Positions 1-64,000 of a stretch of 64,000 nucleotides of DNA are shown here, in pieces. The translations under genes were made by a program, and so were the position numbers. The DNA is from Cinnamomum chago. Lineage: Eukaryota > Streptophyta > Magnoliopsida > Laurales > Lauraceae. Numbering within the stretch: the stretch's first letter is position 1; each line of letters starts with the position of its first letter. The stretch spans positions 32,658,001 through 32,722,000 of the forward strand of contig CP142451.1 of NCBI GenBank assembly GCA_038049695.1, in the 5' to 3' direction. Below the pieces are notes generated by a model, which searched no databases, was not told where the DNA came from, and saw only the letters and a list, made by a program, of their open reading frames with translations.

Positions 1-168
1 CCGAAACTTCATGTGTACCTCTCTTTTGGCTGTTTTGAATGACCTTGCAGTTTTTGTTTGATTCTGACAAGATCTGATGCTTGAAGTGGCGCCTGCCTAT
101 TTGGGGTAGGATGCGGCTCCATGTAGCTTTTGGTGTGAAGAGGCAAAGTGACATTTTTTGTGTCAACT
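1..168 (-). mobile_element. LTR tip of the giant Tat/Ogre-type family (window edge)
   Basis: These bases match, almost base for base, the ends of the two complete LTRs at about 41055-41222 and 62055-62222. The LTR reads on the minus strand, so its first bases lie at about 168. The rest of this LTR, and any element attached to it, lies left of the window. It abuts the protease end of an Athila-like element, so it looks like an insertion of one LTR element into another. Whether it is a solo LTR or part of a full copy cannot be seen. Confidence 0.85.
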
Positions 169-2502
169 GTCATCTTGATCTGAAGGTTGATGAGAGGCCC
201 TAAAAGCATTCAGTCTCACTTTCATATTCCCGAAGGAAACATCCATAACTCCGATTCGACAATTAATGTTCGCATTGGCCGTGGCCAAAAAGGGCCGTCC
301 AAGAATGACAGTAGTGTGCTTCCGTGAATTTTGCACTGGTTCAGTGTCAAGGACGATGAAATCGACAAGGAAAAAGAACTTGTCGACCTTGACCAAAACA
401 TCCTCAATTATTCCCCAGGGCACCCTGACAGACCTATCAGCAAGTTGTAAGGTAACCGAAGTGGGCTTTAAGTCCCCTAGCCCAATCTGCTCATACACCG
501 AGTAAGGCAAGAGATTGACACTCGCTCCCAGATCCAACAATGCATGATCAATAACGTGACTCCCAATTGTGCAGGTAATGGTGGGAGTGCCAGGATCTTT
601 CAGCTTGGGAGGAGTGTCATTATGGAGAATTGAGCTCACTTGCTCGGTAAGTAAAACCTTCTTTGGCACATGAGATTTTGATTTGCGTTTTTTAGTGCAC
701 AAATCTTTCAGAAATTTAGCATAAGAAGGAACCTGCTTGATAGCATCCAGCAAAGGTAAGTTAATCTTTACTTGCTTAAACACCTCCAACATTTCATCCA
801 TGGTTGCTTTCTTTTTACTAAAAGGAGAGGGTGTGTCAAGACAAGTGGGAAAAGGGGTTTTAGGCACATATGGGGGTGCCTCGTTTCCCTTAGAAACTAT
901 GTCAGCCCGAGAGCTCTTGGGAGTGGCTGTGGGCTCTTTCACATCTTGCTTAGGCTCCTCAGACCTAGTCTCAACCTCACGCCCATTCCGTAATGTGACA
1001 ACCATTTTCTCTTGCTCATGATAGGTATCATTATGTTGCGAGCCACTACCCACATCAAAAGAATTCTTAGGGTTAACCGTGGGTTGGCTAGGCAAGCGTC
1101 CCTCCTCTCTTTTGTTAAGAGCATTAGCTATTTGCCCGATCTGGACCTCTAGCTTAGCTATGGATTGAGAGTGGGAATGGACCAGCTGAGTGGTTGCTTT
1201 GAGCTCTTTGAGCTCTTGCAACACTGTCTCCTCAAATGATGGAGTTCTTTGAGGTGGTTGAGGGTTGGGTTGCTGGTAGGATTGTTGGGAACGATAGGGC
1301 GCATGATTATATTGAAAATTTGGCCCATTTCCCGGTTGAGAGAATGAATTGCCTTGATCGGGCGACTTCCATGAAAAGTTGGGGTGATTGCGCCATCCCG
1401 GGTTAAAAGTATTCGAAAATGGATCATTACCCGGTTTGGCGAACCCCCGTGCAGCATTCACTTGCTCTTGCACAAACTCAGGAAATTGGGGTGCTGCAGG
1501 ACAATTGCTCACAAAATGAGCGGGACTAGAGCACAAAGCACAACCACCGGGTGGGGATTGGAGAGTTTGACCCACAGATAATAGCTGATCCAATTTTTGG
1601 GTCAAGGCAGCCACTTGAGTGGTGAGTTCATTAGATGGTTGAATTTCAAACACACCTCTAGGTTTTTGCAAATTAGAGGCTGCCGGCCTCTCTAATTTAG
1701 CAGTGGAAGCATGGTGCTGAAAGGTTTCACTCATGTTCTCAAAAAGCTCCCATGCCTCATCCTCATTTTTTAGCATAATTGATCCCCCACTGGCGGTGAC
1801 TACCATATTCCGCCATTCAGGAGACAATCCATCATAAAAGAACTGAACCAATTGCCACTTGGCAATTTGGTGATGAGGACATTTTCTAATGAGATCCTTG
1901 AATCTATCACATGCCTCATGAAATTGTTCATTATCAGTTTGGGCAAAGGATGTGATAGATCTCCTGTACTGATTTGTTTTACCGACAGAGAAATATTTAT
2001 CCAAGAATTTTTGTTGCAGTTGGGCCCAAGAAGTGATGGAGTTTGCAGGTAAAGTACTCAGCCAATACTTGGCTTTGTCCTTCGATGAAAACGGAAAGAG
2101 AAACATTTTCAAGGCCTCATTACTGAAATTGTTTATCCGCACTGTGGAGCAAATAACCAAGAACTCATCAATATGATTGTATGGGTCCTCATTGTTCAAG
2201 CCATAGAAAGAAGGAATAAGATTGATTGTGCTAGGCTTGATTTCATATTGAGCTGCCTATACAGTAGGCAGCTGAATACACGATGGTGACGCATATTCTG
2301 AAGGAGTATAGTGCTCCTTCAAGGACCGAAGAGGTGGAGCCACAGGAGCCCCATCTTCTTTTCTTGCCTCAGCCATTAGTGAACTTGTGTGTGAGCCAAC
2401 AGAAGGGTGTTTAGATGATCTAATTTTTCTAAGGACTCGCTCTAAATTTTGGTCTAGAGAAATTAAATCTGGGTGACAAGAGCGACGACCAAACATGCAC
2501 AC
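169..2502 (-). mobile_element. Athila-like Ty3/gypsy element: gag and protease part
   Basis: This is a fossil gag-protease region on the minus strand. It shows an Athila-type gag start (about 2250-2500), the conserved gag core with tryptophan-rich helices (about 1650-2190), a CX2C-type zinc knuckle near 1500-1560, a proline/glutamine-rich linker, and a retropepsin domain (about 200-560) with the typical LGRPFLAT motif near its end. Reverse transcriptase and integrase are not in the window: the element is interrupted on the left by an LTR of another family. The order gag-protease, the tRNA-Asp-like primer site at 2771-2787 and the LTR start TGATGAG support Athila. The copy is incomplete and looks broken in about one or two places besides the interruption. 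Confidence 0.85.
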
Positions 2503-2770
2503 ACAAAACTTACTGCAATTATATAAACAGAATCAGAAGGTTTAGGACTTACCTTGCCTTGGAAAGAGAAGAGAGATTTCTTTTGAGTAAAACTTTGTCC
2601 TTTGTGAACTCTCTTAGATCCCTGCACGAATTCTAGAAATCTGTGTTAAAATCAATGCCCTGCAGTAAGGATAATAGACAATGTGAATAAAGCTAAAAAA
2701 GAAAAATAAAAAAATTAAATAAACTAAACTAATATCAGAATTAAAAGAAACAAACAACCGTGCTAATTTT
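2503..2770 (-). other. Leader of the Athila-like element
   Basis: Untranslated stretch between the primer site and gag, AT-rich toward 2700. No further feature seen. Confidence 0.6.
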
Positions 2771-2787
2771 CCACGGCAACGGTGCCA
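2771..2787 (-). promoter_or_regulatory. Primer binding site, tRNA-Asp type
   Basis: On the minus strand this reads TGGCACCGTTGCCGTGG, a close match (two or three differences) to the complement of the plant tRNA-Asp 3' end. It lies 6 bp inside the LTR edge at 2794, where a primer site is expected. Athila elements are known to use tRNA-Asp. Confidence 0.75.
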
Positions 2788-2793
2788 AAATTA

Positions 2794-4153
2794 TGATCGA
2801 TCCTAAAATAGGGTTTCAAATATAATTTATTCTCCGCTATTATCTCCGCTTGCAAAAGCAGAGATGTTAACCGAGTGTCGTATCCACAGGGACAAAAAGG
2901 CTAAGTTGCGTTGTTTCCTAAATTCATAAACTAATCCTATTGGAAAACAAAGTTCTGATTATTAAACTAATCCTATTAGAAAGTGAAGTGTTGGGTTGAT
3001 GGGTTTGCAATTCCTAAATTAACAAATTGAAAGACAAGTTTTTGATCCAATTAGAGAAAAGTCTTAGGGTATGAATCCACCGTAGCCTCGTGCAATGGCG
3101 AATATAGGTCTAGGGTTTCACTGTCAATGCTTTCCAGACTCGTTCTGGTTACAAACCTTCACAGAGTCAACAAATAAGGGGAGTGGATGCAAATCAGGGC
3201 ATAACCTATCTCTATGGCATAGATTATCCTAGATCTAACAAACACATTCATTCAAACATCATGTTATATGACTTGGTATTCCAAACTACAAGAATAAAAC
3301 ACCAAGAGAGATATTGCATTAATAAACGAATCCAATCAATGGATTAAATCAATGTCATATAATCAAAGCATTGAAAGTAAATCCCTAGAACCTACACATT
3401 GCTATAAACACAAAACTAAAGTTTCATCACAACCTTAAGATGGAGATTTAGTTACTCATGGAAGACGATTGACGAAGAGTTCTTGACGAAACCCCCATTG
3501 ATGCTCTTCCCCAAGCTCCAAGAAAGCCTCCCAAAACTTCTCCCAAGATGTGAATATCCCCAAAGACGAGTTTGGGCTCTTATTTATAAGTTTTGGGGTG
3601 AAAAAGGTCTTTAATTCGTGCAGGAGATGGATTCCCGTCGGGTCCGGGCCCACTGGTCATCACAGCGAACTTCGTGAGGTCATATCTCCCTTGATATAGC
3701 TCCGATTTATATAATCTTGAACTCCACAGATATCTACTCGAAAAGAGCTTTCCAACAGTATGTAGATTTCACGAATCCGATACTTGAGTTGAAAGTTATG
3801 ACCATTTCAAGTTGTTGCCCCTGAAAATTCCGAGAATAATTGTGCAATTAGAAGACCTTCTATGTTGGCATGCTATGGGGTGAGTAGGACCCATGTTGGA
3901 CATCCAAGACATGTTTGGACTCTTGCTTTGCTTTCTTATTTGAGTCTCTTCCCATATTTGGCATGCTTTCTTACTTGCAACTCCGGTTTGTCATGCTTTG
4001 TGAGATTTCTTCCATTTTAGCTCTGAATTTCGCTCATTGCATCTGTAGTACCTACAAACAATAAAATAACAAAAATAAGCTAATTAATCTCTTTCGACGG
4101 TATAACAAAGTCCTTGTTAAGGGGCCTAAAATGTATTTTTTAGGCTCTCATCA
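2794..4153 (-). mobile_element. 5' LTR of the Athila-like element
   Basis: About 1360 bp bounded by TG at 2794 and CA at 4153. On the minus strand it begins TGATGAGAGCC. A TATA-like TTATAAATAAG lies on the minus strand near 3580-3590. The region 3665-3850 is a clear diverged homologue of about 37000-37190 in the solo LTR at 35280-37854, so both belong to related families. The partner LTR is outside the window, so target duplications cannot be tested. Primer site and gag follow on its left. Confidence 0.75.
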
Positions 4154-7100
4154 ACGACTCTGGTGGCATTTAGAGACTTTTAGTCATAAAATTGGGAATT
4201 AAATATTTAAGGGGCATTGAAATGTCAAATCCCCGATAATGACTGTTGACAAAAAACTCTGCTTGTTGGGAAAAGGTTTTCTCTTTGGTGGACCTGGCTT
4301 TCCTACAAGTCTAATGAGTAATGAGGACATGTGGAGCATCACTTACGCATAAATCAAGCAAATTATAAGGAATCTCTGGCTGTCTCATTGCTGCACCAAA
4401 CACGTCAAGTAAAACACGGATTGTCGCGTGCCCTTTTCCGTTGAAACTGGTGCTACACGAAGGCTATGGTGCGATAGGTTTTAAATGCTACTATCATAGA
4501 ATCATAGTATTAACACAAAGCAAGTCTTGAGAGTTCATTTGTTTGATTGAACTACGGAAAAAGATGCATGGACCGACTGGGGGACCGATTTTGGGCCCGG
4601 TCCCCCAGGAGGACCATTGGATCCCAGGGAGGCTCGGATAAGTTAAGCAAATTAATCTGCCAGATTCTGGAAAAAAAAAAAAACCAATGGTGTAAACAAT
4701 CATATATCACAGTGGTTGCACTATGATCTCCAACATTTTTTTATTAAAATAATAAATGGGTCCCACTGTGACTCACAACATTATATTTGTCCCACTTAGA
4801 CCATGATTACTAATGTTGGTGAGCCCATTGTGATTATATCATCACCAGATAGACCCATTGTTGGTCACTAATATTATATTGGTCCCATATTTGTCACATT
4901 AGGTGATTGCTATTGTGATTATCTTTTCTGTGATTACCAATATTAGTTGGGTCCCTTTATGTATTCCGACATTAGATTGCGTGATTACACTTACCGGTTT
5001 ACCATCATGAAATGAGTGCTATGGAGAGAGTCGGCATCTGATATATTACACTATGTGCTAATGTTATATGACTTCCATTTTTAATAGAAAGTTTTCAGAA
5101 ATATATTATTGAGATGCCAACATAGAATCAACGAGTACATGTTGTTTAATCAAGAATGGGGTAAAATGCCACCAAACCACCATATCATCAACAAACTGAG
5201 CATGCCTAGTTAACTTATGAGCTAATGCATTCCCTTCTCAGCCCACCTGATGCACTTCAAACCTGATAAAATGTTTCAACAAAAAATTGATCTCCTCAAA
5301 CAAAGGACTCTGTTTAGAAAATTTTGGAGTGGAAGACTTTAACGCCTCAACCGTCCACATAGCGTCTCATTTAAGAATAACTAGTGGAGCCCCTGCACGT
5401 GCTTTAGCCCCTGCACGTGCAAGAAACACACTCTTTCAATATGATAATATGAAAACATAAAGTCATTGAAAAACTCAATATTAACTATCCCAATGGAGAA
5501 TGACCAGTTTACATATAGCTCATTTTTTTGGCAAATTAAGTAATTTACAATCACTCATTGTTCTTATGAAATTTAGTAAAAGCTTCAATAGAAAAAAGTA
5601 AGAAGAAGATGGAATAACAAGATATATGGAAGGAAACTAATTAAAAAAAAATTGAAAACCAACCTTTTCTGCCTGTACATGATTAGGCAAAAACACTCAC
5701 CAATTTCAATATAGATCGATAGTCCGGCCTATTTCCTATTAAAATTTGTCTAAAACCTAGCGTCAAATACATACCAAATTCATGTTGAGAAGCACCGAAT
5801 GGCAGTAATACCAATACAAAAAAAATTTGAATATCATGGAAAGAAACAAGATTGATATGTCAAGATGAGGGCCAAAGCAACAACTTAAAAAGCTTTCTTT
5901 AATTAAGATGACACCGCAACCAAATTTTAAACCATGTACATTTGTGGTACTTTTGTTAGCTTTTTATGTATCATAAACCAGTTCTGTTACAGTCTAATTT
6001 TGTAGTAAGTGAATCTTTGAAACAAATATCATAATTTGAAGCAAGAGAACCAACTACAAAGAGATCTTTAGTCATGCACTCTCAGGGTGGACACAAATAC
6101 TTCCTAAGAAAATTTAATGGAAAATTCATTATCCTAGCATTATAGTAATGTGGTTACAATGTTGGACAGGAATCAAGTCCTAGAGTAATACTGGTTCGAC
6201 CTGAGATGATGCCTTGGATGAAGCAAGCAAAATCATAAAGAAAGACAATTAACACCCTCGAATACAGTTTAGCACGTAGAAAGAATGATAATGAACAATG
6301 CATGTTGCCAGAATTGCCTAAAACAAAAATAATAAAAAAAAAAATAGGGGCCCTAAAGCAATCACTTCAAATCAACATAAGAGGGTGGATCTAAAAACAT
6401 CAGTTGGCATATCATAATGATGGTTTCCATTACATCAAACTCATATAAACTTGAAAGGAAAAAAAAATACCTTATCATAATCCAAGAAGTAATAAGACAA
6501 GTCATTAGTCACTTGCATTGGATATTGGTTTGATATATAGCAATAAAATTCAAAAGAAAATCAACTTGCATGGAATGAAGAAATCAAGAAAAGTCTTACA
6601 TACAAAAATCTGTATATGCTTGCATATTCACAAAAAACTTTCATGACACCGAGATTATCTGGCTACTAAGAAAATGAAGCATCTAAATAGACCTTAAGCC
6701 TCTCTACAGCATCTCCGTATCTTTGGCTAGTGCATCCGCACATCAATGAAATATCTTCCTCATTTCAACCCACTAATGTCACCCAAGTCCTCATCACTAA
6801 GCATGAAAACACCATGCTTTCTTAGTAAAGGGGATATATATGTCCCAGTATTTCTTTTTCTAATCTGACACAAGCATACTATCAAACCACATAAAATATT
6901 TTTCTATATTGTTTAGAGTATTTGGTTAGATCTACTTGTGCATATTGTTTTGTGTTGATTGCGGATTTCGACCGCACCCTAACGTATTTGCTAGCATACA
7001 TAGGAATTTATAGTGAAATAAGCTTTGCTGAAAGATTATTAAAGAAGTGAGGGGTGAGAAACACGAAATTATGGATGCAAAAGGGACCTTGACCATCATG

Positions 7101-7811
7101 GGATTTGATTTCCAGGGTGATGGATGAACATTCACCTCTCATTTTTCCTCAAATCAATTTGATTGAGAGGTTATTTGATTGTCATTTTTTAATATTCATA
7201 TATGATTTTACATTTTAACCACTAATGAAAATCTGAAGCCCTATAACTCTTAGGAACTGCTGGAACGATTTTCTGTCATTCCTTATAAAGTTTGATGCAC
7301 TAAAATGTGTAACATGTTACAATTATTTTTTCTTTTTTCTTTTTTTTTCCAGAAAGAGGGGAACGCATTAAAAGATTAAAAAAAATTATAAATGGGCCAA
7401 ACCTTCTGGCAAAATCACTAATGTCAAAGATGACATACAAGATAACCAATCCACCAAACTGATTAATACAACACAAAAACAACCAATAGAAAAAAAAAAA
7501 GCCCGACTGGTCTCTACCTCCTCTGAATGTTAAAATTTGGTTTCATTTATAACATTGCTGGTCATTTTTTAATATTCAACTTTTCTTCATTTTTAATTGC
7601 TTATAAAAATTTAAAGTAAATTTCACTAATATTTCAGTAACATAAAAAAAAAGGCCCAACATTAAAAAGAGATTTTCTATTGTCGCAAAGTTCACTTTGT
7701 CGGATGTTGATGGAGACTAAATGTTTAAAATGTCACAATTTTATTTCACATATTTCATTTCTAGCATTGCAAATTCAATGAAACAAAATACCAACCAACC
7801 AAAATAGTACC
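4154..7811. other. AT-rich intergenic stretch
   Basis: No gene model supported. It contains imperfect short repeats of the type 'gggtcccatTGTGATTA' around 4740-4990 and a RNase H-like remnant at 5150-5400 described separately. The rest is homopolymer-rich and unassigned. Confidence 0.5.
5150..5400 (-). pseudogene. RNase H-like remnant (LINE or host RNase H family)
   Basis: The minus strand codes for a typical C-terminal RNase H piece: an AMWTVEALKSS stretch, then FEVHQVG, then EGNALAHKLTRHA, the plant 'REGN..AH.LA' signature found at the ends of L1-type LINE polyproteins and in host RVT_3-like proteins. There are in-frame stops (one inside 'HQVG*EGN'), no start and no neighbouring reverse transcriptase within several hundred bases. 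It is a decayed fragment of about 80 residues. LINE origin is likelier because LINE reverse transcriptase debris also occurs at 14.6 kb. Confidence 0.6.
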
Positions 7812-7816
7812 CAACT

Positions 7817-10800
7817 TGTGAGGCCCCACCCCTTTGTGGGCCCTCAATTTGAATTTGAATACTATTTAATAGTATATACTAGCTAATTATACTAATTAGG
7901 GGTTAGTAAGGGTAGTTATGTATTTTCCTAAGTTTTAGTTAGATTAGTCTAGTTGTATTAGTATAGGGTTTATAGGGGTCTTTTGCAATTTCTAGGGTTA
8001 GTTGTGAGTGGAGGACCTAGCTAGGTATTAGTGTTATTTATAGGGGGGGTATCCATAAAAGACTCTTCTAGAACCTTTCCCCCTAAAGACCTAAATGCCC
8101 TCTACCCTAACCCTAATCCTACACAAACTAGAAGGGCATTTCAGTCCTTAGCCCAAACCCCCAATCCTATAAATACAGCACATTTCCCAAGGCACCATAG
8201 CTACTGTTCATCGTCTTCACTTCCCCTCTCCTTCCTCTCTTCTAGACCTAGGCTTTGAGCTGGTTTTATGCTGGAGAAGACTCTAGGAGCTGGGATTTCA
8301 TTGGTTTTCTCTTCTCTCTCTCTCTACAACCTCTCATTTCAACAAGGCAAGTGCAATATGCATATTTAACATAGAATATATGTTTCTATTCACTTGATTC
8401 TGTATTTTCAATTCAGTTAATGTACATATGCTAGATCTACCTATGAGCTTAGTGTTGATGGATTTTTGGCATTGATGGATGGGTTTTTACCCATTTGGAA
8501 AATCAATGACCCTTTTAGTGTTGGATGGAGGTACATTGAAGTATTTTTATGTTTCCTATTGATTTGGTGATGTTTGGGCGAGATTGGAGGAGGTTTAATG
8601 AAAAAATGGGTTGAAGGAGATGAAACCCAGAAATCTGGTTTTCTCCAAGTTTGCGTGTGCCCGGTCGACCGACCGACCAACCTGGGAAAAACCAGGTCCC
8701 AGTTATTTTTCCTGCAAAACTGGAATTTCAGTGTACTCGGTCGACCGAGCCCTGCTCCAGGTCGACCGAGCACACAGGCTCTGCAGGAATTAGCTGGGAG
8801 TTGGATTTTCTCTCAGAACCAGAAAATCCAGTGTACGCGGTCGACCGAGCCCTGCTCCGAGTCGACCGAGCACACAAGACCCGCAGTGAAAATGCCTAAG
8901 AGCTGGGACATCACTTTTTCCAGGGTTTCTGTGTATGCAGTCGACCGCGCAGGCCAGGAGGTCGACCGAACACACAGGGAACCACTGAGAACAGACCATG
9001 ACTCCAGGTGCCTAACCCAATTTTTCCAATGCACTCGGTCGACCGACCAGGCCAGGAGGTCGACCGAGCACACTGCACCAGGGTCGACCTGGGGGTCAAC
9101 CCCCAGTGTACTCGGTCGACCGAGCACACTGTGAATTGTGAATTTCCAGTTTTCAGTATTTTGAAGTTTTGATCATTTGTGGGGGCCCATTGACCATCCA
9201 AATGGACTTCTATTGATGTACCAAGCCCGAGTCAATGGTGTGGTTCAACCTTGACTCGTGGGGACCACCAAGTAGGGTTTTGGTTGTTTAATCAAAGATA
9301 ATTCAATCCTTAAATGTTGACGATGATGCCCGTAACCTCAGGAGCACCAAACACAATATCCTTTGGCATCTGAGACTCCATTTAAAGATCAAATTACCTG
9401 AGATGGACCTGAACCTGAATGTGATCCATTACCTAGGTTGACTTATTGTTATTTCCTTATTGATTCTCATGCTTGAAGTTCATACTTCACTTATCTTATT
9501 ATTGTCACTCTTATGTCCCTTCTATAGCTTATGACTGTTAATTAAACGAAAATGGATGACCTGAACCTAGAATATCTTAGAGGTGACCCGATGGTGTGAT
9601 TGGGAGAATAATGACCCGTGTCTGTGGCTAGGCGGGCCTTTTTCTGGCCTAAGTATGGATCTGTTATACCCTTAGAGTTGAAGAGGTGTATTGTATTAGA
9701 CTTAAAACTCATTTTGGATAAGAATGGACTGTTTGTTAGTGGAAATGGATAGGTTGCCTCGTTTGGGACTGTTTTAGACCAGGTCATGTGTTTGATGGGC
9801 CTTGGTATGGATCCAACGAGTGGGCTTGGACTTAGATTGTAATCCATGGACTGATTTGATATTGGAACCTCTTAGAGACATTGTTAGGACCTTGTTCACG
9901 CAAGGCAAAGCCTAGACAGACACAGACCCTTAGAGTTTCCTCGAGTCGGCATAGACGTTCACTCGGTTGATTTAAGCTCAGCCATTGGACTGATCATCCC
10001 TGGTATGAGCTATTTATGAGTGTTGAGTGAGTTATCATGATGAGCTATGTTTTTAGATGGACGGTGTGATACCGAATCCAGTCTCCCCGAGTGATGAGTA
10101 TGGTGAGACTGATGAGTGATTTGCGGGGTTAGTTATCCCTAGCACTAGTGAGATTCCCCACCGCAACTGTGTTCAGTATGGGAGGGCCGCAGCATAATAT
10201 CCCGTGGTAACCAGTTTGTGTGAATGTGTCATATCGTATTAGTCTAGATGCTATATTATCATGATCCTTTATGTTTATCTTGTTCAACTGCCTAGATCAT
10301 TTATCTTGATATTCGTTAATTTATATAACTGTCTCTACTCTTTTGATGTATATCATCCTATGTTACTTGCATACTGTGACTTGCCAGATCTTTAGATCTG
10401 ACCCATTTTGGTACTTAGGTCTCGACCCCGAGTACGCGGACGATGCTCTTGCGCTCGTAGAGGCGCCTATAGCTGGAGATTTCTTTTGGGGACCAGCCGA
10501 TCCAGATGTCGAGCCGGAGGGTGGAGAGCCAGTACATGGGCTTTGAGCGTTATCTTTATTTGGGCTTTTGAGTGATTTTGTAGTAAGCCGGGTAGCTATC
10601 AAATATGTAATTAACTTTTGTTGTTCTTATAAACTAATACTTTTAAACTAGGTTACAGTTCTGCTCTTATTTGATATATTATGATACTCATTGCTTCCGT
10701 GTTACTTCTTATGCTTCCGCAAATTGAACCATTGATATTATATCGTTCAAAAAATTTAAAATTGGACCTCACTGCGGACCTACGATCTTGGAAGTTCTCG

Positions 10801-10874
10801 GATTTTCCAGGAAGTAGCGCGCCAACTTCGGGCATTCCGACGACTTTATCGGTATCCGGAATTGGGGCGTTACA
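7817..10874 (+). mobile_element. Solo LTR, Tekay/Del-like Ty3/gypsy
   Basis: Starts TGTGAGGCCCCAC and ends GGGGCGTTACA, both typical of the Tekay/Del group. It is flanked by a perfect 5-bp duplication CAACT (7812-7816 and 10875-10879). A plus-strand TATA box (CTATAAATAC, 8167-8176) puts the promoter near the left end. With identical flanks and no internal region, it is a solo LTR left by recombination between two LTRs of one insertion. Open frames inside it (for example 8574-9134 and 10343-10546) have no recognisable domain. It carries an array of SalI-type palindromes, listed separately. Confidence 0.88.
8655..9135 (+). repeat. Array of GGTCGACC palindromes inside the solo LTR
   Basis: About ten copies of (c)GGTCGACCg or close variants occur in 480 bp, mostly in pairs such as ACTCGGTCGACCGAGC ... 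GGTCGACCGAGCACAC. Pair starts at about 8739, 8830, 8936 and 9034 give a spacing of roughly 90-105 bp. Each core is self-complementary over 8 to 14 bases. The surrounding bases vary more than the palindromes. Confidence 0.8.
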
Positions 10875-11109
10875 CAACTCATAGCTTTAAACGAATCAAC
10901 AACAAATCACAAGGATTCCAAGCAATCTTTGGCATTCTCATCTCCTCCTCTGACAAGCAAATCATATCTTTACAGGCATTGGGATCAAAGTTGAAATTTT
11001 CTACACATGAAAATCTCAACTGAAATTTCTCATTTGAGTTCTTACAGCGAATAAACAAATTCTTCAAACACAACCCTTTTCATGATCATTTGAGCTAAGC
11101 ATTTCATCA

Positions 11110-12345
11110 AAATATAATAATACTAATAAGTGAGGCCCACAGATGTGTAGTTCTCTTTGATCTTATATATATAATATAATATAATATAATATAATATAAT
11201 AATACTAAGTGGGGCCCACAGATGTGTAGAGAAAAAGCATGACAAGTTCTTCTACTAAGTGGGGCCCATAGATGTGTAGTTCTCGTTTTATTTTATATAT
11301 ATATAATATAATAATACTAAGTGGGGCCTACAGACGTGTAGATGTAGAGAAAAAGCATGACAAGTTCTTCTACTAAGTGGGGCCCATAGATGTGTAGTTC
11401 TCATTTTATATATATATATATATCTAATATAATAATACTCATGGGGCATACAGATATTATAATAATACTAAGTGGGGCCCACAAATGTGTAGATGTAGAG
11501 AAAAAGCTTGACAAGTTCTTCTACGAAGTGGGGCTCATAGATGTATAGTTCTCTTTTATTTTATACATATATAATATAATAATACTAAGTGGGGCCCACA
11601 GATGTGTAGTTCTCTTGTATTTTATATATCTATATAATATAATAATTCTAAGTGGGGCCCATGGATATCTAGATGTAGAGAAAAAGCATGAAAGGTTCTT
11701 ATACTAAGTGGGGCCCACAGACGTGTAGTTTCCTTTTATTATATATATATATAATATAATAATACTAAGTGAGGCCCACAGATGTATAGAGAAAAAGCAT
11801 GACAAGTTCTTCTCTTTTATTGGGGCCTACATGATATGTGTAGTTCTCTTTTATTTTATATATATAATATCATAATACTAAGTGGGGCCCACAGATATGT
11901 AGAGAAAAAGCATGACACTTTTTTCTCTTTTATAATAAGAGTATAGATATTATATGATTATTATTATAATATAATGAGAATATATTATTATATTATAATA
12001 TTTGGGGGGCCCCCACAAATGTGTAGTGAAAAAGTATGCAACTTCTCTTCTCTTTTATAATATAATAAGGGTATAGATTTTATATTATTATTATTATAAT
12101 ATAATAATAATATATTATTATATTATATTATAATATTTGGGGGTGGGCCCCACAAAGGTGTAGTGAAAAAGTTTGTAATTTCTCATAATAATATATTATT
12201 ATATTATATTATACTATTTGGGAGTGGGCCCCACAATGGTGTAGTGAAAAAGTTTGCAATTTCTCATAATAATATATTATTATATTATATTATAATATTT
12301 GGGGTGGGCCCCACAATGGTGTAGTGAAAAAAGTTTGCAACATTC
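11110..12345. repeat. AT-rich minisatellite with a GGGGCCCAC core
   Basis: From 11110 to about 11930, a unit of roughly 55-60 bp recurs more than ten times. It is built from CTAAGTGGGGCCCACAGATG, then TGTAGTTCTC or TGTAGAGAAAAAGCATGACAAG, then an (AT)n run. From 11995 to 12345 a second form takes over, with TTTGGGGGTGGGCCCCACAA then GGTGTAGTGAAAAAGTTTGC and a palindromic TAATATATTATTATATTA, in about four copies. The copies are diverged and no protein frame is kept. Confidence 0.85.
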
Positions 12346-12619
12346 CCTCTTTTATAATAGTAAGTATATAAGTAGTAGATAGTAGATAGTAGACACCATT
12401 CTGTCCAATCACCCCAATATGAAAGATCACTTGAAGCCCTCTCAAGAGTTGCTAAGGCTTCAATGTCTCCAGCACCTTCCACCTCATTTTCTAGCTTGCT
12501 CTAGTTTAGAATTGTTCATCGGTCATTTCGGAGACTACCAGAATCGACGGATGTGGAAATCTGTGCACCCAACGCTTTCGTGACCCGAAGACGACAGAAA
12601 GTTGGGTTTCGGTTTATGT

Positions 12620-13440
12620 ACAGGTATGCCAAATTTTCTATTCCACTTGGAAAATAAAAGAAGGAAAATTATCCGTAGATCAACCTTTTCATGTGGAAAG
12701 GAAAATTAACTTTTTTTTTCTAACTTTTCATTGCACATGAAGGAGACATAGTTTGATTTTTTGAATTTTTGACTGTCGTGAAGGAGAATTTGATTTTGTT
12801 TGCCATGAAAGGCGGTGTTTTTTCTTTTAAATGTGATTTTGTGTTCGCCATTGAAGGCAAATCTAGATGCCATGAAAGGTGATTTTACAACTCTCATCGA
12901 AAAAGACAAAACTTGTGATTTTTGTTTCTTTTACAATACAAATATAATAAGTAAGAAAATGAAATCTGACTTCACAAGAGATTGCGGGGACTCGTTTGGA
13001 TTAGCGGACGCCAAGCCATGTCTGGGCTGCTCTGACGTTCCTCTGATGATAACATGTGATGGTTTTGATTCTTTGGCTTAGCTTGATCCTCTGATTTTTA
13101 GAGAATAAGGATCAAAGAGAGATCATGTACTCAATAAAAATTCAAGTAGACGGGCTAAGGAGCTGCGTCAAAGCCAGGGAGAGAGAAGGAAATAGCCTTG
13201 GGGGGGGGGGGGGGGGGGGGGGGGGGCACCCAAGGGTCTTCAATCACCTTGTAGTAGTCATGGCTGTTGCAGAATTTCTTCAATGAGGGAGAAATTGTTG
13301 TAGGAGTGTAGCAGCAACCTCCTTTTATAGGCTTTTGGTGGGCACATGAAAGGTTCATGGGTTTTAAATGCATTAAAGCTTTACGATGGGAGGAGTTACA
13401 CATTTTGGATACTGTTAACTTCTCTAACTCCAAAATGTTG
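12620..13440 (-). mobile_element. Old truncated LTR fragment of the giant Tat/Ogre-type family
   Basis: This aligns end to end, with heavy divergence, to about 38765-39600 of the complete LTR. Shared landmarks are the GTATGCCA...TTTTCT start, the GCC-TGAAA-GGC motifs (12805-12885), the GATTGCGGGGACTCGTT block, a long G run (13200-13226), and the 'GGGAGGAGTTACA' block near 13390. Only about the first third of the LTR (plus-strand order) is present, so it is a truncated, much older copy than the element at 38660-62222. Confidence 0.8.
13200..13226 (+). repeat. Run of 27 G
   Basis: Uninterrupted poly-G. The same site in the two younger LTRs carries 16 G (39316-39331) and 15 G (60291-60305). Confidence 0.95.
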
Positions 13441-13470
13441 ACCTGGGCTGATTAGGTTGGAAATGAACAT

Positions 13471-13530
13471 TTATACTTTGAAGCTAGAGCTATACAGAGA
13501 ATATACTTTGAAGCTAGAGCTATACAGAGA
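13471..13530 (+). repeat. Tandem duplication, 30-bp unit
   Basis: Two virtually identical 30-bp units (ATATACTTTGAAGCTAGAGC followed by TATACAGAGA) sit head to tail just beyond the old LTR fragment. Confidence 0.9.
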
Positions 13531-14580
13531 ATGGATATTTTGATGCTCAACATACTCAAATGGAGGATGCAACCCATCAATCCTTTCTCTCTACTACACC
13601 ACATCCTCAAAAAAGTGAACAACAATGATCCTCCTCTAAAATCATCCATGTATAGATATATAGAAGTTTGTTTAAGAACAAGTCAGAGGTTTGCCTTTTT
13701 TATCATAATTTTAATTTTCAACTACTTTTAGACATATTGGAAAAGAATTAGTGAATTGAAATGTATAATTTATTTTCATGTTAGACACAATAACGGGATG
13801 GTTTAAATTCTTTGAATTCAGGCCATTTGAGGTTGTTGTAGTAGTGACCATATCTGTGACCAAAGAATCTGAAGCAGTGAATTTTGATAATGTTGTTTCA
13901 CATTGCCTCTTTATTGATAAGGTAAAAGTACTGGAAACTCACAACAGGGTTTTTTTTTAATTATTTTTTTCTCATTCCTTAGTTCATTTCTAGTTTATGT
14001 AACTCATTAAATGAATTTGGCCCTTCTTTCAACATCTACAGGTTGTTTGCTTCAATTCATTTGGTGAAATTATGTTCATTTTCAAATCCAACAGATACGA
14101 GTAGATGTGTCTTCTTCATTTGATTAATTTTATTTTTGGATTTTTTTTCATTTAGATGAAGAATATGATTTGCAAGCCTTTTGTTCCTCTTCTGTTTTGG
14201 CAGTTGGATGTCTAGAATTTTTGTTATATTGGCCTCTGGATTTTCTATTTGTCTTCATAAATTTACCTACATGAGTTTATATATATGCACATATGTATAG
14301 GAGGAGACACACATATACCTGTATTGCTTGAAGCTTCCTTTTTTTTCAATTTTTGGTTTCAGGTTCTTTCTTTAATGGAATGCATGTATTAAGTGTTAGG
14401 TTTTTTTTTTATAATTAATTTGATATGGAATTATATGTTCTATATAAGTTATTAATTCTTATGTTATTTATAGTTCGACTTTATAGTTCTTGTTCTGAAT
14501 TCTCATAGGTCACCAAACAGAGAATCTCTGGAATTCTGGCCAGATTCAGTATTTGCTTACATATTGTCGAAGAGATGCAT
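13531..14580. other. Intergenic stretch, nothing recognised
   Basis: AT-rich sequence with several poly-T runs. No coding or repeat structure that I can support. Confidence 0.4.
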
Positions 14581-14582
14581 GT

Positions 14583-14870
14583 TTAAACCTTGGCAGGTGC
14601 CGGGCTACACTCGTCATTATTATAAATAAGGCAGACTCCATTGGGTCTAAAGTCATTCACATTAGTGCCATGAGTTTTCTTTGGAATAAGCGATATAAAC
14701 GTTCTATTAATGGTTCTTAGGGAAGAGTTGTACTTAAAAGAATTCTTAACTATATTCACAATGTCATTCCCTACAGTCCTCCACATATGTTGAAAGAATT
14801 TAGCCGGATAACTATCTGGCCTGGGGCCTTAAGCGATCCTTGTTGAAAGACTGTATCTCTGATTTATTTT
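14583..14870 (-). pseudogene. LINE (L1-type) reverse transcriptase fragment
   Basis: The minus strand reads, in LINE order, GPRPDSYPAKFFQ, then a V..DIV..V...F helix, then INRTFISLIPK and NDFRP. These are the hallmarks of the first part of plant L1 reverse transcriptase (KAPGPDG...PA.FF; N.T.I.LIPK; ..FRPISLC). About 80 residues remain. The downstream frame is lost after NDFRP, where the normal ISLC motif is changed, and there is no endonuclease or YADD box nearby. It is a decayed LINE scrap. Confidence 0.8.
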
Positions 14871-15737
14871 CCATCTTCCCTTTTTTTTTTCCCATCTTGA
14901 ATAAGAGTAAGTTTAATATTATCATCATGTGGTATTATAGGTTTGATCTACTCTTTCACTAGGCCTAGATTCCCTTGGGCCTTTAGATCTCATAATCCCT
15001 TCGAAGTGGCCTCAAAACTCTAGAATTGTGCCTCCTTTTTTATTCTTTTAGATCTTCATTATTCTTAAACATCTTGATGGTTGGCTAGGATTTCATTTGG
15101 GTTCTATGTTTATTATATATCATTGTAAGGGATGATACAAAGTGGTTTTATTATTCAAATAAAATTGCTTGTTTGCAATTTTCTATTTCTTCTCTCTTGG
15201 TTGAGCAAGTCTCATTATTGGATCCAAGATTTCTAGGGTGGATTTTGCAACATCTGGTAAGCGAATCCTTATTTTCTCCTTGATTGATGTTTGATTCTTG
15301 TTGATTAAAGATCGCGGTATTATGAGTTCACCATTAATTGGGACTAGTGCTTCCTGCATTAAAATACAATATCCAAAAGTGCATTTAAAAAGGCTAAATA
15401 GTCAAGCAAACACAATACTTATATAAAGTTGAGGCCTGAGAAGTGAACAACTCTGCTACCAATTTTCCCACGTCTCTTCCTATCAATTTTGCCCGTGTTT
15501 GCGAGAACCCAAAACCCCATGGTTTAGCATGTATTGAAATTTTAAATTGCTAAGCATGGTAGCTGTCGCAATATTATAATATGATAATAATTTATTCTAT
15601 GATGAAGAAGTATGAAAATATTTAAATAATGTTGATATTATATTATCCATATATCCAAATAGCCCCAGATGGACACAGATCTGTGCACTAGGTTTGTGGT
15701 GTACCCATCTTGGGGCATTGACTTCTCAAGTGTAAAT
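14871..15737. other. Intergenic stretch, nothing recognised
   Basis: AT-rich, unassigned. Confidence 0.4.
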
Positions 15738-15926
15738 GGCCCGATAACAGGAAGAGGATCCCCTGTTTCGTCCAAACAGGAGATCCTTGTTTGGACATCT
15801 CCTGTTTGGACGAATCAGGGCCTCCATGAGCGGGGGCGGAAGAGAGATTAACTTTTTCTTTCCTCCGCCCCCCTTCCGCCTCTGCACGTGGAGGCCCCTG
15901 ATTCGTCCAAACAGGGGATCTGGATC
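15738..15926. repeat. Foldback cluster built on GATCYCCTGTTTGGACG
   Basis: The motif GATC(C/T)CCTGTTTGGACG or its complement occurs about four times in 190 bp. The main pair of arms (about 15797-15845 and 15860-15925) is complementary over roughly 50 bases, including GACGAATCAGGGCCTCCA and a GC-rich GGGGGCGGA tract, around a short loop. A smaller palindrome lies at 15757-15788. The composition is far more GC-rich than the surroundings, which suggests a foldback or MITE-type insertion. No clear target duplication was found. Confidence 0.7.
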
Positions 15927-16917
15927 CCCGATAACATGGGGCTGGTTAGTCGGTGCTAGTTAGTCGGTGGGCAACCCCGGATGTCACCTGGTATGCCACT
16001 TTTCCCGCATTTGTGGGCTCCTCTTCCCACATATGTGGACTAGCTTGGGTCTATATAAACAAAAGATATAAATGGACCAAGGCCTAGAAACTGGTGAGTC
16101 TGGCCCAAAAGGACATGTCATTACCCTCAAGGCAACAAAATAAAGTTGTATTGTTATGAACTTGAATATGTCCCAAAACAACAAGATAGAGCCTCATCTG
16201 TGACAAGGAAATGGGCCTATTTCTAGTGTTCGAACTCAATATAAAACGTGACCTGGACAATGATCTGTCGGTGCCTTCGAAATCTTAACTTCTAAAGGGC
16301 CTGAGACTGGCCCGTACGTTTGACCCAAAACTTGTCCCATATGGACTGTAAGCTGGGTTTATATGGGCCTAGTTTCTGGAATGGTTTAAGCCCTCTAAAA
16401 TATATGGTTTGAATGATGAATAAGCTCAACTTCTGCAAGAAGAAAGAAGGCCGTACTCTAGTTTCAATTCTCCCATTTGACTCGGTTTGAGTTGCAGATG
16501 AATACGGGTCTGGTTGGGTTAGCCCTCCTCAGGTCCAGGTTGGAGGAATCCGACCCATTCTAAGAATGGGCCAGACATGGGTTTCTGTCCAGACTTTGGA
16601 CCTACCTGTTGGCCCTACACGTTTTGACCCGAATGACCCATTTGCTACCCCTATGAGCAATGTTACAATAAGGCACATGTGGGTCACATTTCTAATGCAC
16701 CTCCACCAAATTTAAAACTGCCCCATGACAGATAGGGTGTGAACGAATAGATGCTTTGGGTGCTCAACTTGGATTGCTTCTGTCATTTGGGCCTCATGTA
16801 TGTGGCTCTTCTATTCCCATGTTATTGGACTCAATCCAGGGCAAATTTGTGCCCAAAGAAGGAGAAATTGCTAATCTTCTTAATAGTACTTTCACTAAAT
16901 AAAATAATACATAAAGA
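15927..16917. other. Intergenic stretch, nothing recognised
   Basis: Many short 'GGCCCA/TGGGCC' words but no gene or defined element. Confidence 0.4.
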
Positions 16918-17155
16918 GCAGTGCTCTCCTAAGCTGAAGCTTACCTTATCCTAAAGTGGAATAGTGCCGGTTCCATAAATCAAAGTTGATTAAATCTGTT
17001 TTTTGCAGGATGGAATTGAAAAATCCAGTTCTAATTGGATTTATCTTGATTTTGGAGACAATCATCGTGAAAAAAACAATGATAATCGAATTTGATTTAT
17101 GGGATCAACAGTGTTTCAGCTTAAGATAAGATAAGTTTCCGCTTAGGAGAGCTGG
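16918..17155. mobile_element. Inverted-repeat MITE, about 240 bp
   Basis: Long terminal inverted repeats of about 75 bp. The left arm starts GCTCTCCTAAGCTGAAGCTT (16923) and the right arm ends AAGTTTCCGCTTAGGAGAGC (17152). The match continues inward to CCATAAATCAAA and its complement TTTGATTTATGG. CATAAA occurs just outside each end and may be part of a target duplication. No coding capacity. Superfamily not assigned. Confidence 0.75.
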
Positions 17156-17746
17156 CATAAATGGGTTACTTTTTTAACTTGGCCCAAACCATCCCTATGC
17201 GAATTTTGAACCTGATATGAACTTGGTTCAGCCCCAACCCAACTCGATAAGGACCCAACTCATAGATTTTGCCCACTTATTTATAAAACGTGGAAGTTGG
17301 AACTCTCTTTTAGACACAGATGACAGTATCAGGTATATAACCAGATTTCTGATTATTCGATTATCCTGGTAAAAAAAAAAGGGATCTTGAACAAGATTTT
17401 GGTTCAGATGAAAAATCATACCCGGATGTAAAACATTTTATAGGATCCGGTAAGAAATCAGATTCATTCAATTCCAAATTCATCTCCAAGCCGAACACTA
17501 GAACCCAGACCCATTACTAAAGCATATACAAGATACACAGGCTGAAAAGGCCCGGGCAAAAAAATAAATAAATGATATCTTTCCATTATATGGTTCAAAT
17601 TTATAAATATTATATCTATCATCATATTCAAAAGTAATATAAAGTAAAAGAAAAAGAAAAAATTTCAGTTTGGGTCGATCAACTTCGCTTCCAATGATAT
17701 GGCCCAGTCCTCAAACCCAAATAGTATATATTTCTTTCACCAATGT

Positions 17747-18253
17747 AATCAAGGTTGGAAAACTCTTCAAGTTGACTCTTGACTCTCCTGAGTCATCTCT
17801 CGTTTTGACAAAGGATTGAATCAAATATAGGTGAGACTCGGCCAATCACCTCATCTTAGTAAGTTATTTGAATTATGAGCCGTTTGATAGGTAGATCTAA
17901 TTTTAAATGATTAATATTTATTTTTAAGTAATTATGCACTGGGTTGAGAATTAGTGATTTAAAAATGATGATTGAAATGTAATTTGAGAGTTATATTTGA
18001 TTTATTAAATTTGGTATTTAGACTAACAAATTATGTAATATGCAAGGATTTTTCTTTTATTTTCTTTATTATAGTATCTTTCATGCTTATATAAATTTAT
18101 TAATTTAAATTGATTATTATAAATGCATGTAAATAAATATATATTTATATTTTCTTAAGTACGTATTTGACTCATTTTTAAATATTTTAAAAAATATACT
18201 TGTTACTTTATTTGAGTCAGATTTTTTGAGTTACGAGTATTCCAACCTTGATT
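17747..18253. mobile_element. MITE-like element with AATCAAGGTTGGAA ends
   Basis: Terminal inverted repeats begin AATCAAGGTTGGAAAACTC at 17747 and end GAGT...TTCCAACCTTGATT at 18253. Similarity continues about 30 bp inward (GACTC motifs on both sides). The interior is AT-rich and non-coding, 507 bp overall. Target duplication unclear. Confidence 0.65.
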
Positions 18254-18851
18254 GTAACACTGCTGTCGTAAACTTGATCGGAAATATTAATAAATCCATA
18301 TTTTGAAGGCTATAAATGGAAATGGATGCATTTTAGAAAAAAAAATAATGGATGCAGCATTATGGGCACATTCTCATGATTTACTTTATAGGTTGAAACT
18401 GGAGGATAATGGTACTTTGAAGACTGTGAGATTTATCAGGAAAGTGATTTATTGGGCGTGTTTGGATGTATGGTGAATTGAAATAAAATAAGGTGAAGCA
18501 TCAAATCAAGAGATAATAAAATATAGGGGATTATAATGATCTTTTGATTTTAGTTGTTTGATAGTGATTCTTTTTTACTTTTTTGTGTAAAAAGAGGATA
18601 TTTTTTCGTTATTTAGTGGAGAAAGGAGGTTACTTTTTTACTTTTTTTAAAAAAGAAAAAAAGGAAGAAATTTTGAATGTGTGTACTTTTGATATAACCC
18701 CTTGTCTTTTCTTATCTAGATAGCAGAGGCTTTACTTCACTTTAGCTTTACTAGTTTTGGAAGGGAAATTTTAGGAGGTAAGAGTACGGCATAGTGAAAC
18801 AAAGTATTATAGAAATGTGAGATATTGATTTGGAGGGGCTCTGTTTACTAT

Positions 18852-18894
<43 letters not shown>

Positions 18895-19089
18895 TAGTTT
18901 TAAGCTCTAATTCCCAATCGGGTAGAGTCCAAATTGGAACTGGATGCTATTTTTTACCCGAATCCAGTATTAGAATCAGGTCTGCTACCATTATTTGTCC
19001 CCCGCTTATTCAGATTCCGATTACATTCCAAGGCAGATCTGGATCTGAATCCATCCTTTAAAAATTATAGCATGGTTTTGTCCCCTGCC
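18254..19089. other. Intergenic stretch with a (TAA)n microsatellite
   Basis: A (TAA)n run of about 12 units lies at 18856-18892. Nothing else recognised. Confidence 0.6.
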
Positions 19090-19296
19090 TCCTTAGTCTT
19101 ACCCTAGTGGTAAGAGGTATCAGTTCTTATCCGATTGCCTTAAATTCTAATCTAGGCTACCTTTCTCCACCCGAGGGTTGTCCTACCTCACCCGATGTCT
19201 ACTTTCCTCGCCCAAGGTCTGCCTCACCACATCCAAGGTCTAGCACCGACTTCCGAGGGTTGAGGTCCCAGCTCCCTAAGCTGATTAAAAAAAGAC
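19090..19296 (+). mobile_element. Possible SINE
   Basis: A tRNA-like head with an A-box-like CCCTAGTGGTAAGAGGT (about 19101), a weak B box near TTAAATTCTAATCTAGG (about 19140), a CT-rich body with repeated CCC(G/A)AGG words, and a short A-rich tail at 19286. No target duplication confirmed, so the call rests on box spacing. Confidence 0.4.
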
Positions 19297-19867
19297 ATGG
19301 TTGTGTCCCAACCTGACCCATTTACAACCCACCTGACCTGACTCGACCCATTGCAATGCTAACCCTACCTCAGAACTCAGAAGGCTTACAAAATCAGAGA
19401 ACCCTTTTACAGCTATAAACGGTTCTGGACCCCACACTTGGCTGTGTGTTCCTGACTCGACTTCCTGTGCATAGGAAGAAACAAGCGCACCTGCTCTGAA
19501 ATCTGTAACCAACACGGGCGGAGAAAGCAAAGAAAAATGAACACGATTCACACAAGGTCCGATCGAAAAAGAAACCAACTCCAACACGAGTCCAAGACCG
19601 GACCACCTTACAGACATTCGCGGATTGATTGGTCCTCACTCCTCACACTTCAAATTGAAGACCGTGAACCTTTCGTTAATATGTTTATTTTCCCGGCGTT
19701 GTAACTTTGGATACCAAGGAATAATTCATTTAGAGGTTAAACATGATATTGAAGAGAGGAGCTCACGGGGTCATGGCATTGGCACCCCAAAAGAATTTGC
19801 CGGATCTCTTTGTTTCCTGGGTCATCATCTAATGAGGTGGCCCCATCACAAGAATTTTACCTTTTGA

Positions 19868-19972
19868 GGTCTTGGTACAAATGGCTAGTTAAAGAAATTT
19901 AATATGTATTAAAGTCAATCAGTCGTGAGTTCAAATCCCAAGGTGAATAAATCGGCGCTAAAAAAAAAATAC
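19868..19972 (+). mobile_element. Possible SINE fragment
   Basis: A good B box (GAGTTCAAATCCC, about 19930) and a ten-base A tail at 19962 follow a weak A box (ATGGCTAGTTAAAG). A partly similar block starts at 20085 (GAGGTTTTGGTAGGAATGGT), which suggests two related insertions. Confidence 0.35.
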
Positions 19973-20846
19973 ATGCCATCAAAAATACACCAACCGGATC
20001 TCACATCAGGGGAGTGTTGAGAAGTGGGCTCCGCCCGAGGGATATTGAAAAGTATTTATGTTGCATCTACTAACGCATCGAGGTTTTGGTAGGAATGGTT
20101 AGTGAATGAAATTTAAGAGTTTTTGAAGAGAAACCCATGTCTTGTATTGATACCCGAATGTTAAGGTCTCGTTCATTTATCAACTTGAAGTCATTTGTGT
20201 GATACTGAGGTGTTAACACCACTCAACCATGAGTTTATTGGCCGTGAAGCTTTTATTTCATCAATTTTAGCCACCCTATAGAAATAAATTTCTTAAATTA
20301 TTAAAAATTAAATTTTATGAAAAAAAAAAAAGAATACTTAACCACTCAACTAAGGGCACATTTGTGAAACACTATCTAAACATAAGGTCACGTTTGGCTA
20401 CGAAGTCTGTAGGAAAAAGATTTTTGGTTTTCCTAAAGTTGTGATAAATTCATGTTTAACAATTGTAAGTTCTTGAGGATTTGGACAAATAAAAATCATC
20501 ATTTGTTAGGATTTTTAGATCCAACCACCCCTCATAAGAATTGAAAATCCTCACTTAAGTGGATTTGCACACCAAACCTTATTTTTCTTAGCTATATGCA
20601 TCGATACACACCAATATCAATGTGAAATCCTCAACTATATAAATCTTCATCGAGGAATCCTTATTCGAGTGGTAGTAAAAAATCATCAAATTTATGAATT
20701 CCTCGCATGTTACTGAACATACTAAGAGAAGCAAAAAATCTATCTCAGTCTCATTATAAAGGGCAGTAAAGTTATAAAGAATAAATTAAAAAAAAAAAAA
20801 AAAAAAAACATGGACAATAAAAATGGAATCCTTTTGAGAGAGAGGA

Positions 20847-20937
20847 GGGCTGATGTAGCCAAGTGAATAAAAGCAGTGGCAGTGGCTTATACATCCACCT
20901 TGAAGCATAAGCAGGTTTAATTACGATTGGTCGCCCA
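20847..20937 (+). pseudogene. Plastid-type tRNA-His (trnH-GUG) relic
   Basis: The start GGGCTGATGTAGCCAAGTG matches plastid trnH-GUG nearly base for base, followed by a GCAGTGG...CCACC anticodon-arm-like region, a T-arm-like CAGGTTTAATTACG, and an acceptor end TCGCCCAT as in plastid trnH. The anticodon arm is rearranged and enlarged, so it is not a working tRNA. The simplest reading is a decayed plastid DNA insert in the nucleus. A tRNA-derived SINE is the alternative. Confidence 0.5.
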
Positions 20938-21003
20938 TATTCCCGATCCTCTTCGCATCTTTTAGGAAGGCAGTTTGCAGTTGATGTACTCATGCCTCTT
21001 TAA

Positions 21004-21441
21004 GGGTCCGTTTGGGAAGGGAGGAGGGGAGGGGAGGGGAGGGAAAATTTGAAGGGGGGGGGAAATGAAGGGGAATTTTCCCTCCTCTTGTTTGGAAAGT
21101 AAAAAAGTAAGGGGAAGGAAAGTGAAAAAGTATAATTTTGTTTGTTAGTGAGGTACAGAAAAAAAAAGACTATTTTACCCTTGCTTTTGAAAAAAAATTC
21201 AAATAGAGTCTAAGGGCATTTTAGTCATTTCATCACTCCATCATCACTTTCCCCTCATTTTCCCCCTTATTTTGGGGGGGAAATTTTTTAGGCAAAAAGG
21301 CAACTTTTTCCCTCCATTTCCCCCTCCCCCATTTTCCCTCCCCCCTTCCCAAGCACCCTCCAAAATCACTTTCCCCCCATTTTTTTTCCTCCACGCCATT
21401 CCCATTCACACCCCCCCCCCCCCCTCTTCCCAAACAGACCC
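21004..21441. mobile_element. PIF/Harbinger (Tourist-like) MITE with G-rich and C-rich arms
   Basis: Ends GGGTCCGTTTGGGAAG and CTTCCCAAACAGACCC are inverted repeats of the Tourist type. Both are flanked by TAA (21001-21003 and 21442-21444), the 3-bp target duplication expected for PIF/Harbinger. The left arm is a GGGGA-rich purine tract and the right arm a CCCCT-rich pyrimidine tract, so the 438-bp element can fold on itself. Two overlapping open frames inside it are low-complexity and not genes. Confidence 0.82.
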
Positions 21442-21659
21442 TAAGGTTCCATCGCCATTGTTCCATAGGAGAATATTTTGCAAAGTGCAAGATCCTCCAC
21501 ATATAACAAATTGAACTTTATCATCAATAGGGAATTCCATTCATTTTCGGCTAGCCTCTCGAAGTTCTTGAGTCCACCATTAGCAAAAGTAGTCCTGAGT
21601 CCTGACCAGTCTAGAAGGGTGGAGTTGAGATTTGGTGAATGTAAGCTTTTTTGGGACTT

Positions 21660-21905
21660 TTCTTTTTTGGGAGGTTTCAAATACAAAAGGGCTTTTATAC
21701 TTGAAGGGAGTACAAAAGTGTTTTTATACTTAAAACCTCCCCAAAAAGGAGGTCCCTCACCACACATGGTGAGGGGTGAGGGACCCCCTTTTGGGGGAGG
21801 TTTCAAGTACAAAAGCACTTTTGTATTTTTTTTTGAAAGATTCTCTTTTATACTTGAAACTTCCTAAAAAGTGAAATGTCCATCACCTTATGGTGAAGGA
21901 ATCCC
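21660..21905. repeat. Foldback cluster (ACTTGAAACCTCC words)
   Basis: Arms at about 21711-21763 and 21772-21829 are complementary over about 50 bases (TACAAAAGTG..., AAACCTCCCC..., GTCCCTCACC). Further partial copies in alternating orientation flank them at about 21670 and 21840-21900. Non-coding. Confidence 0.7.
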
Positions 21906-22690
21906 TCCCTTGAATATTATATATATATATATATCCGCTTGTTAAACAGGTCAAATACACTCAATGCGAGTCAACTTGATTCAATATGCTAAACCTGTTC
22001 GACAGTGGATTTTTTAGATTTTTACTACTACAACAATTTGAACCATTTGTATCAAATAGAATTAGGGCTTGTTTGGTATCTCTACTCTTTTTTTATAGAC
22101 CCATCAAAATAGAGACATAAAAAAAAAAGATGCTAGAATTAAAAGGAGTGTTTGGTAATGAAATGATCTATTTTAAATAGACTTTTTAAATCAATGGTTG
22201 AAAGTTTTTCATAAATTTCTCGAGATCCACAAGGTATCAAGCTTTACAACTTGACCACATAATCATATGCAGCCTCCCAAAGAGATCTAGCGGTTTGGAT
22301 CTTGTATTTGGGGCCCATAGAATCCAACAAAATACTATCTCGAGATTGGTGATGATCCAATAGCTCACTTTTTTTTGCACATATCTCAATTTGGATCTAT
22401 GGCTCACTTTTTTATCACGTATCTCAAGATTGGTGATGATCCAATGGCTGAAATTTGGTCCCATAGCCGTGCTTGATCTTAGGAACAATTTCACGGTTTA
22501 TATCTTGATTTACTCTAGTAGATTTAAACAAAATAAAAATAAAAACGGGACTAGGCGTTGTGGACACCCAGTCCACTATAGCTCCGCCTCTTTTTCTTTT
22601 CCCTTTATTTTTGAACTGGGCAGATAATGGGGCTTTGAGCCTCCAGTTCTCTAAAGTGGGAAGAGCCTGAAAATCTCGACATAGTTACAA
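21906..22690. other. Intergenic stretch, nothing recognised
   Basis: An (AT)n run near 21920 and a partial direct repeat of CTCACTTTTTT..GATCCAATGG words around 22340-22450. No gene seen. Confidence 0.4.
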
Positions 22691-22704
22691 TGGTCCAAGT
22701 GAAG

Positions 22705-22848
22705 TGTTTTTTTTTTTTTTTACTATCGGAGGGTTCCCAACTCTTTAAGCTGGACTAATCCCTCCGGGCCCAGAGGGAAGCCGGGTAAACTCTCTTGTAA
22801 TACAGTTTCGAACCTACAACCTCCAAGTGCAAACCGTAGTCTGAGCTA
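22705..22848 (-). mobile_element. SINE body, split from its head by a solo LTR
   Basis: On the minus strand this has a tRNA-like head (TAGCTCAGACTACGG as A box), a canonical B box (GGTTCGAAACT, about 22805), a body with GGCCCGGAGGGATTAG, and a poly-A tail (poly-T at 22707-22720). The first bases of the head lie beyond the LTR, at 24571-24581 (AAGGGGT before AGCT). A 14-bp target duplication TGGTCCAAGTGAAG is found at 22691-22704 and again at 24582-24595, which proves that the two pieces were one SINE before the LTR arrived. Confidence 0.87.
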
Positions 22849-24565
22849 TGTTGGAAGTAGGTGGGCCTCATGGACAGATTTTCAAAACTTTTAACCCGCT
22901 TGACTCAGGGATCAAGTACCTATAAGGCCATAAATCATATCTAGGATGCAATCCCTCTATCTCATCAATCATGTACAGCAATAAAACCTATCTAAAAGAT
23001 AGAAATCAGCAACACCATGCAACCAAAATATTAATCCATAACAAATAGAGAAGCAGATTATACATTTGGAGTCCGGTAGTGCTCTAATCGAGAAGAAGAC
23101 AATCAACTAGATCAAGAACTCTTCTTGAAGCAATTTGGGATCTCCAAGACCTTGTTGTCTTCCACTCTATGACTCACTATCAGATCTCTTTTCTCAAAAA
23201 AATTGATGGAAACTTTAAGAGAAAACCCTACTAGAAACTTCAAGAAACTAGAATAGAACTGGAAGGAGGAGATGAGATGTGCAACTATAGCACAAAGGAG
23301 CTGGACGTCCTCTCTTTGTTATGGACGTCCAAGAGGGGTTTGATCCCCTTTTTATAGCACTAAAAACTTCCTCCTTTTCTAATTGAAATAGAAGTTCCAC
23401 TTCCAAAATAATTAGCTAGATTCTCCTTTTTCTAATTACTATAGAAATATCACTTTCACAATAATTAGTAAGTTTACTACTACTACTATTAGAAGTCCTA
23501 CTTCAAATAAAAATAGTAACTTTCTAATTCCTTCCTTTTAGAGTTCAAGTACGATTAGTATCTTTCTAATATCTTGGGCTAGCGTGGGGACCACTAGGAA
23601 TTCCATCGAAAGCTGGCTCCAACTGGGACACAGCGACTTCACATCTCATGTGCAATGCGGGCTCATAGTTAATTGAAAATAACATCACTATATAAATGCA
23701 ATTGCACTCCAGTCCTATGAATAAATTACAAAGAATACCCTAAACTTCCCGATTACCACAAGTAGGCCCCTCCATCAATATCTATGGATCAATTGGAATA
23801 AATCCGTCTCATCCAATCTTAGATCCACATCTTATTATTCTTGAACCCCAATTAATCACAGTGATCATCAGTACCATCCAATTAACTCTTAATCGAGATA
23901 GGTGCACACTTACTAATGACAAATCCATTAATTGGCACAAGGGGATAATATAGATAGATTTCATCTTGACCATTGAATGTTCCCACAATCCTACAACCAC
24001 ATACCTAAGACACCGAGGTGTTGACCTACAGTTGGCCTCACTCATTGGTGACTCAAAGCAAATGAATAGATAGAAACTTGAGTTCATTAATGTCTCAGGA
24101 TTGAGAGCCTATTGCTAAGAAATTATGAGAGCAGACCTTAAACTTGAGACAGTATTCCATAAGGTGCTTCTCATGGTCCTTCAATACATCCAATATACCA
24201 ACACCATAATCCAAAATCTTACATTCTGACGATCGAGACAAATCACACTATCTCATAGTGATCAAAGTACTGCAACCTTATCAGACGAGATGCCCAGTCT
24301 CATCACTGGTTGTGAACATATTTAAGTATAAGATTTGTGACACATGTCTCTCGTATGTGGATTTCATCTATATACATATATCACATCTAATATACTAATG
24401 GGACCCGGTTCATCTCATGAACCATCATGTCATATGTATTGGTCATGTGCATTAAGTAATAAAACATCATTCATCTCATGAAAAAAAAGCACGATTTTAT
24501 TGATAAATAAAGAAATTAATCAATTTATTACATCATCTGATGGATTGAGGCTATACAATCTAACA
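22849..24565 (-). mobile_element. Solo LTR, copia-like, inside a SINE
   Basis: 1717 bp with ends TGTTGG and TAACA (on the minus strand TGTTAGATTG ... CCAACA), flanked by a perfect 5-bp duplication AGCTA (22844-22848 and 24566-24570). A minus-strand TATA box (CTATAAAAAGGGG, 23345-23357) sets the orientation and implies about 1.2 kb of U3. No primer site or coding region adjoins, so it is a solo LTR. The TGTTAG...CAACA ends fit copia, but no internal domain confirms that. Confidence 0.85.
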
Positions 24566-24570
24566 AGCTA

Positions 24571-24581
24571 CCCCTTAAGGT
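24571..24581 (-). mobile_element. Head fragment of the split SINE
   Basis: Eleven bases between the LTR's right target duplication and the SINE's right target duplication (24582-24595). They complete the tRNA-like 5' end of the SINE whose body is at 22705-22848. Confidence 0.75.
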
Positions 24582-24595
24582 TGGTCCAAGTGAAG

Positions 24596-26580
24596 ATAAC
24601 GCATATATAGATGCAAAATCAAAGAAGATTTAATTTCCATGAGACTAGAAAGTTGGCTTATGTGGTTTAACATGTTAGGTGTGTTAATGCACATTTTATG
24701 AGTCCATATCCTCTGAGGCCTTTTTCCCCAGTGACGTCACTGCGAGGATGCCTGCCATCTACATGGGTAGTGGTGCCTCATCCAAGGTAAGCATCCCCAT
24801 TATGATATGACAGAACGTGATTGGTCCACTCACGATCACCGTAGGTCAAAAGCCTCATAAGATCCTGATTCACATTCTACCTTTTCAAATGCCAAACAAT
24901 GTTTGTTAACTATTAAGGACATCATGATAATATGATCGACTATAATTAGGATAAACTAAAAACACAAACGACACTTGATCACATGGCTTCATCTCCTCCT
25001 TAACGTTCGCAATCAAGGTAATTATGACACTCCTTTGCTTCATTAATGCGCGGTCTTCATTATAAGTTTTGATCTCTATGATTTTCTTCTCGTCATTGAA
25101 TCCTTCTTTTACCGGATTTTGTTTAAGGAGCCATTTGTGCACAAGCCATGAAAAAAGAAATCATGTTTCCTATTCGACGGCACCAAAGTCCGACCTGGGA
25201 TAATAGGAAATTCATATCTCTTTTGGTGAGAAAAACACACAGGAAATAAAGAGGTTTTCTCTGTCGAACCGTCGCTGCACCAAACACAAATGAAGAAGGT
25301 GTAGGAAAATCCTAACGCATTATACAAATGCAAACTAAATCATGCCCTACTCAATTACCATGTAGGTCAACTCCACTTTGTGCTAAGCAGATGACAAAGG
25401 CCAGATGAGGTACCCAAAATGATTATGAGTTGGTTGCCTATCAAATTGAAACCCTACAGGATTTGTTTCTTTAGGAGAATTCATGTCTGGCGAATTTTTA
25501 AACTCTTTAAATGTTGTTCCCTCCAAGGAATTTAGGCATATTAAGGAGATTGGAATTTTGAGAATTTCAAAGGTTATCTATGACTTTTCATGTGGTTGGA
25601 ATTCAAGATTTTAGTGAAGGAACACATCATTCAGAAATGTTGAGGGACAACCATTACATCATAGTCTTTGAATCCCTAACATGACAAATTCTAATTAGGA
25701 ACTCTATTAAAGGAGGAGTTTGTTTTCTTAGTAGAATTTTTCACAAGAATTTAGAAAGTTGGAATTTTTTGGACATGATACGATCGTTTATCCCTTGGCA
25801 TTTGAAATGTTATGTTTCTTTTACAAAAAGTCTAAATTTCAGCTACCTAAAGAGTTTTAAATGACCTTTTGAAATTTCTGAAATCTCAATTTATTTTTAT
25901 TTTACTTGAGTTTTAAATGATCAATCAAGAAGAGGATTTTAGAATTGCACCTCTGAGGAAGACCTTTTATAGAGAACTTAAAATTCTCCCAACAAGAGTT
26001 CTATATGGCACACGTTTGTTGGTGAGAGTTCATCACGAGTTGGAATGCTGTGATTGGAAAAGGAGAAAAAAATCCCAAAATCCTAAAAAAAACTCAATAT
26101 CCTAATATTTGTAAGTACTTTCTTTCGTAACCAAAATTGTACTCCATTAGAAAAACACACCGCAGCTAGGTGTTACTTCACAAGTTATTTACCACATCTT
26201 AAGCCAAAACCGAAAAAATGTGCTCCACCCAAGTTTTATGTCCACTTGAGCTTAAAAACAAAAAAAGCTAAAAAAGTCCAATCACCCATATTACACTGAA
26301 CATGCATCCAACTTGAAAAGATATTTTCCTCCTAGACAAAAAACAAGAAAACAAAGGGTGGGAGTAGTGGGAAACCATCCATCATCTCCAAACGATTAGG
26401 ACTTGACTGAACTATGAACGATCAGGACTTGATAACTGGCCCCCACACTTGTAGAATTTCATTCTAAAGTCCAAACTGTTAGAATTACAATCATACTCTA
26501 ATCAAACGCAGTAAGTCCAACGCGACTGACCCCAAACCCGAATCGCATATGCCCTCGACAAATCTCCCCTCACCACTCCC
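24596..26580. other. Intergenic stretch upstream of the BASS gene
   Basis: Short open frames on the minus strand (24906-25142 and 25109-25333) and plus strand (25917-26105) show no domain, no codon signature and no recognised relatives. I leave them uncalled. Confidence 0.45.
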
Positions 26581-26586
26581 CACCTC

Positions 26587-26597
26587 TTTAAATAAAA
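26587..26597 (+). promoter_or_regulatory. Possible TATA element of the BASS gene
   Basis: TTTAAATAAAA lies about 200 bp before the chosen start codon, followed by a CT-rich stretch typical of plant 5' leaders. Prediction only. Confidence 0.35.
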
Positions 26598-26788
26598 ATC
26601 AGCAAAGCAAACAAGCAGAAACCTCATCTCTCTTCACAACAACAGCCTCTCCTTTTTCTCGTTTTCCCTCCCAACACCCAAAACCCCATCCATTTCCTTC
26701 ACGCAACAAAACAGTAAAAGCTATACTCATAAACCCTCATCTCTCACTCTCGCTTTCTCTTCCATCTCCCTTTTCCTCCCTCTTTTCC

Positions 26789-29700
26789 ATGGCTTCGATT
26801 CCTTCAACTTGCTTTCACAGATATTCTCATTCCAACTCAATCTCCTATTATACTCCTACTCCTGTAAAAGTAAAACCCATATCAATCCCTAGGCTTCGGA
26901 AGAGTCTTGGAGGAGAAGTTTCTGCATTCAAATTCAAACTCCATGCGTGTTCTTCATCTTCGTCTTCGTATATTGGGAGAGTCGGATGGCAGAGAAGGCA
27001 TGGAAACGTGTCTCTGCTATCGTTCGGATCAAACCCTAAGTTCGTTTCTGATGATGAAGAGAAGGCGGATTCCACCTCTCAGTTTCTCTCTGCAATGCTG
27101 CCTTATGTCGTCGCTGCCACCGCTGTTGCCGCCCTTGTCAATCCCGCCACCTTTACATGGTAAAATCTTGTATTTCATTTTTGTTTGTTTGCTTGGGATT
27201 GGATTCCTAGGAATTCTAAGAAATGTATTGCTAACATTGGCTAAGATTCAAGAAATGTAAGTGAATTCCTAGTTATGCAATTCCTTTGAAACAGTAAGGG
27301 TCATATCTGGTTTTAGGGTAAAGGATTATTGCTTCTCTGTTTCTTTCTCTTTCTCTTGGGGGGGGGGGGCGTGGGGTGTATTATATATGGGTTGTTTGTT
27401 AGCTACAACTTCTCTTTGGGCTGTGGGGGCCCCAGTCTGATCGAGTGGGTGGGTGCGCGGCTGGATCAGAATGAGGACCCATGTGTGGAAATTGGAAGGA
27501 TGTTGACCGTTGGATGGAAGTGATTCATGTCAGATGGTCATCCTTACAAAGATAAGGTCAATCCAACGGTGGAGATCACACCTTCTAGCCTGAAGCGATT
27601 TGGGGTCCGACCACAATCTGTATTTGGTAAGTTCTTTTCTTCTGGATTTCTAGGGTCAGTTTGTTTGCATGGAATTGAATTCCCAGAAGGTGATGGTAAA
27701 ATGGGTTCTATTGAATGAATGTTGTTAGAGGTGATGGGTGGATAATTTATATAATATGGGGCACTGACTTTCCTAGGATTTGATTGATTAGGATGATAGC
27801 TGGGTAATTATTTCCCACCGAAGGAAAGATTATTTGATCTTCACCTTTGTTTCTTGGATTTTAACTACTTTACTAGGAATATATTTCCCCGAATTACTAG
27901 GAATTCAATTCCATGCAAAAACAATTGGGGCCCTAAATTTCACAGGATTGTTTTAATGCTATTGTTCTTCTCTTTTTTCTTCTCATGGAAGATAGGAATG
28001 AGACGGTTTTGAGACTGAAAACAATGTGGGCTAATTAGGTGTCCTCCTTCTGGTATAGGGTATCAAAAGATTACTATGCCCCTGCTCTTGGTGGCATCAT
28101 GCTATCTATAGGAATTCGTCTGTCTGTCGACGATTTCGCTCTAGCATTTCAGAGGTGCTTTCATATTCCTCTGTTTCTTTTTCATTTCACAATTACAAAC
28201 TTAACATGATGCTCTGTTGCAAGTGTCGCTAGTTTTGGTGCATTGTGGGTGCGGATTGAGGATACACTTGTTTCTAACAAAAGAAAATTGTTGATCTGCA
28301 TCTCTTATTCTAAATGCACATGGGCGTCACATAAAGTAATAAAATTAGTTGGTTTTAATTACTATGAATTTGTGATTTGTTATAGTTCTTTTTACTTTTT
28401 AGATTGTAGTGGATGCTCTTTTTAAATTTTCATTGTTTTTTCGAGAGTCCATAACTTCTAAGTGAGCAGATCCTTATCTGTATCTTTTTATTAAAAGACC
28501 AACCCTTTCCTTTGTATCTGAATGAAATGGATGAGTGTCCGTGTTCTCTCGTTATGGTATATGATGTGTTATACTGTATTAATTACTAGGCACGATGTCC
28601 CATGTCCCCACCATTCATCATATTAGGTTGAAGGATCTTATCAACATCCATGAATTTGAAAATTTGGCCGTATAATTGTAAAAGGTCATGAGCTGAAGAT
28701 ACAAAGACTCAAATACCTCATATGCACCATGTTTCAAGACACTGCCTCTCGAGTCTCTCCACACAATTCTTCTTAGAGGCCAATTATGGACGACGATGCT
28801 TTGGATTGTTCACTCTCTGCACATCATATGAGTTGTACGTTCATTAAGTAGATATTTTCTTGGCGAATGTTGAATGTGAAAATTCTTTCCTGTTGTCCGT
28901 TTATATCCATCGTCGTCATTAAAGCCTTGTCCCAAATATGTTGGGGTCAGCTACATTAATTCTATTTCTCCATTTCAGTCTTTCTTGTGCGCAGAATGTA
29001 GTAGTTTCTCAGAATTCATGTTGGAGTTGCGATAAAATATTTATGCCAGCTGTCAACCTGCATAATGCAACCCAAGCTTGGGTCCGGTAGTTACAACAAA
29101 CTGGCAGAGTTTTGTTTTAATACAATCGTTACCTTTTTTTAAAAAAAATGCCATATTTCACGCTAAAATTTCCATACCAAAAATTAGGGTTCATTTTAGA
29201 ACCTTTCTTACCTACTGAAATTGTCACCACTAATATTCCCCTCTAACATCTTTTGTGGAGAAGTGCGAAAACTAATAGAACCTACTAAAATAATTGCCTT
29301 GCTATACTATGATAAGATAAGACTGTACTCTTCTAATATTCTTGCGGTATCTTGTACCAGTATCATATCTTGTGGAAAAGTGTAAAATTAATAGGACTTA
29401 CTAAATAATTGCCATACTACAGTACGAAGAGCTAAGACTGTTCCCTACTAGTAGTCTTGTGGTATCTTTTACCAGTATCATATCTTGTGGATATGGGTAG
29501 GTTATGCATATACAAGCTATGATGCCCAGATACTTGTGTGTGCCTAGCATACCGGTATCTGAAGGAAACAATACTAATACTGATACTCAGTACTGTACTC
29601 ATACTAGTTACGCAGTACTGCACTGATACTTTTATGATGTACTTTGGCATACCCTACTTAACTGATTCTTTATATCATGGATATCTATAATCTTTCTTAC

Positions 29701-32299
29701 TTTTCAACATAAAAAATGCTATAAAGGACTGTAAATAGTCAGAATTTCATTAACTTAGTAATGTAGTATTGGTGAAAAGTAATGCTTTATATAAAAAAAT
29801 CTTAAAAGTAATGCATTATATAAAAAATCTTAATATGAAATATGAAAGTTCAATGTTAAGATGTAGGATAGTCATATCTGTATCTGTTCCTGGACTATGA
29901 AAGCTGCCTAGTTATATTATTAAGAATATTCTATATTAGGAAGGTTGGATATGTTATGATAGTAATGATTTGTTTACTTATAAGGTTTTGATTAGACTTT
30001 GATTGAGAATAGATTTGATTATGATACAAGTTCTCTTGACACCATTTTTTGCAAACGAAAGACATGAGTTCTATGTGATTATGCCAGGATTTCATAGGGG
30101 ACCTGTTCAATGTTGAACGTTCTAGGCTAGGGACTGTCATTTGGGTTGTAGTGTGTAGGATTACATAATTTGCGTTCTTTAATCAGGTTAGATTACACTA
30201 ACCCAGTAAATCTAGTACTTAGCAAAATATTTGATGTTATTTTTTCTTAATTTATGATTTTATTGCAACATTTTGATAATAATTCTTTCTGTTACATGCT
30301 ATTCTTCTTTGTTTTACTTTGTCACTCAGAACCCATGCCAAGTTCTTTATGGTTTATCTGCTGCAGACCTTTACCACTGTCTATTGGATTTATGGCGCAA
30401 TACGTGCTAAAACCAATCCTAGGTCTCTTGATTGCAAGAGCATTTGGTGCGCCTCCCATGTTCTATGCCGGTTTCATCCTTACCTGTTGTGTTGCCGGTG
30501 CCCAACTGTCGAGTTATGCCAGCTTCCTGAGCAAGGGAGATGTGGCTTTGAGTATTCTGCTGACCAGTTCGACAACGATATCTTCCGTGGTGATTACACC
30601 TCTTCTTACTGGTCTTTTGATCGGCTCTGTAGTCCCTGTTGATGCAGTCGCCATGTCCAAGTCAATAATGCAGGTAAAAACTGTCATGAAGTATTCATCA
30701 TATGAGCAATCACCTATATTGTGGTGGTGGGTTTAGTGAGCCAGTCTTTTGGTTTTGCAGGTGGTACTTGTTCCTGTCGCTGCGGGCCTCATTCTCAATA
30801 CTTACGCCAAACCGATTGTCAATGTTATTCGACCTATCATGCCATTTGTCGCTATGATTTGCACTTCTTTATGTATAGGCAGCCCTCTTGCAATAAATAG
30901 GAACCAGATCCTATCTGTAGAAGGTATCCGATTACTTCTACCAGTATTGACATTTCATACTGTGGCACTTATGGTGGGATATTGGCTACCCAAATTGCCA
31001 TTTTGGAGGTAATTTGTTCCTTGTTAGTTGTTACCAAGGTTGCCTGTCAGTCCTACATATTCTGCATTTTGCTTAATTTTCCACGAAGTTAAGGTAGACC
31101 TAAACGAGGTTGGTTCACTGAAACAATTGTTAGAGACTATTAGTGAATCTGATGACAATGCTGAAAAGGTCCTGGTTCACTGAAACAATTGGTAGAGACT
31201 ATTATTGAATCTCATGGCAATGCTGAAAAGATTCTGGATCTTCATAGTTGCAGATGTGCAGGAAGACATTTAATTCCATATACATTATGTGCCACAGTTT
31301 AGTAGTTAACTTACCTTTGGTTTGATTATTTTGGAAGTAATCTAGGTTTCTGATTTGTTTCCTTTCTACTAGTGGTCTGTTCCAGGAGTATTCCTGTCTT
31401 TTCTGTGAGACCATAAAAGCTGATTGTTCTCCTCACCCAACATCCATTTTATAGTTTCTTACCATTCTAAAGAAAGTTGGTCCAATATACTCTTACAGCT
31501 TAGGTGAAGTGAAAGATTTTTTTCCCCCATAGAAAATCCTAACTTTTCATTTGTGTATCTTCACTATCATGTGAAATGCCTAGCTCATGATGATATGCCA
31601 ATTCTTGCCTGATCTCTAGTAGTTTCCTGCTGATTGATTAACTTTGGTAGCACATGTTTCTTTAGGCTGAATTTGGCTCCTTGCTATATTTAGATGGATT
31701 TATGTTTCTTTCTTTATTTCTTTTATTTTTTATATTTTTTCATATCATCCTCTTTTTGTGAGTTACGAGTTCCACACGTTCAAACATCTGGACTAAGTTG
31801 TTGAATTTGCACACCCTACCTAAAGTGCAAAGACCAAAACACAGCCTTTTGCATTGATCTAGGAAAATATTTGAGGATGTTCTGAATTTGTTTCTTTTTC
31901 TAGCTTTTGACCTCAATCAGAACAGAAGGGCTCATTTATGATTATTGTTGTTGTTACTTAATTTTATATAAACATGAGTTGTCCATCTTAGTTTAGTATC
32001 TTGTTATCCCATACAATAAGCAGAACAAAATAACTTGCTAAGATAATCTATTTTCCTTCAGGCAAGATGAAGCGGTGTGCAGGACGATTTCACTGTGCAC
32101 TGGAATGCAAAGCTCCACCCTTGCAGGGCTTCTTGCTTCGCAATTCCTTGGTAGTAGTCATGCAGTCCCCCCAGCATGCTCTGTTGTAGCCATGGCAATC
32201 ATGGGTCTCTATCTTGCTTCATTCTGGGGCAGCGGATCTCGAATTAGAGATACTATGGGGCTTTTCCCCCAAGTCAGGGATACATCATTGAACGCCTGA
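26789..32299 (+). CDS. Plastid sodium/bile acid symporter family carrier, BASS5/BASS6-type (five exons)
   Basis: A plastid inner-envelope metabolite carrier of the bile acid:sodium symporter family. Arabidopsis BASS6 moves glycolate in photorespiration and BASS5 moves 2-keto acids for methionine-derived glucosinolates. Exons, all with GT-AG introns and matching phases, are 26789-27159, 28059-28154, 30367-30673, 30761-31008 and 32062-32299, giving 419 residues. The N-terminus is a serine- and basic-rich transit peptide (residues 1 to about 75). The core has about nine hydrophobic segments and the family motifs YYAPALGGIMLSIGI, FILTCCVAGAQLSSYASFLS, LLTSSTTI, SVVPVDAVAMS and CTGMQSSTLAGLLASQFLG. 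I chose the ATG at 26789 because it opens the transit peptide; an in-frame ATG at 26549 lies in probable promoter or leader sequence. Exons look intact. Sequence alone does not separate BASS5 from BASS6, although BASS6 is likelier outside the Brassicales. Confidence 0.93.
27654..27933. mobile_element. MITE in intron 1 of the BASS gene
   Basis: Inverted ends of about 35 bp share GGGTCAGTTTGTTTGCATGG or GGGCCCCAATTGTTTTTGCA followed by ATTGAATTCC on both arms. It is flanked by CTA on the left and TAA on the right, compatible with a slightly decayed TWA duplication of PIF/Harbinger type. It lies within intron 1 (27160-28058) and leaves the splice sites untouched. Confidence 0.65.
28905..28970 (+). 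repeat. SINE-tail-like dispersed repeat in intron 2
   Basis: ATCGTCGTCATTAAAGCCTT then GTCCCAAATATGTTGGGGTC then AGCTACATTAAT is a widespread plant repeat motif known from Au-type SINEs. The 5' part of the SINE is not clear here. Confidence 0.5.
29250..29490 (+). repeat. Tandem duplication in intron 2 of the BASS gene
   Basis: Two diverged copies of about 117 bp, each from TTGTGGA(G/A)AAGTG through AATTGCC and TAAGACTGT to GGTATCTT.TACCAGTATC. Intron 2 (28155-30366) is the largest of the gene. Confidence 0.8.
31112..31230 (+). repeat. Tandem duplication in intron 4 of the BASS gene
   Basis: Two copies of a 62-bp unit (GGTTCACTGAAACAATTG... to ...AATGCTGAAAAG) with a few differences. Confidence 0.88.
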
Positions 32300-32467
32300 G
32301 GGCTGAGGCATAGTCAGCTGTGTAAATGCATGGATGTCGCGGTCCTCTGTCCGCTCTCTCCTGGTAAACCGATCAGCTCACCTTGAACCAGTTGGTTGCC
32401 AGGCATCAACTGATTTAGCAGTCTACTAAGTAACAGATTCATTGCAGATAATGGTGTAAGCTCAGAA

Positions 32468-32473
32468 AATAAA
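32468..32473 (+). terminator. Polyadenylation signal of the BASS gene
   Basis: AATAAA 169 bp after the stop codon, followed by T-rich sequence. Confidence 0.5.
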
Positions 32474-32479
32474 GATCAA

Positions 32480-33422
32480 TACAGGTGTGTTTTTGGAATC
32501 CGGAGAAGTCAACATCTTTTTTTCTGGGAAAGTTATGACCTTTTGTTGTTGTAAATATTTGGCTTATAGGGAAGGAGTATGGGCAATTACGATCTCATTT
32601 CATTATAGTTTGTATATGCCAGGTAAATGACAACAAAGAGGCATGACCAATTTATTGTGATTTGTGAGCCCACATGATATCTGAATGCTAAGATTCAAGC
32701 AGCATTATATGTGAGTAATGCCTGCATATTGAGACCTGAGGATCATTAAGGGTTCAAACTTCATGCTATTATGGGCTCATTGTAAAAGAAGATCTTGGTA
32801 TAATTTTCATTAAGAAATGCCTCAACGGAACGCACCTTTCTTTATATTACCTGGAAATATGGTGCATTTCCATTAAAAAAACAAAGCTACTCTGCGTACT
32901 TCACCCTACTTTTCTTTCGAGTACGAAGTATAAATTACAAAATAAGAGGGATGAGGGAGGAAAAGGGGGGGAGACATGAAAGGTGCTAGACGTGGAAGCG
33001 AGCATACAAACAACACTTAGGAGCTGTTTACTTGGAAAAAAAAAATACAGAGGAATTCATTGTGGAATGATCTCCACCAAAGGATTATTATCGAGGTGAG
33101 TGAACGATATGTGGTAAGGGGTGAATGATAAAAGATGGAGATGTAGATGGGACATTGACTTTTCTAAGTATTGAATTACTAGGTTGATGGTTGGGTATTT
33201 ACTTTTCATGTTCCGTTAGATACAATTTTGGGAGGTCATTTGGTGGTCATTTGTAGACATTAACGTTGGGTTTTTCATTTTTATCTACCTGTAGATATAT
33301 AATCATAGGTATTCAGGTACATGATACAAGCAGGTAGATTTTCACGGCAATGACCAAACATTGTTTTGAGCTGCTGCATTTTAGTGCCTGGATAATCACC
33401 ATTGGATTGGATAGGCCGGGTA
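32480..33422. other. Downstream flank, nothing recognised
   Basis: No further gene or element seen between the end of the BASS gene and the SINE. Confidence 0.4.
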
Positions 33423-33608
33423 TTTTTTTTTTTTTTTAAATTTGAATCCCACACTTCATGGATTATCTTTTGAAAAAGTCAAAAAATATGTATAGCTTAG
33501 GTAACTATTAACGCTCACGCCAGTCCCTCACCGTCAACCCTACAGTCAGGGATTAAACCCATATTGTTTTCTATGATAAGGAGGTGCCTCACCATTGAGA
33601 TAACAGTA
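33423..33608 (-). mobile_element. SINE
   Basis: On the minus strand: an A-box-like TTATCTCAATGGTGAGGC, a B box (GGGTTTAATCCCTG, about 33555), a body with GGTTGACGGTGAGGGACTGG, and a poly-A tail (poly-T at 33423-33437). A target duplication was not established. Confidence 0.6.
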
Positions 33609-35274
33609 GATTAGTAAAATCATTTAAAACTGGCATCTCTAAACATACTGGCATATCAAATTTTACTTCACTAGAGAAACATTGGCTCTTGAGACGTTAG
33701 AAACACGAATAAATCATGACCGTCCAATTAGATGGTGAATGTCACCCCTCATCAAAGCAAAACTTAACTCGATGATGCATGAACCAACTTTACATTGCAT
33801 CAAAGGTTTGAGTTTCTCCAAATGGGGGCTTCGTCGTATGAAAAGTTGTGAGTTACCAAAATAAAAATAAAAAACGGTTATTTGTTATGGAGGAGCACTA
33901 CAAAACGCCTCCTACTTGAGGTGGAGTTATCATGAATGGCGCTGGTTTCCTGCATTTTTTCCATCTTTAAATGAATTAAAACAACCTTCTATATTTCTCA
34001 TGTAAACAAAAGAGCATCACTCATCTTTTCTTAATTTACATTTGCGGCCCCAATTTTGAGTGGATCGAAGTCCGCGGTGAGTTTATGAATGATGATCGGT
34101 CACTATAATCAAATCGCAGAAGCATCAATTCATATAAACTGCATAGATGGTCAATCAAACATACCACAACAATGAAAGAGCTAGTGCAAGTATCACAAAT
34201 GCATTTACTTAAAGTTTAAGTTAACAAAATGAATTAAGGTTAAGTACAATGCCAATAACCAAATAATGGCCACAAAAGATGTATCTATAATCAAAATAAA
34301 AGATACCCAGAAAGGGTGGCATGTATGGCTCTCATGTGCACAACGTCACACTAAGTTTGCACGCCACTCGTAAGTGCCCTTTGCTAGCGGATCCTCTGTG
34401 ACTGCCTCAACCTCTTGCTTGATAGGGGTGATGACAATGTAGAACCAAATGTAGCATCTTCAGATTATAATAATCTAGCAGTTAAATAAATAAATATATA
34501 TATATAAAAGATAATATGCATCAATAAAGAGTGATGACAATAAAATATCATAAGAGTAACAATAAGCGGAAAGTTAGGGATAAATGCATGAATAAAGACC
34601 ATACTATAAGAATCATTAGGACTCTAACAACATGACACTCCACATAGACTAATGCATCAGGATAGGTCCGATCATAATCATAATGCAACCCGGGCGAATC
34701 CGGTCCAAACAAATGCAAACAACACGGTTGCGCATTAACTTCACATAATACACGTTGGCCGATGGCATATATCCACCTCTCAATTGAAGACGGTAAATAC
34801 ATACATGCAAATAAGCCCTAACCACAAGGTGGCACCCAAACCGTAGGAGACTGAATCAACCGGGTGATGCCTGACTCAAAGGATCGCAAAACACACAACA
34901 CTGTGCCCCACGAGACTCTCATTGAGTATCACAACCAAAGCAATGCAAAGCGAAAAGGAACTACTCCACACGTGTATTTCACCTAAACATATCTATAATC
35001 ACCATTTGAGTAGTCCCGATACCTCCTCCGCTAGCCCGAAGCACATCGTAATGGATCACCTACTAATAAACCATCTCCCACGAAGTTGGGCCGCAAAGTT
35101 CATAAATCCATCCAAGTCCATATTAATCCCTTTGCACATAAAACGAGCAACATAAAAGACTGATGAGAAGGATAGATACATGCACGCGTCATGTAATACA
35201 CAGAAACACTAACCTATCCGGCAATTCATGATTAATGAGTGAAAGGGGTGTACACTAGCCGACTTAAGTTTAGG
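33609..35274. other. Unassigned flank of the solo LTR
   Basis: Non-coding. Before the two later insertions this sequence continued into 37860-38654 and then 62228 onward. Confidence 0.45.
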
Positions 35275-35279
35275 GGTTG

Positions 35280-37854
35280 TGATCGTGAGCTCCAAGTGTA
35301 GAGCCGCGATGTAGTAATAAACTGGTGAGACCAGGTCGATCCACAGGGAGCAATGTAAACTAAGATTCCTTCTCAACTTATACCTGTCCTAAATAAAATC
35401 TAATTCTAGCCTAAAATCTAGAAAAATACATTCATCATTTCTACTTTCCAAAAATTAAATTAATTAGAATCCAATGAAAAGAAAACTTCCTAAATCTAAA
35501 AATCTTGAAATAAAAAACTCAAATTGCTACAAAAGAACACACAAGTTAGAACATCAAGAATAAAAAGTACAAAAAATAAAACTAAGAAACTAAAATAGAA
35601 ACAAAAGAAACCTAAATTAAAAAGTTAGTAATGCAATGTATGCCATGAGATGCTAAAAATTCTAAGTCTTAAAAACTAGTATGTAGGGCTGCTTTTATGC
35701 ATGATTTTTCCTAATTTAATGCAACCTAAAACTGAGTTTAATGGCTGGGTTTTGAACTACAATGATGCATGAATCAATTAAAAAAAACGAAAGTGAAAAA
35801 CGATTTAAAACGAATGAAATATGAGTGTACGAACATGACCTAAAAAAAAAACTGTGCAGAAATTCTGCACACAGGTGGGTCCGACCAGCCATGTTTGAGC
35901 CACTGGTTCACCATCTTTCCAAAATTATTTTTTCTTGAAATTCTGGGATTTGAAAATACACTGATCAAACTTTAATTTCTCCAAGTTTCATCGAAAAATA
36001 ATGTGTTTTGATCAGGTTTCTAATCACAAACTTTTTACACAAAATCTGTCATGAAATTCCTGCATCAATGTGCTGAATTGTGCACTTTATATTGGGATCC
36101 AAATTTCCAAAAATTATTTGGCCGAGATCATTGACTCAAATCTCTGTGATTTTTCTTGCTTATTCAATTTAAAACTCCGATTCCAGCAATTTAAACATGT
36201 TTAAACTCCACCAATATGAATGTGCATGCAATGCTAATTAGTTCCAACCATAAACTATGCATAAAATAAACATAAAATTGAATTGATCATAAAAATAAAA
36301 ATAATAAACAAAAGTTCAAGAATTTAAATGTGTGGTGAAAACAAGAAAAGTAAATGTGTGGTTTTAACATAAACTTAAATGTATGGAAGAACATAAATTT
36401 AAATGTGTGGAAGTGTATTCTCCTCTTTCAAAATTCTTTTCTATGCGGGGGGGTCATAATTTGAATCATGCTATTAGGGCCTTTGGGTCGTCAGTCCAAA
36501 CACCAACAAGAAAAAAAAACATAAAACAAGCACCAATCACCCAAGGACAAGAAAGAAAAATTGAAAGAGTAAGAAACAATTTTACTAATATGCAAAATCT
36601 TACATAAGATATAAAAAATAAATAATGGCAATTACATACTAAGATGAGAAGCCTCTTCTAGATGAAAAACCCAAGGGTGTATGTAGTGTGATTTCCGGAC
36701 AAATCTCCTTGAGGACTCAAATGGAGAGAAAGAGAGAGGAAGAAGATGGAGTGTAGTAGTAATTCTAGAAAAAGTTGGTCTATCTTCCCATGAGAGGAGA
36801 GGGAGGCTTATGCCTTCAATTTATAGATTTTTACTCTCTTTCTTTCATTCTTTGCTCCAAGTTTGTAACATGCAATCTTCTTTGTATGGCAAGTCCCTTC
36901 CTTGGCCAACAAGTCTTCAAAGAAATAGCAAGGTGAGTGAGAGATTTTTGGTGCTTTCCATGTTCAAAATTGCAATCCCGAGTAGAAATTATAGCACCAA
37001 TTTCGAGAGGTCATATCTTCCTCGTTTTAGCTCCGATTGGGATAATCTAAGATTCTAAAGATATCTACTCAAAAAGAGCTTTCCAACGGTGTATGGATTG
37101 CACCAATCCGACAGCTGGATTAAGAGTTATGGCCAATTTAATACTGCTGCCTCTGAAAAATCTGAAAATAATTGTGCACATATGGAATGATAGTTGTGCA
37201 ATGGCATGTGTGGGACCCATGTGGACGTCCAAAGGGATCTTGGGATCTTTCTTTCCTTGTTTCTTGACTCTCCTTCCCTCTTTGGTTTGCTTCCAAGCTT
37301 CTTTGATTGATTAGTCAACTCTTTTAGTACACTTTCCTTTCTTGATTTTTGAGTTTTTAAACTTAGTAAGAATTAGATCTTATCAAACCTGAAGTTTCCT
37401 TTCTTGATCTTGAAATCACAAATCTAACTTTCCATTGTTGACTTTTCAAACTCTCCAAAAATATCAAGACATGTGGGTCCACCATGAAAGATGTCATACC
37501 CTTGATCTCTCTCAAATTTCACCAATGTAGGTCCCATTCTTGATTTCTCCTACACAAATTAAAACAAATGGATTCAAGAATAATTTTATGTAAAGAACTT
37601 AAATGGACGATGCATGGGACTCTACTTGATGCACCGAAAATAATCGACTTTCCAAAAATAAATCTCCAAAAATGGCAGGTTTCATGAATTTATGCAAAAA
37701 GTGTGATTTTTGAGCAAATTATGCATGAATGCACTACAATGGACCATAAATGCATAAAAACATGATTTGTTACTAAATAAAGCTCTTTAATATCAATAAG
37801 CTCTTAAAATAGTCCAAAATGTGTATGAAAATGTGCACTTTTCAGGACTCATCA
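35280..37854 (-). mobile_element. Solo LTR, Athila-related Ty3/gypsy
   Basis: 2575 bp bounded by TG (35280) and CA (37854), with a perfect 5-bp duplication GGTTG at 35275-35279 and 37855-37859. On the minus strand it begins TGATGAGTCCTGAAAAGTGC. Its 37000-37190 part is clearly homologous to 3665-3850 of the Athila-like LTR (shared ATATCTACTC.AAAAGAGCTT and TCCAAC), and both have a 'ccacaggga' block near the other end. A TATA-like CTATAAATTG lies near 36825 on the minus strand. There is no internal region, so it is a solo LTR. It is older than the giant element, which lies 0.8 kb away. Confidence 0.87.
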
Positions 37855-37859
37855 GGTTG

Positions 37860-38654
37860 TCTTGCACATGTAGGGTCCATACTGTCTAACACACTGGCCA
37901 AGTGGTTATAGAATAACCTAACTAATACATTTGGTGATCTGAAAGTTAATTAAGGTTTCTCGGACGTCTACTTCACCACTTGGCACAACATGGTTCCCAC
38001 GTGCACCACCGAATAACCCATAAGGGAATATCAAGCTCACGCATCCCCATACCATTGGTCCAACTCATATTTATTAATTACCTAGGCTAAGGGTTATGAT
38101 TCTAAGGGTAAGAGTTCCAATTCTCCCAAAATTTTAAACAATGAGCCACATTTAACCATGAGCCTTCCCATGGTTAGCCGTGGGGTTCTAAGGTAGCCAT
38201 GAGCTCATCGTGCACCTAGGTCTGTCAATCACAACTCTCAGGATGAACGGTAACCCTAAGACAGACCTAACCGTAGTGCAACCACGATTAACTCTCCTAA
38301 TGCTCATGGCTAGTCGTGACCTTCATAAACCTAAACTTGAAAGGGGTTCACGGTGGATTTTGAGGGAGCCTTCTCTCCTACATCTAATGGGGTTCCTAAT
38401 ACCTTCTAAGGGCAATCCAAGGCATCCACTTATCACACTTAGTTACCATTTTAAAGGTCATAATCGATTCACTATTAAAGCACATTTTCATCCTACTACC
38501 AACCATATCAATATAAATGAGGTTAAAAGGGGTTAATGCATGAGATAAATACAAGGATCACACAACTAAGCATAAATTTCATGTTAAATACATCTATTTA
38601 CTTGCCTTTACTTATTTGAGCCAAAAGAAAAAAGAACCTTTTTTGGTGCCTAGG
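37860..38654. other. Left flank of the giant element
   Basis: Non-coding sequence that once joined 62228 directly. Nothing recognised with confidence. Confidence 0.45.
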
Positions 38655-38659
38655 GTTTT

Positions 38660-41222
38660 TGATGGACCGCGCCCCTCCGTTCCTCCTCCGCTGCCATCCG
38701 CCCCGGTCTGTCGGGGTCCGGAAGGAGGGAGAGGGAAGAAAGAAAGGCGGGTATCAACATTTTGTGGATATGCCAGATTTTCTTTTCTACTTGGAATTTA
38801 GAGTAGTGATCCGGAGATTCGCCTTCACAAGTAGAAAGGAAATCAACTTTTTCCTAACTTTCCATTGCACACATATTTTAAAGAAAAGAGACAAGTTTGT
38901 TTTGAATGCCGTGAGAGGCGATTTTCTTTGTTTGCCGCGAAAGGCGATTTTGGTGCCGTGAAAGGCGATTTTGCCGTGAAAGGCGGTTTACAAATCTCAT
39001 CAATAATGAAAAGACAACAAATGTGAATTTTGTGTCTCTTTAAGAAAAAATACAATACAATAGAAAAGAAAGAAATGGAATCTAACTTTTCATGCGATTG
39101 TGGGGGGACCCGTTCAGATCGACGGTCGCGAGTCATGTATGGACTCCGCCATCGTCCTTCAGATGAGAACTTTGATGCTTGATTTCTTGGCTTGGCTCCA
39201 ACCTCAGATTTTTAGAGGATAAGGACCAAGGTAAGGTCCTATATCCGGTAAAAAGCCGAGTAGATGGGCTGAAAAGCCGCATCTAGCCATGTTGGATAGA
39301 AGGAGAGGTGGCCTTGGGGGGGGGGGGGGGGCAGGGGCTTTGATCACCTTGTAGTGCTTGTTGCAGTAGAGTTTTCTTCAATAGAGGAGAGTTTGTTGCA
39401 GAGGTTCTGGATTTTTCTTGGATTTTTCGGAGAGTTTTTGGATAATTTTTCCCTGGCCCCCCTTTTCCTTGGAATGGCCTCCTATTTATAGGCATTTGGT
39501 AGCCATTTAGGAGAGTTTATGAGCATTTATGGTATTAATGCTCATGATGGGAGGAGTTACAAGTTTTTAATTTCTTGATTTGGTAACTCCTTTTTCCTTG
39601 AATTTGATTGGCCGGTGGAGGATAATGGGCATTTAGTTGCCTTTAATCTCCATAATGAGGGGAGTTTCATGGTTTTAATGCCATGAATACTTGGATTTGT
39701 AACTCCCATTCGCTTGCTTTTGATTGGGCCGTCCAAGATAATGAGTTAATGACTGTAATAAGTTGCCATAAACAAGTCAATTAACAGCATTAAATGGTCT
39801 CCCGGTCGCTTGAAGAGTCACGGGCTGCGCCGCGTCCTTTGGAATTCTTTTGGCGATGATCATCAATGGATCTTCATGTTGATCGACATCGGATGATCAT
39901 GCAATTTCAGACTTCGATTAATATCAACAAGCCGGCGACATCTGTCCAGTCGATTTCTCGATCGGTCGGGCAGAAAGTGCATTTTCTTGATCGGTCGGTT
40001 GAAAATTTTGAGGTGTCGGATGATGATTCCATGATTCCGGTGGCGGATCCACGATGTCGATGAAGATCGACGGATTTCATGCTAAAAAAATCATAATTTG
40101 GAAAAATCACAGGGGCCAATCAACTCGGGACGCGAAAGATACCCGAAAAACGGGGTTTTTGAGCGAGGTCCGGCGACCATGGGGTTTGTGCCCCATGGTC
40201 GGCCGCCTTCCGGTCGCCTTTTCTTCTTCGTTTTTCGTCGTTTTTCGCTTCTGTTTTCTCCTGCATTTTTCTTGGAATTTCCTCTCATTTATTGGCTGAA
40301 TTTCCCTCAAGAAAACCTGACGGGAAGCCGTGCAAATCGGATTGCAAAGTTTCCCATTTTCTGAAAAGCCGAAGACTTTGCTGTGGAGAACTCCCGATTT
40401 TTTGTCAAGCGTCGAAACTAGGTCAAACGATGTCGGAATGACCTGAAATTCGACGTGTAGCTTCTTGAGCAGTAGACAAGACCAACCATAGGCTTTTGTT
40501 CAGGTTTTGAAGCCGCTTGGGGTCCCGCAAACGCTTGACTTGATTTCACCGCGAGGGAAATGTCGAGCTTTGACTTGTGGTCAAACGATGTCTGATTGAC
40601 CTGAAATTCGACGTGTGACTCCCTCATCAGTAGATAAGACCAACCATAGGCTTTTGTTTGAGTTTTGAAGCTGTTTGGGGTCATGCAAACGCTTGCCTTT
40701 ATTTCACCGCGAGGGAAATGCCGAGCTTTGACTTCTGGTCAAACGATGTCCGATTGACCTGAAATTCGATGGGGAGCCTACTGGAGTCATTTTGAGATGA
40801 TCCACAAGCTCCGAATTGGGTGCCATAGTCCCGGGGTGCTCTGCTGCCGGTAGGCTTGATTTTGTTGCTCGAGAGTTGATGGAGGGTCAAACGGTGTCGG
40901 TTTGACTTGAAACTTGACATGTAGCCTTTCGGAGGTATTTTGAGACCATCCGTAGGCTCTGATCGAAGATTTGGGGTCTTCGACACTGTCGCCGCCGGGA
41001 GCTGCTGCTTAGCTGTTGGAGAAGTGAAGCTAGGCCAAATGATGTCGGAATGACACAAAACTTCATATGTACCTCTCTTTTGGCTGTTTTGAATGACCTT
41101 GCAGTTTTTGTTTGATTCTGACAAGATCTGATGCTTGAAGTGGCGCCTGCCTATTTGGGGTAGGATGCGGCTCCATGTAGCTTTTGGTGTGACGAGGCAA
41201 AGTGACATTTTTTGTGTCAACA
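38660..41222 (-). mobile_element. 3' LTR of the giant element
   Basis: On the minus strand it starts TGTTGACACAAAAAATGTCA and ends CGCGGTCCATCA. A minus-strand TATA box (TATAAATAG, 39482-39490) gives about 1.7 kb of U3. It contains a G run (39316-39331), GCC-TGAAA-GGC motifs (38910-38990), and a subrepeat array at about 40410-41085. Open frames inside it are not genes. Confidence 0.95.
40410..41085 (+). repeat. Subrepeats within the LTR (GGTCAAACGATGTC units)
   Basis: About four to five units of roughly 150-165 bp, each opening with (G)GTCAAACGATGTC..A.TGAC and (C/T)TGAAA.TCGA. The first two are very similar (40418 and 40577 starts) and later ones more diverged. The same array is at about 61410-62085 in the other LTR. 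It lies in U3 and may hold promoter elements. Confidence 0.8.
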
Positions 41223-41236
41223 AATGCCCCCTCGAG
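41223..41236 (-). promoter_or_regulatory. Polypurine tract of the giant element
   Basis: On the minus strand CTCGAGGGGGCATT lies directly before the 3' LTR start, where plus-strand DNA synthesis is primed in LTR elements. Confidence 0.75.
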
Positions 41237-41469
41237 GTACAGCGACGATGGCTTGTGCAGTCGATGTGCCTCGAAGAGAATCTTGAAGAAGAGCTTCTGA
41301 CTTGACCAAGAGTCTTTGAGCATTTTTTTTTTTATAGAGTAGCCTTTTGAGCTTCCAGGGGATTTTATGGTAGTGGGAGGGATCACGTACCATTTCAAGG
41401 CAAAGTTTTGAGAATTGACATTTGGGATTTGGATTTTGGGTTTTGGATTTTTTGGGTTTTGGATTTTTC

Positions 41470-41725
41470 CTTTTGACCTTGTGAACCTAAAGGCTTTATG
41501 TGGCGCATCAGGCGGTCAAGTAGGATTTTTTTTTTTGTTTTTTGTTTTTTTGACCTTGTGACCTAACAAGCTGTATGTGGCAGGTTAGGGGGTCGGGTTT
41601 TTAGTTTTTTGATTTTGGCCTTGTGACCTAACAAGCTATATGTGACAAGTTAGGGGACCGAAAGTGGGTTTTTGGTTGGCCTTCTGACCTAACAAGCTGT
41701 ATGTGGCAAGTTAGGGGACCATGGT
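41470..41725 (+). repeat. Tandem repeats, about 70-bp unit, with CCTAAC/GTTAGG hairpins
   Basis: Four copies built on GACCTTGTGACCTAACAAGC followed by TGTATGTGGCAAGTTAGG. CCTAAC and GTTAGG within each of the last three units can pair. The first copy is diverged. Confidence 0.82.
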
Positions 41726-42059
41726 TTGGTTTTTTGGTTACTCTTTGGGACAATTTTTTTTGAGTCCATTGGAGTGGTTTTGGATTTTGGAAGAATGTCA
41801 ATTTCAAGGTTTTGGCTTAATTTGGTTCATGAGGTGGGATGGTTTGGATTTTGGAAGCTCATGAGGCTTGGAATTTTTGTATGGCCCAATCAACTCAAAA
41901 GAGGCATGGAACCATTTTTTTTTTTGTATGCTCTTGGTAAAAGGAATTTTGACTAAAAGCCACTTTTAGTGCCTAGGTGGTCAAACTTGGCTCATATGGG
42001 CTAACCCATGGGACCTTAAGCTTTGAAAGATGGCTTAGATCTCACATGGTGTCGTTTTT

Positions 42060-42290
42060 GTAGAGAATATCTAAAAATATCTCCTTTGGGTGGAGAATAT
42101 CTAAAAATATCCTTACTTTGAGAGATTTTCTCAAGTTTCCTTGATTTTGGGAGAGATTCTCTCAAAATATCTTTCTGTGGGAGAGAATATCTATCATTCC
42201 CTTTCTTTTTGGAGAGAATTTCTCAAGGAATCTTTGTTTTAGGAGAGAATATCCCAAGTTTCCTTTTCTTTTGGGAAGGTTGCCAATTTT
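42060..42290 (+). repeat. Tandem repeats of GAGAGAATATCT words upstream of the antisense gene
   Basis: About six units of 35-40 bp (GGAGAGAATATCTAAAAATA..., GGGAGAGATTCTCTCAAAAT..., and so on) end some 50 bp before the TATA box at 42344. Several contain GAGA...TCTC inverted pairs. They could be promoter elements of the antisense gene. Confidence 0.75.
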
Positions 42291-42343
42291 TAGCACTTAC
42301 CTCCTTACTTTTCTCCTCTTTCCTCTTTTGGTTTGCTCTCTTC

Positions 42344-42350
42344 TATAAAA
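42344..42350 (+). promoter_or_regulatory. TATA box of the antisense gene
   Basis: TATAAAA on the plus strand, 120 bp before the ATG at 42464. A CT-rich leader follows (GCAAGGGAGG... to ...CTTCTTCCTCC), like ordinary plant gene leaders. It faces against the retrotransposon's own transcript. Confidence 0.65.
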
Positions 42351-42463
42351 GCAAGGGAGGTGGGATCTCTTGCTCCTATTGCTTTCTTTTTGCAAAAGTC
42401 TTCAAGAGAGCTCCAAGACCTTCTTTTCTTCAAAGATCTTCAAGCTTTTCTTCTTCTTCCTCC

Positions 42464-45400
42464 ATGGCTTCAAGTAAGTTTTTTTTTTCAAGAAATTGCA
42501 TGTAGGAGTAGAAAGAAAGTTTCTTTTTTTTTTCTTTTTTTTTTCTTCTTCTTTTTTTTTTTCACGTGTTTCCTTTTTTTTTTTTTTTCACACGCTTTTT
42601 TTCTTCCTTCTCTTCTTTTTTTTTCTTTTTTTTTTCTTCTTTCCTTTCTTTCTTTTTTTTTTCTTTTGCTCACGGTTTTTTTTTTTTTTTACCGTGTACT
42701 GTTTTTTTTTCTCTCTCTTTTTTTTTTTGCACGTTTTCTTTCTTTCTTTTTTTTTGCTGCTGTACGGCCTGGACCGTATAGCCACGTGGCTTGTGGGCCA
42801 TGGGCTGCGGGCCAACCCAGAATTTTTTTTTTTTTGAATGAGGTTTTCTCTCTCTCTCTCTTTTTTTTTTGCTCACCATGATAATGAGATTTATGCAATC
42901 CAAGATGTTCATGCACATACTTTTTTTTTTTTTTTTTTTTTATGCATCAAGATAGAAAGTTAGAGTCTCTAGGTTAAGCCAACATGAATTTTGACTTAGA
43001 CAAAGTTTGATTGGTTTTGACCAAGTTGGGTTGGAATTGGTCAAACTTTTTGTCAAAGTTTTCCTAGCGTCTAATGCATGATGAATTTTTTTTTTTTTTT
43101 ATGCATGATTTTTGTAAATTGGATTGGGAGCATGATGATGCACACCTGAAAATCTTTTGCAAGTCTTGGGATTTGAAGCTCGCATCAATGTTGAGCTCTT
43201 TCCTAGTCTTGCGGGATTTTGAGGAGCTTTGCAAGTTCTGGAATTTGAAGCTCGCAGCAATGTTGAGCTCTTTTCCGATCTTGCGGAGATTTGAGAAGAC
43301 TAACTTGATCTCGCGGCAATGTTTGAGTTCAAGCTTTCTTTGAGAATCCTTCGTTGATTATGAGCTCGTGGTGATGTTGAACTCATCTTCAGGCTTCCAA
43401 TCTTTTTTCGGGGTGTTTCCCTTTTCTTCGGAATTGCCCCGAAGCTATGCCAAAATTTCGCTAGAATTTTTTTTAGCAAAATTCTGTCATTTTGGTGATT
43501 GATTTTCTTTCTTTTTCTTCCATTGCAGGTAGTTCCTCCAGAACGAACAAGGGTAAGGAGCCCGTTACCGATGCACCTCGTCGATCTGTCAGATCTTCCA
43601 ATGCGGCCGTACAGCAGGCCTGGGAGAAGGTCCAGTATGTGGAGAGAAACTTGGAAGAGTGTGACTCGCTCAACCGAGATGAGATGAGACAGCGACTGAT
43701 CGCTCTCAAGGATGAGGAGTTTTACAAGATTATGGCAAGCAATCGTCCTTGGGTCATGGACGATCAGAGCGTTGTGCCCAAGCCTACCTTTTTCTTTGGT
43801 GATGCAGCCCCTGATGACTCGTCATACCAAAGGAGATGCTTTCAGTTCTCTTACACAGCTGATGGTGAGGAGAGAACCATTTCTACCCGATCGACTTTTG
43901 ATTGTACTATTTCGATCATGAGTCTTTCTCCCACATGCTCTAAGAGAGAAGATCCTCCAAGCTGGGTGAAGAGGACCAATGTGGTCAAGACCGGGGTTTT
44001 TGTTGGCGGTCCTTCTGGTTATGCAGAGAAGTCGCATGTCCGTCTGGACATGTTGATGCCGGCCAGCGGCTACCTAGGACCTGATCATCCATCGGTTGAT
44101 TTGAGACCGGTGGGCCTTGGCATTTTCAGGGGTGATGGCAGCAATTGGGTGAAGCCTTTTCAACTTCGTGGCCGTTTCAGTGTTGACTCGAGCTGGGAGT
44201 CGTGGACTGATCACATCCTGCAGATTGGTGGTGCCAATCTGAAGGAGGCCGAGATTTTTGATGCGGTTCGCGCTTTTAGGCAAACCGTGATTTTCTCCGA
44301 TGAGGCTTTTATGGCCATGCTGGAGTCCTTCGTTCCACAAACCAACACCTTCATTGTTACGAATGGTGAGATTGGTTTTTCTTTGAAGGAGTTGAGTGCC
44401 ATTACCGGGCTGCCCATCCTCGGCAAACTCTATGAGGAATTTATGCCGATCGACAACGTCCTTGAGAAGCGGTCTGAGAAGTTTAGGCTCTTGTACTTTC
44501 AGCTCGTCGCCTTCTATGATTTTTTGAAGGAGAAGGAGGGCTCGAAAGTCCGGTGTAGCAGTTGGAGGAGTTTCAGCTCTTTGTCTCCAAACTTTTTTGG
44601 CGGCGAAGAATCTTCTGAGAGTATGACCCAGGAAGCCAAGGCTAAGAATCCGGGGAAGAAGATTTCCGCCATGCGAGAGAATTTGAAGAACTTTCTCACA
44701 AGTACAGACGCCGTTTGCTCCGACATTGCGCTGCGGAGAAACGTTGCTGCGTACCTCACTTATTGGCTGGGTGAGGCTGTTTTTGCTGGAGGAGACGGAA
44801 CACACATCAGGCCGCATTGTATATTTCCGGCTTGTCAGATGGCGTTCGGAGAGCAGTTGGCTTTGGTGCCTGCTCTTTACTCCTATTTGTGCACCGAACT
44901 GCAGGCTGCTGCTTTTCTGGTTCGGCTTGGGCTTCCTATGAATAGGGTATTTTCAGCCCATATTTTTTATTTGTGGTATGTGTACCACTGTCCTGGCTTC
45001 CACCGTTTGGGCGCTGCTCAGGATGATGACCCTTTTATGATTCAGTTGGCTAGAGGAAAAGTCGTCTCCGAATCTCTTTTGTCTGCCCGTTTGAGAATCC
45101 GATGGTTTAGGGACGTCGAGATGGGGCAGTCTTCAGTAAAGCTTTCTCCAGATTTGCGGAAGAAGGCTTTTGATTTTGGTGTCTCCCGTGATTCCACCAG
45201 GGCAGGATCGGGAAGACACTATTCTTTGACCAACGCAGAGAAGAGGTGGCTTTTAAACATACGTGTTGGCACGATGGTGTACCGCAGACATCTTTTTGTT
45301 GACATCCAGCCGTATGTCCCTTCGCGTTTTGCGTTGCAGTTAGGCTTCTCTCAAGGCGTTGTTGGAGCGCCTTCGAGCATGGTGAAGCGCTTTGGAGGTT

Positions 45401-47403
45401 TGCAGGACGGAAGAAATGCATGGGCCTTCTATAGTGCAGAAGACACCACTGCCATGATTTCCTATCCTGAGTTGCCCACTTTCCGGACTGCTGGCTTCAC
45501 GAAGTGGTTCGTGGAGAGCTTTGCTATGTACCGAGGGCTTTCCAAGAAGGAGCTGAATGTCAAGCAATCTCCTGGGAAGGGTCTTGGTAGATCAGATGGC
45601 GTCCGTCGAGAGGAAGTTTTGTTCTTCCTTTCTGGAGAGAAGCATAGGATAGGCTTTCTCGAGGAACAGGATGTCATCGGATCCGGAGCCGCACAAGAGA
45701 TACATGTTGAGGTCTTGAGACAGCTCGAGGAGGAGGAAGCCGAGATCGACGCTTGGATGCAAGCGGAGCAAATGAAGGCTTCCATAGGGTCCACTGGTAG
45801 GAGCGGGCCGTCTGGTGAGGAGCCAAATGGAAGTCCTGACTTTGACAGTGAGGCAGGTACTTCAAGTAAACCAGCTCGTAGAAAAAAAGAGGAGGAGAGG
45901 ACAGCGTCGCACTGAGAGACGCCACGAAGACTCTCCTGATCTGGAAGTCCCTCCTACCATTGCTGAGGAGGTATCAAGAGATGCTGATGAGCCTCCAGAG
46001 AAGAGGAGTCGTGAATAAGAGACCGCCAATGATGGTATGATTCTCCTTCTTTTCCATTTCCGCTTCCTTTTTTTTTTTTATAAGAGATTTTTTTTTACCT
46101 GTTGTTTTCTTTCTTTTGCAGAAGATGAAAACTTGGTGATGCCCGAGGTTCCTGTCGATGAAGGGGTGATGGATCCAGTTGCGGCATCTGAAGAAGAGTT
46201 GAGGGACTCTGGGGAGGACCCAGAATCTCCACCTGGTATGAGGATGATTTTTTTTTTTGTTTTCTTGTCAGCTGACTTGCCAGAGGGTTCCGACTTCGAG
46301 CCATCTATGGATATGGCTTTTGACGATGCCTCAGATGAGCAAATGGAGACAAAAAGTACTCCACTTATCATGGAAGAAAGTATTTCATAGTGATAATCTT
46401 GACATTGATTTTTTTTTTTTTTTTACAAGATCATATTCATACCTTTTCTTGTGTTTTTGCCAGCAGGTTGTGAAGCAACAGGAGAAGTTCCTTCGTCTTC
46501 CTCAGGGCCAGAGCAGGAGATGCCAGCAGCCGATCCAGAAGTAGGGGCTTCTTCTACCAGTCCCGTCATGGCGGAGGCGGGACTTTGTGGTGATATTGCT
46601 TCTTCAGTGGCTCCGATTGGAAAGAGCCTTTTGATTTCTTCTCCACCACGACCTGACATGGGCAGTCAGCCAACAGATCGTGGTGAATCTTCATCTGGGC
46701 CATCCCTCCAATATGCAAAGAAGGTGTTGAAGAGTGTATTGAGCTCATGGGTTGAAACTCTCTCTTCTGGCCATTTGGAAGCTGATTTTGGCATGGTCAA
46801 GCATGTACAGGACATCCTTGCTGACAGTGCAGAGGTCGGTCTGGACGTTGCAAGTGCCAAGGCCTTTGTTGATGAAGTCATTGCTTTGGGTGACAAATGG
46901 ACTGAGACCAAGAATTTCCCAAGCGGTGACTTCTTCAATGAGATGTTTTTGCAGCCATCCGGTAAGATCAAATCTGAAATGGATGAGATCTCACGGGCTC
47001 GGAAGCAATTTGTTCGGGAGAGGAACGTTACCGAGTTGGCTATCATCGAGCTAACACAGGACCTGCACTGTCTTGATAGGGAGGTCACAAAAGCTAGGCA
47101 GCGCCTTGAGCAATTGCAAGAACAAAGTGCTGCCAAATGGACTGCCATTGTAGAAGCTCGTGCTAAAGAGGGAACTCTGATTCGCCAGGTTGAAGAAGCC
47201 GGTAGCAGCCTCCAGAGAAAGACTCAGGAGTATGAGCAGTGGCAAATTCTCTAGGAAGAGCTTCCTCGGGCCGAAGATGGGTCGCGGCGTTCTGCCGCGT
47301 TTTATGGCAAGATCTTGAAGAAGCGCGGCCTGGAAGCTTTAGAGGCTAAGGCCAAGAGTCTGCTTGAGGAGCTGGATCTTTGGTTGAAGACCATGCTAGA
47401 CTG
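42464..47403 (+). CDS. Antisense gene of the giant element: plant mobile domain protein with coiled-coil tail (multi-exon prediction)
   Basis: A gene on the strand opposite to gag-pol, placed between integrase and the 3' LTR. A very short first exon (42464-42473, in a CCATGGCTTC context) ends at a GTAAGT donor. A pyrimidine-rich intron of 1055 bp follows to the TTGCAG acceptor at 43523-43528. The main exon from 43529 to about 45.9 kb codes for the plant mobile domain. Further short exons bounded by TTTTGCAG- and TTGTCAG-like acceptors are likely at 46.1-46.4 kb, and a coiled-coil-coding exon from about 46467 ends near 47403. Antisense ORFs at this site are known in Tat-lineage elements such as Retand and Grande. 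Function in the element is unknown. It looks nearly whole, perhaps one break. Confidence 0.7.
43529..45915 (+). CDS. Main exon: plant mobile domain (aminotransferase-like PMD)
   Basis: About 790 residues. The N-terminal part has a short basic S/T-rich lead and helices (VERNLEECDSLNRDEMRQRL). The PMD fold spans roughly residues 260-520, counted from the open frame's first ATG at 43492. It includes SFVPQTNTFIVTNGEIGFSL, then KELSAITGLPILGK (the family's TNTF-HxxxGE-TxTLxDVxxLxGLPxxG pattern), then an AYLTYWLGEAVFAGG helix, FGEQLALVPALYSYL, and IFYLWYVYHCPGF. The end is an acidic heptad-rich segment (LRQLEEEEAEIDAWMQAEQM). PMD proteins are found both as host silencing factors (MAIL1/MAIN family) and inside plant transposons. 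I start it at the splice acceptor, not at the upstream ATG at 43492, because that ATG lies in the intron's pyrimidine tract. Confidence 0.82.
46467..47403 (+). CDS. C-terminal part of the antisense gene, coiled coil
   Basis: Begins with a Ser/Pro/Gly-rich low-complexity linker (46467-46690), then a helical region with ARKQFVRERNVTELAIIELT and a long E/K/Q/R-rich coiled coil (REVTKARQRLEQLQEQ; RQVEEAGSSLQRKTQEYEQW), and ends in an alpha-helical K/E/L-rich tail before 47403. This layout, PMD followed by linker and coiled coil, is common for transposon-borne PMD proteins and suggests self-association. It is assigned to the antisense gene by strand, spacing and splice-site context, not by direct evidence. 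Confidence 0.65.
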
Positions 47404-47599
47404 AGCTCTTGATTTATAACAAACTCTTTTCTTCTTTTCTCTCTTCTTCTTTTTTTTGGTATCTCTATGTAAAACATTTTTTGTACTCTATGTACCTTTT
47501 ACTTAAATTCTTTTTGGTGAAAATAAGCAAAGGTTGGGTGAGAATGTTTATTTGAGAATTTTGATCAAAAGGTTGTCATTTTGTGAAAATCTTTTGTCA

Positions 47600-48445
47600 A
47601 AAGGGTTGTTTTGGCATGAAAGCCAGATTTTGCGGCAAAAGCCAGGGTTTTTTTTTTTTTTTTTTGTGATTTGAAAGCCGAATTTCGAGATGGCATGAAA
47701 GCCGAAATTTGGGTTTATGGCATGAGAGCCAAAATTTTGGATGGCGTGGAAGCCGAAATTTTGAGGTGGCATGAAAGCCGATTTTGGTGGCGTGAAAGCC
47801 AAATTTTGGGATGGCATGAGAGCCAAAAAAATTTTGAGATGGCATGAAAGCCGAATTTTGAGATGGCATGAAAGCCGAAATTTGGGTTTATGGCATGAGA
47901 GCCAAAGTTTTGGATGGCGTGGAAGCCGAAATTTTGAGGTGGCATGAAAGCCGATTTTGGTGGCGTGAAAGCCAAATTTTGGGATGGCATGAGAGCCAAA
48001 AAAAATTTGAGATGGCATGAAAGCCAAATTTTGAAATGGCATGAAAGCCGATTTTTTTGGGGTGGCATGACAGCCGGTTTTCGTGGCGTAAAAGCCGATT
48101 TTTTTTTAAAATGGCATGAAAGCCGAGTTTGAGATGGCATGGGAGCCAAAGATTTTTTGTGGCATGAGAGCCAAGATTTGGTTTGTCGCATGAGAGCCGG
48201 TTTTGTTTTTGGTGTAAGAACCAAATTTTGTTTTTGGCACGAAAGCCGAAATTTCTTTTTGGCATGTAAGCCAGATTTTTTGTTTTTGGCATGAAAGCCA
48301 GATTTTTTTTTTGAAAACCGAGTTTTGTTTTGTTGGCATGGAAGCCGAATTTTGATTTTTGGCATGAAAGCCGGATTTTTTATTTTTTGGCGTGAAAGCC
48401 GGATTTTTGGCATGGAAGCCGGGTTTTTTGGCGTGAAAGCCAAGT
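47600..48445. repeat. Array of about 25-bp hairpin units GGC-ATGAAA-GCC
   Basis: About 30 units, each with GGC(A/G)TG(A/G)(A/G)AGCC followed by AAATTTTG-type spacers. GGC and GCC can pair around a six-base loop in nearly all units. A higher-order repeat of about 173 bp is visible (47711 onward against 47884 onward). Minus-strand frames stay open through it because of the repeat, not because of coding. It lies in the 3' untranslated part of the element, where Ogre/Tat elements are known to carry tandem repeats that can seed satellites. Confidence 0.88.
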
Positions 48446-48461
48446 TTTTGGTTTTCAAAAA

Positions 48462-48863
48462 TGCAAGTATCGATTAAAAGTCACCTCCCTGCTGAATGGT
48501 ATTGCAAGTATCGATGGAATGTCGCCTCCTTGCTCATTCGGTTGCGAGTATCGAAGGAATGTCGCCTCCCCACGGATTTGGGTGCAAGTATCGACTAAGC
48601 GTCGCTTCCCTGCTTTTTTTCTTCAAAAATTTTGTTTTGTGGGTATCGATGGAATGTCGCTTCCCCACGATTTTTGAATTTTGAGGTTTTTTCGAACCTT
48701 TGTTTTGTTTTTTTTGTTTGTTTTGAAATTTGGGTTGTGGATATCAACTGGAACGTTGCGTTTCCACGATTTTTGAAATTTTGGGGTTTTGAAAGTATCG
48801 AATGGGGTTTGCATCCTTCCGATTTTGGGTTTTGCAAGTATCGACTAAACGTCGCTTCCCTGC
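48462..48863. repeat. Array of about 30-base hairpin units GCAAG/GTGGG-TATCGA...TCG-CTTGC/CCCAC
   Basis: Eight units at about 48462, 48503, 48544, 48583, 48639, 48737, 48791 and 48833. Typical units run GCAAG-TAT-CGA-(7 bases)-TCG-CCT-CCTTGC or GTGGG-TAT-CGA-(7)-TCG-CTT-CCCCAC. Outer and inner stems pair in most units, and one unit (48737-48766) changes both sides together (GTGGA...TCCAC and CAA...TTG). Spacers vary in length. See findings. Confidence 0.85.
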
Positions 48864-49239
48864 GGTTTTTGAAAAACCATTTTTTGTTTAAAGACACGAG
48901 GGTCGTAAATTTTGACTCAAAACCATTTTGGTGGTAAAAGTCGGGGTGGACTAGGGCTGAAATCCCTAGGTCCTGATTTTGTTTCAAACCATGAATTTTG
49001 GGTTCAAGGATCAAAAATTTTGGTCAAGTTTGGGAAGAGGCTCCTAAACTTGGATTTTTGGATTTGCTTTTTTTTTTTTTGAACAATGAAACGATGAAAG
49101 AGACATTGTTTTGAGGGGTTTTTTTTTTAGAAATTTCAACAAGAGGATGAAAATTCCAAAAGGAGTGGGTTTGACGAGCAGATACCTAGGAATAGGCTTT
49201 GGCCGTGCAGGCGTCGCTCTGACCCGATGGAAGAAGCCT

Positions 49240-52200
49240 TCAAGGGTAGTACCGCTTCAAGAACTTTCCATTGATGGGCAGCATACATCTGTCACCCTCC
49301 ATGTTTAGAAGAGCGTATGCGCCGTTGGAGAAGACTTTGTCGATGACGAAAGATCCCTCCCATTTTGGTTCAAATTTGCCTTTGGATTTGTTGGCAAAAG
49401 CCATTGGTCTTTTTACTGTAAGAACCAAGTCTCCCTTTTTGTAGGCGCGTTGTCTGACCTTCTTGTCAAAAGATCCTGCCATGCGTGCTTGGTAGAGTTC
49501 AATGCTTTGTAGAGCTTCGAGCCATCTCTCATCAAGGTTATCCAGCTCTTGGAGTCTCAATTTGACATTACTTTCTTGCGTCATGTCATTTTGCAGAGAT
49601 ACCCTTAAGGAAGGAATTTGAACTTCCAAAGGGACAACAGCTTCGCATCCATAGACCAAGGAGAATGGTGTGCTATGGGTTGGTCCTCGAACGGTTGTTC
49701 GATAGGCCCACAAAGCTTCAGGCAGTTTGTCGCCCCAATCTCTTTTGTGACTAGAGACCATTTTCTTGAGGATTTTGCAGAGCGTTTTGTTGAAAGCCTC
49801 TACTAGTCCATTCGCTGCCGGATTGTACGGAGTTGAAGGACAACTTTGGATTTTGTATTTGTCGCAGAACCTGTAGAATCGGTGATCGCGGAACTGTGGT
49901 CCGTTATCATGGACGAAACTTTTAGGTATGCCGAAGCGACAAATTATATTAGTGCGCAAGAATTGAAGGACTGACGAGGTCTTCATTTCGTTGAGCGCGA
50001 ATGCTTCTGACCACTTGGAGAAATAATCCGTAGCAGCGAAAATGAAGTGATGACCTTTGCTTGATGGGGGAGAGATAGGACCTATGATGTCCATACCCCA
50101 GGCTTCAAAAGGCCATGAGATTGCTGTAGGATGTAGCCATTCCGGAGGCATGTGGACATAATCTCCATGAACTTGGCATTGTTGGCAGCGCTTAGCAAAT
50201 TGCATTGCATCAGCCACCATGGTAGGCCAATAATAACCTAACATTTTTATCTGATCGTAGAGCTTAGGCCCAGCCTGATGGGCTCCACAAAGACCAGCAT
50301 GTACTTCTTTGAGTGTTTCCTCAGCCTCTTGTTGTGACAAGTAGCGTAGAAGTACTCCATTGTAGGATTTCTTATAAAGCATTTTTGAAGGAATATCCAA
50401 ATGAAAGTTTGGGGTTTGCCTTTGGATGCTTACCCGCTCTTTTCGATCCTCAGGTAGGATTCCGAACATGATGTAATCAATGAACGGATCCCTCCAGTCA
50501 CCGATCAGAGGTTTAAGGACGGAGATCCGACTTCCAACCACTTGGTGGCATTCAGCAACTGCTTGATGTGTGTTGAGAGGAGGGAGAATCCTTTTTTGAC
50601 ACACTGTAACTTGCATGTTTTCCCCTTCTTGGATTGCCATAGACGCAGCAAGTCCAGCCAAGGCATCTGCACGAATGTTTTCACCTCTGAGGATGTGGGT
50701 GATGTGACAGATGTCGAACTTTTGTCGAAGCGATTGTGCCTTGTTGTAGTAAGGCAACAGATCGGGCTTCCTGACTTCAAATTTCTGATTCATCTGGTTG
50801 ACGATCAGTTGAGAGTCTCCAAAAGCTTCCAGCGTAGTGATGCCGGATTCAAGGGCGAGCTCCAATCCTACGATGAGGGCTTGGTACTCAGCTGCATTGT
50901 TTGAACATGGTTCCAGTAGCGAGAATGCATGTGGAATTATGTATTTGTCGGGACTAACAAAGAGAATGCCAATTCCCGATATTTGATTTCCATTTTCATT
51001 TGTCCTGGTTGCGCCATCGAAGTACATGTGCCAGGAAGCATTTGATAAGGAAGTCTCCACACTGTAGACCGGTTCGTCTGGGAGGTCATCCCTGAGTGGA
51101 GAATCTTTAGGCAATGGATGCTCCGCGAGGAAGTCTGCTAGAGCTTGGCCTTTGATTGCTTTTTGTGGTACATACCTAATGTCAAATTGTGACAGGAGGA
51201 TGGACCATTTTGCTAGTCGGGCATTGAGAGAACCTGCTTTTGTGACAAGGACCTTTAGGAGGTTGATCCTCGAAATCAGGTACACTGTGTTGGCTAGCAG
51301 GTAAAGACGCAGTTTTTGTATGGCGAACATCACTGCCAAGCATTCTTTTTCAACTGGAGAGTAGCGATGCTCTGCACCTACCAACATGCGGCTAAGGTAA
51401 TATAGAGCAGCTTCTTTTCCCTCGTCATTCTTTTGTGCGAGTAGAGCGCCTAAAGAACAGTCAAGGGCTCTTGTGTACAAGAGGAATGGTTTTCCAGTTG
51501 TGGGGGCAGCCAACACTGGAGGTTTAGTCAGGTATGACTTGATGTCCTGGAACGCGGCTTCACATTCAGCATCCCAGACAAAATCGACACCTTTCTTCAT
51601 TAACCGAGAGAATGGACGACACTTCCCTGATAGGTTGGAGATGAACCGTCGAATGTATGCCAATCTTCCTTGGAGCCCTTTTAATTGTCTTAGGGTTCTT
51701 GGAGATGGCATTTCTAGGATAGCCTTGACTTTGATGGGGTCAAGCTCTATGCCAGCTTTCCGTACTATGAATCCAAGAAACTTACCCGATGAAACACCGA
51801 AGAAGCATTTGAGGGGATTCATTCGCAGTTTGTGTTTGCGAAGTCGGAGGAAGATTTCTCGAAGATCTTTGAGATGGTCTTCTTTTCTTTTGCTTTTGAC
51901 GGCGAGGTCATCGACATAACATTCGACCATCTTGTGCTGCATATCTTGGAAGATCTTCATCAGAGCCCTCTAATATGTAGCGCCGTCATTCTTCAGACCG
52001 AATGGCATGACAGTGTAGCAATACACGCCAAACGGGGTTCGAAATGCTGTGTGTTTTTCATCTTCAGGATGCATCTTTATCTGATTGTAGCCAGAGAAGC
52101 CATCCATGAATGTCATTCGCTCGAACCCACAGGTGTTGTCGATCATCACCTCCGGTATAGGGAGCGAGAATTCATCTTTTGGGCATGCATTGTTCAGGTC

Positions 52201-53210
52201 TCTGTAATCAATGCAGACCCTGATTTGCCCATTTTTCTTTGTCACGGGGACGATGTTGGCCAACCATTCAGGATGCTGTTCCTCACGGATGAAGCCAACG
52301 CTTTTGAGTTTTTGAACTTCTTGTTCAATTTTGTCCATCACGTCAGGACGGAACCTTCTTTGGCCTTGTTTGACAGGCTTGATATCTTTTTGAAGATTGA
52401 GTTTGTGGACTGCTATTTTGGGGTCTAAGCCAGGCATCTCAGCATAAGACCATGCAAAACAATCAACGAACTCATGAAGAAACGCGATATTCTCGGGTAA
52501 CTCATCATCCTTTATATTCTTGCTTATGAATACAGGACGTGGGTTATCAGGTGTTCCCAAGTCTATCTTTTGAACAGAATCTTCAGTTGGAAGGTTTGAA
52601 GGTGGTTCCTCCACAATATTTTCGGAGGCTTCCAGCCCAACAAAGCCTTCTGGAGTTCCAAAGGTATTTACAGACCACGGCTTTGCTTTTGTCCATGGGT
52701 CTTCTTGATTGGTACTTTTCTCAAGATTTGCTATGAGATGGTCCCAATCACCTGTTGAAACTAAGTCGAAGTAGGGCACTTCTTTTGGAGATGATGGTAC
52801 TTCTGGGCTAGAAAATCGTGTATCCGTATCATCGGTCAATTCCTCTTCATCATCCGAGAAATCATACCAATTGGGTGAGCTTCCTGAATCTTTGACGGGT
52901 GACTCTTTAAAAAGATATCCGGGGAGATCGATGTCTTCATTAATATGAGATGTTGAGGCTTGGTCGGCAAGACGACTTTGCAGCCTTTGTGTCAACTGTG
53001 TCAAGGGAGCGTCAGGATCATACCCCAGCCCATGTGAAGACTTTTCTATGTGGCGGTGGGGTTTCCAACCTTCCAGTTGACTTTTGGTCAGGGTTGGTTC
53101 CAATGGCGTGATAATACCACGGCCACCTCCCAAACCGATTGGGTTCTGAGCGTCGTAGCCCATTTTCTTCATGATAGCTTGTGCCATTGGACTATACAGG
53201 GATAGTTGAG
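49240..53210 (-). mobile_element. pol region of the giant element: RT, RNase H, second RNase H, integrase
   Basis: In element order: reverse transcriptase at about 51510-52470 (IDYRDLNNACPKDEFSLP, FMDGFSGYNQIKM, YVDD box); the gypsy-type RNase H or connection part at about 51230-51510; a second, archaeal-type RNase H at about 50630-51040 (MYFDGATRTNENG, NNAAEYQALIVGL, GDSQLIVNQ), which marks the Tat lineage; integrase at about 49330-50330 with zinc finger, MDIIGPISPP, HDNGPQF and the glutamate helix NGLVEAFNKTL, then a GPY/F-like end. Most of it reads openly; at most one or two breaks. Ogre relatives are known to join protease and RT through splicing of their RNA. Confidence 0.92.
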
Positions 53211-54896
53211 GCATACCTTCGTTTTGGAAAGGTTCAAGCGAAGAATTTGATGAAGAAACTCCCGATTTATGGAAGAAGTTGGCTTTTCTTCTGCTGATGT
53301 TACTGGAACAACGAAGGAAGCAGATGCCGGATCTTCTATGTCAACGGTTGTCTCCATCGGAGTGAGAGCGGGCTGAACTTGTTGATCATCAGCTTGGCTT
53401 GACAATGTGTCGTCTTCTGGCTCTGAGTCCGAATCCGTGTCTTGCAAGATAGACAAGAAGGAGACAGCAAACTTGCCCCCAGCCTTTTGTTTTGTCTTCT
53501 TTGCTTTGGTGGTGATCACCAGAGGCTTTGAAGACTTGAGGGAGACCATGAAGGGAGATTGATTATTCTCTTCGGTTTTGATAGAGGGTTTGTTTTCTTC
53601 CGGTGATTGCTGAGGAGCCTTGCCTTTGTCTTTCTGGAGATTTTCGGCAAAGGGTGTTGTTTCTTCCTCCCTTTCTTCTTTTTCATCTTTGTACATCTGA
53701 GCATCTGTAAAATAGACTTCTTTGCCTTTGAAGGGCTTTTTGTCTGCAAACACTCGATGTATCAAGCCGTCATTGCCAACGAACTTGATGCACTGATGTA
53801 AAGTCGAAGGGACAACACCATTCTCGTGTATCCAGGGGCGTCCGAAAAGGATGTTGTAGCATGAAGGGGTCTTTATTGCATAGACAGTGACCTCGGAGAT
53901 AAGATCACCGATTTGCAACTTGAATCTGATTTTGCCGATCGGCCTTTGAGCGCTGCCATCATATCCAAAGATGGACACAGACGTGTGACTCAGCTTGCTA
54001 GGCGGAATGCCCAGTTCTTCGAGTGCCGAAGTGGAGATGAGGTTGAGTGCAGAACCTGGATCGATCTGGATTCTGCGTACTGGCACCTCTTTGATGTACC
54101 CGGTGAAGTACAGGGGTCGGTTGTGCTTTGTCTCGCCTAGCAGGAGGTCTTCCTCGGTGAAGGCGATGGTTGCACTTGCTGCTTTTTGAACCGAGAGGCA
54201 TTCGATGCAGGATCCCTCAGTTTTCTTCTTTTCTCCTTTTGAGGGAGTTTTTGATTTTTTGACCCTATAGTCCATTTCAATTTGTAGGACTTGTGGGGCA
54301 TGTTTGTCGACATCCGCATCCAGCATTTGTAGTTCTGAAATGAGACTATCACGAGTCTGTGGTGACATTCGTAATAAGTCTAGGATGTGCAGACGTGCAG
54401 GTATGTGTTTGAAGTGCTGAATCAAGTCGTACTTGAAAGCCTCCTTGGGGCCTGCATTTTCATTATTCTTGCCACTAGGGGCGTTTACAGCTTGTTTTCC
54501 CGAAGGATTTACATAAGAAGCAGAAGGTTGGTTGTAGTTTTTGTGGTAATCCCGGCCAGAACGGGTACTTCTACCAACTTCAAGAGCTTCTGGAGAAGGG
54601 TCTTTGTTTGGAAGATCACCCTCGAGATCGAGGGGTTGTTCCTTCTCATTTGCTGAAGATGTCTCTGTGTCAGCATTGCCATCTTCAGTAATTGTGTTGC
54701 ATGGAGCATTTTCCGGGAGCAAGTCCTGAACAGCATCCAGCAACTTTCCTTCTTTATCGAATATTTTGTCGGTCCAGACATCACCGATGAGATCGGGCAT
54801 TTGGGACCAATTGACCGGATTTTCTCTGAAGAAGATTTCACCGGCTGGAATTTCTTCAAGGTGATCAGTCGGAAGAGGTTTGAGTTCCGATGTCAC
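53170..54896 (-). mobile_element. Protease region of the giant element
   Basis: A retropepsin core at about 53790-54100 (IDPGSALNLISTSALEELGI, NILFGRPWIHENG) follows an acidic linker with SGRDYHKNYNQPSASY. After the core comes a charged K/E-rich linker toward RT. The layout, with a long linker on both sides of the protease, matches Tat/Ogre polyproteins. The extent of the part is approximate. Confidence 0.88.
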
Positions 54897-55034
54897 TGTT
54901 CCAGGAGACGAAGCCTGAGAAGGTGAGGAATTATCATCCTAAGCTATTGCATTGCAAGTAACTTTGACGGAAGATGCCTCCAAGATGAACTGTTGGGAAT
55001 CAGATTCGTCCTCAGATGTAGGAGGATCATCGAT

Positions 55035-57017
55035 CTAACAGCTTTCTTCGTTTTCCGGGGTTACCGGAGGAGATTCTTGTAGATTTTCAGGAACTTCCGG
55101 TGCTGGGTTGTGACGAAGTTGATTGATGCGACCTTGTTCTTGCTCTATAGCAAGGTGCTGCAAGATCCTTGCGTATTCATCGAGATCAGGCACGGGAGCC
55201 AAATCTTCTTCTTCGTCTGCTCCTTGTGGTTCAACATGGCTGGGTTCCACTGGAGTGTTTTCTTGAACAACCTCTTGGTCTTCTTCATCATCGGACCAGG
55301 ATCCTTGCGGCTGTAATGGGTTATACCAGATTACTGGCATAAGATGAGATTCAGGGATCCATTCCTCGTCAGAGAGATATTCTCCTGTTTTGAGGGATTC
55401 TTCCCATTCATCAATGTCACTGGCGGTGTCACTGGACTCGTATCCATCCATGGGGAATCCGACCACCGAGTTGCAAGAGTATGATGCCCCTTGCATAGTT
55501 TCATCTTTGAGGTGTGGTGGCATGAAATCACCAAGAGTGAATTTTCTTGCCGCCTTTGAAGTCTTAGGAGAGGACTCTTCTGTTGTCCCCAGTGAAGCGG
55601 TAGAGGAGGTCTCTGCCTTTTCAGTGACTTCTTGCTTTTTCGGAGCTTTCTCCTGCTGTTTGAGCTTGCGGAGTTGTCTCCTGGCTTGCCTTCGCTGTCG
55701 AGCGGTTGGCTTTGTTTTGACGACCTCCCAATTTTCATCTTCTAGGATATCGGGGTGTACCCATATGGGCTGTCCGTCTGATGTTGGATATGGAACCAAC
55801 TCTTGGGACATTTGGGTCATCTTTATCACCTTGAAGGAAGTAGTGATCTTCTCTTTTGGTGATTTTTGTTTTTGTCCACACGACACCATGTTGACGGAGG
55901 CAGACCCATAGTTCTTGTCGAAGGTAATGACTTCGTTTTTCCACATCTCATTTATCTTCTCTCTCACAACAAAGCATTGATTAAGAGGATGCGAGACCAT
56001 CTGATGGTATGGACAGTACCGAGGATCGTTGGTTTTGCCAACATCGCCCGGTCTTTTGGGGTCAGGCAAGGTGAGTTTACCGTTTGCGAGAAGTGCCCCA
56101 AAAATTTCTTCAACATCTTCATTGAACGGGTATTTCTTCTCTACTCGTTCTTTGAAGGCATCAGAGAGTTCAGGCTTTTTACCTGTAGCTTTGTTTTCAG
56201 CTTTCTTTGGCGGCTGAGGAGCTGACTTGGTTTGCACATTGAGAACCTCTTTTTTCTTTAGCTTTAAGGTTGCAATGGTGGTCGGCTCTTTCTTTGATGA
56301 TTTCTGACTGTTGAGGTCTTTGATCACCGTTTCAGCCTCCATAGAAGCTTCTAGGAGTTCACCTAGGTTTTTTGATTTGTTGCCGATGATCATGGAGCGG
56401 ATTCTTGCTCTCATGTTGTTACGGCAGATGTCGACTAGCGATGCTTGTGGCAATACATCTGAGCATTTGTACGCCATTGCCTTCCACTTGTGAATGAAGT
56501 CATATGTTGACTCACTCTCTCCCTGTTTTAGGCTGCAGAGCTGCGCCATAGTAACAGGATGATCCTCACCTTTGAAGTGGGTTAGGAAGCGTGTCTCCAG
56601 CATGGCCCAATTTTGAATGGAGTCCTCCGGCAAAGTGGAGTACCAATCAAAGGCCGTACCTTTTAGGGTACTTGCAAAGAGGCGGATTTTGAGGGCATCT
56701 TGATCCGCAATAGCTCCCGTCAGGATCTTGAAATGGATGACGTGTTGTCTGGCTGAACCTTTCCCCGTATATGTTTGGAGAGTAGGTTGCTTGAATTTTG
56801 TAGGGAACGGGACCGAGTCCATCCACAAGGGATATGGTGGCTTGATCCCATGCTCCTTTAGTGTATCCTCTTCTTTTGCTTTGGCGAGGATATCGTCAAC
56901 ATCCTTTTTGGTAAGGGCGCGTGACTCACTGTTTTCCGCATTTTCCTCATCGCCTTGATGGCTCGGAGGAGCTTTATTGTTTGGTGGACGTTGGATAGTG
57001 AGAAGGAGGTTTTCCAT
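55035..57017 (-). mobile_element. gag region of the giant element
   Basis: A gag domain (PF03732 type) at about 56300-56870 has WMDSVPFPTKFKQPTLQTYT, GTAFDWYSTLPEDSIQNW and the SLKQGESESTYDFIHKWK helix. A CPYHQMVSHPLNQC zinc-binding box typical of Tat elements follows at about 55965-56010, then basic (RQRRQARRQLRKLKQQEK) and acidic tails. Length of about 660 residues fits the family. Confidence 0.9.
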
Positions 57018-57038
57018 TAGGGCCTCTATTCTCTGTTG

Positions 57039-58130
57039 TCATTGTTCCAGCTGCTGGATGCGTGCAGCTACGTCATCATGTGGTGGAGGTTGCTCAGCAT
57101 TTGTGACCAAGATGTTCACTCTTCGAGAGTCGAAAGAGGATACAGTCTTGGTGACTGAGCTGGAGCTCATTCTTTTAGATGAAGAGCTCGAGGAGTGATT
57201 ACTCCGGTGTCCTTGACTTGAAGGAGCGGGAGAATCTTCTTGATGTCTTCTTGTTCGAGTGACGCTGCGAGTCACCGGTCGTCTGACATGGATTTTAGTT
57301 GCCGACTTTTGATGTCTTCTGGTTTTTCCAACCATATGGACAACAGCAACTTGATTGGGTCTTTCTTTTTCAACCCATTTTTTGGAGACCTGAAGTGCAG
57401 AATGCTGGGTTCTTTGCTTCTCTAGTCTCTTTTGTCGATATGCCACGCGGCGGCGCATACGACGAGTAATTTGAGCTTCGGTTAGCTCTGGCTGCGCTCT
57501 GGCAATGAAGGACGTAGTCCCTGGTGCGCAGCAGCCGAGCTTGTCTTCTTTGAAGACTGGCAGGGACAAGATCCGGACGCGGTCCTTTGCCTGTCGCAGC
57601 GAAGCCTTGAATTTGGCGAGTTCGGCCCCTGTTGAGAGGAAGGGTCGACTCGCAGGAGTGCAGGCCTTTGCAGGTTCTTGCGGAGGCCTTACGATGCACG
57701 ATTTGATTTTGGGCTTGTAGGAGCAAGCCGGCTCGTGCTGAGTTGGTTTTGTTTGGCGGAGGGTAGGTTTCTCCTCTTTCATGTAAGCAAGAGGGTAGAA
57801 CCGGTTCTCCTTGAGAGGGGCCAGGTATGCTGGCTTTGCAGGTGTTTGTAACCTTCTTTGTTTGGGTGAAGGTCTTGGGGACCAAATCTTTGAGCAGACC
57901 TGGTTTCTTGTAGGTTGAGGCTTCGTGGGGTTACCACGGGCTTCAGATTTTCTGATGGCTGCCTTTGGTGTCGGAGCAGCGACATGTCCGGTGGCAGTTT
58001 TCTGCTTCTTGGCAGTTGCGGTTTCTTCTATGGGAAGTGGGAATGGTCCCGCGACCCGAAGACGATGGTCCGGGGAGTTGAGGTCGACCCGGTGTTCTGG
58101 GAGTCGCCAAGGGTGGTGATGCTTTGGCAA
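57039..58130 (-). mobile_element. Extra ORF before gag (ORF1-like), basic protein
   Basis: About 360 residues, rich in K, R, P and Q, lying directly before gag. It has a Pro/Lys/Thr-rich first half, an arginine-dense central helix (ITRRMRRRVAYRQKRLEKQR) and a Ser-rich end. No domain recognised. Ogre elements are known to carry an ORF1 of unknown role at this place, so position supports the call more than sequence does. Confidence 0.65.
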
Positions 58131-58629
58131 CTGGCAGGACGCTTGTAGGTGCGCTTGGTTTGCTTCTCTTGAAGCATCAGCTGATACTTGTTCTCATCAA
58201 AGGTGATGGTTAATGAAGTTTTCATTGTCAGCTTTTGGAAAAACTTCTGAAACAAGACCATATCCATTAGTAATCACAAGAATATGGTGATCATAAATGG
58301 AAAATACTATGGTTTCGCCTCTTCAAGTCGCCCGAGGGAACATGGCCCAGCCCAAGCAACATGAGGAAGGCAGAAAAGCCATAGAGGGCACAATTGTTCT
58401 AAACGCAAGTAGGGTCAGCTCAGAATGAGCGTCCCAGTGACTGCTAGAAGCAATTGTGAACCTTAATTCAAATTACCGAGAAGCAAAGCTCACTCAAGGT
58501 AAAATGATATAAGGTTGAGATACAAATGTGTCGGTTGCGAATACAGTAGACCCGAAAGGGCGTACTAGGACCGCTAGGCACAAATGTTGCAAATCGCATC
58601 CTTGGAAAGGACACGAGATGGGATTTTTG

Positions 58630-59470
58630 AAAGGTCAAGATTGGATTCATAAAAGAGAGCAAATGGTATTCCAATCCGAGAATGAGCTCAACATTTCTGC
58701 GAGCTCGAAATCCGAAAGGGAAGGAACCAAATTTTCTCAAGTGTGGATCCAAAAGTGACGGAAGTTTTTTTTTTTTTGAAAGTGTCAAGATTGGACTTAT
58801 AGAAGAGAGCAAATGGTATTCCAATCCGAAAATGAGCTCAACATTTCTGCGAGCTCGAAAATCCGAAAAGGAAGGAACCAGGATTTCTCAAATATGAATC
58901 CAAAAGTGATAGAAGTTTTTTTTTTTGTTTTTTTTTTTTTTTAATTTTTTTTTTAATTTTTTTTTAAGAGTTCACATAGATCTCCAATTCGATCTTATGA
59001 AACCTCAGTTGATAGATCAGCCCCCAGGTAAGGGTAGGATTACTTAATGAACCCGTTTGGAGGACCCTTGCCTAGAACAATCTAGCTGCCTCCACACTCT
59101 AGACAAGGCTTTTCTTAAATCCACTTTGGTCAAAGAACGCAATGGTGCAACCTTAGTGGCTTTTTTTTGATAGATTTTTTTTATGGATTCATAGAAGAGA
59201 GCGAATGGTGTTCCATTCTGAAAATGAGTTCAACATTTCTGCGATCTCGAAATCCGAAAAGGAATAAGCCAAAGTTTCTCAACTTAAACCCAAAAGGGAG
59301 AAATCTGAAAAAAAAAATTGTAAATCAGATTTTTTTGTGGATTCATAGAAGAGAGCAAATGATGTTCCATTCCGAAAATGAGTTCAACATTTCTGCGATC
59401 TCGAAATCCGAAAAGGAAGAAGCCAAAGTTTCTCAACTTAAACCCAAAAGAGGGAAATCTGAAAAAAAAA
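58630..59470 (-). repeat. Leader repeats of the giant element, about 130-150-bp unit
   Basis: Four copies starting near 58631, 58786, 59183 and 59333. Each has GATT..ATTCATAGAAGAGAGC, AATG.T.TTCCA.TC, GAGTTCAACATTTCTGCGA, TCGAAATCCGAAAAGGAA and a T-rich end. The copies form two pairs separated by about 270 bp of T-rich sequence. Plus-strand frames through them are not genes. Confidence 0.88.
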
Positions 59471-59632
59471 TTAAATCAGATTTTTTTTTTGAAACGGGAA
59501 AGGCTGGAAATAAACTTAAAGAAAGAAACTTCCAAAAATGCCATCTCATGTTTTTTTTTAGATGCAAGATCCAACATAGGCCACCAACTAGAATGGAGCC
59601 AAAGAATCCAAGCATTGTGTTCTCAAATGAAC

Positions 59633-59652
59633 GGGTCCCACCGGGTATGCCA
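59633..59652 (-). promoter_or_regulatory. Primer binding site of the giant element
   Basis: On the minus strand TGGCATACCCGGTGGGACCC, three bases after the 5' LTR end. It begins with TGG, complementary to tRNA CCA. I could not match it to a particular plant tRNA from memory. Confidence 0.65.
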
Positions 59653-59655
59653 GCT

Positions 59656-62222
59656 TGATGGACCGCGCCCCTCCGTTCCTCCTCCGCTGCCATCCGCCCC
59701 GGGTCTGTCGGGGTCCGGAAGGAGGGAGAGGGAAGAAAGAAAGGCGGGTATCAACATTTTGTGGGTATGCCAGATTTTCTTTTCTACTTGGAATTTAGAG
59801 TAGTGATCCGGAGATTCACCTTCACAAGTAGAAAGGAAATCAACTTTTTCCTAACTTTCCATTGCACACATATTTTAAAGAAAAGAGACAAGTTTGTTTT
59901 GAATGCCGTGAGAGGCGATTTTCTTTGTTTGCCGTGAAAGGCGATTTTGCCGTGAAAGGCGGTTTACAAATCTCATCAATAATGAAAAGACAACAAATGT
60001 GAATTTTGTGTCTCTTTAAGAAAAATACAATACAATAGAAAAGAAAGAAATGGAATCTAACTTTTCATGCGATTGTGGGGGGACCCGTTCAGATCGACGG
60101 TCGCGAGTCATGTATGGACTCCGCCATCGTCCTTCAGATGAGAACTTTGATGCTTGATTTCTTGGCTTGGCTCCAACCTCAGATTTTTAGAGGATAAGGA
60201 CCAAGGTAAGGTCCTATATCCGGTAAAAAGCCGAGTAGATGGGCTGAAAAGCCGCATCTAGCCATGTTGGATAGAAGGAGAGGTGGCCTTGGGGGGGGGG
60301 GGGGGCAAGGGGCTTTGATCACCTTGTAGTGCTTGTTGCAGTAGAGTTTTCTTCAATAGAGGAGAGTTTGTTGCAGAGGTTCTGGATTTTTCTTGGATTT
60401 TTCGGAGAGTTTTTGGATAATTTTTCCCTGGCCCCCCTTTTCCTTGGAATGGCCTCCTATTTATAGGCATTTGGTAGCCATTTAGGAGAGTTTATGAGCA
60501 TTTATGGTATTAATGCTCATGATGGGAGGAGTTACAAGTTTTTAATTTCTTGATTTGGTAACTCCTTTTTCCTTGAATTTGATTGGCCGGTGGAGGATAA
60601 TGGGCATTTAGTTGCCTTTAATCTCCATAATGAGGGGAGTTTCATGGTTTTAATGCCATGAATACTTGGATTTGTAACTCCCATTCGCTTGCTTTTGATT
60701 GGGCCGTCCAAGATAATGAGTTAATGACTGTAATAAGTTGCCATAAACAAGTCAATTAACAGCATTAAATGGTCTCCCGGTCGCTTGAAGAGTCACGGGC
60801 CGCGCCGCGTCCTTTGGAATTCTTTTGGCGATGATCATCAATGGATCTTCATGTTGATCGACATCGGATGATCATGCAATTTCAGACTTCGATTAATATC
60901 AACAAGCCGGCGACATCTGTCCAGTCGATTTCTCGATCGGTCGGGCAGAAAGTGCATTTTCTTGATCGGTCGGTTGACAATTTTGAGGTGTCGGATGATG
61001 ATTCCATGATTCCGGCGGCGGATCCACGATGTCGACGAAGATCGACGGATTTCATGCTCAAAAAATCATAATTTGGAAAAATCACAGGGGCCAATCAACT
61101 CGGGACGCGAAAGATACCCGAAAAACGGGGTTTTTGGGCGAGGTCCGGCGGCCCGGACCTCCATGGTCGCCGGCGACCATGGGGTTTGTGCCCCATGGTC
61201 GGCCGCCTTCCAGTCGCCTTTTCTTCTTCGTTTTTCGTCATTTTTCGCTTATGTTTTCTCCTGCATTTTTCTTGGAATTTCCTCTCATTTATTGGCTGAA
61301 TTTCCCTCAAGAAAACCTAATAGGAAGCCGTGCAAATCGGATTGCAAAGTTTCCCATTTTCTGAAAAGCCGAAGACTCTGCTGTGGAGAACTCCCGATTT
61401 TTTATCAAGCGTCGAAACTAGGTCAAACGATGTCGGAATGACCTGAAATTCGACGTGTAGCTTCTTGAGCAGTAGACAAGACCAACCATAGGCTTTTGTT
61501 CAGGTTTTGAAGCCGCTTGGGGTCCCGCAAACGCTTGACTTGATTTCACCGCGAGGGAAATGTCGAGCTTTGACTTTTGGTCAAACGATGTCTGATTGAC
61601 CTGAAATTCGACGTGTGACTCCCTCATCAGTAGATAAGACCAACCATAGGCTTTCGTTTGAGTTTTGAAGCTGTTTGGGGTCATGCAAACGCTTGCCTTT
61701 ATTTCACCGCGAGGGAAATGCCGAGCTTTGACTTCTGGTCAAACGATGTCCGATTGACCTGAAATTCGATGGGGAGCCTACTGGAGTCATTTTGAGATGA
61801 TCCACAAGCTCCGAATTGGGTGCCATAGTCCCGGGGTGCTCTGCTGCCGGTAGGCTTGATTTTGTTGCTCGAGAGTTGATGGAGGGTCAAACGGTGTCGG
61901 TTTGACTTGAAACTTGACATGTAGCCTTTCGGAGGTATTTTGAGACCATCCGTAGGCTCTGATCGAAGATTTGGGGTCTTCGACATTGTCGCCGCCAGGA
62001 GCTGCTGCTTAGCTGTTGGAGAAGTGAAGCTAGGCCAAATGATGTCGGAATGGCCCGAAACTTCATATGTACCTCTCTTTTGGCTGTTTTGAATGACCTT
62101 GCAGTTTTTGTTTGATTATGACAAGATCTGATGCTTGAAGTGATGCCTGCCTATTTGGGGTAGGATGCGACTCCATGTAGCTTTTGGTGTAAAGAGGCAA
62201 AGTGACATTTTTTGTGTCAACA
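59656..62222 (-). mobile_element. 5' LTR of the giant element
   Basis: 2567 bp, about 99% identical by eye to 38660-41222, with two short length differences (about 21 and 24 bp) that lie in repeated sequence. TATA box on the minus strand at 60457-60465, G run at 60291-60305. The right edge abuts the target duplication GTTTT at 62223-62227. Confidence 0.95.
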
Positions 62223-62227
62223 GTTTT

Positions 62228-62890
62228 AATGTCTTTGCCTTTCACTACACCCCACTCAAATCCAAAGTTACAAATCGACCTTGTACGTGCCAAAGAAGAA
62301 GAAGAAAACTACTAGGTTACCAATGCATGGTCCTAGTATAGAAGGAATGAAAGAGTTTTCGGGAAGTTAGCTTACCTAACAAAGTGAAAATGAAGAAGAA
62401 GTCGGGAAGATTTGGTTATGGTCTTGGGAGCTTTGAAGTCATGGGAGAACTTTGATTGGGTCTTGGAAGCTTGCACAATGGTGGGGAGCTGATGAGAGAA
62501 AGAGAGAAGTACAAAGGAAGTAGGAGTGAAATGACGTAAAGGGAGGAAATGAAGGGTGCTAGGCTTTGTAGAGATGTTTCTCTCTATTTAGAAATAAGGG
62601 CTTCTCGAGCCTAAGTGAAAACGACCCTTTTGATGGGTTTTGGGCAGCCGGATCGCGGCAAGCCCAACATAAAGGATGATGTGCATGATGAGAACTATCC
62701 AATGCATCCAACTACACCGAGTTTCTAAAATTGTATCTAACCCCTCCCCATTTTCCTAAATTACTAAATACCCCCTACTACCCTCAAACTCACTCCAATC
62801 ACTCCGAAACTCACTGAAACATTTCTTAACAATAAAACTAATGCATTACACTAAACATAATTAGCTAATATTAATGCTAATTAATTACTC
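62228..62890. other. Right flank of the giant element, possible LTR remnant
   Basis: Non-coding. On the minus strand a TATA-like CTAAATAGAGAG near 62586 is followed by a CT-rich leader-like stretch running left to the insertion point, which could mean that the giant element landed in the R/U5 part of an older LTR. No ends or duplications confirm that. Confidence 0.35.
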
Positions 62891-62902
62891 TAATCCACCT
62901 AA

Positions 62903-63763
62903 TTAAGGGCAAGGGTTTTTCTTGTTTTTAGATTTAAACACAAGTTTAGATTTATTGGGTGCCTTGTTGTTCTGAAAGTTGTTTTTCTTGTTTTTCCACA
63001 ACTTTCTGAGCTTTTTAACAAAGAATACTTTAAACTCAGCATCATCCAATTCACAATCCGATTCAAAATCATCCTCCACAAGTTTGGAGGACATGAGGGC
63101 AATGTCCTTAGCCATTTTGGTTGACCAATGATTGGCTTCAAAGGTTTGTAAATTCCTAACCAATTTTTCAGCCGTGAGGGAGTCTAGAATTTGATAGTCC
63201 TTAATAGCCACTACTTTTTTACGAAACCTTTCTAGTAGAGACCGTAATATCCTTTTAACAATTCTAACCTCTGAAATTGGATCTCCCAAATTGAAACTAG
63301 AGTTAAAAATGTCACTCAGTTTTGCATAAAATTCATCAAAAATTTCTGTATCTTTCATTCTCAAGGTTTCAAAAGCAGTAGTCAAATTTTGGAGCTTTGT
63401 TTACTTTACAATAACTGTGCCCTCACGAACAGTGTGCAAGATATCACATGCAACCTTAGTCGTACTACAAGTAGAAATCCCGCGGAACTCTGAGGCAGTA
63501 ACACCATTGAATATTGCATTAATTACCTTGTTGTTGCAATTAGAGGCTTGTTTTTCCTCTTGAGTCCATTGGGCTCTCGGTTTAAGAATTGACGGCCCAT
63601 CGGCAACAATGGCAGGTATGGTATAGCCTTCTTCAACAACACCCCAGACTTCATCATTTATAGTCCTAAGGAAAGCAATCATCCTTACCTTCCAGTAAGC
63701 ATAATTGGTTCCATCAAGCAATGGGGACTTAGTAGTCGATGTGCCTTCTCTATTGAATTTCAT
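62903..63763 (-). mobile_element. Sirevirus-type copia element: gag part
   Basis: A fossil gag on the minus strand. It has the Sirevirus start (LLDGTNYAYWKVRMIAFLRT, then the W.....G motif), an INAIFNGV.. segment, then the UBN2-like half (ETLRMKDTEIFDEFYAKLSD, RILRSLLERFRKKV, LQTFEANH). Protease and pol are absent and the sequence changes to unrelated AT-rich DNA at about 62890. The initiator-Met primer site and LTR edge lie just to the right. Truncated and broken in about one or two places. Confidence 0.85.
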
Positions 63764-63809
63764 AAGAGAAATCTAATGAATCGAATGACACAATAATTTA
63801 GTGCGACCT

Positions 63810-63821
63810 GCTCTAATACCA
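63810..63821 (-). promoter_or_regulatory. Primer binding site, initiator tRNA-Met type
   Basis: On the minus strand TGGTATTAGAGC, one difference from the usual copia TGGTATCAGAGC, two bases from the LTR end at 63824. Confidence 0.85.
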
Positions 63822-63823
63822 AT

Positions 63824-64000
63824 TGAAAGAATGCGTTTTAAACTTTAATACAGGTTAAGGTCCCAAATCAATTTCTCTTTTAGATTTCAATCACGTCAGA
63901 TTGTTAACCTAAACTAGAATCAAGCAATCACACACGAGAAGGAGGCACACGATTTTTTACTTGGAAAACTACTTGGGAAAAGCCACGGGTCTTATCGTCC
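63824..64000 (-). mobile_element. LTR of the Sirevirus-type element (partial, window edge)
   Basis: Begins (plus strand) TGAAAGAATGCG at 63824. The rest lies right of the window. Confidence 0.7.

What the first reader, a model, noticed from the sequence alone, without database searches (positions are those of the whole stretch)
42344..47403. Antisense plant mobile domain gene with its own promoter and intron inside a giant LTR element
The plus strand, opposite to gag-pol, shows a TATA box (42344), a CT-rich leader, an ATG in good context (42464), a consensus GTAAGT donor and a TTGCAG acceptor in matching phase, and a long PMD-coding exon followed by a coiled-coil exon. Antisense ORFs at this place are known in Tat elements, and PMD proteins are also host silencing factors (MAIL1/MAIN). 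An intron on this strand could not survive in the element's own genomic RNA as an intron, because its splice sites are antisense there. The gene is therefore built to be expressed from the DNA copy independently of the LTR, and could oppose or modulate host silencing or the element itself. The role is inference.
Basis: partly seen in the sequence, partly recalled or inferred. Interest (0 to 1): 0.8.

Follow-up and report, generated by a model that had tools for sequence, protein, structure and literature searches.

The report
Spliced antisense gene in a retrotransposon
A giant plant retrotransposon carries, on the strand opposite its own genes, what looks like a separate protein gene with its own promoter and introns; many copies keep these signals and selection protects the protein, so the element seems to need it.

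Summary
The window holds a complete 23.6 kb Ogre/Tat-type LTR retrotransposon on the minus strand. Between pol and the 3' LTR lies a plus-strand gene: TATA box, 10-nt first coding exon, ~1 kb T-rich intron, 2.5 kb exon with a plant mobile domain (PMD; PF10536, E=6.4e-17), two small exons and a coiled-coil exon. The host genome (1.06 Gb, probably Lauraceae) holds 776 exact copies of exon 1 plus donor, and no spliced exon1-exon2 junction within 3 mismatches. In the 30 aligned copies (best protein matches, window included) the donor is kept in 29 and the acceptor in 30, while intron 1 drifts in sequence and length. Between subfamilies the PMD exon has dN/dS 0.155, like pol (0.155-0.204). The window copy is itself broken. 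PMD eORFs in Ogre elements and own-promoter antisense genes are already published. New here, as far as the held library shows, are the conserved multi-exon structure, the selection result, the absence of spliced copies and a swap of the coiled-coil exon at an intron. Splicing and expression are inferred; no RNA was available. The anti-silencing role is a published guess and untested.

The parts
38655..38659 (.). target-site duplication GTTTT, left
   Evidence: identical to 62223-62227
38660..41222 (-). 3' LTR
   Evidence: BLAST pair with the 5' LTR at 96.95%; K2P 0.012 on 2541 gap-free sites
41223..41237 (-). candidate polypurine tract next to the 3' LTR
   Evidence: sequence reading
42040..42343 (+). 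upstream promoter-like region with 31/61-nt repeats holding 5 AATATCT motifs
   Evidence: 5 seen; mean 0.09 in 1000 shuffles, none reached 5; 28 of 30 copies have at least one within 300 nt of the TATA box
42344..42351 (+). TATA box TATAAAAG
   Evidence: TATAAAA in 26 of 30 copies
42464..42473 (+). exon 1 coding part (ATGGCTTCAA, Met-Ala-Ser plus one base)
   Evidence: 29 of 30; 776 exact exon1+donor sites in the genome
42474..43528 (+). intron 1, T-rich, GTAAGT...TTGCAG
   Evidence: 47% T; 859-1055 nt in 30 copies; between subfamilies p-distance 0.15 and 17.5% gaps, against 0.046 and none in exon 2
43529..46034 (+). exon 2: PMD and, in the family, a basic NLS-like tail; frame changes near 45.88 kb in this copy
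   Evidence: frame open to donor 2 in 22 of 30 copies; dN/dS; NLS-like is my reading of the basic stretch
46035..46121 (+). intron 2 (GTATGATT...TTTTGCAG)
   Evidence: donor GT 30 of 30, acceptor AG 30 of 30; not more diverged than exon 2 (p 0.054, 4.6% gaps)
46122..46235 (+). exon 3, acidic linker
   Evidence: 114 nt in 28 of 30 copies
46236..46271 (+). intron 3, 36 nt in this copy, 47-87 in the other 29; may be read through in frame here
46272..46379 (+). exon 4
   Evidence: 108 nt in 29 of 30 copies
46380..46466 (+). intron 4; swap breakpoint at about 46440-46459
46467..47404 (+). exon 5: helical coiled-coil end, stop 47402-47404; premature stop 47252-47254 in this copy
   Evidence: AlphaFold2 helix at residues 170-265 of frame 46454-47251, block mean pLDDT 80-98
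47613..48460 (.). tandem array with 26 dyad motifs [GC][GC]C-RTGRRA-G[GC]C, also 3 in each LTR
49240..51960 (-). end of RT, RNase H, second RNase H (aRH), integrase
51970..53214 (-). start of RT, with a sub-threshold G-patch match; in-frame stop at its end
53169..54896 (-). protease
   Evidence: Asp_protease_2 23.9 bits, just under the 24.3 cut-off
55035..57017 (-). gag
   Evidence: Retrotrans_gag E=2.9e-12
57039..58130 (-). extra ORF upstream of gag, no Pfam match at E up to 1
59633..59652 (-). candidate primer binding site; tRNA not identified
   Evidence: sequence reading
59656..62222 (-). 5' LTR
62223..62227 (.). target-site duplication GTTTT, right

Best explanation
It is an accessory gene of an Ogre-type LTR retrotransposon. 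It lies antisense between pol and the 3' LTR, has its own RNA polymerase II promoter, and is spliced from five coding exons into one protein: PMD, basic NLS-like tail, acidic linker, coiled coil. Shown: the anatomy, its conservation in many copies, and purifying selection on the PMD exon at the level of pol. Inferred: it is transcribed from integrated DNA, and splicing removes the introns from the antisense mRNA while the sense genomic RNA carries them, inverted and unspliced, through retrotransposition. Inferred, and my commitment on role: the protein enters the nucleus, oligomerises through its coiled coil and acts in trans on element or host chromatin, most likely keeping the family expressible by competing with, or redirecting, host MAIN/MAIL-type PMD silencing complexes. 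I put the gene reading at about 0.9 and the anti-silencing role at about 0.4.
For: PMD match. 776 exact exon1+donor sites (410+366, backward-pattern control 0); 508 exact exon-2 24-mers (261+247, control 0); of 63 C1 exon-2 sites compared, 41 have the exact donor upstream on the same strand within 6 kb, 38 of them at 2485-2700 nt, three at 1044, 4491 and 4798, and 22 have none. Donor 29/30 and acceptor 30/30 in copies chosen by PMD protein; acceptor intact in 9 of 12 copies chosen by donor. dN/dS 0.155 between subfamilies, informative sites at codon positions 1/2/3 = 17/18/73; pol, nine comparisons across the same divide, 0.155-0.204. No exon1-exon2 joined sequence within 3 mismatches; 4 hits to an exon2-exon3 join, all with 3 mismatches and none with a PMD in the 3 kb fetched. 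Avocado gene models join the same exons, and P0012 begins MTSSSSSRTNKG against MASSSSSRTN predicted here. LTR and pol pieces beside 5 of 5 other copies checked match the window's element. Helical coiled coil. Precedents: Grande gene23 with its own promoter and nuclear product (as told in PMC7264820); MAIN/MAIL1 silencing (PMC5418596, PMC7156037 passages).
Against: No RNA evidence. The 30 copies were the best of a protein search, so they over-represent intact ones. Of 12 donor-chosen copies, 1 has a changed acceptor, 2 show none within 1.35 kb, 2 lack the TATA box, and 3 of the 10 whose exon 2 was reached have a stop in its first 40 codons. The window copy is broken. Intron 2 and the start of intron 4 are not more diverged than exon 2, and exons 3 and 4 are no better conserved by substitution than intron 2, though they keep their length, so drift and constraint are shown for intron 1 and exon 2 only. 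Exon 5 shows no constraint among recent major-type copies (dN/dS 0.95 at dS 0.0097). Selection does not say what the protein does. In tea, PMD genes (not shown there to be Ogre-borne) give 21-nt phasiRNAs and are little expressed (PMC10673657 passages), which also fits a silencing target.
Confidence: 0.6

Rival explanations
1. The antisense protein serves the retrotransposition cycle directly rather than silencing, for example nuclear import of the pre-integration complex, integration targeting or regulation of the LTR, as accessory proteins of some retroviruses do.
For: Constraint on exon 2 equal to pol; NLS-like tail and coiled coil; proposed for antisense ORFs in PMC7264820 and PMC11963269 (text read).
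Against: Nothing here shows contact with Gag, integrase or the LTR. The PMD relationship to host silencing factors favours a chromatin role, but weakly.
Confidence: 0.3
2. The antisense transcript matters, not the protein: it pairs with genomic RNA and feeds small-RNA control of the family.
For: The gene is complementary to about 5 kb of genomic RNA; dsRNA control is raised in PMC7264820; tea PMD genes give phasiRNAs (PMC10673657 passages).
Against: An RNA-only role does not predict strong codon-position bias, dN/dS 0.155, a reading frame kept up to the splice junction, or drift of intron 1 between invariant splice sites. It could act in addition.
Confidence: 0.08
3. A recently captured host gene or a nested DNA transposon sitting by chance in the element.
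For: PMD occurs in host genes and MULEs (PMC5418596 passages); multi-exon structure is gene-like.
Against: The gene is a family-wide part of the element: 776 donor sites, 508 exon-2 sites, and element LTR and pol pieces beside 5 of 5 copies checked. The three genic-looking PMDs compared (L001-L003) share only 21-28% identity over about 100 aa. Terminal inverted repeats around the gene were not searched for at high sensitivity; one search found no inverted repeat of 100 nt or more in the window.
Confidence: 0.03
4. The introns are an annotation illusion: translation starts inside exon 2 from an unspliced antisense transcript.
For: Exon 2 has an in-frame ATG at 43684 used by some avocado models; introns 2 and 4 show no excess divergence.
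Against: Exon 1 and its donor would have no reason to stay invariant beside an intron with 15% divergence and 17.5% gaps; the GT and AG of all four introns are each kept in 29 or 30 of 30 copies.
Confidence: 0.07

Closest known systems
PMD-encoding eORFs of Ogre (Tat) retrotransposons; Gypsy-only PMD-A1/A2 clades
   Same: Same domain, same lineage traits. PMD reported in 57% of Ogre elements (PMC6317226 section 13); PMD-A clades encoded only by Gypsy elements (PMC5418596 passages).
   Different: The passages read do not describe an own promoter, several introns, a coiled-coil exon in the same gene, selection, or exon swapping. Clade A membership was not tested here.
Maize Grande gene23
   Same: Antisense gene between pol and 3' LTR transcribed from its own upstream promoter; nuclear product (as told in PMC7264820; original paper not read).
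   Different: The parts of PMC7264820 read mention no PMD and no introns for it. PMC11963269 treats Grande as a Retand element.
Retand antisense TRP28 (PF04195) ORFs
   Same: Antisense, pol-3'LTR location, neighbouring tandem arrays in about half (PMC11963269, parts 1-3 of 5 read).
   Different: No TRP28 match here; [quoted passage not shown]
VANC anti-silencing proteins of VANDAL MULEs
   Same: TE-encoded protein; anti-silencing is my hypothesis here; tandem non-coding repeats as possible targets (PMC5735166 passages).
   Different: Different element class and no shared domain shown; anti-silencing is shown for VANC, not for this protein.
Host MAIN/MAIL1 PMD proteins
   Same: PMD domain; they act in TE silencing (PMC5418596, PMC7156037 passages).
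   Different: The element PMD is far diverged from the genic-looking PMDs compared here; no direct comparison with MAIN/MAIL1 was possible.

Membership tests
Plant mobile domain, PF10536 | Pfam score over the curated cut-off | tested here: met
   62.2 bits against 34.9
Ogre lineage of Tat Ty3/gypsy elements | additional RNase H between RNase H and integrase (shared with Retand) | tested here: met
   RT_RNaseH 156-259, RVT_3 320-436, rve 617-714 in one frame; criterion from PMC6317226
Ogre lineage of Tat Ty3/gypsy elements | PMD-bearing eORF (57% of Ogre) | tested here: met
   PMC6317226 section 13
Ogre lineage of Tat Ty3/gypsy elements | very long element and LTRs (non-chromoviruses up to about 24 kb, LTR up to about 5 kb) | tested here: met
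   23.56 kb, LTRs 2563 and 2567 nt
Ogre lineage of Tat Ty3/gypsy elements | RT-RH-INT phylogenetic placement | not tested
   no reference set at hand
Ogre lineage of Tat Ty3/gypsy elements | tRNA-Arg primer binding site | tested here: inconclusive
   candidate PBS read at 59633-59652; tRNA not identified
[quoted passage not shown]
   separate frames seen, splice sites not examined
Retand | antisense TRP28 (PF04195) domain, in 97% of clusters | tested here: not met
   no PF04195 match at E up to 1 in the two large antisense exons
PMD-A clade (Gypsy-encoded) | tree position with PMD-A1/A2 | not testable with these tools
   no reference PMD sequences were obtained; two protein searches returned only avocado models, two unnamed proteins and one mislabelled one
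Spliced protein-coding gene | junction reads in RNA | not testable with these tools
   no RNA data held
Spliced protein-coding gene | conserved splice sites around a drifting intron, protein constraint | tested here: met
   met for intron 1 and exon 2, drift not shown for introns 2 and 4
TE anti-silencing factor (VANC-like in effect) | trans loss of silencing on expression | not testable with these tools
   needs plants

The most novel reading that the evidence does not exclude
The antisense gene encodes a modular, family-specific anti-silencing factor. Its PMD engages or blocks the host MAIN/MAIL-PP7L pathway, and its coiled-coil exon, exchanged between element lineages by recombination inside intron 4 together with the adjoining repeat spacer, sets which elements it acts on through the dyad array (26 sites beside pol, 3 in each LTR). 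The antisense introns let the gene have regulated, spliced expression without losing introns in retrotransposition.
Probability: 0.12. Interest if true: 0.85.

Novelty: new variant of a known kind. Interest (0 to 1): 0.6.

Why it matters
PMD proteins sit on both sides of the plant transposon-silencing conflict, and what the transposon version does is still open in the papers read. Showing that the transposon keeps its PMD under selection as strong as on pol, inside what looks like a spliced gene of its own, makes the question testable: one can look for exact junction reads, localise the protein, and ask whether it touches host PMD complexes. It also shows a general trick: a retroelement can carry an intron-containing gene if the gene is antisense to the genomic RNA.

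Tried and rejected
AlphaFold2 of the PMD exon gave mean pLDDT 34, so no fold search was run. Viral and prokaryote contig collections gave no relative. No solved structure by sequence. Rfam gave one sub-threshold match in the LTR (22.9 bits, gathering 49), ignored. A recent host capture was rejected. The first alignment of loci was spoiled by unreversed minus-strand loci and replaced. A frame error in the exon 5 script was corrected; only the exon 2 value is used. Steinbauerova 2011 is not held; Gomez-Orte 2013 was not looked up.
Full report
What is there. The window lies at C1:32658001-32722000 of a 1.06 Gb, 14-contig plant genome. The nearest named protein relatives of the finding are avocado gene models (the nearest of all, P0001, 95% identical, is unnamed), so the host is probably Lauraceae; this is inference. 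A complete LTR retrotransposon on the minus strand spans 38660-62222, with LTRs of 2563 and 2567 nt, K2P distance 0.012 on 2541 gap-free sites, and the target duplication GTTTT. Its sense frames are an extra ORF, gag, protease, RT, RNase H, a second RNase H before integrase, and integrase. The second RNase H between RNase H and integrase marks the angiosperm Tat clades Ogre and Retand (PMC6317226, section 13 read). The antisense PMD favours Ogre (57% of Ogre elements), and the TRP28 domain typical of Retand is absent from both large antisense exons. RT phylogeny was not done.

The antisense gene. On the plus strand a TATA box at 42344 is followed by ATG at 42464, a 10-nt coding exon, a 1055-nt T-rich intron with GTAAGT and TTGCAG, and a 2.5 kb exon with a PMD. 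Avocado gene models mapped onto the window by tblastn carry the PMD frame on into a basic NLS-like tail, two small acidic exons and a coiled-coil exon ending at 47404, with differences between models in which small exons they use. One model, P0012, begins MTSSSSSRTNKG where the window predicts MASSSSSRTN, that is, the same first exon and junction. How far these models rest on RNA is unknown. The exon 5 model is a long confident helix (residues 170-265 of 46454-47251, block mean pLDDT 80-98).

Test against other copies. A protein search of the own genome scored 57 copies out of 4265 first-look candidates. I aligned the best 30, the window included. TATAAAA is kept in 26, with TATAAGA in 1, CATAAAA in 2 and nothing in 1. 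ATGGCTTCAA|GTAAGT is kept in 25, GTGAGT in 4, and the donor is absent in 1. The acceptor GCAG|GTAGTTC is kept in 30. Donor 2 and acceptor 2 are kept in 30, donor 3, acceptor 3, donor 4 and acceptor 4 each in 29 (acceptor 4 in two types, 24 and 5). Exon 2 has the same length in 27 and an open frame up to donor 2 in 22. These copies were chosen for protein similarity. Starting instead from exon 1 plus donor, 12 copies spread over C1 were fetched, out of the 100 places listed: 9 have the acceptor at 923-1010 nt, 1 has a changed acceptor, 2 have none within reach, 10 have a TATA-like box (9 TATAAAAG, 1 CATAAAAG), and 3 of the 10 whose exon 2 was reached carry a stop in its first 40 codons. Starting from an exon-2 24-mer, 41 of 63 sites on C1 have the exact donor 21-mer within 6 kb upstream, 38 of them at the unspliced distance; one is closer (1044 nt) than splicing would give (about 1645 nt), hence a deletion; two lie 4.5-4.8 kb away; 22 have none. 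I compared 63 of the 64 listed C1 sites, because the donor list stopped at 91.8 Mb. Genome-wide there are 776 exact exon1+donor sites and 508 exact exon-2 sites, with backward-pattern controls of 0.

No spliced copies found. The joined exon1-exon2 26-mer has 0 matches at up to 3 mismatches. The joined exon2-exon3 24-mer has 4, all with 3 mismatches (control 0), none with a PMD-like sequence in the 3 kb fetched around it. The other two junctions were not searched. This is what one expects if only the sense genomic RNA, in which these introns are inverted, is reverse-transcribed.

Selection. Among 27 in-frame copies dN/dS is 0.21. Between L010 and L036 (closest to the window) and the 25 others dN is 0.0221 and dS 0.1428, ratio 0.155. 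Informative sites fall 17, 18 and 73 on codon positions 1, 2 and 3. Intron 1 differs by 15% with 17.5% gaps in the same comparison, exon 2 by 4.6% with none. For pol, nine comparisons of the window, L042 or L046 with L040, L044 or L048 give 0.155-0.204. The antisense protein is thus about as constrained as pol. The search bias towards intact proteins lowers dN somewhat, but I do not think it can make a sixfold gap between dN and dS. Between close relatives the ratios are higher (0.37 for L010-L036 in exon 2; 0.45-0.63 for the window, L042 and L046 in pol), as expected for decay after insertion. Against a simple story: intron 2 (p 0.054, 4.6% gaps) and the shared part of intron 4 (p 0.012) are not more diverged than exon 2, and exons 3 and 4 (p 0.054 and 0.057) are not less diverged than intron 2, though their lengths hold (114 nt in 28 of 30, 108 nt in 29 of 30) while introns 1 and 3 change length.

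A swapped exon. L010 and L015 differ by 0.5-8.7% per 200-nt step from 43450 to 46449 and by 30-39% from there through exon 5, with the break at about 46440-46459 in intron 4. Synonymous distance is 1.26 in exon 5 against 0.136 in exon 2 of the same pair, yet exon 5 stays 51% identical in amino acids with dN/dS near 0.28. The spacer behind it is also diverged (75% over 47180-49018 for L049), and pol is 96.6% identical again from 48918. The simplest reading is recombination, probably template switching, that exchanged the coiled-coil exon with its adjoining spacer at an intron. In 30 copies 24 have the other exon 5 type (21 of these open over 250 codons), 5 the window type and 1 neither; L014, counted with the window type, is itself diverged from it (dS 0.36-0.39). 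Among the 24, dN/dS is 0.95 at very low dS.

This copy is broken. The PMD frame changes near 45.88 kb, an end that P0001 and L012 share; there is a stop at 47252-47254; intron 3 has shrunk to 36 nt; RT has an in-frame stop near 51.97 kb. The family, not this copy, is the functional unit.

How it most likely works. Shown: anatomy, conservation, constraint on exon 2, no spliced DNA copy found. Inferred: transcription from integrated copies by its own promoter, splicing, nuclear entry, oligomerisation. For the role I favour counter-silencing. Host PMD proteins MAIN and MAIL1 act in transposon silencing and interact with PP7L (PMC5418596, PMC7156037 passages), and others have suggested that transposons use their own PMDs against silencing (PMC8616336 passages; PMC5418596 for MULEs). 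That idea is not mine and is untested here. A direct role in the retrotransposition cycle is the main rival. RNA-only action is disfavoured by the protein-level constraint.

What is known and what is new. Known: PMD eORFs in Ogre, Gypsy-only PMD clades, antisense accessory genes with own promoters (Grande gene23, as told in PMC7264820), antisense TRP28 in Retand (PMC11963269). PMC7264820 asks for attention to antisense and spliced transcripts. In the held open-licence library I found no description of a spliced antisense PMD gene (search listings); subscription papers, including Steinbauerova 2011, could not be read, so this is a statement about the searched library only. Papers seen: PMC11963269 parts 1-3 of 5; PMC7264820 parts 1-2 of 3; PMC6317226 section 13 and passages; passages of PMC9289625, PMC7156037, PMC5418596, PMC10673657, PMC8616336, PMC5735166; PMC10398659 search listing only.

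Noticed in passing
window 47613-48460; also 38908-38984 and the matching part of the 5' LTR: A dyad motif [GC][GC]C-RTGRRA-G[GC]C occurs 26 times between the PMD gene and pol and 3 times in each LTR, nowhere else in the element (1 more in the rest of the window). LTR copies have the arms exchanged (GCC..GGC instead of GGC..GCC), so pairing is kept. The sense strand of the array folds as a row of small hairpins, z -10.6 (plus strand -3.8; 20 shuffles each); in the LTR the signal is weak (z -2.2 and -1.2). Arrays of 13-20 sites persist in 4 of 4 other copies looked at, and 1-3 sites in 5 of 5 LTR pieces.
   Followed up: partly
window 42066-42186: Five AATATCT (two of them AAAATATCT, which I recall as the plant evening element) stand just upstream of the TATA box; 28 of 30 copies have at least one. 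Could mean clock-linked expression, or just repeat growth.
   Followed up: partly
intron 4, about 46440-46459: Breakpoint of an exchange that gave related elements different coiled-coil exons.
   Followed up: partly
intron 1, 43149-43412: About 72-nt repeats in intron 1 are used as coding exons by some avocado gene models (P0008, P0018, P0020); a stop occurs in this copy.
   Followed up: no
protein P0002: A PMD protein of this plant family is filed under Yersinia pestis, on a 4.3 kb contig; most likely plant DNA contaminating an assembly.
   Followed up: no
L001, L002, L003 (C10:59.77-59.80 Mb): Three open PMD genes within about 33 kb, 62-84% identical to each other; genic-looking and far from the element PMD.
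   Followed up: partly
G000 C1:61970858-61981328: Four exon1+donor sites within 11 kb on one strand suggest a local duplication of the promoter-exon 1 region.
   Followed up: no
window 1-2199: An end fragment of the same LTR at about 1-167, followed by a different gag-protease-like frame at 163-2199, minus strand (my reading of the translation).
   Followed up: no
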